From assembly GCF_963675165.1 (NCBI RefSeq), contig NC_087380.1:1665803-1729802 (forward strand): a stretch of DNA of 64,000 bases, in the 5' to 3' direction. The translations under genes and the position numbers were made by a program. The notes beneath the pieces are model-generated. The model did no database searches, was not told the DNA's origin, and saw only the letters and a program-made list of their open reading frames with translations. The first letter of the stretch is position 1; every line of letters begins with the position of its first letter. This document shows, piece by piece, positions 1-64,000 of this stretch. The DNA is from Halichondria panicea (Eukaryota; Porifera; Demospongiae; Suberitida; Halichondriidae).

Positions 1-2450
1 CCAGCCACACTGGACGTTACCACAGCAGAGGATGGTACATATCATGCATGTGATAGGTTCGTGACCATGTATTGACCTTTCACCCTGTAGTTCCTGGAGC
101 TCCTCCGATGTCGTTCACTGCCACCGCTCGTACTAACGGGACAGTGCTCTTTAATTGGAGTCCACCCCCCTCTGCACAACAAAATGGCGTCCTCACTGAC
201 TACACTTTGACCTGTGCCCCGCCACTTTCCTTCAACTATGGTCCTAATGAGGTGGGCGGGACTGGTGAGGGGTTTTCCCCTGCCACACGCTACACATGTA
301 CACTCACTGCCAGCACAGCAATTGGAGCTGGTCCATCAGCCAGCGTAACCATAGTAACATGTAAGTATATTATTATTCCTAGAAGTTATATAATGACTGT
401 GGCTCCTCCCACTTCCTGTAGTTCCGTCAGTACCAGCTGTGAGTGTCATCTCTCTATCAAGTACTCAGCTGGGGGTCAACTGGACCACACCCGTTAATGC
501 AATCATCACAGAGCATGTTATATATCTGGATGGGGCGGAGTTTGGCCGCTCCCAGGGGTCAGAGTTCATTATCAGTGGTCTACGTCCATACACAGAGTAC
601 AATGTGGGGGTCAGTGCTAGTAACGAGGCAGGAGAGGGATCAGTCAGCGAGGGACAGATTATCAGGACACTAGAGGATTGTGAGTGCACGGGTATCAGTG
701 TGTGTATTAGGAGCCTTTGTGGATCATAATAATTATATAGCGTTCTTTATTTTATTTGAGTATTTCTTTTAGTGCTGCTCTAAGAAAACAATTAATTACT
801 ATCGTTAGTTTGTGGAGCCTTTTATTGATCCATCATTATTACAGCCATCGTGTAGTTGTAGGGTTAGCAGCTTTCTTCTCCACCATCATAACTGTATAGC
901 TGTTGAATCACCATCCCTATTACCCCCCACAGTGCCTGGGCGTGTGGAGTGTGCCCCTCGCTGGGTGTCTAGCTCCTTCACTTCTGTCACTGTACGTTGG
1001 GCCCCGCCTACTCAAGAGAACGGCATCACCCTCGCTTACCACATCCGATTGGTTCGTTATGGAAGCTCTGACTCCACCCCCCTGGCCGAGGCTAACGTGA
1101 CTAGCTCTGATAGGGAGGTGACACTGACCCCCAGTGATGACTTGGTGGGGGGTATCCCCTACACTGTCCAGGTGGTGGCTGAGAATAGCATCGGACGTAG
1201 CACTGAGATATGCCAATCCATTGACTTCATTGCTCAGCTTGGTGAGTTGAAATTGACTAGTAATAATTATCATAATTATGATATCTACCTAATCTAGTTT
1301 TGAAATTAAAACTATCGACAATAGTTACCCCTAGTCGTTGTGAAATGTCTCATTTTAAGAAAAAATGCGTGCTATAGCCTTCTTGTTTAATATCCCCCCC
1401 ACAGAGCCCCCGCCCCCTTCTGGCCTGGGGGTCTCACGTACTCCTGATACTATAACACTGTCCTGGGACGTGCCTACTCTACTGGAGGCTAGAGGCTACG
1501 TTAGCTACACAGTGACCTTTGGACCCAGTGTGGGAGCACGCAAGAGACGACAGACATCTGATGAATGTAGCGTGTCACCTTGTAATGTCCCCGTGGAGAG
1601 AGGGGGTGTGGTCATCAGCGGCTTGGACCCTGGAACGAACTATGACCTCACAGTTACACCGTCCAATGAGGAAAACATTACTGGAATGGCTGCCACGGCA
1701 ACAGCTCCAAGTAAATGAAAACACTTAATAATATCTTGTGCCGGTATAAATGCAATGTGCAGGATGGTGGTATTTTGCACATTATAGACAGCAGTCTTAC
1801 TACCTGTGTTCCTTGCCCCCCCCCCCCCCGTACAGCATTATTGTGTGCTCACCTATACAGTTTGTGACAGCTGTTCCATTTGACAACAGCTGTCACAACT
1901 ACATTGTACCAGTGCCGGGAGGGATGAGCACAGCATGTATTGTGTTAGGTTGGTGCAAACAATGATAGTCTCATGCATCCATTATACAGCCTCTACTGAT
2001 GAGAGTTTTCTCTACACTGGTGCTGTGGTGGGAGGAGTGGTGGCCCTGGTAGCAATGGTGGTGATTGCAGTGACTGTAGTGATGGTGACCTACCTAGTGC
2101 TCCGGTACAAGAGAGGAAGGATAATGTGAGTTTGAGTTGGTTTAAAAGTATTTGTGTGGAGTACGTGTTATTATAGTTTAAGTGTAAACAAGCTTGAAAG
2201 CTTTTATTGTCATAATTGGCTACGTAGTAATAATGTTCTCTGCACACACAGGACTCTTCTTCGAGATATCTCCCTTACTGACCAGGGTCAAAGTGCAGCC
2301 GCTACCTACGAGACCGTCTCTGCCACTTATGAGGAGATCCCAGCCTCCAGAGAGGTCAAAGGTGATTACAGCTTCACACAGAACAGTGCCTACTCGACTG
2401 TGGTGAGTGGGCGTGATGCTCCTGCTGCTGAAGGAATATACGATAACTGA
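1..2450 (+). CDS. Multi-FN3 single-pass membrane protein, 3' portion (5' end outside window)
   Basis: Four fibronectin type III domains are each encoded by one symmetric phase 1-1 exon: 91-360, 422-679, 933-1241 and 1405-1710. Exon 1990-2125 encodes a hydrophobic membrane span followed by basic RYKRGR. Exon 2252-2450 encodes a short cytoplasmic tail ending at TGA 2448-2450. Introns are GT-AG and the phases join cleanly. Bases 1 to about 49 may be the end of an upstream exon with an Ig-like DGTY pattern; that exon is uncertain. FN3 domains usually mediate extracellular binding, so this is probably an adhesion or receptor protein. The fourth FN3 domain contains a polybasic RKRR stretch. The tail has several tyrosine motifs (YETV, YEEI, YSTV). 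No catalytic domain is visible, and no family beyond FN3 receptor can be assigned because the N-terminus is missing. Confidence 0.82.
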
Positions 2451-2547
2451 ACTATCACATGACTCGTCAAAGTTAATTGTTTATAGCTAGCTCATGAATA
2501 GCATTCAAATATACATGTATCACTCATCAGCCCCTTTCCTTTTAATT

Positions 2548-2553
2548 AATAAA
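2548..2553 (+). terminator. Poly(A) signal AATAAA of the FN3 gene
   Basis: A canonical AATAAA lies about 100 bp after the FN3 gene stop codon and before the next gene's start at 2668. Position and orientation fit a cleavage and polyadenylation signal. It lies in A/T-rich sequence, so chance occurrence is possible. Confidence 0.5.
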
Positions 2554-2667
2554 AAATGGTTTTAATCTGAGGTTAGCCTCGATTGAAGATTTGCGGCGTG
2601 GGATCGAGGCCACTTAAACTATATTGCTTGTGTGGCGATCCTTGCCAAATCGATAGTCAAGTTGAAG

Positions 2668-7256
<4,589 letters not shown>

Positions 7257-8121
7257 AGACTATCGCCAATCATAATATGAACTGTTGTATGTGGTACATG
7301 ATAGATTTGTGTTGTACTAGACTATAGTCTAACTTTGAGTTTTAATGCATCTGTGTGTATGGCTTTATGTGTTATTATAAATTGTACAGACTATAGACAT
7401 ACATAATTATATTATGAGGGCGGATAATTAATGAGACGCCTATATTACGTGTATACGTAATAACACTGCGCATGTGCGGTGAGCTTGAGTTTTAGCCTCG
7501 TTCCCAGGCCTTGGTTTAGGGCGTTCTGCTGTCAATCAATATAGTTGAAGCGCATGCGTATCTGATCAGCAATTGTGGGTGTATCTCATTGAGGGTGTGT
7601 CACTCAGCATCTCTAGCAGCTCGCGATCGGCGCGGCACTGATACCACAGATAGTAGAGGAGACCACATCCCCTCTACTATCTATGCTGATACAGTACACA
7701 GCTATGTACAGTGTACCTTTCAGGATTAAGCACAAGCACGGCTAGCTACTGAACGCTGAAATACAAGCTAGACAGTGAGTAATTACTTACTGTATGCTAG
7801 ACATTGTTGGTGGTATGAAATTGCTATAAAGTCAGCATGTACATTAATACATGTATATTAACGAGCTAGTATAAGTACTTTACTGGGTGTATATAGTATC
7901 TAGTTAACTGTGAACAGTAGCTTTTAATAGCCATACTTACAAATAATTATAATGATGTGAATGCAGCAATCGCCACAGCACTATAATAATATTAGATCTA
8001 TCATAAGCTTTGTGCATATTAATAGGAACGTAGATGAAAGCTGGTGAGGCTTTTAACTGTACAAATATGCCGACTGTATAAATACCGGCTGCCACTCTAC
8101 CCATATCTATGCAGCTCGCTC
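7257..8121 (+). promoter_or_regulatory. Intergenic region and putative 5' region of PH/WW/Gly-rich gene copy 1
   Basis: 865 bp separate the LRRC40 stop from ATG 8122. Segments from about 7470 and again from about 7700 (CTTTCAGGATTAAGC, then AAGCTAGACAGTGAGTA) recur upstream of copy 2 at 31020-31300, so this flank was part of the duplicated unit. The conserved CAG-GTGAGT-like sites suggest an untranslated 5' exon. A hairpin with arms GATAGTAGAGG and CCTCTACTATC lies at about 7650-7683. No TATA box is assigned. Confidence 0.4.
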
Positions 8122-11100
8122 ATGGCCACTCCAGCAGTCCCTGCTCACGATGGAGGACCTCCCCCAGACGCACCAGTGCAGCAAGCAATGAGGGAGAGAG
8201 AGCCCAGCCTCAAAGAAGGATTCATTCAGCCTTGTCAAGGCTACCTCAGGAGGAGGTCCAAGATCCTTAAACGGTGGAAAAAAGAATGGCTGGATGTAGT
8301 ACCAGGTATACTGATAAGATAAGCGCTGCACCATACCCAGATAATGCAACTAGCTTGATATTATAGCTGATAAATAATTCTGCTAATTTTGATTTTGGTG
8401 ACTTACCATTTGTAACGATGTTCACGCATTCACAGTGCATCCTTATTCTACTTATTTATTAGTACAATTGTGTCTACCATTTAGTACATCAGAATGTTGA
8501 TTATTAAGATGTCATTGTTGATCACTATCAGTATATCCGGCACAAGGGACTATTATCGCTGGTATTCATAGTTCTAGAGTTACCATTAGAATGCAATTAT
8601 GATTGTGAAGACCACCCCAAATAGTTACATGTCTACTATTCTTTACACTTCATACTTCATAGTTTTACACTGAAAGCTAAACAGTTTGTATTGTATGATT
8701 GCACTCTTACCTTTTAGTGATTCATGAGGTTAGGGAGGTTAGGGCTTTCCCGGTAGGGTTCCCCACTATTACCTTTTAGTGATTCATGAGGTTAGGGCTT
8801 AAAATAACTTCCCGTTAGGGTTCCCCACTATGACAATTGGGGTTTCAACTCAAATTCCTCACTATTACAACCTCTGATTAATGCCACTGATTGACATAGT
8901 TTACGCTCTCTTTTATGCACAGGACCGATGAATCACCAACTTGTGAAGCATGGCAAACGCCGCTCTGTTCTGCACAATTTTCAAACTGCAGCTCCGAATC
9001 TCCAAGTGGAAACAGTTAGTGACGATCCGAACAACAAAGAGTTTCTAACATTTCGATTGGTCAATATCGAGACCCAAGAAGAGTTAAGCCGCTATCGTGC
9101 AGAGAACATTGTACAGATGAGACGATTCATGGCTTCTCTTGGAGCCAAAGGCCCGGGAATGTTTACAAAAGAAGACGAAATAAGTAGAGCAGTTGCAATC
9201 GAAGCCATCCACGGCCTCTTTGACGTTATCCATCCTTCTGAAGACGAAGTCTATCAACGGCAGCAGATGTTCCAGAATCATAAGAAAACAGAGGGTGAAG
9301 GGGAAGTTATCAGCAGGCCGGCAGATGCACCACCTTCCTACAATGAAACTCTTCAGCAGCTTCCACTCGGATTCTATTTCCCAACAGACGGTGGAATTGT
9401 TTTAGGCGAAACGGCCGTACAAGTTGTCTATCCAGGCACTGCTATCCCCATGTATGATCCGAATGCACCATTGCCAAAGTCCTATCGAAGACCATGGCAC
9501 GATACCTTTCGACCCCCACATGGCCCACCTGTGTTCTACCCTGTCAGTATCGGCTATGGAGCTGAAATTGGTCTCGCACCTGCACAGCAAGCACTCTGGG
9601 ATCCTGTTCAAAAGATCTACTTCTTTCTTGACCATATAAACAAAGTGACCTTCTTTGAAGACCCTCGACCACCCTTGGATCCGATTCCAGTTGTTACTAA
9701 ACAACAGACAAGTTATGGGGACAAAAGACGTGAAGCGTTGATTCCTCCCGGAGTATGCTCGGACCATTCCGTCATCAAAGCCACTACTCAGAGAGCTCTC
9801 TCAAAACCACACGGGCACATCCTCTATGCTTGTGGTGTTCATGGTCAGCACGGAGCACACGGCCTAACAGGAGCTACTGGTCATCCTGGAGCTCACGGAA
9901 TACCCGGAGTATTTTCAGGCGCTAACGGAGGCCCCGGGGGACCTGGCGGACCGGGAGGCCCAGGCACACCTGGACTGAGGGGCCAAGATGGAACTGAGGC
10001 TAGTGATGTTATACTGAACATTTGGGGTGATCCGAATCAACTGAACGTTTCCGGTACATCATCATTTGTCGCTGAATTGGGTGGAACTCGAGTTGAAGAA
10101 GTGTTGTTTGTCAACTGCCGAGGTGGTAATGGTGGACACGGTGGTCGTGGTGGAGATGGTGGTGTCGGAGGTTTTGGTGGTCCTGGTGGAAGTGGTGCAT
10201 GTGGACATCACGGTCATAGCTCATCTTCTGGTCCTGGTGGTAATGGCGGTCCTGGTGGTGACGGAGGGCCGGGTGGGGTGGGTGGACCTGGTGGATCTGC
10301 AGCTCGAGGTGGTGATGGTGGCCATGCTCAGTTTGGTGGTGTGTGCGTTCTACAATCGACTGACCCGAGACTCCTGATGCTTGTCGAAGCTGACTGCATG
10401 GAAGGAACCCCTGGAACAGGTGGTGATGGAGGCACCGGTGGTCAGGGTGGAATAGGTGGTAGTGGCGGTCATGGCGGTCCTGGTGGGTCCGGGGGCAGTG
10501 GTGGAAGTTATACGGATTCCAATGGCCATAGACATAGTTACTCAAACGGAAGTTCAGGTTTCAGTGGCCACGGTGGCAGAGCTGGATTTCCTGGACCAAA
10601 GGGGCCGAATGGAGAGAGAGCAATTGATGGGCAACCTACAAACAATGGTGCTATACTTTGGGTGATCGGTTCTCCTGAAGGTGGAGTGATGCATCAAGCA
10701 GCCACTCGATACGACGCTGAAGTTACCGATATTCGAGTTATCTCTGCAATTGATGACGGAATCTTCGAGCCGAACGAACGGATTCTTGTTTCTAGTGTTG
10801 TAGTGGTGAACAGTGGCGGTCTTCCTTTACCAACTAACGTTGATGTTTTCATGCCTTCAACAAAAACAATTCAATTTGAACCCACCCGATTTGAGCTCCC
10901 TACCGAACAGCTATTTCCAGGACAAAGCTTCACTGTGCCGATTACCTACCATGGTAGGATCTTTGACCAGCCACCTCCGAATGTTTGCGGACCATTTATT
11001 TCTTCTGCTCAGTTCCACCCACGAGCCGAACTACTTGGTAGACCATTCGAAAAGTCATTCCTCCATCAAAAACTTGTTGTTCAGTATCCTGTAAAGCTTG

Positions 11101-12800
11101 CTTATCTCAAGTGTTCTGAGAATCTCGGTCGAGGAGAAGTGTCCGTACTTGATATAGGAGTCCAAAATATTTCCACCATGCCGTACGGAGATGTTCCTGG
11201 CTCTGGAGGAAAAGTGGTGCTTCAAATTCACTTGGATGCAAGAATTATCCCAGTTGGATCTGCAAATGTGGGCATCAATGTTGTCCCTTACACCATCACC
11301 TACGATCCTATTGCCAAAGACAGCATGTACATTCAAGTCCACGATATTCCACCTGGAGCGACAGTAAACGTACAAGTCACAGTTCAAATGGAAAGTCGAG
11401 CAGAGCTGTTTGATCGGTGCTACTGGCAGGCTGACCTCTATCTCCGCGACAAGCTCATTGAGTACAATTTTGAAAAGATTCGAGTCACTCCGTTTTATCT
11501 CCCCAAAGACCCACCTGCTGACGTCCTCATGATCACCAGTGAATCCATCACTCGGAAAGAATTTGTTTTCTGGCAGCGTGTACTGGAGATTCTTGGAGTC
11601 ACTGTGGACTTCTGGGACACCACTCGATACAGCGGCTTGTCTATCGACTCTCGTACCAACACACGACACCAGACCACATGGGAGGGCCGCTACACTGGCA
11701 GTTTGATGCTCTACCCTCACTGCAACCTGAATCTCCTCTATGGGATCGATATTGTGCGGCATTTCCACGGACAGGACTATCGCGACAACCCTTTGAAAGA
11801 GATGCACTCTAGTGCTGTATTTTTCATGCCTGAAACAGTTGCGAGGGGCAGACAGGGAGAAAGCAACTACGATCGAGGGGACCAAGCTGTACAAAGACAT
11901 CTTAGTACTGTAGAAGGTGCAATTGAAGTTGAAGAGGGAACATACGGTGGCAAGCATTTATTCCGACCTGGCTCATGCTGCGTTACTCCAAGGCCGTATC
12001 TCAAATGGGAGAAAAAACATTTGAAAAAACTCGAAAAAGAAGTTCCAACTCTTTCCCCGGTGGTGATTGCGCGTACAGTCAACATTCAATCGACTGGCAC
12101 CTTTAAGTATGACTACGGTACCGTTGATGTCCGTCGTATGACTATACTTCGCTCGAGCAAATTTCTCATGGTTGATGGAGCTGGTGGAAATTATGTTGAC
12201 ATGAGCTTGGATGACCCCAACCTCCACCCTGGAGCTACTGAAGTGCCACTGGCCAGCAACTATGCTCAAGTTTTCCTAGCCACTCTGTATGGAATACCCC
12301 TACGCGTCAAGATCAAGCTTCTAAAGAGCACTCCCGAGGAGTCTACTGAAAGCCCCGGTTCTCAAGTATCTTGCTTCCTACCAAACGGCCTCAGCCTGTC
12401 AAGACAGGACCTCATCATGATATGCATTGCTTGGGAGATTGCAGACGAAGTGTACAGCTGCTCTGGAAACGCCACTCGAATGCGAGAGCTTGCACAAGAC
12501 GTGGAATCTAATACAGCTGTTTATGTAGCACACGGTCGAGTAATTCTTCGAGGAATGGAATTGATTGCAAAAGAAGTCAAGCTTCGAAAAAAGAAAGTGA
12601 GCAATGCTCAAGTGAGCCTAGCCATATCCGAGATTAACAGACACACTCAAAGCATCTCCCAAACTCTTCGTAGAAGTGGAGTGGATAACAGAAATTTAGA
12701 ACCGCTTGTGAGCTTGGCCTATCTCCAAGACAATGATCGAGTTCATCGCTCTCACCAGCACTGGACTGGGGATGACCGTTGGAACCTGTGTGGACTCTAA
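8122..12800 (+). CDS. PH-like / PPxY / WW-like / collagen-like Gly-rich protein, copy 1 (1353 aa)
   Basis: Two exons: 8122-8305 and 8923-12800, joined in phase 1. Residues about 33-135 resemble a PH domain (GYLRRRSK...RWKKEWLDVV, then strands and a closing helix). PPSY at 198-201 is a WW-binding motif. A WW-like domain at about 284-312 keeps the first Trp (287) and the TxxEDPRP end, but has Phe 306 for the second Trp. Collagen-like or GG-X blocks lie at about 366-416, 461-529 and 556-627. Residues 659-923 are beta-rich, starting with the acidic DDGIFEPNER segment. Residues 927-1013 look alpha/beta (Rossmann-like). The C-terminus is helical and basic. There is no signal peptide or membrane span, so it is probably cytosolic. 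The core resembles large Gly-rich proteins of filamentous fungi labelled DUF7932, by recall and not by search. Function is unknown. Confidence 0.88.
8709..8833. repeat. Tandem duplication of about 60 bp in the intron of copy 1
   Basis: The phrase ACCTTTTAGTGATTCATGAG followed by GGTTAGGG and GGGTTCCCCACTA occurs twice in tandem here. Copy 2 has the phrase once (about 33002-33058), so the tandem step arose after the gene duplication or was lost from copy 2. Confidence 0.75.
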
Positions 12801-13000
12801 ACCGATAGACTGTTGAACATTGTTTGAAAATAGAATTTAGCTTTTATTAATTATTATCTAGCTGTTGAAAACACTGTTGAAGTTAGCATCTCTTATTAGT
12901 ATCTAGTTTTAATGTTTTGTGCCCTTCTGCGTGTAAACTTTCATCATTTTAATTATAATGGTGAAATTGAAATGTGAACACATGGTACTACATAAAAGAT
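12801..13000 (+). other. 3' UTR/flank of PH/WW/Gly-rich gene copy 1
   Basis: This 200-bp flank matches 37025-37215 after copy 2 (TTGAACATTGTTTGAAAATA, then TTTTGTGCCCTTCTGCGTGT). It is interrupted by the MITE at 13001. A diverged version also lies at about 44680-44840. No clear AATAAA was found. Confidence 0.6.
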
Positions 13001-13334
13001 TACCGTATAGCGGGTATATTTCGAGGGTATAAATTTTCGCGGATGGACCATTACAAAGGATTTCGCGGATTTTATTTTCGTGGTCTGAGTTCCAACCTTT
13101 TGGCGCATGCGCATATCAACATGCAGCTGTACCTCCACACCGTTAGCCTCGAATCCAGGCCTAGCCTATAACGGTGAGGCACCTCTTATTGTCGATAGGT
13201 GTGGTCAATAATACTGAACACGCCTGCTACTCAATAAAGATATAAATTTTCGTGGGTATAAATTTTCGCGGTAGAGGCTCAATCCGCGAAAACCGCGAAC
13301 ATTTATACCCTCGAAATATACCCGCTATACGGTA
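13001..13334. mobile_element. MITE with TACCGTATAGCGGGTATATT ends
   Basis: A 334-bp element with near-perfect terminal inverted repeats of about 45-50 bp. The left arm starts TACCGTATAGCGGGTATATT and the right arm ends with its reverse complement. The outermost TA on each side could be a TA target duplication. It lies within the 3' flank of copy 1 and is absent from the paralogous flank of copy 2. No ORF. Confidence 0.88.
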
Positions 13335-13802
13335 TTTGGAGATGTCAGACCGGAAGTAGTGCGTGGGCGTATTTTCATACAATGGTAAGAAACGGAACCA
13401 GAAAGTGAGTGAACAAGAAGGGCTTTCCGCAAGCCCTGGAAGAGTCTAGCAAACAACAGCTGTTCTCAGGGGTAACAAATAGCGTAAAATTTTATTTTTA
13501 TAACAGTTTTTTATGATTTTAGCATTTGATGCTTGTTCTGTGTGTGATTTTTTCTCAAAGGTGATCATCATTAATTTTTGTCAACCAAACATGAAAATGA
13601 ACAAAAACACAAGTGAGCATGTCTTTCATCTCTAACTCTCTCCAGATTATGCAAAAAGTTGCTACAATAAGCTTTTATTTCTTGCGGAATCACATATTGC
13701 ATGGATAGATGGGTGGAGTTGAGAATAGAAATGCAGTAAAATCAAGCCAAGTGTACCAATAGCTGTATTTATTTCTTAAAAGTTCTTAAAAGTTACTGAA
13801 AG

Positions 13803-14486
13803 TAATGAAAGCACCACGGGTGCTGATGCCTCGGTGGAGGTGCCAAAGCTACATAACATAAAGCTACTATAGCTAGCTTTTATACACACATTGATTATAT
13901 AATTATCATGATGAATGTTGCTGCATGCAGAATCCAGAATCACAGGGAAACTCAAAGAGTGGGTAATGATCGACGATGATTGTTGTTAATAACGATCGAC
14001 GCCAAAAATTCAAGTATAATGGTAGCTAGCCTCGATTCCAGGCCGATTCGGCCTTGAATCGAGGCTAAATGGTAGCTCGATCCCAGGCCGATCCGTCTCT
14101 AATTGAACGCTAGGTCGCCTCCTCGGCCTGGTATTGATTGTATCTGGGCGTGCTCTTATTGGCTCCACCTCGATCAGGCAGAGCTAACTACTAAGTAGAG
14201 TAGCAACACTCGGTGAACAAGTTTTGCTACGGACTCTTCTGAAAAGGCTGCAATGGCATTCCAAGTAAGCAAAACTAGGCATAACTCGAGAACGAAGCTT
14301 TATTTTGCAAATCCACAAATACCAAGCCAAGAAAGCATGACTAGAAGCCTATAGAAACTCTTACTTGCACTTCATTGATCCTTGAGCAGCTGAAACAGTC
14401 TACACACACAGACACACAGACACACAGACACACAAACACACTACCGTATACCTCGCTTGCGCATGCGCACCGAGGCATAATTATTA
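13803..14486 (-). mobile_element. Repeat family A, near full-length copy with a nested foldback
   Basis: One end is GAAAGCACCACGGGTGCTG with CCTCGGTGGAGG. The other end is TACCTCGCTTGCGCATGCGC with CCGAGGCATAA, preceded by a CA-type run. The same sequence is found in opposite orientation at 15414-15968 and in this orientation at 47364-47909. The copy here is enlarged by the 41-bp foldback at 14027-14067 and adjoining extra sequence. It is non-coding. The two facing copies make a large inverted repeat with arms of about 310 bp or more. Confidence 0.75.
14027..14067. mobile_element. 41-bp minimal foldback element with 9-bp target duplication
   Basis: Two 20-bp arms, TAGCCTCGATTCCAGGCCGA and its near-complement ending GAATCGAGGCTA, lie back to back. 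They are flanked on both sides by AATGGTAGC (14018-14026 and 14068-14076). The ends match the larger TAGCCTCGA family elements in this window. It sits inside a family A copy. Confidence 0.85.
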
Positions 14487-15413
14487 AAGCAATCTGAAAG
14501 TATCTGTTGAAAAGAAACAAGAAAGATTGGAGAGAATTCCAGGGACAACAATGTAATCTACCAAAACTATTAAATTGCAAGAACTGATTCAATTTGCACA
14601 CGAAACAAGACAAGAGTAATCTACTGTATTAATTAGAAGCTGTCAACAGAGTTGTATCATAGATTTATGGCCTTAATTAAATCTACATCACACTAAAAAC
14701 GAGTTATTTAGACTAAATGAAATTGACAGAAAAGTTGCTTTTAAAGATCAAGAAACAGATACAAGCGTAAGGTGGACATTGGATGAGAGTTCTGAAACAT
14801 GATACAATATACTGAAAAGATAGCATGGTTACTTTAAATCCAAAAGAACTCTCTGAAGCAGGAGACATCATAGTAGATATCTATTCATACTGTTATAGGG
14901 ACATCATAAAGATATACATTACAGAAACATTATAAACTTCATAATAGATATCAAATTGTTACAATGTTAACTCCTGAGTCCTGAGTGTCCATTTCATACT
15001 TTTTTAAAAGAGAATAGACCAAGCGGTTCAGCAGATAAGCTAATTTTAACAACAAATTTCATAAGTCCCGCCCAAGTACATTAAAATGCGGTAAATTTTT
15101 GTACGAATTTTTTCCTGACTAGTATAGTGTTGTTCTTCAAAACGCCTTATCTCTGCATTCCCTTGACCAAATCCAGTGCAGTAAAGTTTTTATGGTTTGC
15201 CTAGAGTGTTCAAAAGAGATAGACTAGTAATACATAGGAGTTAGAAATAGCAAAAATGAAAATCGGTCTGACATCAAAGAGTAAAGGTCCTTAGTGAAAC
15301 AAACTGTAAATTCGGCTTAATTAAAAGTCAGCATAGCTATAGCCTATAGCATAGCTATTGTAAGAGTTACTCAACAATAATATAAGTTCATCGACAAGCT
15401 AGGGGTGATCGAT
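14487..15413. other. Non-coding spacer between inverted family A copies
   Basis: About 930 bp of A/T-rich sequence with no supported gene. Around 15281-15330 the phrase AAAGAGTAAAGGTC...TTAGTGAAACAAACTGTAAATT matches spacer sequence at about 37235-37280, 44800-44840 and 50960-51000. This part is therefore a displaced fragment of the duplicated gene flank. Confidence 0.5.
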
Positions 15414-15968
15414 AATTATGCCTTGGTGCGCATGCGCAAGCGAGGTATACAGTAGTGTGTTTGTGTGTCTATGTGTTTGTGTGTGTGTGTGTGTAGACAT
15501 TTCAGCTGCTCAAGGATCAATGAAGTGCAAGTAAGAGTTTCTATAGGCTTCTAGTCATGTTTTCTATATGTGGTTTTCTATATGTGGATTTGCAAAATAA
15601 AGCTTCGTTCTCGAGTTATGCCTAGTTTTGCTTTATTACTTGGAATGCCATTGCAGCCTTTTCAGAAGAGTCCGTAGCAAAACTTGTTCACCGAGTGTTG
15701 CTACTCTACTTAGTAGTTAGCTCTGCACTAGAACGCTAGCTGCAAGAGTGAGAAGAGAGCTGCAAGGCTCTGCTGACTTGCAGCCATTAATTTTAGACTT
15801 GAACTTTTGGCATCGATCGTTTTTAACAACATTCATGGTCCATCATTACCCACTATTTGAGTTTCCATGTGATTACAATGCAAAAATGTTCATCATGCAG
15901 CTAGTAGTTTTATGTTATGTAGCTTTGGTACCTCCACCGAGGCAGCAGCACTGCGGTGCTGTCATTAT
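15414..15968 (+). mobile_element. Repeat family A copy, inverted relative to 13803-14486
   Basis: It starts ATGCCTTGGTGCGCATGCGC, passes a TG-rich tract, then GCAAAACTTGTTCACCGAGT, and ends CCTCCACCGAGGCAGCAGCA. It is the reverse complement of the element at 47364-47909 along most of its length. No transposase is encoded. Confidence 0.75.
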
Positions 15969-16223
15969 TATGAGCGAGCATGCATAAGGCCACTGTTAGT
16001 TGCATATTTGTTTCAGATCAACCTCCCTCCTCGGTTTTGCTCACCTCCTCAATTAATTAAGTCATTATTGCTGATGTCAGCCATTATTTGAGGTCAAAGT
16101 CCTTTTTTTTGTTGACATTGCATTATTTTACCATGTGCCATGTGCAAGTTGCATTGTGCACCAAAAGCCAGTGCGTAAAAAAAATTAAACTATATTTTTA
16201 TGATCAGACTCCGTCCTTTCGTG

Positions 16224-16691
16224 TAGTCTCATGAATCAGCCGCCGTTCTTTTGGAACCACCGTCTGAGCACTCTTGTCATGAAGTCATTTCAAAATGGAA
16301 TGTTGATTGCTCACAAAACCAATGGAATGTAATTAAATCGTGATCTTACCCCCACACATATTTCCTAATTGTTATACAAATCACCAAGTGAAGGCATCTC
16401 TCTCTACTTGTGTTTTGCTGTGGTGCTAAATCTGTGCCCAAGGACCCCTGCTTGCTTGCTTATGCTTCGTAGCAGCTTCTATGTATGAAGTGTTTACCAT
16501 GCGTAATGCATGCGTAATGATTATCCAAATGCGTTGAGCAAAATGCAGTTCTTTGCTGCCTCCAAGTTCATCACCTGACTGGACTTCTGCAATTTGATTG
16601 GTCAAGACGGAATTCCGTCTTGGCACATAAAACGATGACAAGAGTGCTCAGACGGTGGTTCCAAAAGAACGGCGGCTGATTCATGAGACTA
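16224..16691. mobile_element. MULE-like MITE with 57-bp perfect TIRs and 9-bp target duplication
   Basis: The 468-bp element begins TAGTCTCATGAATCAGCCGC and ends with the reverse complement. The arms are about 57 bp and I found no mismatch. CCTTTCGTG flanks both sides (16215-16223 and 16692-16700). Long TIRs with 9-bp duplications are typical of Mutator-like elements. A 67-bp relative is at 55272-55338. Confidence 0.88.
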
Positions 16692-16864
16692 CCTTTCGTG
16701 TATTTTTGTCAGTTAAAAAACAGGATATGACGTCATCAAATGGGTAATGAAGACCTCCCTCCCTCATCGGGGTCGAGCTAGTATTCTCATCTGAAACAAG
16801 TTACAGTGGCCTAATTAATTATATAAACATTTATCAGTGGACATCTAAAAATAATAATAAAATG

Positions 16865-16985
16865 TGCATGGAATAGAAACACAAAGTGCTAACACAAACT
16901 TAGTGACAGTTTCATGAATAGTCGGGAGAATCCTCGTCTCTTGTGGCTCTTGACTGCTGCTCCATTGTCCGATGTCCTGGGGCAT
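16865..16985 (-). pseudogene. Orphan fragment of a RhoBTB last exon
   Basis: On the minus strand this matches the final exon and 3' UTR start of both RhoBTB genes (45087-45166 and 51235-51314): residues [21 protein letters not shown], with the surrounding AATGTGCATGGAATA phrase. The stop region is altered (the match to ..LFK-stop becomes LFMKL). No other RhoBTB exon is nearby. It is a relic of a third RhoBTB copy or a transposon-moved fragment, located about 28 kb from the intact genes. Confidence 0.8.
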
Positions 16986-17102
16986 GCCCGGTCTGTGTAC
17001 ATGTATATTGTAGTCACGTGATCACACACATGCATGCACCATGCAGATTTACTATTAATTTGTATGCACAATTATAGTATGCATGATATATAAAGTACAT
17101 GC

Positions 17103-18196
17103 TAGCCTCGATCCCAGGCCGAGTTTTCGCTTTTATAACGGTTAGGCGAACAACTAGGCCTGGTACTAGTTGTCTGCGCATGCGTCAAATTTTCATTGTA
17201 TTTGTGGTCGGCAAAAATATTTATAATCGAAATTTGTACACAGAAAATGCACAGAGTGAGCACAAAAGATGCACATAGGGAGCTGCTTCACTAGGGCCTG
17301 TGGAGTTGCCAGTTGTGCTGCAGCACGATTACAGTGACCCAGGGCAACTTCAAGATGATTGAATGCCTTCAAATTACGTTTCAAAACGATTTAGCAGGCT
17401 GCTGGACTTCTCTGATTCTATAGGCCCCAACTCGTAACTCAGTTAAACTTTGCTTGAGAAAACGTAGATTCTCTTGATGCCTCTGAGCTACCCAGCAACG
17501 CTCGAACGAGCAGGTCATACTCCAGTCCTGTAAGTATAGGACAATATTAAAAGAAACCAAACACGGTTAAACCCTTACCTCAAACTGTCCAGTCTCGTCC
17601 GTTAGTATAGCCAAGAGGAACTATGTTGGGATAGCTGGATAGTAGCCATTGCTCCTGTACAGAGAAGTGGACATTCTAAATACGTGTAGATCTATACATA
17701 TCGTATTAAACAGGTTATAGTGTCATTGTCAACGAGCTGATGATGGCAGCACCAAGTTGTCTAGCTCACACTCTTCACTTGATCCACCATATTAATGATG
17801 ATACTATAGTCTACCTAGCTAGATATATCTTACCAAACATGAACAAGACTTGATAGCATAGGGCCCACACAAAAACATCTGACCTTAACAAGCTTGACAA
17901 AGCTTTTATACCTCTTCCCTTGTTGTTCAGTCTTCAGAATAATGTTTTCTAAGCTTCAGAGAAGAGAGAAGCTTCAGCTATTACTAAGAGCCATTCCAAT
18001 CGATTCCAATAATGATAAAACGGGAACTGACTTCTAGTACACGATAGTACACGAATATAAATGACACGAAAGTGAACGAGAATATCCATTCGTCAGAATC
18101 TGACGAACGACTGACGCATGCGCAGACAACTAGTACCAGGCCTAGTTGTTCGCCTAACCGTTATAAAAGCGAAAACTCGGCCTGGGATCGAGGCTA
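17103..18196 (+). mobile_element. 1094-bp element of the TAGCCTCGA family (copy 1)
   Basis: Terminal inverted repeats of about 85-90 bp start TAGCCTCGATCCCAGGCCGA and include CGCTTTTATAACGGTTAGGC. A same-length copy in the opposite orientation is at 19431-20529. The flanks AGTACATGC and TGTATATGC agree at 7 of 9 positions, consistent with a decayed 9-bp duplication. A short ORF on the minus strand (MKRNLKAFNH..., 17384-17193) is shared with the other copy but resembles nothing I know. No transposase is seen. Confidence 0.85.
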
Positions 18197-18494
18197 TGTA
18201 TATGCATGATCAGTAGGTTTTACATAGGATTGGCAGTGGGTTTGCCCATAGATAGTAGAGGAAGGGGATTGGAAACGGGATCACGTGCGCTTATGCTTGC
18301 AACGTAAGGCCTCTGGGACCATGCGCGTGGCAACCAATAGACACCTTGAAGTGTGATTTTACTGTTTTGAGGTCAAGAGAAGCTTTTGAAAAGAAGCAAA
18401 TGAGAGGATACTAGGTAAGTAAATGTATGAATAGCCCTAAAATTTGTCTTGAGGCATGGCTAGGTACAAAATGAAACATTATAATTATTACTCA

Positions 18495-18560
18495 GGGGCG
18501 GATCCAGGGGTGATTTTGAGGGGCTGAAGCCCCCCCTTTTGAAAAAACTACCCATGTATT
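18495..18560 (+). mobile_element. Left end of a CAGGGGCGGATCCAGG-type element
   Basis: CAGGGGCGGATCCAGG, followed by GGGCTGAAGCCCCCCC, is one end. A matching opposite end, CCTGGATCCGCCCCTG, lies at about 20898-20913. A complete relative with CAGTGGCGGATCCAGG ends is at 55538-55922. The flanks of the two ends here do not match, so they may belong to different or rearranged copies. Confidence 0.55.
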
Positions 18561-19307
18561 GCTAGTCTGAGGTTACAACAATTTTGCCACCAACCTTGTT
18601 ACTTATGCATCTGCATGTAGACTCACTGACTTAAGAGATGCTAGACAATAGCCAAGTCTAGCTACTAAGAGTATAAAGGATGTAGGCTAGCTAGCTGGAC
18701 ATGCATACTATACTGTACTAGCTAGTAGCTAGCTAGCTAGCTAGAACTAATAAAGTGCGTAGGTCAACTATTGCTGTTGCTGAGTCAGCTCCTTGTGCAA
18801 TGTTTTGTAGCCTCGATCATATCCCAGGCCCTAGGCCTTGTGAAGGAGGCTATTGTGCATTAGTCTGGCCCCAGACCACTCCCTTGCACGTGATCTGACA
18901 TGTGCCAGGGAGAGGGTCTGGCATTTAGAGTCACTTTTCTTGGTTCAGATGTCAAAATTTGACATCTCCAATCAGATTAGCAAGAATGCAATTAAACTGT
19001 CACATGATTCCACTTCACAGAGGAGGTTGATAGTACTTGACCTTTGTCATTTTTAAAACTATGCCAGTAGGCAATGGCTAACTTAAATTCCTGTATACAT
19101 CAACTAAAAATGTTATTTCAAGTACAGAGAATCTTTCAAACCTCACTAAATCTGTATAGGAGTAGAGATAATAGCCAGCCAGTTTTAGCATCGTCACCAC
19201 GCCCATTTCCGACACGCCCACTTTTGACTGTCTGAAAACCAAGAAAAGTGACTCTGTTTGCCAGTCTCTCCCCGGGAGGAGTCTGGCCTCGAGACTAATT
19301 GTGCATG
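18561..19307. other. Non-coding repetitive stretch
   Basis: Contains GCTAGCTA-rich sequence, a short TAGCCTCGATC...GGAGGCTA foldback at about 18809-18854, and inverted phrases around CAGTCTCTCCCCGGGAGGAG and GCCAGGGAGAGGGTCTGG (about 18902 and 19260). Those look like ends of another inverted-repeat element. No gene is supported. Confidence 0.45.
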
Positions 19308-19413
19308 TAGCCTCGATCCCAGGCCGAGTTTTCGCTTTTATAACGGTTAGGCAAGCAAATAGTTGTTTGCCTAACCATTATAAAAGCGAAAACTCGGCCT
19401 GGGATCGAGGCTA
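19308..19413. mobile_element. 106-bp palindromic TAGCCTCGA element with perfect 9-bp target duplication
   Basis: Two arms of about 50 bp face each other with a very short centre. Each begins TAGCCTCGATCCCAGGCCGA. TTGTGCATG flanks both sides (19299-19307 and 19414-19422). The arms are the ends of the 1094-bp elements nearby, so this is an internal-deletion derivative that still transposed. Confidence 0.9.
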
Positions 19414-19430
19414 TTGTGCATGCTGTTGAG

Positions 19431-20529
19431 TAGCCTCGATCCCAGGCCGAGTTTTCGCTTTTATAATGGTTAGGCGAACAACTGGGCCTGGTACTAGTTG
19501 TCTGCGCATGCGTCAGTCGTTCGTCAGATTCTGACGAATGGATATTCTCGTTCACTTTCGTGACATTTATATTCGTGTACTATCGTGTACTAGAAGTCAG
19601 TTCCCGTTTTATCATTATTGGAATCGATTGGAATGGCTCTTAGCTGAAGCTTCTCTCTTCTCTGAAGCTTATTCTGAAGACTGAACAACAAGGGAAGAGG
19701 TATAAAGCTTTGTCAAGCTTGTTAAGGTCAGATATTTTTGTGTGGGCCCTATGGCCGGCTGTGCTATCAAGTCTTGTTCATGTTTGGCAAGAATGTAGGT
19801 AGACTATAGTTTCATCATTAATATGGATATGGTGGATCAAATGAAGAGTGTGAGCTAGAGAACTTGGTGCTGCCATCATCAGCTCGTCGACAATGACACT
19901 ATAACCGAGAAATTTAATATGTATAGATCTACACGTATTTAAAATGTCTACTTCTCTGTACAGGAGCAATGGCTAATATCCAGCTATCCCAACAGTGCTC
20001 CTCTTGGCTATACTAACGGACGAGACTGGACAGTTTGAGGTAAGGGTTTAACCGTCTTTGGTTTCTTTTAATATTGTCCTATACTCACAGACACAGGACT
20101 GGAGTATGACCTGCTCATTCGAGCGTTGCTGGGTAGCTCAGAGACATCAAGAGAATCTACGTTTTCTCAAGCAATGAGTTACGAGTTGGGGCCTAGAATC
20201 AGAGAAGTCCAGCAGCCTGCTAAATCTTTTTGAAACGTAATTTGAAGGCATTCAATCATCCTGAAGTTGCCCTGGGTCACTGTAATTGTGCTGCAGCACA
20301 ACTGGCAACTCCCCAGGCCTTTGTGAAGCAGCTCCCTATGTGCATCTTTTGTGTACTCACCCTGTGCATTTTCTGTGTACAAATTTCTATTATTGATTTA
20401 TTAAATATTTTTGCCGACCACAAATATACAATGAAAATTTGACGCATGCGCAGACAACTAGTACCAGGCCCAGTTGTTCGCCTAACCGTTATAAAAGCGA
20501 AAACTCGGCCTGGGATCGAGGCTAGGCTA
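19431..20529 (-). mobile_element. 1.1-kb element of the TAGCCTCGA family (copy 2, inverted)
   Basis: The ends are the same as in the copy at 17103-18196 and the interior matches in the opposite orientation. The right end reads GAGGCTAGGCTA, with a 5-bp terminal repeat. GCTGTTGAG flanks both sides (19422-19430 and 20530-20538), a perfect 9-bp duplication. The shared short ORF lies at 20230-20442. Confidence 0.88.
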
Positions 20530-20538
20530 GCTGTTGAG

Positions 20539-21169
20539 CTGCAACATGGAGCAGATCTCAGACTTTTTCAGCTAGTTGCAAGGAAGCAGCCTTATCTCCT
20601 CTCACTCTCAGTGCAGTCTGGGTAGGCATTGTGATTCTTTCATGTACCAAGAGTGCATGAATGTAGATGTAACATCTACAGTATATACATCCTTTTGTTG
20701 ATCAGAACGAGTTTTTTGTATTAACTTTTTCATATTCAGTATTCACTTATTAATATGACAGTTCAAAGGTAAAAGTGTGAGCAAATTGTAAAAAGCAAAA
20801 AAGTTCGCCTCGCCATGCTCCCCCTCCCATACCCACCCCGCTCTGCCACCCTCGTACGGGGCTTCGCCCCTTTCTACTAGCCCCCCCCTTTCATTTTTCC
20901 TGGATCCGCCCCTGCAGAGAGCTGCAAGGCTCTGCTGACTTGCAGCCATAATTTTAGACTTGAACTTTTGGCATCAATCATTTTTAACAATCATGGTTGA
21001 TCATTACCCACTATTCGGTTGATTGCATGCAGCAAAATTAAAGATGTTCATCATGACAATTATAATCAATGTGTGTATAAAAGCTAGCTATTAGTAGTTT
21101 TATGTTATGTAGTTTGGCACCTCCACCGAGGCATCAGCACCTGCGGTGCTTTCATTGTTTACTGCAAGG
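20539..21169. repeat. CGGATCC-type right end plus partial family A repeat
   Basis: At about 20860-20913 lies the right end CCTGGATCCGCCCCTG. It is followed at 20914-21160 by the distal half of repeat family A (GCTGCAAGGCTCTGCTGACT to CCTCCACCGAGGCATCAGCA). No gene is supported. Confidence 0.6.
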
Positions 21170-21890
21170 CTGCATGGGGGAGGATTCTATAGCTTTGGCT
21201 TCTTCCTTTCGCTTTGTTCGAGAGTAATATAGAAGCCGCTCGTTTGCTGCAAATTCTAGCTTGAGTTTTCTTCCATTTGCTTTGTTCGAGAGTAGGAGCC
21301 GCTCTTTTCTTGGGCAGTGTATTTACTGCAAGGCCGCATGGGGGAGGAGCTGGATGTAGGGAAGTGCTGGTGCTGGGATTCTAGCTTCTTCCTTTCGCTT
21401 TGTTTGAGAGTAGTATATATAGGAGATGCTCATTTGCTGGGCTTGTTTGCTGCAAATTCTAGCTTGAGTTTCTTCCTTTCACTTTGTTCGAGTAATACGA
21501 GTCTATGGCATACCAAAAGTATGCCATAGACCATGCCATAGTAGTTGCTTGTTTGCTGCAAAAGCATCAAGGAGCTGCCGTTTTGTGGGTTAAGCTAAGA
21601 CTATATATTGTCCATTTAAACTGTGAGTTTACTTGAATAGACACAGATTTAGTAGAGCCACATGCAGAGAGATGCCAACTTTTCAGATATTAATTTTCAA
21701 AAGAAATGATGCAGTTGCTATAGGTTGACTGTTTATATAGGTTAATGACTGTTGCTAAGCTAGTGCATTTCTAGTAGCCAATAGGTTTTGGGATCTAAAT
21801 GGGTTAGATAATGTGCATTCGGTATCTATGGTTATAGTGTCCCTCATCCCTCGGGCTATGCCCTCGAGCTTTGGGACACTATAACACATA
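21170..21890. repeat. Inverted duplicate of 29140-29770 with an internal hairpin
   Basis: Phrases here such as CTAGTAGCCAATAGGTTTTG and GCATTCGGTATCTATGG recur as reverse complements at 29200-29300. TGCAAGGCTGCATGGGGGAG recurs at about 29750. At 21834-21886 a hairpin has arms TTATAGTGTCCC and GGGACACTATAA, and the same hairpin is at 29142-29192. Repeated GAGTAG/CGCTTTGTTCGAGAG units are also present. It is a dispersed repeat with no coding content. Confidence 0.7.
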
Positions 21891-22221
21891 GATACCTCAT
21901 GCCTATTATCTAACCATTACATAGAAGCAGTAGCAATTGTAATCGTTTCAGGGAATACAAACATGGAAAATGATGAGCATTCTTTTTCTCTCACAAGCCA
22001 GACGTTTCATCCCATACCTATTTTTGGGTCTGGTTTCCGTGAGACTAGTAAATACGGTCAAAACCATGGCCACACAATACTGTACTACTTTTTCACTTAT
22101 AGACTTGCAACTTCTAACTTCCTGTTGCCCTAATTTATTATAAACCGTATCATGGAGTTATCTAGTCACATTAATTTTGTTTAGTCTACATAGTTGCATG
22201 CATGGTGCTGTAATAGCAGTA

Positions 22222-22695
22222 ATGCAGGCACATACAGTGTCAGTGTTGGTGGTTTTGGTAGCATTGTCAGCTACTCCAATAGAACCAGCAATGCTCACTC
22301 TGACCACCAACTCCCCTGAAAACTGTGGCAAAGGACTCACTCATAATGGAGTGTTTGTGCTGGTGGAGTATCGTTTGATAGAGACACAACCTAGCCCATG
22401 GACGCTCCTTCAGAGTATTAGCTTGAATGCTATACAGGTTTGCCTATAATTATAATTACAACAGCTATATATATATAGATCTATACTTATATGTATTACG
22501 TTCCACAATCATACAGTTGGCTTAACGAAATCCCAGATAGACATTATTACACCTGGAAATCTTCTGCCAAATGACACGATACAGCTGCGGAACATTCAGC
22601 CAGAACATGGTGGTGGTTCCTGTAACTGCTGGGGAGTGGACAAACTGAGTTTTACATCAACTAATTAATGGAAGCAGTCTCAATGTTTCTTCGGC
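22222..22695 (+). pseudogene. Truncated copy of the adhesion GPCR first exon
   Basis: About 470 bp nearly identical to GPCR exon 1 at 37956-38407, including the signal peptide and the CNCWGVD segment. A 2-bp insertion (GCTATACAG versus GCTACAG in the intact gene) shifts the frame after about 70 codons. A later ACTAATTAATGG insertion adds a stop, and the splice donor TTCTTGGTAAG has become TTCTTCGGC. None of the downstream exons follow. The upstream 200 bp also match (21950-22221 against 37665-37955), so this is the remnant of the duplicated unit and not a retrocopy. Confidence 0.88.
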
Positions 22696-24567
22696 TGGCT
22701 CTGTCTTATAGCTTCACTCCTACTCCCCCTCCTCCTCCTTCTATATAGCGGAGTCTTACAAGTTAATGGTGGCTGGTATGAAGAATAGTGGCTAGAGTCT
22801 ACAAGTGCTGGTGGAATGAAGAATGAACTGGTGGCTACAAGTTCTGGTGTGAATTAGAATGGTGGCTGATTGATTTTGAAATGGATGTTCATTAATTGAG
22901 TGTCATGACGAACTTTGGTATCTATACAATAGAGCTAGTGCTCATGATCCTTGCCAGTACATGTATATGGACTTTTTAGCGTAAGATTTTCTAGAAAACT
23001 TAAGTTATGTTCCTTTCCTTTGGTTTGCCCATGCTCTAAATGTCATCTACAGGCTCCTGAGTTTTGCTCTGTTTACCACTCTAATCACTCTATATCAGCT
23101 GCTCCAATATTGGAGTAAATCTATCACTTATTCACCCAATTTTTATATCATCAAAAGCCTGCTCAATTTCTTTTGTGCAAAGCTGTTTCACATGAAATCA
23201 TTATAGCCATGCATGCAGTGCCACCAGTTTATATGAACATGATTCAAATGACACATTATAAGTGCATGCAGCATCAGCAATTGCGATAGCACACAAATAG
23301 TTTATATACTGATACGTCTATAGGTACGTGTAGTCACAACTGCAAACCAATGCAAATCATTGCATCCCTCTAGATTGGATTCGGAGTTGACACACAGATA
23401 TGATACTAGTGCTGCTGCCTGATGAGGAACACAGTCAATCTGAACCTACTCACTCACTCATCACTTCCTCACCAGTCAAGTCAGCGGGGTCTGAACTGAA
23501 TCATTCCCATTTCAACGGCGGCCTAAAAACGAGGCTATTACTCCAAAGGTCAAAGTACTTTGGAGTATTCCTGTGTTTAGCCTCACCATACTAGAGGGAA
23601 GGGCAGAGGGAAGGGATTGGAAACACAGGGATTTCACGCGGCCCATGCGTGTCGCACCGGAAATAGACAGGAAATAGACAGGAAGTTAATTAATTGGGGC
23701 CAAAAGAGAGTGAACAGCTAGCTGTCTCTGGCCCACAGTAGCTACTAGCTACTACATACATAGATCTGAACTAGTTTCTTTGGTTGCTGTACATCAGAAT
23801 GAGACTTTTCTCGGTTGCATTGAAGAATTACACATCCTATTATAAAGACCTTAACAAACCTTCAAAGAACAAGACATGCGCACCCACAAAAAAAAGTATA
23901 GTATTAGGCGCAGCTCATGACCATAATTATAGACTACATACTTATATTTCTTAACATTATGATATACACAATCACAAAGGATGCATGGAGAAATGATGAT
24001 GTTTACAAACATAAAACATAATTTTTGTAAGTCTGACGACGTTTAGGTAGTGGTGTATTTCCGTCATCTGGTCACTACACAGCTTTTGCACGACCAATCG
24101 TAATGAATAACAGTGTCCCTTCCCTCTGTCATTGGTATGCCAAACTTTTCCAAAGGGTCTTGGCAGATCCTCAGATGTTCTGAGTACCCTGGGAAAGCAA
24201 TTTACGGGTAAGTTTGAATTAGCATATTTCCAAAACTATACAGGTTAGCAAGGAAAAACTTTTCTCAAGGCACATCGGGATCCTTAGGCAATATGTAGAC
24301 CTGAACAATAGTGATGTACAATGTATTGTTAACCAGCAACTCCCCCGCAAACAAATGTACTTACGAATTCTTCTTTTCACACTTTTATGTTAATATTAAA
24401 AAATAAACAGCCTAATTCTCAACTTAGCTATGCCTAAGGCATATTTCAATGCTTCCTCTACACTGTGATCACTCTCAAGCAACCATGGCTACTTCCTAGC
24501 TCAGGATATCCCCCCACAAAGTTTCATACCTTCAAATTCCCAGCTAAATAGATGTAAAATAGTGCTA
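22696..24567. other. Non-coding intergenic sequence
   Basis: No supported gene. A possible inverted-repeat end, AGAGGGAAGGGATTGGAAAC, lies at about 23608, with a loose partner GTTTCCAATCCCTCCCCTCT at about 24988. That could bracket a 1.4-kb element containing the pogo-like MITE. The rest shows nothing recognisable. Confidence 0.4.
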
Positions 24568-24764
24568 CAGTTGAGCCTCGGTTATCCGAACACCTTTGTC
24601 CCCGGGCCCATTCGGGTAAGTGAAATATTCGGATAATCAAAAGCTGGCTTTTTGCCAGCCACGTGGGCAATTTCCTACTGCGCATGCTCAGATTGCACTA
24701 TGCTCTAGCATTCGGATAATCGAGGATTCGGATAACCGGGATTCGGATAACCGAGGCTCAACTG
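24568..24764. mobile_element. pogo/Tigger-like MITE (197 bp)
   Basis: The ends are CAGTTGAGCCTCGGTTATCC and its reverse complement GGATAACCGAGGCTCAACTG, flanked by TA on both sides. Interior ATTCGGATAA motifs repeat. The CAGTTGAGCCTCG-type end with TA duplication matches the pogo/Tigger group by recall. It is non-autonomous. Confidence 0.85.
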
Positions 24765-25153
24765 TACATGGACCTCTGATGATCAAATAAATTAGGTAAA
24801 TGATGTAAACCATACATTTACTATGGATAATGTACATACATACTAGCTCTGCCAGTGCTTACTGGAGTTTTCTTCAGTTTCTTCTCTTTTGTCTTTGCAG
24901 CTGTCTCGCAATCAATCGCAATCAATACTTGCGGAATGCAACACGCATGGTGTCAGAATTCTCTAGGGCAATACATTGGTCACCTGAGATGTTTCCAATC
25001 CCTCCCCTCTACTATCTATGGCCTCACTCAAAGAGATCAATTTTCACAAATGGCTATATACTGCTAGCTAGCTGTTTTAACAGATATTTTCTGAGTATTG
25101 TAGCTAACAAAAAGCTAGCGCTTTAGTGCAAGGCTAACTCATATGTTGAATAG

Positions 25154-25405
25154 AAAGTTTGTGCGGACAGATGATGCTATGAAAGATTCTGAAGAGACCT
25201 TCAATGTGAGTCAAACTAGCCATAACTCGAGAAAGAAGCTTTAGTTTGCTAATCCACGAATCAAAATCCAAGAGAACGTGGCTAGAAGCCTATAGAAGCT
25301 GTTAGCTTTCGTCGCATTGCAACCGTTGAGCAGTCAGACAGTACACACACACAGACAGTCAGCTTTACCGTATCCCTCGTGCGGCTACGCCTCGAGGCAT
25401 AATAA
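25154..25405 (-). repeat. Diverged repeat family A fragment
   Basis: AACTCGAGAAAGAAGCTTTA, then AAGCCTATAGAAGCTGTTAG, a CA-rich stretch, and CGAGGCATAATAAT follow the same order as the family A copies, with many substitutions. Confidence 0.6.
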
Positions 25406-25422
25406 TTATGGACATAAATATA

Positions 25423-25637
25423 ATGAGGGCGGATAATTAATGAGACGCCTATACTGAGACGCCTATACTGTGTACTTGCACATGTGCGGTAGCCTCCTTC
25501 GCAGGCCTTCCTTTTTTTCAGTTATAATTTTGTTTCTGTTGTTTGTCACAATATTAACACCATACGGGAATAATTGGAGGGAGCAAAGAAAGAAAAAAGG
25601 AAGCCACTAAGAAAAAGGAAGGCCTGCCCCGCTAAGT
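25423..25637. repeat. Inverted-repeat element with GCAGGCCTTCC / GGAAGGCCTGC arms
   Basis: TAGCCTCCTTCGCAGGCCTT at about 25490 pairs with AAGGCCTGCCCCGCTA at about 25618-25635. The interior has TTTTTTTC and AAAAAGG arms. The preceding GAGGGCGGATAATTAATGAG phrase also occurs at about 7418. Similar TTTTTC/GAAAAA foldbacks are at about 30890-31015 and 32730-32890. Confidence 0.6.
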
Positions 25638-25809
25638 CTTGTGATCTGCTACTGACGTAGCCAAATTTAATTGAGCGTGGGCAAGAGTAAACCGCAATAT
25701 CTGTCCTCCCACACACTGTGACACAGTACTTAGAGCGTATTTACCAGGAACTAGAGGCAAAGAGTGTGTGAAGCTACAGAACACAGTATGTAGAAGTTAG
25801 CTCTACAAG

Positions 25810-26034
25810 ATGAAGCATGAAAGGCTAAGAGTACTACTGTATCTGATAATAGCACTTGTCGAAAGGACCTGGGCAAAGAAGGAACTTATCCCAGATCCTG
25901 GACAACTCACAGCAATACTTCTGACATGCCAACATTTACAGATCCCTTCATGTCATCAGAAGGAATGTTTTAGTCCAAGTCATAATAATAATAATAATAA
26001 GATTGCCCTGGAACAATCACACTATCCAAACTAG
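25810..26034 (+). CDS. Possible small ORF with signal-peptide-like start (doubtful)
   Basis: A 74-residue ORF begins MKHERLRVLLYLIIALVERT, which resembles a signal peptide. It then has three cysteines and an N-rich run from an AAT microsatellite. No homologous family or further exon was recognised, and there is no duplicate copy to compare. It could be the first exon of a small secreted protein or a chance ORF between mobile elements. Confidence 0.15.
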   Translation: MKHERLRVLLYLIIALVERTWAKKELIPDPGQLTAILLTCQHLQIPSCHQKECFSPSHNNNNNKIALEQSHYPN

Positions 26035-26357
26035 AAGGGCAAGGGCAACCAATTTTATCCTCGGATAATTACAGTAGAACTACAGCAGAACTACAACTAC
26101 AACTACAGACTACAAGACTCGCCTTATCAAACTCAATGTGCTCCCACTCTCAAGACCTCAAATTCGACCCAGTCGAGTGTTTTAAATTACAGCAGACAAT
26201 GTAGACCTGAGTGCTTATCTGCAGGTATTATTTCCATATCCACTATAGAGCTGGTTCTACTGCCAGAAAATTTCCAAAAGGAGCAGAACCTCTAATACTA
26301 CTACAATAGGATTACACGACTATGGAATTGACAGGACCCTATCGATCTTCAATCTAT

Positions 26358-26758
26358 TACCGTATATATCTTCTAATTTATCGGACACTTCTAATTACCC
26401 GGACACTCTTTTGGGCAATTTTCGTTGTTCTAATACAACGGACACTCCAGTACTTTAATATTACATTTGTTCTAAATATCCGGACAATACTTTGAAAAGT
26501 AGAGTTTACATTCACAGACGGCAAGTAAGACTTAGAGTGCTGCAGTTAGATAGCTTTGAGTAGCTAGTTTTAGATAGCTAGTGCAACTATTCAGTCGCAC
26601 ACTGTTCTATTAAACTTAGCTAGCTCGCATGCAGCTGCTTGCTTGTTCTAATTATTCCGGACACTTTGCATGCTCTATAAAAATCTGTTCCTATTATACC
26701 CGGACAATTTCCAAAATAATTATTTTTTACTGTCCGATAAATTAGAAGATATACGGTA
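26358..26758. mobile_element. 401-bp MITE with TACCGTATATATCTTCTAAT-type ends
   Basis: The left end TACCGTATATATCTTCTAAT is mirrored by ATTAGAAGATATACGGTA on the right, an arm of about 30 bp with one small gap. Inside, TTCTAATTA...CGGACA motifs recur at least six times at about 30-50 bp spacing. No ORF. Confidence 0.82.
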
Positions 26759-27226
26759 CATGTATTAAACTAAGGGAAAATTCGACATTGGTGCTCGTTC
26801 CCCTGTGAAAACTGTCTCATGCACACAAATTAGTATAGTTTAGTCACTCTGTCAGTACTCATGAGATCACAACCTTGCAACATTGTCATTTTACACTGTT
26901 TCTAGACTAGACTACTGCTCAATAATAACTCAAACCTCAATTTGAGGCTTGAGGATAGGCTCAAAGATAGACCTTTAGTCTTCAGACTTCACTATGCTAG
27001 GTATTAAAGCCATTGTCTATGATAATTATCTCCAGACTTACATATGGCCACTCCAAATGAGACTGTAGTTTCCCGTCAGAGACCTAGTAAATTATATGCG
27101 GGTGTGAGCAGTATTATCATTATTCATTACTATGAACTCATTATAAATCTGTTGCGGCATCAATGAATTTAATTAATCACCCACAAAAATGTTACTATGT
27201 TATGGTTAGAACATGGGCATGAGGTA
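26759..27226. other. Non-coding spacer with a GGCCACTCCAAATGAGACTG repeat end
   Basis: No gene. At about 27046-27085 lies GGCCACTCCAAATGAGACTG followed by TAGTTTCCCGTC. The reverse complement is at about 30833-30870, and relatives bound 50025-50420. It may be one end of an element of about 3.8 kb enclosing the 1.9-kb transposon. Confidence 0.4.
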
Positions 27227-29132
27227 CACAGCCAAAAATCCACGGGTCCGTTTCAGGCCGTTAGTTGAAAACGGGCCGTTACGGGGCCGTGAACGGCCTG
27301 TATACAGGATGTAGCCCACCCACGGCCTGTATACAGGCCGTTCTCACAGGCTGTAAACAGGACGTTAGCCCACGTCCTGTTTACAGCCCGTGGATACGGG
27401 CCTGTATCAGGGCGTAGCATCCACGTCCTGTATACAGGCTGTTGCAGCTGTAGCTTATGCGCATGCGCTAGCTTGGGGCAGGATGACGTCACCTGACTAC
27501 AAAAAGAGAATGAGACAGACAGAGCTCTGAGAAAAAATCCTGCTGCTTGTCACAAGAGGAGCTGCTGGTCCAAAAAGACAACTTGAAGAGGACTATACAC
27601 TATTAGTCTACCTGTGAACAGAAAAAGGTGAAGCTGTAGCAGCATGTTATTATATTAAACAGTTATATTATTTTTATTGAACTTTCTCATAGCATGCAGT
27701 TTGTGTTCCTCTAGTTCCACAGCTATTTCAAATCTGTAGTGAATTTGACCTCTAGTGTAGTTGGCAGCAAAGGTCTGTAAATTTCACCTCTACTGTACGT
27801 TTATAAATTCAGGTTTGCACGTTGTTATGGACTTTTGAAGCTGGAACACTGGCCAATTTTACAAGGTAAACGTTTCGTTTTGCTTCCTTTTTGAAATAAT
27901 CCTCCTCATCGTAGGCTCCCATCTGAAGTTTTTTCACTATTGATAAAGAGGTGTTGAAGAATGCTCCCAGGTTTGTTATTCTCTTTCACCAGCATTCACA
28001 TATTAAACACGCAATCAAATTGACTTTAGATAATGCTGCCGAGTTGAAGTCTGGACTAATTACGTAAGTGCCACTGTTCTATTGTGTTTTGTGATACGTT
28101 ATTGCTTTCTGTAGACACTAGATGTTGTCAGAAGAATGAATTAAAGATAAAGCAACAGTTTCCTGGTAAGAAAATTCAGCAACTATGTAATCTGTGTGAA
28201 TAGCGTATTGGTGTACAGTTGCGAGATATCTTCGAGATGAAAAAGAGCCCTTGTAATGTGTACAGCACACTGTAAGCTGTTGACTGACTTCATAGTACGC
28301 CGGTAAGATTATTCACAGTGGTGTGTTCTTCTTTTAATCTTCTAACTCTTCTTCAGATGTTGCAAAACTCAAGGTTTGTTTATTGTTTTCATCTTTAGCA
28401 CTCGTTACACATGTTATTTAATAGATTTCTTTATTGACATGCCGAGTTGGAGTCTGGATGTGTTAGGTAAGTGCCATTATTTTGTATGTGTTTGGTGATG
28501 CATTATATGCCTCATAGATTGAAGTTTTTAGACGAATGATAAAGAGAATACAACAATTGCCTGGTAAGCAACTTAGTTTAATCTATGTGAATAAGTATTA
28601 TTAGTGTACAGCTGGCGAGCTATCTCGGAGATGAAGAACGGCCCTTCAAATAGTACGCCGGTATATAAGCAGTGGTGTATTTTTTTGTATAATTCCCAGC
28701 CTCTTCTCCTCAGAGTCTATCTTTGTGCACAAAAACAAGTAAATACAGTAAGTTAGTATACTTATGTGGCGTTAACGTACGGTTCAACTGGTTGTTTTTA
28801 TCTGCAGTGCCACCGTGGGGATGTGAAGACACGGACATGATAATGAGAGACATAATGTAGCTGAACAGAAATTAATATATATATATATCTTGTTCTTGTC
28901 TTCTTTGTCTTTGAATTGTGACCTTTTGAAGCATGATATACTAGCTTATTAAATTGTGCATGAGAACAGTATAATACAGGCTGAATACAGTCCGTTTGTA
29001 CGGGCTGTTTACAGGCTGTATGTGAGCGGCCTGTTTAGTAGTGTCTACCCAACGGTCCCGTATCAGGATGTGGTAAACGTCCTGTAACGGACATGTAACG
29101 GACCTGACACGCCCTGTGGATTTTTGGCTGTG
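27227..29132. mobile_element. 1.9-kb TA-flanked transposon with palindromic subterminal repeats
   Basis: The ends are CACAGCCAAAAATCCACGGG and CCCTGTGGATTTTTGGCTGTG, with TA on each side. The left subterminal region has at least three CCTGTATACAGG palindromes plus CCTGTTTACAGCCCG variants, and the right side has related motifs. The interior (28031-28375 and 28436-28735) holds two diverged tandem units. Each unit keeps CCGAGTTGRAGTCTGGA, a GTAAGTGCCA donor-like site, CCTGGTAAG, GTGTACAG acceptor-like sites and TAGTACGCCGG. No transposase ORF is readable. It could be non-autonomous or carry a short spliced transcript. Confidence 0.75.
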
Positions 29133-29136
29133 TATC

Positions 29137-29770
29137 TATGTGTATAGTGTCCCAAAGCTCGAGGGCTTTAGCCCGAGGGATGAGGGACACTATAACCATA
29201 GAGATACCGAATGCACATGTTCTAACTGATTTAGATCCCAAAACCTATTGGCTACTAGAAATGCACTAGCTTAGCAACAGTCAACCTATATAAACAGCCA
29301 ACCTAGCAACTGCATCATTATTCTTTTGAAAACTAATATCTGAGTTGGCATCTCTGTGTCTCTACTAAATCTGTGGTCTCTACTCAAGTCAACCCTGTTC
29401 CTCCACCTCAGTTTGATGGACAAAATTATAGTCCTAGCTCCACCCACAAAACGGAAACATCCAGCTCCTCCCCCAGTTTTGCAGCAAACAAGCCGAGCCT
29501 CGATTCCAGGCCGAGTTTTCGCTTTTATAACGGTTAGGCAAACAACTAGCTGCAAACAAGCCCAGCACACTTCCCAAGAAACGAGCGGCTCGTACTACTC
29601 TCACAAAGCGAAAGGGAAGACACCTATAAGCTATAATTTGCAGCAAACAAGCCCAGCAAATGAGCGGCTCCTATACTACTCTTGACAAAGCGAAAGGAAG
29701 TTTAGGAAGAAGCCAAAACTAGAATCCCAGCACTTCCATACATCCAGCTCCTCCCCCATGCAGCCTTGCA
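29137..29770. repeat. Inverted duplicate of 21170-21890 with hairpin
   Basis: Reverse-complement relationship to 21170-21890, including the hairpin with arms TATAGTGTCCC and GGGACACTATA at 29142-29192. It is interrupted by a TAGCCTCGA-family remnant at 29495-29551. Confidence 0.7.
29495..29551. mobile_element. 57-bp one-ended TAGCCTCGA remnant with 11-bp flanking repeats
   Basis: GAGCCTCGATTCCAGGCCGA and CGCTTTTATAACGGTTAGGC form one arm of the family, without the second arm. GCAAACAAGCC stands on both sides (29484-29494 and 29552-29562), marking an insertion whose far end was deleted. Confidence 0.75.
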
Positions 29771-31019
29771 GCAAAAAAGCACAGCACACTGCCCAAAAAA
29801 CGAGCGTCTCCTACTACTTTCGAACAAAACCAAAAAAAGAAACTAGAGCTTCTCTCTTTCATTCTAGTTCTGTTATTATATTACTAGACAAAGCATCTAG
29901 CTACAATAATTATGTTATTACATGTGTATCTTCTTGTAAATCACAATACAATGTACAATGTTGTAGTTTGTAGCCCAGAGCAATCTATAGTACCGGTACT
30001 ATAGCTCATAGTTCCCTGCTAAATACACTCAAATGGGATCTAAATATACACACTTATTTACTGATTCACTCCGTATCCTATAGGTGATTTCCAGTGAATA
30101 TGAGCCATATTTTACTTCCCCCAGGGAAGTATGGAATATGGCTCATATTTTTACTTCCTACAAGCACTATTCAACTTTTGAATCATCTTGACAATTTGTA
30201 CACAGTAAAATAGTAATACAGCACGCAAAAAGGTTTGTAGACTATGTTTTGTGCTATTGTCATATTGACCTGAGCTAGCTATCAGTCTAAGCTACTTATT
30301 ACATGTTCATGAGGCTTGAAACACTGCAGTTCAATCCTTGCTCTGTGTTTCTAGTAAGCTGTGGCTCAGATCAGAGGTACGTACGTACGTAGAGCAGTGC
30401 AGTGTTGGTAGACTTGTGCAATACAAATTGAAAACGGCAGCTGCTGAATATTGGTGGTGGGCGGGTCTGGTCAAAGTTTATAGCTAGCTTCCAGTAGAAC
30501 CTAGCTGTTTGGAGAAGTAGCTAGCTAGCTAGCTCTCATACTTGACAGCTGTAACTGTTCAAGTCTAACTGCATATTCTGAGGCACAAGTGGCTGTGAGA
30601 GCAAGTTTGACTGTCTCCATTGATGTTCAAATGACTGTTTTGCTGTTTTTGCAGTAAATAAATCAGTTGTTGACTGGTTGCCTAGTAATTATGGTTTATA
30701 ACCAACCTCAGCCTCGGGCTGCGCCCTCGGCATTGGTTGGTTATAAGCCATAATTAGATATTTCATTGGATAATTAGAGAAATAATGGCCATAATGACTA
30801 TTAATGCGGTAGCTAAAGCAGGAAGCGCGAGTTGGACGGGAAACTACAGTCTCATTTGGAGGGCCTATGAAGTAACCGTCACGCGACTTAGCGAGGCAGG
30901 CTCTCCTTTTTCTTAGACGGTTCGTTCTTTCTTTCTTTGTTCCTCCAATTCTTACCGTATTTTATCTTATTGACCGTGTGACAAAGAACAGAAAAAGGAG
31001 AGGCTGCGAAGGAGGCTAC
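29771..31019. other. Intergenic stretch with hairpins
   Basis: No gene. There are hairpins at about 30096-30157 (AATATGAGCCATATT against AATATGGCTCATATT) and 30689-30757 (AATTATGGTTTATAACCAAC against its complement around a CCTCGG core). A TTTTTC/GAAAAA inverted-repeat element lies at about 30888-31018, with arms AGGCTCTCCTTTTTCT and AGAAAAAGGAGAGGCT. Confidence 0.5.
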
Positions 31020-31606
31020 ATGTGCGGTGAGCTTGAGTTATAGCCTCGTTCCCAAGCCTTGGTTTAGGCATAGTTAGGGCGTTCTGCTGTCAATCAATTA
31101 TTATAGTTGAAGCGCATGCGTATCTGATCAATTTGTGGGTGTATCTCAGCAAATTCATTGAGGGTGTGTCACTCCTCCTCAGCATCTCAAGAGAATAATA
31201 CTCGACACTACGTACATGCAGCTACGTACAGTGTACCTTTCAGGATTAAGCGCAAGCACAGCTAGCTACTGAACGAAATACAAGCTAGACAGTGAGTAGT
31301 TAGTTACTGCATGCTACATACATTGTGTTGGGTAGTACATAGTATGAAGTATAGCTTCACATTAATTTTAGTATAATTATTATATAGTATACGTATACAA
31401 GCTAGCTACATTGCTGGTTGTAGTAGTTAAATGTGAACAGTAGCTCCTAGTGATACTTGAAAATATAATGATGTGAATGTAGCAGCAATCGCTACAGCAC
31501 TATTATATGCAAGCTTTGTGCATTTTAATAGGAACGTAGATGGAAGCTGGTGAGTATAGCTTTTAACTATAAATACCGGCTGCCACTCTACCCATGCAGC
31601 TTGCTC
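31020..31606 (+). promoter_or_regulatory. Putative 5' region of PH/WW/Gly-rich gene copy 2
   Basis: Matches the copy 1 upstream region from about 7470 (GTGCGGTGAGCTTGAGTT, then GCGTTCTGCTGTCAATCAAT). The stretch that contains the GATAGTAGAGG hairpin in copy 1 is missing here. AAGCTAGACAGTGAGTAG and AGGAACGTAGATGGAAGCTG are shared and could be 5' UTR exon boundaries. Confidence 0.4.
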
Positions 31607-34600
31607 ATGGCCACTCCAGCAGTCCCTGCTCACGATGGAGGACCTCCCCCAGACGCACCAGTGCAGCAAGCAATGAGGGAGAGAGAGCCCAGCCTCAAAG
31701 AAGGATTCATTCAGCCTTGTCAAGGCTACCTCAGGAGGAGGTCCAAGATCCTTAGACGGTGGAAAAAAGAATGGCTGGATGTAGTACCAGGTATACTGAT
31801 AAGATAAGCGCTGCACCATACCCAGACATGCAATAGCTTGATAATATAGCTGATTAATAATTCTGATTCAACCTAATTCTGATTCAACTGAGAACAAATT
31901 TATGGTGACTTGCCATTTATAATGATGTTCACGCATTCATAGTTGTTCTATTTGTTAATTGTGTCTACCATTTAGTACATCAGAATGTTGATTATTAGAT
32001 GCCATTGTTGTATATCCGCACAAGGGACTATTAAATTTATCGCTGATATTCATAGTTACCATTAAAAATGCAATAATATTATGATTGTGAGACCACCCAA
32101 TAGTTAGCCTCGTTCCCAGGCCTTACTTTTTCTTGCTGTTGTCATTGTTCATCCAAATCATAGAAGACATAGTGAGGCAGCAAAGAAAGAAATGGGCGTA
32201 CAGTTAAGAAAAAGTAAGGCCTGGTTTGGGAAATCGCGTGATCCACAAGGATTTTTATGAACGTGGACGATATGTAGCCCACAATCGTGACGTAAGGTAT
32301 TCTCCCACGCATTCAGAGTTTTAATAAGACTGTACTGAGACAACCACCAAGCTGTGCTGCAAGTCAGATCAGAGAACCAGCGTGGCCAGCTCTGGTGGCA
32401 GTAGCTACCTGCTATATGATAATGATGACTAAGCTATTCTTGATCTAACCTGTATAGACTATAGCATGTAGAAAGACACAAGAAAAGGTGATAGTAGTCT
32501 GATAGAATAGGATAGAATCTGAACACACAATCTAGACTAGTAGATCATCTAGCTAAGCCTAAGGTATAGCTAGCTCTAGTGCTTGCAAACTTCCAGTTCC
32601 AAGTCCATGTCCAGCTTGCTGCAGGCAAAGTTTTATTAGTCATAGATCTCTGCGTGGGCAGTCCAACATCTAGCTCAGCATGCCCACGCTCATTTTCACC
32701 CTTCTACCACCCTTCTACCCTCACGCGACTTCCCGATACAGGCTCTCCTTTTTCCTAACTTTACGTCTATTTCTTTCTTTATTCCTCCAATTAATACCGT
32801 ATTTTATCTCATTGAACGATTAATACAGTATTTTATCTTATTGAACGATTGTGATAAAGAACAGAAAAAGGAGAGCCTGTGTAGAGGCTACCCAATAGTT
32901 GCATGTCTACCAATCTTTTACACTTGACAGTTTGTGTTTTGTATTGTGTGACTGCTACTACTACTTTCAGTTCTCACAAACCATGAGATATCTCGTGTTA
33001 TACTTTTAGTGATTCATGAGGTTAGGGCTTAAAATAACTTCCTGGTAGGGTTCCCCATAATGATAATTGAGGTTTCAACTTAAATTCCTTACTATTACAA
33101 CCGCTGATTGATGCCACTGATTGACATAGTTTACGCTCTTTATGTACAGGACCGATGAATCACCAACTTGTGAAGCATGGCAAACGCCGCTCTGTTCTAC
33201 ACAATTTCCAAACGGCAACTCCGAATCTCCAAGTAGAAACGGTTAGCGACGATCCAAATAACAAAGAGTTTCTAACATTTCGATTGGTCAACACCGAGAC
33301 CCAAGAAGAGTTAAGCCGCTATCGTGCAGAGAACATTGTACAAATGAGACGATTTATGGCTTCTCTTGGAGCCAAAGGCCCGGGAATGTTTACAAAAGAA
33401 GACGAAATAAGTAGGGCAGTTGCAATCGAAGCCACCCACGGCCTCTTTGACGTTATCCATCCCTCTGAAGACGAAGTCTATCAACGGCAGCAGCTCTTCC
33501 AGAATCATAAGAAAACCGAGGGTGAAGGGGGAGTTATCAGGCCAGCAGATGCCCCACCTTCCTACAATGAAACTCTTCAGCAGCTTCCACTCGGATTCTA
33601 TTTCCCAACAGACGGTGGAATTGTTTTAGGCGAAACGGCCGTACAAGTTATCTATCCAGGCACTGCTATCCCAATGTACGATCCGAATGCACCATTGCCA
33701 AAGTCCTATCGAAGACCGTGGCACGATACCTTTCGACCCCCACACGGCCCACCTGTGTTCTACCCTGTCAGCATCGGCTATGGAGCTGAAATTGGTCTCG
33801 CACCTGCACAGCAAGCACTCTGGGATCCTGTTCAAAAGATCTACTTCTTTCTCGACCATATCAACAAAATGACCTTCTTTGAAGACCCTCGACCACCCTT
33901 GGATCCGATTCCAGTTGTTACTAAACAACAGACAAGTTATGGGGACAAAAGACGTGAAGCGTTGATTCCTCCCGGAGTATGCTCGGACCATTCCGTCATC
34001 AAAGCCACTGCTCAGAGAGCTCTCTCAAAACCACACGGGCACATCCTCTATGCTTGTGGTGTTCATGGTCAGCACGGAGCACACGGCCTAACAGGAGCTA
34101 CTGGTCATCCTGGAGCTCACGGAATACCCGGAGTATTTTCAGGCGCTAACGGAGGCCCCGGGGGACCTGGCGGACCGGGAGGCCCAGGCACACCTGGACT
34201 GAGGGGCCAAGATGGAACTGAGGCTAGTGATGTTATACTGAACATTTGGGGTGATCCGAATCAACTGAACGTTTCCGGTACATCATCGTTTGTCGCTGAA
34301 TTGGGTGGAACTCGAGTTGAAGAAGTGTTGTTTGTCAACTGCCGAGGTGGTAATGGTGGACACGGTGGTCGTGGTGGAGATGGTGGTGTCGGAGGTTTTG
34401 GTGGTCCTGGTGGAAGTGGTGCACATGGACATCACGGTCATAGCTCCTCTACTGGTCGTGGTGGTAATGGTGGTCCTGGTGGTGACGGAGGGCCGGGTGG
34501 GGTGGGCGGACCTGGTGGATCTGCTGCTCGAGGTGGTGACGGTGGCCACGCTCAGTTTGGTGGTGTGTGCGTTCTACAATCGACTGACCCGAGACTCCTG

Positions 34601-37024
34601 ATGCTTGTCGAAGCTGACTGCATGGAAGGAACCCCTGGAACAGGTGGTGATGGAGGCACCGGTGGTCAGGGTGGAATAGGTGGTAGTGGCGGTCATGGCG
34701 GTTCTGGTGGGTCCGGGGGCAGTGGTGGAAGTTATACGGATTCTAATGGCCATAGACATCATTACTCAAGCGGAAGTTCAGGTCATAGTGGCCACGGTGG
34801 TAGAGCTGGATTTCCTGGACCAAATGGGCCAAATGGAGAGAGAGCAATTGATGGGCAACCTACAAACAATGGTGCTATACTTTGGGTGGTCGGTTCTCCT
34901 GAAGGTGGAGTGATGCATCAAGCAGCTACTCGATACGACGCTGAAGTTACCGATATTCGAGTTATCTCTGCAATTGATGACGGAATCTTTGAGCCGAACG
35001 AACGGATTCTTGTCTCTGGTGTTGTAGTGGTGAACAGTGGCGGCCTTCCTTTACCAACTAACGTTGATGTTTTCATGCCTTCAACAAAAACCATTCAATT
35101 CGAACCCACCCGATTTGAGCTCCCTACGGAACAGCTGTTTCCAGGACAAAGCTTCACTGTGCCGATTACCTACCATGGTAGGATCTTTGACCAGCCACCT
35201 CCGAATGTTTGCGGACCGTTTGTTTCTTCTGCTCAGTTCCATCCACGAGCCGAACTACTTGGTAGACCATTCGAAAAGTCGTTTCTCCATCAAAAACTTG
35301 TCGTTCAGTATCCGGTAAAGCTTGCCTACCTCAAGTGTTCTGAGAATCTCGGTCGAGGAGAAGTGTCCGTACTTGATATAGGAGTCCAGAATATTTCCAC
35401 CATGCCGTACGGAGATGTCCCTGGCTCTGGAGGAAAAGTTGTGCTTCAAATTCACTTGGATGCGAGAATTATCCCAGTTGGATCTGCAAATGTGGGCATC
35501 AATGTTGTCCCTTACACCATCACCTACGATCCTATTGCCAAAGACAGCATGTACATTCAAGTCCACGATATTCCACCTGGAGCGACAGTAAACGTACAAG
35601 TCACAGTTCAAATGGAAAGTCGAGCAGAGCTGTTTGATCGGTGTTACTGGCAGGCTGACCTTTATCTCCGCGACAAGCTCATTGAGTACAATTTTGAAAA
35701 GATCCGTGTCACTCCGTTCTACCTCCCCAAAGACCCACCTGCTGACGTCCTCATGATCACCAGTGAATCCATCACTCGGAAAGAATTTGTTTTCTGGCAG
35801 CGTGTACTGGAGATTCTTGGAGTCACTGTGGACTTCTGGGACACCACTCGATACAGCGGCTTGTCTATCGATTCTCGTACCAACACACGACACCAGACCA
35901 CATGGGAGGGCCGCTACACTGGCAGTTTGATGCTCTACCCTCACTGCAACCTGAATCTCCTCTATGGGATCGATATTGTGCGGCATTTCCACGGACAGGA
36001 CTATCGCGACAACCCTTTGAAAGAGATGCACTCTAGTGCTGTGTTTTTCATGCCTGAAACAGTTGCGAGGGGCAGACAGGGAGAAAGCAACTACGATCGA
36101 GGGGACCAAGCTGTACAAAGACATCTTAGTACTGTAGAAGGTGCAATTGAAGTTGAAGAGGGAACATACGGTGGCAAGCATTTATTCCGACCTGGCTCAT
36201 GCTGCGTTACTCCAAGGCCGTATCTCAAATGGGAGAAAAAACATTTGAAAAAACTCGAAAAAGAAGTTCCAACTCTTTCCCCGGTGGTGATTGCGCGTAC
36301 AGTCAACATTCAATCGACTGGCACCTTCAAGTACAACTACGGTACCGTTGATGTCCGTCGTATGACCATACTTCGCTCGAGCAAATTTCTCATGATTGAT
36401 GGAGCTGGTGGAAATTATGTCGACATGAGCTTGGACGACCCCAACCTCCACCCTGGAGCTACTGAAGTGCCACTGGCCAGCAACTATGCTCAAGTTTTCC
36501 TAGCCACTCTGTATGGAATACCTCTACGCGTCAAGATCAAGCTTCTAAAGAGCACTCCCGAGGAGTCTACTGAAAGCCCCGGTTCTCAAGTATCTTGCTT
36601 CCTGCCAAACGGCCTCAGTCTGTCAAGACAAGACCTCATCATGATATGCATTGCTTGGGAGATTGCAGACGAAGTGTACAGCTGCTCAGGAAACGCCACT
36701 CGAATGCGAGAGCTTGCACAAGACGTGGAATCTAATACAGCTGCTTATGTAGCACACGGTCGAGTGATTCTTCGAGGAATGGAATTGATTGCAAAAGAAG
36801 TCAAGCTTCGAAAAAAGAAAGTGAGCAATGCTCAAGTGAGCCTAGCCATATCTGAGATTAACAGACACACTCAAAGCATCTCCCAAACTCTTCGTAGAAG
36901 TGGAGTGGATAACAGAAATTTAGAACCGCTTGTGAGCTTGGCCTATCTCCAAGACAACGATCGAGTTCATCGCTCTCACCAGCACTGGACCGGGGATGAC
37001 CGTTGGAACTTGTGTGGACTCTAA
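31607..37024 (+). CDS. PH-like / PPxY / WW-like / collagen-like Gly-rich protein, copy 2 (1352 aa)
   Basis: Exons 31607-31790 and 33150-37024, same phase 1 join as copy 1. Domain order is identical. It differs from copy 1 at about two dozen residues plus one deleted Ser near residue 192, roughly 98% identity. Changes cluster in linkers and the Gly-rich blocks: Cys to His, Ser to His and Phe to His there make copy 2 more His-rich. The PH-like segment, PPSY motif, WW-like domain (again Phe for the second Trp) and the C-terminal half are nearly unchanged. Many nucleotide differences are synonymous, which suggests both copies are constrained or recently converted. The intron is 1359 bp against 617 bp in copy 1, mostly because of a 786-bp insertion at 32105-32890. 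Function unknown. Confidence 0.88.
32105..32890. mobile_element. 786-bp TAGCCTC-ended element in copy 2 intron, 9-bp target duplication
   Basis: Starts TAGCCTCGTTCCCAGGCC and ends GAGGCTA, flanked by CCCAATAGT on both sides (32096-32104 and 32891-32899). It holds internal inverted arms CTTACTTTTTCTT/AAGAAAAAGTAAG and GGCTCTCCTTTTTCC/GGAAAAAGGAGAGCC. The copy 1 intron has the uninterrupted site CCCCAAATAGTTACATG at about 8614-8630. Confidence 0.88.
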
Positions 37025-37955
37025 ACCGATAGACTGTTGAACATTGTTTGAAAATAGAATTTAGCTTTTATTAATTATTATCTAGCTGTTGAAAAAAACA
37101 CTGTTGAAGAGTTACTCTTATTAGTATCTAGTTAATGTTTTGTGCCCTTCTGCGTGTAAACTTTTATCATAATTTTATAGTCGGAAATTGAAATGTAGTA
37201 CTACATTGGTAAAGATCATTAACTAAACAAAAGATTATTTCAAAGAGTAAAGGTCGTTAGTGAAACAAAATGTAAATTCGGTGTACTCTTATGTCCTAAA
37301 AAGCAGTACTTCTATGCTGCCCTAAAAATCAGTACCTTATTTATACCCCTAAGCGGTACTGGCCACACCGCTTTTTACATGTGTTAGAGACAGACTGAAG
37401 GATTTCCAGTCGCTGAGCTTCTCTGCAGTACTTGCTACTACTAAATGGGACGAGTATCAGAGCTCGCCCCAACTATCTGAAGAATGCAAGGAACGTTAGT
37501 CACATGCAAACCAATTTACTCATGAAAATATATTAATAATATAATTTATAATATTATTATCAATAGCAAAATAATTGTCTATGTTTTACATTTTACATAA
37601 TTATTCTGAACAAACGTTATACTTATAATTAGAAGCAGTAGTAAAATGTGTCAATTGTAATTGTTTCAGGGAATACATGTACAAGGAAAATGATGGAAAG
37701 GTGCATGAGCAATCTTTTTCTCTCACAAGCCAGATGTTTCATGCCATCCCTATTTTTGGGTCTGGCTTCCGTGAGACTAGTAAATACGGTCAAAACCATG
37801 GCCACACAATATAATTATACTGTACTAATTTTTCACTTATAGACAACTTCTAACTTCCTGTTGCCCTAATTTATTATAATTATAACCGGTATCATGGAGT
37901 TATCTAGTCACATTAATTTTGTTTAGTCTACATAGTTGGTGCTGTAATAGCAGCA
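37025..37955 (+). other. Spacer between copy 2 and the GPCR gene
   Basis: The first 190 bp are the 3' flank shared with copy 1. AAAGAGTAAAGGTCGTTAGTG (about 37240) recurs at three other places in the window. From about 37665 the sequence matches 21950-22221 upstream of the GPCR pseudogene and is probably the GPCR promoter and 5' UTR. No gene. Confidence 0.5.
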
Positions 37956-40900
37956 ATGCAGGCACATGCAGTGTCAGTGTTAGTGGTTTTGGTAGCATTG
38001 TCAGCTACTCCAATAGAACCAGCAATACTCACTCTGACCACCAACTCATCTGAAAACTGTGGCAAAGGACTCACTCATAATGGAGTGTTTGTGCTGGTGG
38101 AGTATCGTTTGATAGAGACACAACCTAGCCCATGGACGCTCCTTCAGAGTATTAGCTTGAATGCTACAGGTTTGCCTATAATATATACAACAGCTAGATC
38201 TATACCTATATGTATTATGTTCCACAATCATACAGTTGGCTTCACGAAATCCCAGATAGATATTATTACACCTGGAAATCTTCTGCCAAATGACACGATA
38301 CAGCTGCGGATCGTTCAGCCAGAACATGGTGGTGGTTCCTGTAACTGCTGGGGAGTGGACGAACTGAGTTTTACATCAACTAATGGAAGCAGTGTCAATG
38401 TTTCTTGGTAAGTAGATCACATGGCTTGATTATCATGGTGTATAAGTGTTTACTATAAATTATACCCATAGTCAGGACTGTTGTGCATCTAGTAGTCCGC
38501 CGATGGATAGTGATATCGAGAGTGACTACCCTGTACCGTTCTGTGGTGGCAGTGCCAGTGTACCGAGAGGAGTGGTCTTTCCTCCCGTGGGCCTGAGTGG
38601 CTCAGAAATACTATCGGAGTGTCCATTGAATTCTGTGTTAGTTGATGACAAAGGACAGCCTCCAACTAATTGCTCAAATGAAGAGCCAAGAATGTAAGTG
38701 TCTAAATGTTGTTGCCTGAGAGTTGTGCAATATATAGTAACTGTTCGTTCTCACAGGGAGATATCATTTGAGCTGAATGTCAAACCGATTGATTGTTCTC
38801 CCAGAGGCTTTGATGAGGGTGTTGAGATTTCAGTTGGCGGCTGGGAGAATAATGGCCAATGGATACCATTAATGTATGTTGCAAACACTATTGATAGAAT
38901 ACCAGATCGACTCAATATCAATATTGGTGCCATAAATGGGAGTACAGTCAAAATCAGAGGCTACGATGTCCCCTACCACTTACGAAGTGAACCAGAGGAA
39001 ATTTTTTTCAATTTAACAGTTTGTGGTGCAGCTGTCCTGAGGAATGGTATTCGAATAAGGTGGCTTCAAACTGGTGCAATGTACCTCAGTGAGGAAAGCT
39101 ATTTGAGGGATGTTGTGACGCTGAACAATGTATTTCAGAATAGTATTCTGCTAAATAGCACCAATTTTACCCTGCGCAATAGTGAAGTCCCAACATCGTC
39201 GACTATTGATTGTGTTCGCCCATTTAACGGTATCATTGCCATTTCAACTAATGGAGCAATAATTTTTGGAGCATTGTGTGAAACAGAAGATTGTAAAATT
39301 AAGAACAGAGTAATAACAGCAAGTAGAATTGCCACCACCATCCCACTAGACACCAGTGAATATAACTCGAAAACTCCCACTTTCACTGAACAGCCTACCA
39401 TGGCTATCACGGAGCAGGCTACCACTGAACAGCCTACCATGGCTACCACGGAGCACGCTACCACTGAACAGCCTACCATGGCTACCACTGAGCAGGCTAC
39501 CACTGAACAGCCTACCATGGCTACCACTGAGCACGCTACCACTGAACAACCTACCATGGTTGCCACGGAGCAGGCTACCACTGAACAGCCTACCATGGCT
39601 ACCACGGAGCAGGCTACCACTGAACAGCCTACCATGGCTACCACGGAGCAGGCTACCACTGAACAACCTACCATGGTTACCACGGAGCAGGCTACCACTG
39701 AACAGCCTATCATGGCTACCACGGAGCAGGCTACAACTGAACAGCCTACCATGGCTACCACGGAGCAGGCTACCACTGAGCAGGTTACCATGGTTACCAC
39801 GGAGCAGGCTACCACTGAACAGCCTATCATGGCTACCACTGAGCAGGTTACCATGGCTACCACGGAGCCGGCTACCACTGAACAGCCTACCATGGTTACG
39901 ACGGAGCAGGCTACCACTGAACAGCCTACCATGGCTACCATGGAGCAGGCTACCACTGAACAGGTTACCATAGCTATGGCAAATCTAGCAAGTGCATTCT
40001 CAAATTTATCAAAATTGGTGAGAGTCTATATAATTTCATATTCATAAACATTTTGTGGTGCGTTTCTTCAGGTAAACAACGATAAGGAATTAATGGCGAT
40101 TGACACACAGGTGAGTGCCAACTTTCCCCTCCCACACACGTTCATTTTAAGTGTAGGTTGCTTGTATGTATACACACATCCTCCTACTCATTGTATACAC
40201 ACATCCTCCTACTCATCGTATACACACATCCTCCTACTCATTGCATACACACATCCTCCTACTCATTGTATACACACATCCTCCTACTCATTGTGTACAC
40301 ACATCCTCCTACTCATTGTGTACACACATCCTCCTACTCATTGTGTACACACATCCTCATACTCATTGTATACACACATCCTCCTACTCATTGTATACAC
40401 ACATCCTCCTACTCATTGTGTACACACATCCTCATACTCATTGTATACACACATCCTCCTACTCATTGTGTACACACATCCTCCTACTCATTGTGTACAC
40501 ACATCCTCATACTCATTGTATACACACATCCTCCTACTCATTGTATACACACATCCTCCTACTCATTGTATACACACATCCTCCTCACTTGCATGCGTGT
40601 ATACGTAAGATCATGCACTTGTCTATATAGTTATGTACACACACAGCCTCTCTTTCTCATGTATTGTATACACTGATGCAGCCTCTTTCTCATGCAACCA
40701 TCGTTGTATATACATTACATGCATGCATCCAGCCTCTTTCTCATGCAATTAGCATTGTATATACATTACATGCATGCATCCAGCCTCTTTCTCATGCAAC
40801 CAGCGTTGTATATACATTACATGCATGCATCCAGCCTCTTTCTCATGCAACCAGCGTTGTATATACATTACATGCATGCATCCAGCCTCTTTCTCATGCA

Positions 40901-43900
40901 ATCAGCGTTGTATATACATTACATGCATGCATCCAGCCTCTTTCTCATGCATTGTATATTCATATACACACATGCAGCCTCCTGCACAAGCTGCTATGTC
41001 TCTGAGGATGGTGATAGAAAGTGCTCAAGTTGTCGAGACAGCCATCGCATATCTTCTGAGCAGGATAGTCATCAGAGCTATGGATGTTAGTAGTCCTCAA
41101 TAATTTGCCAGGGTAAAAGATTACGTTATATTGGATCTCCCACTCTAATGTGATTATGATTTATTTAGGTTGTGGTGGATATCGTCGACACACTAATTAA
41201 TAGAACATTCATCAATGAACAGGTTTGTAAAAGCGAAGATACCGTATAGAGGGAGCCGCAAAAATGCCTTTAGAAAGGTTATTTTTGCGGAATAGCAGCC
41301 TTTTTGCAGCATGCATGCAATATTAAATTCGTGGGTATAAATGTTTGCGGTATTATGCTTAATCAGCAAAAACCACAAACATATATAACCTCGAAATATA
41401 CTCGCTACGGTACTTTGATTTCAATCACTTTCTCATGTGTACACACACACAGTCCAACACTATCGCTGGCAGTACTCTGTTAGCTACTGTCGGGAGTCTG
41501 GCCCTCAACGTACTACCTCCAGACACGAACATCAATACACAAAACATAGGTACGGTACTTGCTCTGGTTTACTGTTTACTTTGGCACAAAAGCCAATCTT
41601 TGGGCCCACATTCCTTAATAATAATTATGGTATTGGTGCACTATGCTCTAATTACACAGCTCATTGAAGACAAAGATGTCTTAGTTTTCATTCCACAATT
41701 ATTACTGATTGAGCTAGGAATTTCCCACTACTGTTTTGGAGGTGTCTAGAAGCCCAATTAAGGTACTGCTTATAGTATTCCGAGCGTAGCAAGGGTACTA
41801 TATATACATGTACCTGAGGGCTTCTAATTACATGGACGCCGATAAAACATTGTAATTTGTTTTTCGTCATTAATTTCCCCAGAATTATTTGTGTTTGAGA
41901 CACAAGTGGACAATAAAGATAGATACTTCACTAGTATTAATGCGCGTAACATCTCTATTCAAGTGCCCACTGAGTTAGTGAGGATGGTAGCTAATGGAAC
42001 AACTGGAACAACTGTGGCCTCAGTCTACTACAGGAACATGAGTGGACTGCTGCCCGGGACTCTGCTGGGAGAGAGGGACACTGTGTTAGCATCTCCAGTG
42101 GTCTCCACCAGTCTGCAGTGTGGGGACAAGATTTGTGACACAACTAACATTCAGCTCAGTCAGCCAGTCATTGTCACACTGAAACACAGCAAATATGCAC
42201 AAGTAAGGCTTGCATGGTAGTCGATCTTATCTAACACTTGTATTGATTTGTCGATTATACAGGCTGTTATTGAAAAACATGATACCAATGAAGCAACTTG
42301 TGTATTCTGGGAATTTATAACTGCCAGGTATTGTAGTCTATAGAGGTGCATATAATTTATGGTTTCCACATATGCAGTAGTGAAAATCCTCTGGCCAATG
42401 GACGATGGAACACTGAAGGATGTGTGAGAAATGACAAACTCTCCAACTCCACACAGACGGTGTGTGAGTGCACACATCTCACCAACTTTGCCATTCTCCT
42501 CAGTGCACGGCCACTCAACCTACCCTCTGGTGTGGCACTGTCTCTCTCAATCATTGGCTACATTGGAGTGTCTCTATCTGTGATTGCCATGTTGGCCACT
42601 ATTATGGCCTTGGTCATTCTTAGGTGAGTTAATTATACTGTGGAGTGTTTCAATTGACAATAATTATATAGGACCTTGTGGAACATGCGCAACTACATCC
42701 ACATCAACCTATGTGTGAGTCTAATTCTGGCACAACTGATGTTTGTGATTGGGGTGACCCCTCACGGAGGAGGAGGTGTGGTGGATCCTGGTTGTCGGAC
42801 AGCAGCAGTTCTCATGCACTACTTGTTCCTGGTGTCCTTCATGTGGATGCTCATGGAGGGGGTGGTCTTGTATCTGGTCCTTGTCAAAGTCTTCGTAAAA
42901 GAACATGAACGGAAATACATTTTCAGCTTCACTATTGTCAGCTATGGTATGTGTAAATTCAACTGACATTGTTCATCCTCTCCCTATAGGTGCCCCTGTA
43001 CTGTACATGGCCCTCTGTATTCCATTGGGCTTTGCTCTATCTGGCCTGGAGGATAGCTATGGCTATCAGCTGGTCAACAGCAATACAACTACCATAGTGT
43101 GAGTTTAGTCGCTCTCTTATCGAGACCCAAGTATGCATGTGTGCGTACGTATACGGTTGTACATGCATACACCAATCTTTATGTTGATATTCATGATGGA
43201 GTGTCCTCTAAAGGAGCGTTGGTAATATACCAGTTAAGTGCATGTCATTCCTATGTTTTCCGGCTGTGTCTGCCTTGAGCGACCCCATGCAGAGTCAAGT
43301 TATATGATTTTCTCACCAATTTCACACTATAATTATAATTATACCTGTACTTGTGTTTGCAGCTGCTGGTTGAACCCCATCACTAACTTTATTCTGACGT
43401 TCATTGTGCCAGTGGTGGTGATTCTCTTGGTGAATGTCGGCTTCTTTATCATGGCAATAGTTATCATGCGGAGACACCAAAAAAGGCAAGGGAAGACACA
43501 GGAAGTGAGGTATGTGGCTATGTATATGATACTGACCAGGAGTTCATTAATGAACTCTTGTATAGACACATAATTATTTGCACTGTGCTTGAAGTGTTTC
43601 TGATATATACATGCAGTTCTTGGTTGAAGACCTCTGTGTCACTGGTCACTGTCATGGGACTGACATGGATAACTGGTGAGAATAATATAATATGTGAGAT
43701 TTTGATGCCATTATCAACACACGCAGGTGTTCTGGTGTTCGAGGTCCCTGCTCTACTACCAGTGTCGTACATCTTCACGATCTTCGTTTCATTCCAAGGA
43801 GTGGCCATTTTCATACTTTTTGTGCCTCTCTCTGTGCCAGTGAGGGATGCGTACTCCAACTGGTTGAAGGAAAAGTTGGCAAAGCATCGATATCAATTTC

Positions 43901-44287
43901 ATTTTAAAAGCACCAAGGTATATCACTAACAAATCCGATCGTAATTACATGCCAGTGTATATAATTAGCTATGTACATTATTCTGCACTTCAGTGTGCCA
44001 CTCTCAGCAGTGTCAACACCAATGTTACCTCTCCATCTTTGGATAGTTCGTTGAAACTGGAGTCTAATATATTCAACTCGACCATGGAAAGAGAGTCAGG
44101 TGTGTGTTTGCACAACTTAGAAGATGTTTGTAACATAACAATTGAGCTTGGTGTAACTTGTATATATATAGGCACCCTCCACCATGCATGGCCTCATTGT
44201 ATAGTTATATTCGCATTTCTTCTAGTACTGGCCAAAGCTACATGTAAAAATGATACACATGCATGGTGTTTTGACCCCATATATTAA
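37956..44287 (+). CDS. Adhesion-type GPCR with mucin-like stalk, GAIN/GPS and 7TM (1288 aa, 17 exons)
   Basis: Exons: 37956-38407, 38472-38693, 38757-40017, 40072-40110, 40978-41085, 41169-41222, 41453-41549, 41883-42202, 42263-42327, 42378-42623, 42672-42946, 42990-43098, 43363-43509, 43617-43675, 43727-43917, 43994-44099, 44172-44287; sum 3867 nt in frame. A signal peptide is at about 1-20. The N-terminal segment ends in CNCWGVDELSF, reminiscent of reelin-type sandwiches but unassigned. Residues about 435-630 are Thr/Glu/Gln repeats. A GAIN-like region leads to a GPS with the Cys/Trp pattern and CECTHLTNFAIL, where self-cleavage occurs between Leu and Thr. Seven hydrophobic spans follow with family-B2 features (NYIHINLCVS, LMEGVVLYL, GLTWITG). 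The tail has an extra hydrophobic stretch. It is expected to be a cell-surface receptor; the ligand is unknown. The 40978-41085 donor (GTTAGT) is weak, and the last intron could be retained without frame change. Confidence 0.88.
39386..39975 (+). repeat. 39-bp coding minisatellite (13-aa TTEQPTMATTEQA unit)
   Basis: About 15 tandem units of a 39-bp repeat encode Ala-Thr-Thr-Glu-Gln-Pro-Thr-Met-Ala-Thr-Thr-Glu-Gln with few substitutions. The Thr-rich sequence suggests an O-glycosylated stalk. The unit length is a multiple of three, so copy-number change keeps frame. Confidence 0.93.
40165..40588. repeat. 25-bp intronic minisatellite
   Basis: About 16-17 tandem units of TATACACACATCCTCCTACT CATTG, with variants CATA/CCTA and TGTA/TGTG. 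It lies in the intron between GPCR exons 4 and 5. Its lack of stops in several frames is a consequence of repetition. Confidence 0.95.
40681..40960. repeat. 51-bp intronic minisatellite
   Basis: Unit starts recur at 40681, 40732, 40783, 40834, 40885 and 40936, each GCCTCTTTCTCATGC followed by a TATATACATTACATGCATGC segment. It fills the rest of the intron before GPCR exon 5 at 40978. Confidence 0.95.
41240..41412. mobile_element. TACCGTATAG-family MITE in a GPCR intron
   Basis: 173 bp with left end TACCGTATAGAGGGAG and right end CTCGAAATATACTCGCTACGGTA with small differences. It has interior TTTTTGCGG / CAGCAAAAACC phrases. Same family as 13001-13334, more diverged. Confidence 0.75.
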
Positions 44288-44299
44288 TTCTACATAATC

Positions 44300-44305
44300 A
44301 ATAAA
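44300..44305 (+). terminator. Poly(A) signal AATAAA of the GPCR gene
   Basis: AATAAA begins 13 bp after the GPCR stop codon. The convergent RhoBTB gene ends about 780 bp further on. Confidence 0.6.
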
Positions 44306-45086
44306 GGTTGTCTTCGTATATCTAACTAAGGTTTTGAACCATTGATGCATTTTAAAGGTTCATTATTATGCTCCTATCTTACTCTACTCATGCATAATTA
44401 TGTCATGCAGGGTTTGCCAATCATAGTGTGATGGAATTATCTGAAGAATGTAAGGAACGTTAGTCATGCAAGCCAAACTCATTCAGAATCTACATCATGT
44501 ACTGTATATATACAATAGCAAAATAATTTTGCATGTTTTATTAATTAGTATGAACAGACATTACTTATAGTAGAAGCAGATCGTTACTATAGTAGCTATG
44601 CCATAATGTTGATTGTAATTGTACACAACATTTTTATGAGGCTCTATAATTATCAATGTTTATAATTATTATCAATGTTTTGTGTATGTTTTGTACCCTT
44701 TGCGTGCATGCATGTAAACCTTAATACTAAAATAATGATGAAATTGAAATGTGAATTACTAGTCGATCATTGGTAAAGATCATTAACTAAACAAAGGATA
44801 TTTTAAAGAGTAAAGGTCATTAACGAAACAATCTGTAAATTAATTCAGCTTATTTATTCAACACTTTTTTCAAGCTATTATAATCAACAACAAAAGTTGG
44901 TGATCAATATAGCAAGTGAGCATGCATGCATATCAATTATATTATAAATTGGAGAAAAACGTTTATGGACGTCTTGAGATCGTAAAAAAACGTTTATGGA
45001 CGTCTTGCAGATTGTAATAAAAATGTGCATGGAATAAAAATCAATGAAACACAAAATGCTAACACAAACAGAGTGACAGGTTCAGT
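44306..45086. other. Convergent intergenic region with remnants of the duplicated unit
   Basis: 44440-44620 matches the spacer at about 37465-37660 (CTGAAGAATGTAAGGAACGT, then GAACAGACATTACTTATA). 44680-44840 matches the PH/WW/Gly-rich gene 3' flank (ATGTTTTGTACCCTTTGCGT, then GGTAAAGATCATTAACTAAA). 44935-45010 holds a doubled AAAACGTTTATGGACGTCTTG phrase, single at about 51132. No gene. Confidence 0.65.
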
Positions 45087-48000
45087 CTATTTGAACAGTC
45101 GGGAGAGTCCTCGTCTCTTGTGGCTCTTGACAGCTGCTCCATTGTCCGATGTCCTGGAGGGGTCACCTGTACGAGGGGGGGTGGTTGTAATGCATGGTGG
45201 GGGGTATATGGTATAGTACAGTGACACCTGTGTCTATAGTGGCAGTGGTTGTATAATAGGTGGCCCTACAACACAGGTCCAAATAACTTGTAACGGCCGC
45301 GTGAGCTTGAGAAAACTTAACTAACATATTATTATAAAGTACTGCCTATTCATCAGCCCACCCCCCTGAACTAAACCACACCCACCTGACTCCTCCCCCT
45401 CAGTATTGAGGTACTTGGTCTTATACTCGTTCATAGCGGCCTCGTAACATGGCCATCGATGCTCCTTCACATAAGAGAGGTTGTCTTCGCCCAATTGCAG
45501 GAATTGTTCGTTTCCCTTAAAAACATCGAAATTGCTTGAGATGAAGTGGAGGCACCAACTGCTGAGTTGAGACGCGTTGTGCAGCTGTGAGAAGAGCAGG
45601 AGTCCTGTGTGTGGGTATGTGTGTGTGTGTGGGGGGGAGTGGGCGAGTAGGTAGTATATTAATTTTGGAGCAAGCAAATTTCTGTCAACATAAATATTTC
45701 ACAATATAAAATTTCACATGCTATAAACAAAGCATTGAGTATACAGAACGTGCTATAATATAATATTTTTGCAACAAAATCACTGATTACTAGTCAATAT
45801 GCACGTATATGTGTACATGTATATGTACAGCCATTAGTGTCAGTTGCTTGGGCTGGTAACTCAATGAATGAATGACCTCACCTATAACGTCAACGTCAGC
45901 CTTTGCAATGGAATGTTTAGTGGCCCTCTCCACATGCTTGGAGATGTACAGTTCACAGAGTGACATCAGCCGACTCATCACGTACCTGTTGTGAGGGAGG
46001 AGTCAGCAATGCAAGTGAAACACATCACGTGAAGAATTGAACTCTGAAAATACAATTAATGTCTTTATTTGCTCTATATACATGTATGAGGGGTTGGGAT
46101 GTCTAGAAAAATGCATTCATGACATTGAGTATTATAATCATTAAAGAATTGCTTAAATGTAACAGAGCTTTATACGCTTTCAGGAAACCATCTTTGGTCC
46201 ATGCAGTATATACATGCAATAAAGCCACTAACTATTAACAGACATCCTGTACACTAACAGTGGCTATAATTATATGCACGTGCACAGTAGAAGTCTACTA
46301 AAACCATGACAACTCCACTCAAAAATGTTCCCTTCACCTGTCAGCCAGCTTCAATATTTCCATAGAGTTCCCCTCCTCAATGGGGGCGTGGTCAGTGTAC
46401 AGGTACTCTAGGAAACACACAAACGTGTCCAATGGGATATCAGGGATGGATATCTGGGTAGGGGGGAGGTTAAAGGTCACTGTGTGGTAATCGGTTGCAA
46501 TTCAATAGCAGTAGTAGTAGTAACGTAACATAATATGTCTGTGACTTAATAGTGATATTAGGAACAGAAAACAGTTGCATCACAACGCACGCTATTAGGG
46601 AGTTGAAATCAATTAATTTGTGCGTGCTGAATTCAGCTATAATAAGGATTACATATGTACAAAGTAGTGTCGGTAAAAAAAGTATACTTAAATTGTGATT
46701 CGTTATATCTATGACCGGTGACATACTTGGTTAGCTGTGCTCTCTTGGAAGGCTCCAGACAACATGGCTGACATGACCTCACATCGTGTGGTCAGTACTA
46801 GTCGATGGGCAGGGACAACCACACCCTCCACCAGGAAACACACGTCAGAGAACAGTCCCTGTGTGTGTGTGTGTGTGTGTGTGTCTTTGCTTGAGGAAAT
46901 GCTACAAAAGATAACCAAATACAGGCACTTAAAAATCAATTATGATATGCACACACTTACATGTGCAATTAACTAACCTCAAATCACTTCCACAAAAACA
47001 CGCGTACCTTGTTGAGAAATAGTTGTTTTGCGACGCTGACATTTCTATCGTTCAACCACATTCCAATTTTCTGATTCAGAAACTCCTCCCCTTTACGAGC
47101 ATTCTCACACAAGAGCCCTAACTCAGGCAAATTTAGCAGCTGAGAAATCTTGATTGTTTCGTCGATACCGTCGCTCTCTTTGTTGAGTTCCACCACTCCA
47201 GTGTAGAGGAACGTTAGGGTACGAGATAGCGCCAGCTCCGTCACCAGAGAGGGGTCAAAGGTCACCTCTGTCACCTGCCTACCGTCTGAGCAAGGTCTAT
47301 AGCGAACAGAAATGAATTACAAGTGTAGCCTACAATGTACATGTTACCATGCTTCACAACTAAAGATGAAAGCACCGCGGGTGCTGCTACCTCGGTGCAT
47401 GGAGATGCCAAAGCAACACATAGCATAAAGCTACTAATAGCTTTTATACTGATGAACATTTTTGCAATAATTATTTTGCTGCATGCAAACTCAAAGAGTG
47501 GGTAATGATCGACCATGATTGTTGTTAAAACGATCGATGCCAAAAGTTCAACTAAAATTAATGGCTGCCATCAGCAGAGCCTTGCAGCTCTCTTCCTCAC
47601 TCTAACAGCTACCAATAGCTAGCGTTCTAGTGCAGAGCTAACTACTAAGTAGAGTAGTAACACTCGGTAAACAAGTTTTGCTACGTGCTCTTCTGAAAAG
47701 GCTGCAAATTGCATTCCAAGTAAGCAAAACTAGAGAACGAAGCATTATTTTGCAAATCCACGAATTAAAATCCAAGTAAACATGACTAGAGCCTATAGAA
47801 ACTCTTACTTGCACTTGATTCATCCTTAAACAGCTGTAGCAGTCTACACACACACACAGACACACAAACACACTACCGTATACCTCGCTTGCGCATGCGC
47901 AGGCATAATGAGCATCAATAATTATAAGGTAGCGTACATATTTCAGACATAATGTGGACACAATGGCTTAATAACATTTTCAGACGAAGTGTGTACACTG

Positions 48001-50651
48001 TTCTTACCTGTCGTCAATGTGTAGCATTCCCTCAAGCTGCCCCGAGTTGACCATCTCCATGGTAACGTTCATTAGTCGTGCCTTGCCACACCCATCATAC
48101 AGGTTGTCAACCTGGGAGAGGGGCACTTGACCAAATTATAACACTCTCACAGAAAATTTTTATTACACAAAGTTAGTTTGCAGAAGTGGGACAATTAATA
48201 AAGTGTAGGCATTATCCCTATAAAACACAGCCATGGTTAAAGTGCCTCAAAGTCTCCATAGCATGTGTTTGGACCTATGCTAGCATCACACCTCTTTATT
48301 AGAGCCACTGTTGTCGGTCTGCCCATATGCAGGTGACCACTATTACAATGATTCAGGTATACACCATCGATACATATAGAGGCCTGGAATCAACAATCAA
48401 CGCTAACACCATGCAACCATAGCATTCGCCGAGATTTACTATAAGCCTCACCTTAACTTTCTGAGTCACCCCGAGCAGCTGTCTAAACAGATCTGAAGCA
48501 GATGCCAGCACATAGCGATGGGCATGATACGTCTTGCCCTCCAGTCTCAAGACTACGTCCGAATGAGACGGGTTGTCTATCGTTTTTGCCCAATCAGCGG
48601 AAAAAGTTGAAGACGGGACTTTTATCTCCACTGTTTTTTTATTGGCCGGTGGTTGAGGGGGCGGGGGGATGTAAGATCCACCGACATTCGTGTAAAATTG
48701 GGAGTATCTGCAAGGAGAGTTACAAGGTGACATTAATTAGTCTTATAGCAAACCAGATTTGAAACCTATCTAGAAATTAAAATGCATGTATAGCTGGGCG
48801 TCCCCTGGCCAACTGTTCTGACGAGTGGCCATATCTTGTTTCCACGTTTTTTTATGTTTCCCCCGGCCAATCCTAGCAATTTTCACATTGTAAATGTTTT
48901 TCTAGTCGGATTTATCACAAAATTATGGGAAGATCAACCTCAACACTTATTAGGCAGGTATATACAATCAGAAATTCTACCACGTGCGTGTATGCTTGCG
49001 CAATTACATATGTAACTATAACCGCACTGTTTGAGTGTGGTTGTAAAGCCACATGAAATGAGGGTATTTTTTACGTTCTCGAAAAACAATAACCATACGG
49101 TTCTTTGGGTTATAATTATATTATATAGTACATACTCCTGGTGACTACAATTAATAGACAATGTAAATCAATACTTATTTTTCACCTACCGTTTCCATGG
49201 CAGTACAAATCTACGTTTTATCCCCGCCCTCAAACAAGCATCCATTGCCTCCATCACACCAAATCCTGTTACAGTACTTGCCTCATAGTAACCCACCGCT
49301 CCTGAGGGGGAGGGGCATACAGTTATCGTACAGCGGGTTCTTTTCGTATGGTGGACATTTCATATTATTATCGTTGTAGAGCATCATACGAAAATATAAC
49401 TATCCAGAGCTGTACAAATATTCAAATACGAAATATTGAATTGGGCAGTTCATAAAACAATTTGCACCAACAAAATTACCCGCTATACGGTATCAGATAC
49501 ACTCACATCCCCTTGGATTCCTTTAATTAAAAGTGATCAATTTTATTACCGTAGACACTTTTAGGTGCGATAATCTATCTAAAAGATCACCTCTCTATAA
49601 TTATTACAGCTATACTCGCTAGACAGACACTTCACTGTCAGAGTGTCAGTACATGTAGAAAATGTATAATATGCCAGTAAATTCTTCACCAATATCTTTT
49701 GCCAGTTGCAGAGCATCTTCGTGGCGGACCTCAGTGTAGCCACCATTGACCTCTTGACCTCTGAGGTCATACTTGAGCCCTAGTAGCAGCACGGGTTTGT
49801 TGGGACAATAATGATGAATTTCAGGTAACCACTTCTCTTTGATGTTGGTCAATGAACTGGGGTCTTTGACACAAAATGCAACGAGGAAAACATCAGTATC
49901 GGGGTACTGCAATGGGCGGAGCCTAGCGTAGTCTTCGTGGCCGGCTGCATTATAGGGAATAATTATGCATAACCAGGCCAGAAAATGTATTATACTTTTT
50001 CAAGGGTCAAGAGTCAGTTACATAGGCCACTCCAAATGAGACAGTACCGTACTTTCCTGTCTGCTGTAAAAAAATATGCACTTATCCATGCATTACGATC
50101 ATAACTTTGTGACATCATTGTGATGAATTTCAAGAACAACAATTCAACATGCACTGCCAGAGGGGAGGTACGACATGTAGGATTAGATGCAATTGGCAAT
50201 TTTGCTGAGTCAGCAAATATGTTCAGATACAAGAAAAACAACAGGTAGCAGGATCACTTCTATATGCTGTTAGTTCTCAGACACATGAGCATGTAGCTTC
50301 ACATATTTGCTGACTCGACAATAATTGTGATTGTTATCAATTGCTCTCAATTGCTCCTACATATCGATCACAGCAGCTAGGAAGAGGGCAAAGGACGGGA
50401 AAATACAGTCTCATTTGAAATATTAATGGCTATTATAATTATTTTACCGAGTAATACCGTAAACCACAATCATACAGTTTCGGGTTTGTTAGATACGTAC
50501 GTGTATCCCATAGCACCACTTCGACTGGTTTTCCATCCACCACAACCGCATAAACAGCGCTGCCAGGAAAGTCATTGGAGCACCATTGTACGAGAAAACG
50601 TGATTTACCCACTTCATAATCTCCAACTATGACCACCTTCACACGTTGCAT
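45087..50651 (-). CDS. RHOBTB: RhoBTB-family protein, paralogue 1 (605 aa, 11 exons)
   Basis: Exons in transcript order: 50651-50501, 49944-49690, 49301-49190, 48707-48452, 48111-48008, 47296-47008, 46858-46727, 46453-46338, 45985-45882, 45604-45386, 45166-45087; sum 1818 nt. A Rho/Rac-like GTPase domain is at about 1-173 with P-loop [16 protein letters not shown] follows at about 185, then a BTB domain split by a charged insert, a second BTB ([12 protein letters not shown]...PAHRLVL) from about 390, and a C-terminal helical region ending [13 protein letters not shown]. This order is specific to RhoBTB proteins, which act as Cullin-3 substrate adaptors. The GTPase part is degenerate: the switch I segment between NDFPG and VVVDGKPV is shortened, the G3 motif reads DTPGHE, and G4 reads LKYD. 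ATG 50651 aligns with the paralogue's start; the reading frame upstream has only TTG. Confidence 0.9.
46861..46884. repeat. (GT)n tract abutting the RhoBTB exon 7 acceptor
   Basis: On the minus strand this is a CA run ending CACAG directly before exon 7 (46858). The paralogue has a longer tract at 53427-53487, and the exon 10 acceptors (after 45604 and 51838) have similar runs. Confidence 0.85.
47364..47909 (-). mobile_element. Repeat family A, intact copy in a RhoBTB1 intron
   Basis: 546 bp from GATGAAAGCACCGCGGGTGC to TACCTCGCTTGCGCATGCGC then AGGCATAATG. It lies between exons 5 and 6 and is absent from the corresponding intron of paralogue 2, which carries a different nest of elements. 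No ORF. Confidence 0.75.
49325..49492. mobile_element. TATAGCGGGT-family MITE in a RhoBTB1 intron
   Basis: 168 bp with left TCGTACAGCGGGTTCTTTTCG and right ACCCGCTATACGGTA, plus interior TTTCGTATGGTGG / CATACGAAAATA. It lies between exons 2 and 3. Confidence 0.7.
50025..50420. repeat. Inverted-repeat element with CCAAATGAGAC / GTCTCATTTG ends in RhoBTB1 intron 1
   Basis: GGCCACTCCAAATGAGACAG at 50025 and ACAGTCTCATTTGAAAT near 50420 face each other. Inside, GCTGAGTCAGCAAATATG and CATATTTGCTGACTC form a second pair. The ends match those at about 27046 and 30870. Exact boundaries are not certain. Confidence 0.55.
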
Positions 50652-51234
50652 CTTCGAGAAAGAAGTTTTTAAGTGCTCCAACCAAAGAGACTCTATTTGT
50701 AAATATTTAGTGGTTGATAGGAATTTGCAAAGTTTTTAAGACAATCTGAAACTCATGAAAAAGGACACTCATATTATACATTAGTAAATATATATAGCTA
50801 GTATATATATATTAGATAGATACCTCGAGTTTAGCCAGTACGTTACAGTACAGCAGAAGCGAAGAACAGCCCGGAGAGCAAAGGCAGAGCTAGAGGTGGT
50901 TTCATTGTTTTGGCATTGACATGCCCACACACAAACTGTGCACATTGGTAAAGATCATCAAATTTATTAGAGTAAAGATCATTAATGAAACAAACTGTAA
51001 ATTCTGCTTATTATCAGCACTTTTTCAAGCATCAAGTCTATAGCCATTGTGATTACTCATACAAGTTTACCGACAAGGTGTACTTGTGATTGTATATATA
51101 CATATGCATGAGTGAGCATGCATGCTTATAGAGAAAAACGTTTATGGACGTCTTGCAGATTGTAATAAAAATGTGCATGGAATAAAAATCAATGAAACAC
51201 AAAATGCTAACACAAACAGAGTGACAGGTTCAGT
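50652..51234. other. Spacer between the two RhoBTB genes
   Basis: 583 bp, promoter side of paralogue 1 and 3' side of paralogue 2. 50945-51180 matches 44755-45045 downstream of paralogue 1 (GGTAAAGATCATC, AACTGTAAATTC, GAGAAAAACGTTTATGGACG), so this belongs to the RhoBTB repeat unit. No gene. Confidence 0.6.
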
Positions 51235-54200
51235 CTATTTGAACAGTCGGGAGAGTCCTCGTCTCTTGTGGCTCTTGATTGCTGCTCCATTGTCCGATGT
51301 CCTGGAGGGGTCACCTGTACGGGGGGTGGTTGTAATGCATGGTGGGGGGTATATGGTATAGTACAGTGACACCTGTCTATAGTGGTAACCCTTGGGCAGA
51401 CCAACAGTGGTTGTATATATATATATATATATTTAGTTAACACTCTTTACCAAATCAACTTCGAGGTTCGAGGTGGCACAGGTCAAACAACTTTTCGGGA
51501 GCTTGAGAAAACTTACTAATTTTTATAATTACTGCACTCCAATACATAATAATTATTATACAAACAAAGTACTGCCTCTTCATCAGCCCACCCCTGAACT
51601 AAACCACACCTACCTGACTCCTCCCCCTCAGTATCGAGGTACTTGGTCTTATACTCGTTCATAGCGGTCTCGTAAAACAGTGGTGGCCATCGATGCTCCT
51701 CCACATAAGAGAGGTTGTCTTCGCCCAATTGCAGGAATTGTTTGCTTCCCTTAAAAACATCGAAATTGCTTGAGATGAAGTGAAGGCACCAACTGCTGAG
51801 TTGAGACGCGTTGTGCAGCTGTGAGGAGAGGAGGAGTCCTGTGTGTGTGTGTGTGTGTGTGTGTGCGGGCAATATATTAATTTTAGAGCAGCTAGGCACA
51901 TTTCTGTCAACATAAATATTTCACATGATAAACAAAGTGTTGATTATACAGAATGTGCTATTATAATTGATGCTTGCAACAAGACTGATTAGTCAATATG
52001 CACGTATGTGTATGTACAGCCATTAGTGTCAGTTGCTTGGGCTGGTAACTCAATGAATGAATGACCTCACCTATAACGTCGACGTCAGACTTTGCAATGG
52101 AATCTTTAGTGGCCCTCTCCACATGCTTGGAGATGTATAGTTCACAGAGTGACATCAGCCGACTCATCACGTACCTGTTGTGAGTCAGAGGGGTCAGCAA
52201 TGTAAGTGAAACACATTATGTGGAAAATCGATTTATGTCTTCATATTTTAATTGTGTATCTTATATAAACGGAGGATTGGTTTTAAATGCAACACACAAC
52301 ATAAGAGCTTGATTTATAGTTTCAGGAAACCAGCTACTGACATTGTAGGTTAAAAGACATCCTGTCCTACATGTATATACAGTAGACCTGTTATGAGCGA
52401 GAGGGAGGGAGAGGGGTCAACAAAGCAAGTGATACACATCATGTGGGGATCAAGCTTTTGCTCGGGTTGGATGTCTAGAAATGCACTCCACGGTGTTGAG
52501 TATTAATCTTAGACGTACGTAAGACAGGATTGGTTTGCTTAAATGCAACAGAGTTTTATATGCTTTCAGGAACCAGCTTTGGTCCATTCAGTACATGCAA
52601 TAAAGCCATTAAAGTGACATATTTTCGCGAGTATTCATTTCTGCTATTTTTGCGAATGAGAGTAAAATCGCAAAATATTTGTACTAGCAGATAATTGGAA
52701 AATGCGATGAATCTCATTAAAACCACATGCGACTTGCGAGTATATAGAAACGTTATGAATAACATTAATTTCACAACTTGAGCAGAATTTAATACCAGCA
52801 AAATGAGCTAAACAGTGAAAACGCAAACAAATGTACCTGTGAAAATATGTCACCTTAAGGTATACACAGTAGACCATCTATTGTATCTATAACTACTAAA
52901 ACCATGGCAACTCCACTCAACAATTTCACTTCACCTGTTGGCCAGCTCCAATATTCCCATAGAGTTCCCCTCCTCAATGAGGGGGTGGTCAGTGTACAGG
53001 TACTCTAGGAAACTCACAAACGTGTCCAATGGGATATCAGGGATGGATATCTGGGTAGGGGGGAGGTTAAAGGTTACTGTGTGGTAAATTAATCTGTTGC
53101 AATTCGAAATTAAGGTTTAGTAACGTATGTCTGTGACTTAATAGCTTGAGAATATTAAGTAGAAAAATGGAATTGTGATTCTATTTGGGAGTTGAAATCA
53201 ACCTGTATGTGCATTGAATTTAGGGATTACACATTGTACATTGTACAGTAAATTTCAGCAAAAAGGTAAGGCCTTATCGTGATTCGTTATACTTGGTTAG
53301 CTGTGCTCTCTTGGAAGGCTCCGGACAACATGGCTGACATGACCTCACATCGTGTGGTCAATACTAGTCGATGGGCGGGGACAACCACACCCTCCACTAG
53401 GAAACACACGTCAGAGAACAGTCCCTGTGTGTGTGTGTGTGTGTGTGTGTGGGTGTGTATGTGTGTGTGGGTGTGTGGGTGTGTGGTGATAAAAACATGT
53501 ACAAGTCTTTGCTTCTATCGAGGAAACGCTACAAAAGATGAATATGATCAGATACAGGCGCTTAAATCAATTTTATGATGCACAAGTATACACACAGATG
53601 AGGTTGGACGATCAGGTGCACCACTTTTTTGCTAAGCTGGCACAGAAACTGACAAGGATTTTCTATGTAAACTTCTAGCTGGTGTTGCACGGTCATTGGA
53701 GATTGAAGGCAACATTACCTCTCTAGCTACTTTGAATATAAAGCTTTCATTAACCAACCTGATCCCCAGCGATCCCCTCTATTCTGGCAAGTTTTTACTA
53801 GATTCTTGCCAGCCAGTACGTATACAGTGCAAACTACACACAGCACCGCTAAACTGTACTCTACCCTATAGTTTTAGCTAATCGTGATCCAACCAGACAC
53901 AACAGATACAACTAGCCAGGTGTTATAAGCTTAGCAAAGTAAGAGTAGCCATAACTTTTTTACAGTTGCTCGGTATCTATGGTAACGTGAGCAGAGACGT
54001 CACATGATTGATGACGCGTGGCCAACCTCCTCTGGTATACACATGTACAACTACATGTAGATCACTTCCACAAAAACACGCGTACCTTGTTGAGAAATAG
54101 TTGTTTTGCGACGCTGGTATTTCTATCATTCAACCACGTTCCAATTTTTTGATTCAGAAACTCCTCCCCTTTACGAGCATTCTCACATTCCAGCCCTAAC

Positions 54201-57200
54201 TCAGGCAAATTTAGCAGCTGAGAAATCTTGATTGTTTCGTCGATACCTTCGCTCTCTTTGTTGAGTTCCACCACTCCAGTGTAGAGGAATGTTAGGGCAC
54301 GAGATAGCGCCAGCTCTGTCACCACAGAGGGGTCAAAGGTCACCTCTGTTAGCTGCCTACCGTCCAAGCAAGTTCTATAGCGAACAGAATCAGATTTTAC
54401 AAGTGTGGCCTATACCAAGATCAACATGTAACAACATCACAACTAAAAATGAATATCGATAATATTATAAGGTACCGTAGAAACTGGATTATTAGCGCTT
54501 ACTCAACTATAAACGTATTTTTATTTTAAGCACATGCTCAACTGCAGGCTTTTTATATATAATTATACTCGAATTGAAACACTTTTCCAATTAGGTGAAG
54601 GTTGTTAGTGAAATTTTAGAATTGATACAGCTAATTTTGTTTATCCATAGATTGAAGAGTTAGAGGGATAGGAAACGGTTGGTATCTCGAGTAACATCCG
54701 CGCTACGCTGCGGTTTAATTGAGGCCATCACAACAATATCTATTTCTACACTCAGTGCATAATAAACTACAAGTAACTGTGCTTAGTCCGTGCAACTCAC
54801 TTATATTTCAAGGTCTATACCTATTGTAGTAGTCATAACCAGCACGCTTACACGTTATATGTTCCAATAGCTCTAAAACAGCCTTGGGAACATATAACTT
54901 TATTGGAAAGTCTCTTTTTACTGGGTGTGGTCAGTCATTAGCAAGTACTACACGTGGCTCATGGACTAGGCGTGTTATAAGTTGCTGAAAGAGATGATGT
55001 CTCGAGGAAACACAGCTTTGGGAGTTACCCGGCAAAAATGTGCTTAATAGCCTCGTAACGCGGATAATTTTCGAGGCTCCACTGCAGATTCAATGTAAAA
55101 TCATCACGTGCACCACTCCGTTTCCTATCCCTCTAACTCTTCAATCTATGGTTTATCATGAGCTAGTTAGCTTGTACAGTGCATGGTATAGCTATAGCTG
55201 GTGATATCCATCTGGAAGGACTCTCTGGGCATGCTGTTACCTTGTCTGATCATGCTGAGAGAATGAGAGACTAGTCTCATGAATCAGCCGCACCTCTCTG
55301 GTGTCGGACACCAGAGGTGCGGCTGATTCATGAGACTAATAAGAGACATGGATGATCCTTTTATTCAAGTTCCTGGTCGTTTTTATTTATGAACTGTAAA
55401 ATGAACTAGTATGATATAGATCCAGTTAGGGTTCCCTGCTTGCCTTGCTTGCTCGCTTTCTAGCCAGCTTGCACATGCGAGTCAGCTCTCATCACAGAGA
55501 CATCCGGTTACTGGGTGGGGCTCAAAATGACTGCATTCAGTGGCGGATCCAGGGGGAGATCCCAGGTGCCACGGATCCCCCCTTTCAGTCTAGCTATTGT
55601 GGCTTTACTACACAGTCTACAGCTACCAGCTAGCTATTTATCAGTTTTGTAGCTATTATAATTTGATTCAATGATTGTACCTGTTGTTTTGATGCACTGC
55701 CAAAAGAGTGTTCAGGTTAGCCTATAGGCTAGCTAGTTGACTTCGTGGCAGCATAGCTAGCTAGCTAGCTAGGTCTACGCAAGTCTATTATGGGACTTCC
55801 CCTGGCTGAGTATGGGATTTTCCCTAGTCACGTGTGACCGGAAGTAGGCGTAATCCCAAAAATTTCACGCTGCGCGCTCGTAGTTTTGAACCCCCTTTTC
55901 ATTTTTCCTGGATCAGCCACTGGCATTATCGAATATAATCCAGTTTCTACGGTAGCATACGTAATTTAAATAATGTGGACACAATGGCTTAGAAATTTTG
56001 TTAGCAAGATTCGTAATAACATTTCAGTGTATTTCACAAAGTGAGTACACTGTTCTTACCTGTCTTCAATGTGAAGCATTCCCTCAAGCTGCCCCGACTT
56101 AACTGTCTCCATGGTAACCTTCCTTAGTCGTGCCTTGCCCCACCCATCACACAGGATGTCAACCTAGAGGAGGGGTACTACTGTTACAGTGCATTTTATT
56201 GCACAAAGATAGTTTGCAGAAGTGGGAAAAGTAATTGCGTTCCCATTATCCCTATAAAATACAGCCATGGAGTTTAAAGGGCCTCAAAGTCTCCATAGCA
56301 TGCATGATATGTGTGTGTGTTAAAAGTCTATTTGCGTTGAGTTTGACCCCAAAAGTTATGTGGTCAATTATGGCTTCATTTATGCTTTATGCATGTGGTG
56401 GATAAGTATACCTGGGACTTTTACATGGAACTTGAAATGCTAACTTTTAGCTGGTTGGAGCTTACCAGCTCTACAGCATACAGATATATAGAAGTGCTTT
56501 TTAACAAGGAATCCAATGGTATGTGAATTTCAGTAAAGTATGACAAAGTTATGACAACTTTATGAAGGTCAAACGTAGACTTTAGCAACCCACCTCTTTA
56601 TTACAGCCACTGTTGGTCTGCCCAATGGTGACCACTAATATTGTAATTTATACAAGGTATCACACCATCCATATACGTAGAGGCCTGGAATCGATGCTAA
56701 CACCATGCACATTTACCAAAACTATAAACCTCACCTTAACCTTCTGAGTCACTCTTAGTAGCTGTCTAAACAGATCTGAAGCAGATGCCAGCACATAGCG
56801 ATGGGCATGATACGTCTTGCCCTCCAGTCTCAAGACCATGTCCGAATAAGATGGGTTGTTTATCGCTTTTGACCACTCAACGGCAAACGTTGAAGATGGG
56901 ACTTCAATCTCGGGTGCTTTTTTATTGGCCGGTGGTTGAGGTGGCGGGGGGATGTAAGGTCCACAGGCATTCGTGAAAAATGGTTGGTCGGATGATTGGG
57001 AGCGCCTGTACATAAAGTTAAATTATAACTAGTACAGTGGTAGGAAGTGAAGTTTTGTGCACACCTGGCAAACTTCTCTATTTTGTGACATTTACTTTTA
57101 TTACGAGTGTTGCAAGCTGCGCTGTGCTAATGCCTCTCGCCATGTTATGCTTTCGCTCAAAAAGTATTAGTATATATACTGTATAGCGGGTAATTTTTGG

Positions 57201-60200
57201 GAGATAAAATATTTGTGGTTCACGGTGGCTGTGGGTTGCAAACACGGGTCCCAAAACACATGCTATAGGAGAAACTTTGGGGCCCATTAACCTGGCTGTA
57301 TTATAGAGGGTGGCTTGCTTATAAGGTGACCACAATAGACAATGTATGTCAATGCTCCTAAATTTCACCCACCGTTTCCAAGGTAGTATGAATCTACGTC
57401 TCCTCTCCACACTATGGGAAGTGCCTGCCCTTGTTAGCCCCACCCTCACACAAGTGTCCATTGCCTCGCTCACACCAGCTCCTGTTAGGGCACTTGTCTC
57501 ATAGTAGCCCACCGCTCCTGAGGGGAAGAGGGGGAGGGCACATGGTTACAGATACACTCATACCCTCCCTATTGGATTCCTTAAAAAGCACTCTTTTATT
57601 TACCGTATAAGTAATAAATTTTACCAATATCTTTTGCCAGTTGCAGAGCATCTTTGCGGGAGACCTCAGTGTAGCCACGCTTATTGACCGCTTGACCTCT
57701 GAGATCACACTTGAGCCCAAGTAGCAGCACGGGTGTGTTTGGACAAAAATGATGAACTTCAAGTATCCACTTATGTTTGATGTTTTCAAATGAGACCTCC
57801 TCTTTGATACAAAATGCAATGAGGATAATGTCAGTATCGGGGTAACAAAGTGAGCGGAGCCTATCGTAGTCTTCTTGGCCGGCTGTATTCATTATTGGTT
57901 CATATTGATGTCATAACCACACATGAAATAATTATGGCTACAAACAATGATTGAAAGATCTTCAAATATTCAATGCCATAAAAAATACAGTGCATCCATG
58001 CAGCTAGCCTCGATTCCAGGCCGCTGAGAAAGGCGGCCTGGTATACACTGTTTACGCATGCGCCAGAATTACCAAGAATCTTGGTAATCGTAAATTGTAG
58101 TATATTTATCAGTATTCTTATTCCGCATTTAGTTGTAAAACATTGATATCCGTTTCATTTATAATGATGTCATTGAAAAAAGAAATCTAGTCCAAGTTGT
58201 GTAATGGCTGCTACCTTCTCTTCTGCTCTCGCGTACGCGTTATCCTGTGTTGGAAAACCAGGTCTAGTCTTGAAAGACAAGCAGCTGGAGGCGTTGAAGT
58301 GTCTGTACGCTGGTGTTTATGTGGGTACCGTACCGACCGGCTATGGCGGCAAGTCCCAGAGCAAGTCCATCTGCTTTCCAGACACTCCCTTTCTTGATTG
58401 ATGTGAAGCTTGACAGGACCAGTGCACCTCTCTCTGAAAGAAGTGTTGTGATGAAAGAAGTGTTGTGATGGTGATTTCTCCTCTTGTTTCTCTGAGTGAA
58501 GCCATCTTCAAAGTGTTAGTGTGTCTGTTCGACGTTCAGTGCCATTCTCTCTGGCCGGAAGGAAGTATTGTTGTGACATTTGCCGAAAATTGGTCACAGA
58601 GTAAGTACGTGGTATCTGATCCGAGAACTGTGTGGCCTGAATGTGTTTACAATCCGAGGGACTTGTGTGTATCCGATCCGAGGGACTTGTTGCTTGAGTG
58701 TGTATCCGGACTTGTTGCTTGAGTGTGTATTAATGGATAGTGCTTTCAATGGTAAATCTATTGTGTAAATCAATAAGTAGTCCTCACATTATGTTACGTC
58801 ACAGCCACTGTACTTATCCACATTTATTTTTTACCCACAGGTTTAACTAATTTCTTATGAGATTAACTTGTCGCCTGAGTGTGTATCCGATCCAAGCCTC
58901 AAGTTAATGAATAAATCTACACACTACAAAAAAAATTAATCAATTTAACAATTTTTTTAATGGTCAAAACAATTGAAACTGAGGTGACATTTATTAATGT
59001 AGCTTTAACGAAGTACAAAAAGCGTCAATTCAACTTTTATGTAATAATTATAACAACTATTTAAAAATACTTATAAGTATTAATGTATAAATGTAGTTTT
59101 AACATTATTATTGCTAGGTTAAAACTATTGTGTTTTATTGTCAAATCTACTTAAGCCATACATTAAAACAACCATTAAGAAAATACTTATTATAATAAAT
59201 AAGACTCATTATAGCTAAATAAATTCCTAAAACAACGATTTACAAATAAATCGGTATAACAATTATTATTCAATTCAATAAATAACATGTTAATACAAAA
59301 ATAGTGATAGGAAACGTTCGTGACAACTGAGTGAGACAATGGTATACAATGTTAAATTAGAAGGACAGTTTTAAATTAATAATAGTAATTCTCCTTGGTG
59401 TAACATACTGGACTCACAAGTATAGCAGACCGATCACTCTTGACCATGCAGAGTCCACCTATAATAGTAAATACATCATTGTTATTGATATTAATTATTA
59501 CCGTGTATTATCAATCACCGAGAGGATATCCAACAATGACGCCACTTCTATCCATTCGTCTGTTTGTTTCGTTTGTTCTCGCATGTCAAGCTTGCCAGTT
59601 TAAGGAATTTCTGTAGGAAAAAGTATATGCTTAGATGTATATTGACAGTGACAGTGTTCACCAGAAAACTAGACACTTTATGCTTGTCCCTCACCTCTCA
59701 CAGAAGTATCATCATCCACTTGGTGTAGTCACAGTCATACCTATTAAAGCCTTATAATTATACTGTTGAGAACATTTCATGTCTGTCCCTCACCTCTTAC
59801 AGAACTAGAAGTATCATCATCCACTTGGTGTAGTCGAGTCACAGTCATACCTATTAAAGTTTTATAATTATACTGTTGAGAACACTTCATGTCTGTCCCT
59901 CACCTCTCACAGAAGTATCATCACAGTCAGATTTATAGCAGCAAATGTCCAGCATAATTATAGTAAGGGAGTCTTCTCTTTTTTTGGAGCACATGGTTTC
60001 ACAGATCTAGATCTACTGAGCATGCGCAATCTTAGACTTAGCATAGCCACGCCCACAATTTCATTTAGTTTCTCTAGGTCCTCTATATCTATGGTTCTAT
60101 GCAAACTTGCTTACAATATTCATGACTGTATATATAATTTCACATCACTCATGCTATTATAAATGGATTGTTAAAAATATTGATTGTATATAATTATATG

Positions 60201-62094
60201 TGTGCCTGTGTTAGAACAAAATTAATATTATTATTGTTAAATCTAAATTTATATATTGTATTCTAACATGCTGCATGATAGAGTTTCAAATATAATTTAA
60301 TCAAAATGAGTTTGTTAGTTTGATTTAAGATATCAATAATAGATTCTATGTAAATTATTGTAGAAATAAAAGACATTGTGTGATTCTACAATATTTTAAG
60401 TTAAAACCACATATACTGATTATTTTAACGTTGTCTTTTTATTTTACTAAATATTAAGTTGATTCAACTGTTTAAGAATAATGTTAAAACGATTATGCAA
60501 TGTAGTTTCAAACAAAATTTTTTGCAGTGCAGAGCTGATGTTTTACTTAGCTGTCTCTGTCTACAGTATATACAGAGAGGTAGCCTCTTCTTTTTCTTTT
60601 TTCTGTTCTTTATCACAATAAGATAAAATACTGTTTTAACGTTCAATGAGATAAATACGGTAAATAATAAATTAATTGTCCACCCACGCGCCAACAGTAA
60701 ATACCAGGCCCACTATTCAAGGGGCTGGAGTCGAGGCTACCATGCAGCCTATAGAGAGTAGATTACCACGAATATGTGAGTAGTAGTACTTAAATGTTTG
60801 TTATTACTCCAACTGATTTATACGGTGGCCCTGAGTGCTACTCCAGTTGGTAGTTGGCAGTTGGTAGTTGGCAGTTGGCAGTTGGTAGTTGGCAGTTGGC
60901 AGTTGGTAGTTGGCAGTTGGCAGTTGGCAGTTGGTAGTTGGTAGTTGGCAGTTGGTAGTTGGCAGTTGGCAGTTGGCAGTTGGCAGTTGGCAGTTGGCAG
61001 TTGGTAGTTGGCAGTTGGCAGTTGGTAGTTGGTAGTTGGCAGTTGGGAGTTGGCAGTTGGTAGTTCGTGACCTTTAAACTTTGCAGTTAGCAAATGTTGT
61101 ATATACATGTAGATCTTTGCACTGCCTCTAATCTGTTAACCATAACTTTAAATAGCCTCAATAGAATCTAAAAGTGCCATGCAAAACCTGTTTCTATAAT
61201 TCCCCCCTCCCTGCTGGGATCTGGGAATATAGGTAGAGGATTAGACTTGAAATGATCTCCCTACCTACATATAAGATTAATATTGACGTCTTAGGCCATC
61301 TAGATATCGGTGCCAGTATCATAACAAGCAGGCTAATTATTGTTGCAAAGTTTAAAGGTTACGAACTGCCAACTCCCAACTCCTAACTGCCAACTCCCAA
61401 CTATCAACTCCCAACTACCAACTCCCAACTACCAACTCCCAACTCCCAACTATACCAACTCCCAACTCCCAACTGCCAACTGCCAACTGCCAACTACCAA
61501 CTCCCAACTGCCAACTACGTGTTTGAACTATCAAGTAGCAACTGCGAACTACCAACTACGCATTTGAACTATCAAGTAGCAACTGCGAACTACCAACTAC
61601 GCGTTTAAACTATCGAGTACGAACTACCAACTAGAGTAGCGCTCAGGGCCACCGTACATTTACCCACTATACACAATTTGCTGTTGTTCTATTAATCCCC
61701 CCAACCCACCACCTCATGTTTTCATGGAACTTTTTTGGGATATGTTGTAGCTTATTCATTCACCTACACAATCAGTATCAGTACAAGGTTCCAATCAAAA
61801 GATATCAACATTTAAGTACAACTACTCACACATTTGTGTAATCTACTCTCTACTAGGCTGGATGCACTGTATAATTATATACAAATGCAAACAACAATCA
61901 TGCATATACAAATACGTACGTGTATCCTGTAGCGACACAGAGACTGGTGTTCCGTCCACCACAATATTGTTGACGAGGTTATCGAATCCAGGATTAATGA
62001 ATGCACTGTGGAAGGAATCGGTTCTCCATTGTATGAGAAAACATGATTTACCCACTGCACCATCTCCAACTATGACCACCTTCAGGTTTTGCAT
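51235..62094 (-). CDS. RHOBTB: RhoBTB-family protein, paralogue 2 (632 aa, 11 exons, 4-kb first intron)
   Basis: Exons in transcript order: 62094-61920, 57882-57625, 57517-57373, 57005-56735, 56163-56060, 54374-54086, 53424-53293, 53050-52935, 52174-52071, 51838-51614, 51314-51235; sum 1899 nt. Exon phases match paralogue 1 throughout, proving tandem duplication. The GTPase domain is longer and more Rac-like: GDGAVGKS, a switch I stretch INPGFDN where Rac has a Thr, DTPGQEDYDRLRSL, LKCDLRG and ETSAL. Exon 3 has an 11-residue insertion before the basic/WKR segment. The bipartite BTB1, BTB2 and C-terminus follow paralogue 1 closely. The exon 7 donor is GTATAA against GTATGT in paralogue 1. Intron 1 (57883-61919) is filled with nested mobile elements. 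ATG 62094 is the first ATG. Confidence 0.88.
53427..53487. repeat. (GT)n/(GTGTGG) tract at the RhoBTB2 exon 7 acceptor
   Basis: About 60 bp of GT with GTGTGG variants lie immediately upstream, on the minus strand, of exon 7. It is expanded relative to paralogue 1. Confidence 0.85.
54645..55151. mobile_element. 507-bp MITE with CCATAGATTGAAGAGTTAGA ends
   Basis: TIRs of about 34 bp (CCATAGATTGAAGAGTTAGA and complement) are flanked by TTTAT on both sides. CATCCGCGCTACGCTGCGG and CCTCGTAACGCGG occur inside. No ORF. Confidence 0.82.
55272..55338. mobile_element. 67-bp palindromic MULE-like foldback
   Basis: Arms TAGTCTCATGAATCAGCCGC plus ACCTCT face their complement with only a 2-bp arm difference. 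The flanks ATGAGAGAC and ATAAGAGAC agree at 8 of 9 positions. It shares its outer 20 bp with the 468-bp element at 16224-16691. Confidence 0.88.
55538..55922. mobile_element. 385-bp CAGTGGCGGATCCAGG element with GCATT duplication
   Basis: The left end is CAGTGGCGGATCCAGG and the right end is CCTGGATCAGCCACTG, flanked by GCATT on both sides. The outer sequence is of a type widespread in animal non-autonomous DNA transposons. The interior contains GCTAGCTA runs and no ORF. Confidence 0.82.
58204..58720 (+). pseudogene. RecQ-like helicase fragment, frameshifted
   Basis: The first reading frame gives LKDKQLEALKCLYAG and a PTGYGGKSQSKSICF Walker A region with a small internal duplication of KS. 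It then hits a stop just after PFLD, where a one-base shift would continue as DVKLDRTSAP. A further segment reads VMVISPLVSL, the motif that follows in RecQ helicases. Similarity then fades and C-terminal motifs are absent. RecQ-type DExH helicases unwind DNA in repair; this copy cannot encode one. It lies within a transposon-like element in RhoBTB2 intron 1 on the opposite strand. It could instead be a first exon of an unrecognised gene, but the frame breaks argue against that. Confidence 0.72.
58721..59680. other. A/T-rich non-coding interior of the 2.7-kb element
   Basis: Very A/T-rich sequence with poly-A and poly-T patches (about 58926-59300). No ORF or RNA gene is visible. Confidence 0.5.
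59682..59935. repeat. Tandem repeat of about 120-130 bp, 2.3 units
   Basis: GTCCCTCACCTCTCACAGAA, then GTATCATCATCCACTTGGTG and CATACCTATTAAAG, recur with small indels (CTAGAA and CGAGT insertions). The third unit is incomplete. Confidence 0.85.
60843..61064. repeat. Heptamer minisatellite (AGTTGGC/AGTTGGT)
   Basis: About 31 tandem 7-bp units that vary only at one base (C or T, one G). They form the left arm of the MITE. Confidence 0.95.
61370..61640. repeat. Heptamer minisatellite (CCAACTN), inverted partner array
   Basis: About 20 clean units, then a decayed higher-order section where CGTTTGAACTATCAAGTAGC-type segments alternate with heptamers. It forms the right arm of the MITE. Confidence 0.9.
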
Positions 62095-62902
62095 CTTCAA
62101 GAAAGGAGGTTAAATAGTAGATCTACATGTGTATTTTAAACTATCATTCTAGTTGTAGTATAGTACAGTAGTATAGCTATTTCCTGCCAGAATGCGGAAA
62201 TGTCTATTGTCAGTGCCAGCAGTGCAGAGCTTCAGGTTCAGTGCAGAGGACACAATAATTAGCTAATTATTGCGACCTTTTATTAATGACGGAACGATTC
62301 GTCTTTTTATTCTTTGCGATAATTAGCTAATTATTGTGACATATAACGGAACGATTCGTCTTTTTATTCTTTATAACCTCTACATATTGGATAGACACAG
62401 AACAGTACTGTATGAGTGACAGGCAATTCTTGCAGGCACAGAGCAAACTACAATATTTAAAGGGGTGCTAGAAGCATGAGACTGTTAGTGTCATTGATGT
62501 TTTTCAGTGCTGCATCAGCCAAACAAAGACGACCTTTACCCCTAAATCAGCTGAAACAGTTTGTTCTAACGACGACCTTTCCCCTAATAATTTCCAATAT
62601 TAAATTTTAGCATTTACGATCATTACCTAATCACATGGCCACCCAGAAGAAGAACTGAGAGCAGCTAGCTAGCTGGGAGAGAGTTGCTTTTTACACCTCA
62701 TAAAGCTCTGTAAGTTAAAACAAGTCAATGGCAGTTTACATATTACACTACTAGACTTAGGCATATAATTATAAAGCTTGCAACGTCAATTTTCCTACTT
62801 GCATGTGAGCTAGCCAGCTACTACCTATACACACACTATAAAGCCACAAATTAAAAGTTTGTTCCCCTGAAGGTATAAAGGATAGAAGCAGACAAGTCCA
62901 TC
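62095..62902. promoter_or_regulatory. Divergent promoter region between RhoBTB2 and the right-edge gene
   Basis: About 810 bp head-to-head spacer. A direct repeat of about 65 bp (AATTAGCTAATTATTG, then GGAACGATTCGTCTTTTTAT) occurs twice at about 62260-62370. GACGACCTTT(A/C)CCCCTAA occurs twice at about 62528-62585. These could be regulatory or simple duplications. No TATA box is assigned. Confidence 0.45.
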
Positions 62903-63823
62903 ATGGCGGAGGACCCCCCACCCCCTGATCTAACCGTGTATGAGAAACATTACATCTATCCATTCACCAAGTACACAAAGAAAGAGATCAAAGCTCTCAA
63001 GGTAAAATTCTAACATGTAACTGCATTGCAACTGCAAGACATTTTCCAGGCAGAATCTGCAAGTATAATAGCTGGTTCGTAGAATGGAGAGTTTTGAGTA
63101 GACAGACTACATTCAATGAATATGGTTCTCCTGTGGCTCTGAATAATAATAATTGTTTCTTGGAAGTTGTACGTATATTCACAATGCTGGCTTATCAGAG
63201 TCATTTCTCCAAAATGTTATTGGCTTCACCACTACTTGCGTATGTACCTTTTTCAATATTGGCACCCCCTGCACCGTCCAATAGCTAATCACTGCATTGA
63301 TTGATTAATCTACCTGTTAATGTTGATCTGTAGCTTGTGCTATTATTTCCTCCTAGATCCCAGCCCGTAAGAATGGCTACCTGACGGTGTGTGTGGTCTG
63401 TCCCGCTGGAATGTCTGACATCAAGGGAGTGGAACAGCATCTCTCTGGCAATCACCACAAGCTACGTATCAAGGTATTCACTTACAACCCTTTAATTATG
63501 AATGATCCAATTTTCTAAATTGAAGTTTTATTCTGTAGCAGGTTTATGCAATTTGTTGTGGCAAAGAATTACACAGTTTTTGTTTGTGGTTGAAAGCATC
63601 ATTCTTGGCTCTAAACTTGTGTTTTCCATTGAAATGTGGCAGGAGTATAATCTGGACCAAGCACTGTCCCAGCCACCCACACTGACGGTCACTAACCTCG
63701 AGGCCCTCACCAGCTTCATTGAGGGCACCTATCAGTCTCACTCGGCTGCTGCCTGTGGTCAGCTGACAGTGCGTAGAGACGTGGTGGAGGTGCTCCAGGG
63801 CCTCGTGCATGACAAGTTCCCTG
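62903..63823 (+). CDS. Unrecognised gene, first three exons (continues past the window)
   Basis: Exons 62903-63001, 63357-63473 and 63643-63823, joined in phases 0 and 0 and ending in phase 1. The donor at 63824 means the gene continues right. The 132-residue product starts MAEDPPPPDLTVYEKHYIYP. It contains CVVC-x13-HLSGNHHK (Cys-x2-Cys followed by clustered His), which could be a small zinc-binding motif. It then has a helical region with conserved-looking ALTSFIEGTYQ. No signal peptide or membrane span. The consistent splice phases and the clear ATG context after a divergent promoter make it a real gene. I do not recognise the family; an MOV10-type or other zinc-containing protein is only a guess. 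Confidence 0.7.
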
Positions 63824-64000
63824 GTGAGTGTGTACAAGTGAAGTATGGTAATTCCTGTAAATATACTAATGTGGTTAGAAACGAAAAGTCCCATCAAGCC
63901 TGTCAACTACACCTCTAATGTATTGGCATTATTAGAATATAGTGCATATAGCATCTCAGCCTATTATCAATCACTAATTGACTTGCCCCCCCCCACACAC

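Follow-up and report, generated by a model that had tools for sequence, protein, structure and literature searches.

What kind of protein sets signalling-type modules in front of glycine-rich, collagen-like blocks? The question is raised by a gene in a 64,000-nucleotide stretch of the genome of the sponge Halichondria panicea (contig NC_087380.1, forward-strand positions 1,665,803 to 1,729,802; hereafter the window). A preliminary description of its letters had read a PH-like domain, a PPSY motif, a WW-like domain, Gly-X-rich blocks, a beta region and a Rossmann-like region in a protein without a signal peptide. We propose, tentatively and at somewhat less than an even chance, that this is an intracellular scaffold of sponges, which would dock through the PH domain, assemble or recruit through the WW-like domain and PPxY motif, and carry a rigid body made of the Gly-rich, sandwich and alpha/beta parts. 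The parts and their order are read from the sequence or a structural model and are kept among the homologues; the functional steps are ones that we infer.

Gene structure and domain order

The ORF and splice model, which was confirmed, gives a protein of 1353 amino acids, encoded by two exons between the ATG at 8122 and a stop codon that ends at 12800. Residue numbers of the joined protein equal those of the exon-2 protein (P0001) plus 62. The features of this gene, and the exons of a second copy in the window, are as follows:

8122..8305, plus strand: exon 1, encoding the N-terminal tail and strands 1 and 2 of the PH-like domain, GYLRRRSKILKRWKKEW
8306..8922, plus strand: intron, phase 1, with a GT donor at 8306 and an AG acceptor at 8921-8922
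8923..12800, plus strand: exon 2, remainder of the protein including the stop codon, open throughout
8233..9140, plus strand: PH-like domain, joined residues 38-134, split by the intron
9330..9341, plus strand: PPSY (PPxY) motif, joined residues 198-201, from the sequence and a 70-row alignment
9573..9674, plus strand: WW-like domain, from profile matches and the 70-row alignment
9834..10649, plus strand: Gly-rich region, end runs GXY or mixed, GGX-dominated runs in the middle, strand-like spacers
10716..11087, plus strand: DUF7932 (PF25560), Pfam match, a beta-sandwich in the AlphaFold model
11088..11495, plus strand: second beta-sandwich, Ig-like, from the AlphaFold model and fold comparison
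11523..12797, plus strand: alpha/beta part (Rossmann-like element order), long beta hairpin and C-terminal helices, from the model
31607..31790, plus strand: second copy, exon 1, the same exon as exon 1 above
33150..37024, plus strand: second copy, exon 2 (second copy 1352 amino acids in total)

Exon 1 is in all probability joined to the Gly-rich exon, since a homologue from Amphimedon queenslandica (P0155) aligns across the junction. Both sides are contiguous there in one sequence with the same domain order, and identity with the window protein is 50% over 343 amino acids; the alignment begins at residue 29, crosses the junction and runs up to where the Gly blocks begin. Similar first exons are found in the second window copy (31607..31790) and in a paralogue on contig C2, where an upstream exon reading GWKKRWFRI and then a phase-1 donor is comparable to window exon 1. 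Many homologue ORFs start just upstream of the junction point, presumably because an intron-unaware predictor stopped there. The domain order first read from the letters was borne out, being kept in the Amphimedon homologue, and we agree that a signal peptide is lacking insofar as none is visible in exon 1 by eye.

PH-like domain, PPxY motif and WW-like domain

The first 127 residues of Amphimedon P0155 score 28.3 bits against the Pfam PH family (PF00169), above its cut-off of 25.1, and the whole protein scores 24.0 bits, slightly below it. The window protein matches in the same register (residues 38-134, model positions 3-100 of 105), but with 11.3 bits (E 0.5) it misses the cut-off, and in a whole Pfam search of this protein PH was not among the matches at E ≤ 1. 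The PH-like assignment thus stands for the Amphimedon N-terminus and falls short for the window protein taken alone. We count this against the scaffold, together with the finding that neither the joined N-terminus of the C2 paralogue nor homologue P0170 yields PH at E ≤ 10.

Among solved structures the best match of the P0155 N-terminus is PLEKHB2, and of the 26 rows at E ≤ 1 in this search 13 were PH-domain chains and 13 JAMM1 or DNA polymerase. The PH domains of PLEKHB1/2 (evectin) share the strand 1-2 motif ILKRWKK.W with the sponge protein, although the match is weak (E 0.03); the remainder of evectin is, to our knowledge, unrelated. According to PMC8740049, the PLEKHB2 PH domain binds phosphatidylserine, Ile15 and Leu16 shift nearer the pocket, and K20E abolishes binding. 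By manual count, the residues aligned to these three positions are identical in P0155 and the window protein. The predicted PH domain, whose first strands resemble those of phosphatidylserine-binding PLEKHB2/evectin-2, would anchor the protein to the inner side of a membrane.

The PPSY motif is indeed present at 9330-9341 (joined 198-201). In its column of the 70-row family alignment, which includes the window protein, PPxY occurs in 31 rows, LPxY in 6, xPxY in 45 and the tyrosine in 65; the 39 rows without PPxY weigh against a scaffold. A regular-expression count over 107 long proteins (PPxY in 38, WW in 45) is superseded by the alignment count.

At E ≤ 1, a profile built from 12 family N-termini found 44 distinct PDB sequences, every one a WW-domain protein by name; nine WW matches were at E ≤ 0.01, the best at 7.9e-5. 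The match extended over the second half of the domain alone, with an i-Evalue of 0.045 for the best single stretch among those listed. Pfam WW (PF00397) was matched by three of the 12 family members at E ≤ 1 (best 0.0044) and not by the window protein. The sponge protein shares the half-domain pattern YFxDHxxxxTxxxDPR with WW domains of the NEDD4/Itch, MAGI and KIBRA type, which, unlike it, have the two signature tryptophans at their usual places. In the sponge family the column of the second tryptophan holds F in 31 and Y in 16 of the 70 rows (F or Y in 47), the nearest tryptophan is retained in 64 rows yet displaced, and the first is displaced or absent, which is a further point against the scaffold. 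The WW-like domain first described is supported by profile similarity to WW proteins, while the signature tryptophans and a Pfam match in the window protein are missing.

For the proposed scaffold, the PPxY motif and WW-like domain of different molecules would bind each other and give rise to a layer or cluster; alternatively, they would recruit partners bearing WW domains or PPxY motifs. Self-association, an idea put forward in the preliminary description, may hold. The same modules would suit a ubiquitin-ligase adaptor, in which PPxY would draw the WW domains of NEDD4-family ligases to membranes, with the protein's own WW-like domain acting as an auto-inhibitor. The PPSY motif precedes the WW-like domain, and the solved structures closest to the WW-like profile include Itch, SMURF2 and NEDD4L, so that the internal WW could occupy the PPxY motif. 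Partner binding by this motif is a prediction, however, and retention in only 31 of the 70 rows speaks against such an adaptor, which we judge to be improbable.

Gly-rich core and C-terminal domains

The glycine runs of the core, in exon-2 numbering, are:

304-330: GXY, nine triplets, none with a second Gly
332-358: mixed, second Gly in four of nine triplets, five Pro
400-432: GGX-dominated, 8 of 11 triplets
436-459: GGX-dominated, seven of eight triplets, four Pro
494-529: GGX-dominated, 10 of 12 triplets
542-565: GXY, second Gly in one of eight triplets

The spacers between the runs, for example VEEVLFVNC and GGVCVLQSTDPRLLMLVEADC, are strand-like. Residues 304-575 hold 100 glycines, 76 of which are found in at least 90% of the 70 rows, and two Gly-block lengths take their commonest value in 42 and 38 rows (a regular-expression count of block lengths, matching 44 and 30 of 179 proteins, was superseded by these figures). 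Such conservation of length and register suggests a folded unit. Near-fixed lengths, a mostly GGX composition and the lack of a visible signal peptide make a folded core of polyglycine type more probable than collagen. Going by how such repeats generally behave, we infer that the blocks are packed in the polyglycine-II manner. The predicted bundles of such helices would form a rigid stalk, without a collagen triple helix, that bears the sandwich and alpha/beta domains, and if the blocks do fold in this way they would be an animal case of an intracellular polyglycine-type core.

The description of the blocks as collagen-like is kept in part. Some runs are GXY, and as in fibrillar collagens Gly stands at each third residue of the short runs; the larger blocks, in contrast, are GGX-dominated and of near-fixed length, no signal peptide is visible, and the window protein scores 17.8 bits against Collagen (PF01391), below its cut-off of 27.2. 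It contains no long unbroken GXY stretch, its runs being of 7-12 triplets. The protein is probably not an ordinary collagen despite its appearance, and on the Pfam score and the short runs classical collagen was rejected as the explanation but retained as a rival. This rival, a true collagen-like protein of the extracellular matrix exported unconventionally or from an unrecognised start, finds its best arguments in the GXY or mixed runs (9 + 9 triplets at 304-358, eight at 542-565), in the NCBI name of the Amphimedon queenslandica homologue ('collagen alpha-1(XXVII) chain-like') and in a precomputed Pfam Collagen annotation of 14 among the best 120 of 156 homologues, a count that also tells against the polyglycine core and the scaffold. 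Homologue P0025 scores 27.2 bits, exactly the cut-off. PH, PPxY and WW are cytosolic modules, however, and proline makes up 7% of the whole Gly-rich region, though one eight-triplet run has four. With the GGX-dominated middle blocks and the sub-cut-off score, this makes an exported matrix protein quite unlikely, more so than the ligase adaptor.

Behind the Gly-rich region, the resemblance to DUF7932 proteins noted at the outset was confirmed by Pfam (PF25560, E 3.2e-18, 66.8 bits against a cut-off of 27). An AlphaFold model of the C-terminal 702 amino acids (pLDDT 90.5) has two beta-sandwiches, the first of which is DUF7932. Integrin alpha legs, complement, antigen I/II adhesin and pilin domains share with these sandwiches a common fold alone, at 5-16% identity in the rows shown and with an rmsd of 6-17 for two-domain matches. 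Since extracellular proteins (integrins, bacterial adhesins, complement) are among the fold matches, a secreted role would fit too; this favours the matrix protein and is counted against the scaffold. As a profile, the C-terminal alignment hit 8zxl 'spindlefibril' strongly (E 3.9e-19); this hit was rejected because of single stretches of about 10 bits or less, collagen-type repeats and a large composition bias.

The alpha/beta part has a beta-alpha-beta order in the model that fits the Rossmann-like reading, and no fold match of its own in a comparison that covered mainly model residues 4-287. No Pfam family beyond DUF7932 is over cut-off in the alpha/beta part and helical end, and DUF5301 and other weak Pfam matches are regarded as chance. 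For the core no PADLOC (defence) or NCBIfam family is over cut-off, the one NCBIfam row being at E 0.02 and 14.8 bits against a cut-off of 100. The alpha/beta part contains near-invariant Asp, His and Trp residues, as might be expected if it were the enzyme of a signalling or immune effector with the Gly-rich and sandwich part as sensor. The lack of a Pfam, PADLOC or NCBIfam family over cut-off argues against an effector, and with the evidence on gene copies and neighbours given below we consider it the least likely of the readings discussed here.

Gene copies, homologues and bacterial relatives

Two overlapping searches found 156 and 199 homologues at E ≤ 0.001, having scored the 7998 and 8000 candidates that shared most words, with the best 120 listed from each; a further search, overlapping with both, found 95 at E ≤ 0.1. 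As only the top word-sharing candidates were scored, distant relatives may be missed. Two of the homologues listed carry an organism name, both demosponges (Ephydatia muelleri and Amphimedon queenslandica), and no fungal name was among those listed, although the preliminary description had likened the core to DUF7932-type proteins of filamentous fungi. The core occurs also in myxobacteria and in one Bdellovibrionales bacterium. The window gene belongs to a multi-copy, selectively conserved sponge gene family, its sponge range resting on the two named proteins. A one-off architecture is contradicted by the 156 homologues, and the locus represents a gene family that is widespread, not a system of its own; the suspected novelty holds in that no description of DUF7932 or of the sponge/Amphimedon family was found in the open literature searched. 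Within that literature the family is new and apparently uncharacterised: a large, conserved, multi-copy family of an early animal branch, one member of which a public database lists as 'collagen'. Two homologues, P0096 and P0098, exceed 1900 amino acids and have long degenerate repeats (RAESIFEEAPDMAQ... and ESPRVSHVQGA...) before the WW-like region.

A six-frame search of the sponge's own genome (131 Mb, 39 contigs) with P0001 returned seven rows: the window gene, its second copy, the C2 paralogue (two rows, 40% and 44% identity) and three minor rows. The proteins of the two window copies are 98% identical, with 23 differences over 1352 aligned residues, and dN of 0.0086 against dS of 0.085 (dN/dS about 0.1) points to purifying selection. 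They are sisters in a quick tree with long branches, used solely for this relation, of 112 rows from which homologues with a C-terminal piece outside 560-780 amino acids were left out. The recent duplication and multi-copy family suit an effector, whereas divergence of the two copies under purifying selection does not. The duplication is segmental (31209-37211 versus 7690-12987), with a coding block 96.6% identical, and an upstream block about 80% identical; the intron of the second copy is the longer one.

The C2 paralogue (L019; G000 contig C2 1430138-1424813, minus strand) ends early in its joined reading, at 459 amino acids, though downstream sequence still matches, which suggests a further short intron or a broken gene. 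On contig C13 (4773770-4773862) lies a 30-residue piece, 90% identical to part of DUF7932 and with two internal stops, probably a remnant copy; contigs C6 and C27 have weak Gly-rich matches to P0001. DUF7932 occurs at three places in the genome and in none of 14 control genomes, in a search that scores the best candidates only.

Scanning genome contigs with A9 gave four loci, three from myxobacterial MAGs and one from a Bdellovibrionales MAG, and with P0178 no relatives. In the phylum of the first myxobacterial relative the core family is over cut-off in 18 of 377 genomes, that genome included, and present at E ≤ 0.001 in 22. Bacterial DUF7932 relatives have the order Gly-rich, DUF7932 and alpha/beta of the window protein. 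They differ in that Pfam finds neither PH nor WW in P0178, a relative that looks bacterial, and in that the bacterial proteins inspected by eye start near their own Gly-rich part. The Bdellovibrionales relative (L023 7119-9989) begins with a hydrophobic, signal-like stretch (by eye), so bacterial members may be exported. No conserved partner gene was found beside the bacterial relatives: other gene families occur in at most three of 14 loci and the core in 12, with ORFs called by a home-made rule that missed the core in L021 and L046 and with flanks reaching roughly 10 kb at most. That no neighbour is common to more than three loci again disfavours an effector.

In the sponge proteins, signalling modules of animals are combined with a core that bacteria also have. 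More speculatively, and in our opinion improbably, sponges adopted a bacterial-type Gly-rich/beta-sandwich/alpha-beta module, placed it within the cell behind PH, PPxY and WW and multiplied it into a family of self-assembling, phosphatidylserine-recruited polyglycine-II membrane scaffolds. If true, this would be an intracellular 'collagen look-alike' layer beneath the membrane.

Elsewhere in the window, leucine-rich-repeat-like exons (2869-4055 and about 7130-7255; by eye) lie upstream of the gene. An inverted repeat pair at 14178-15726 (about 310 bases, 93% identity), with further copies (81-93%) near 20916-21156 and 47366-47901, has the appearance of a mobile element. ORFs at 37917-43926, which contain an extended TEQPTMATTEQ repeat as well as hydrophobic segments (by eye), are possibly a mucin-like or receptor gene. 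On the minus strand, two BTB-like exons and a Rho-like piece (48356-48736 and 56663-57545; by eye) perhaps belong to duplicated RhoBTB-type genes.
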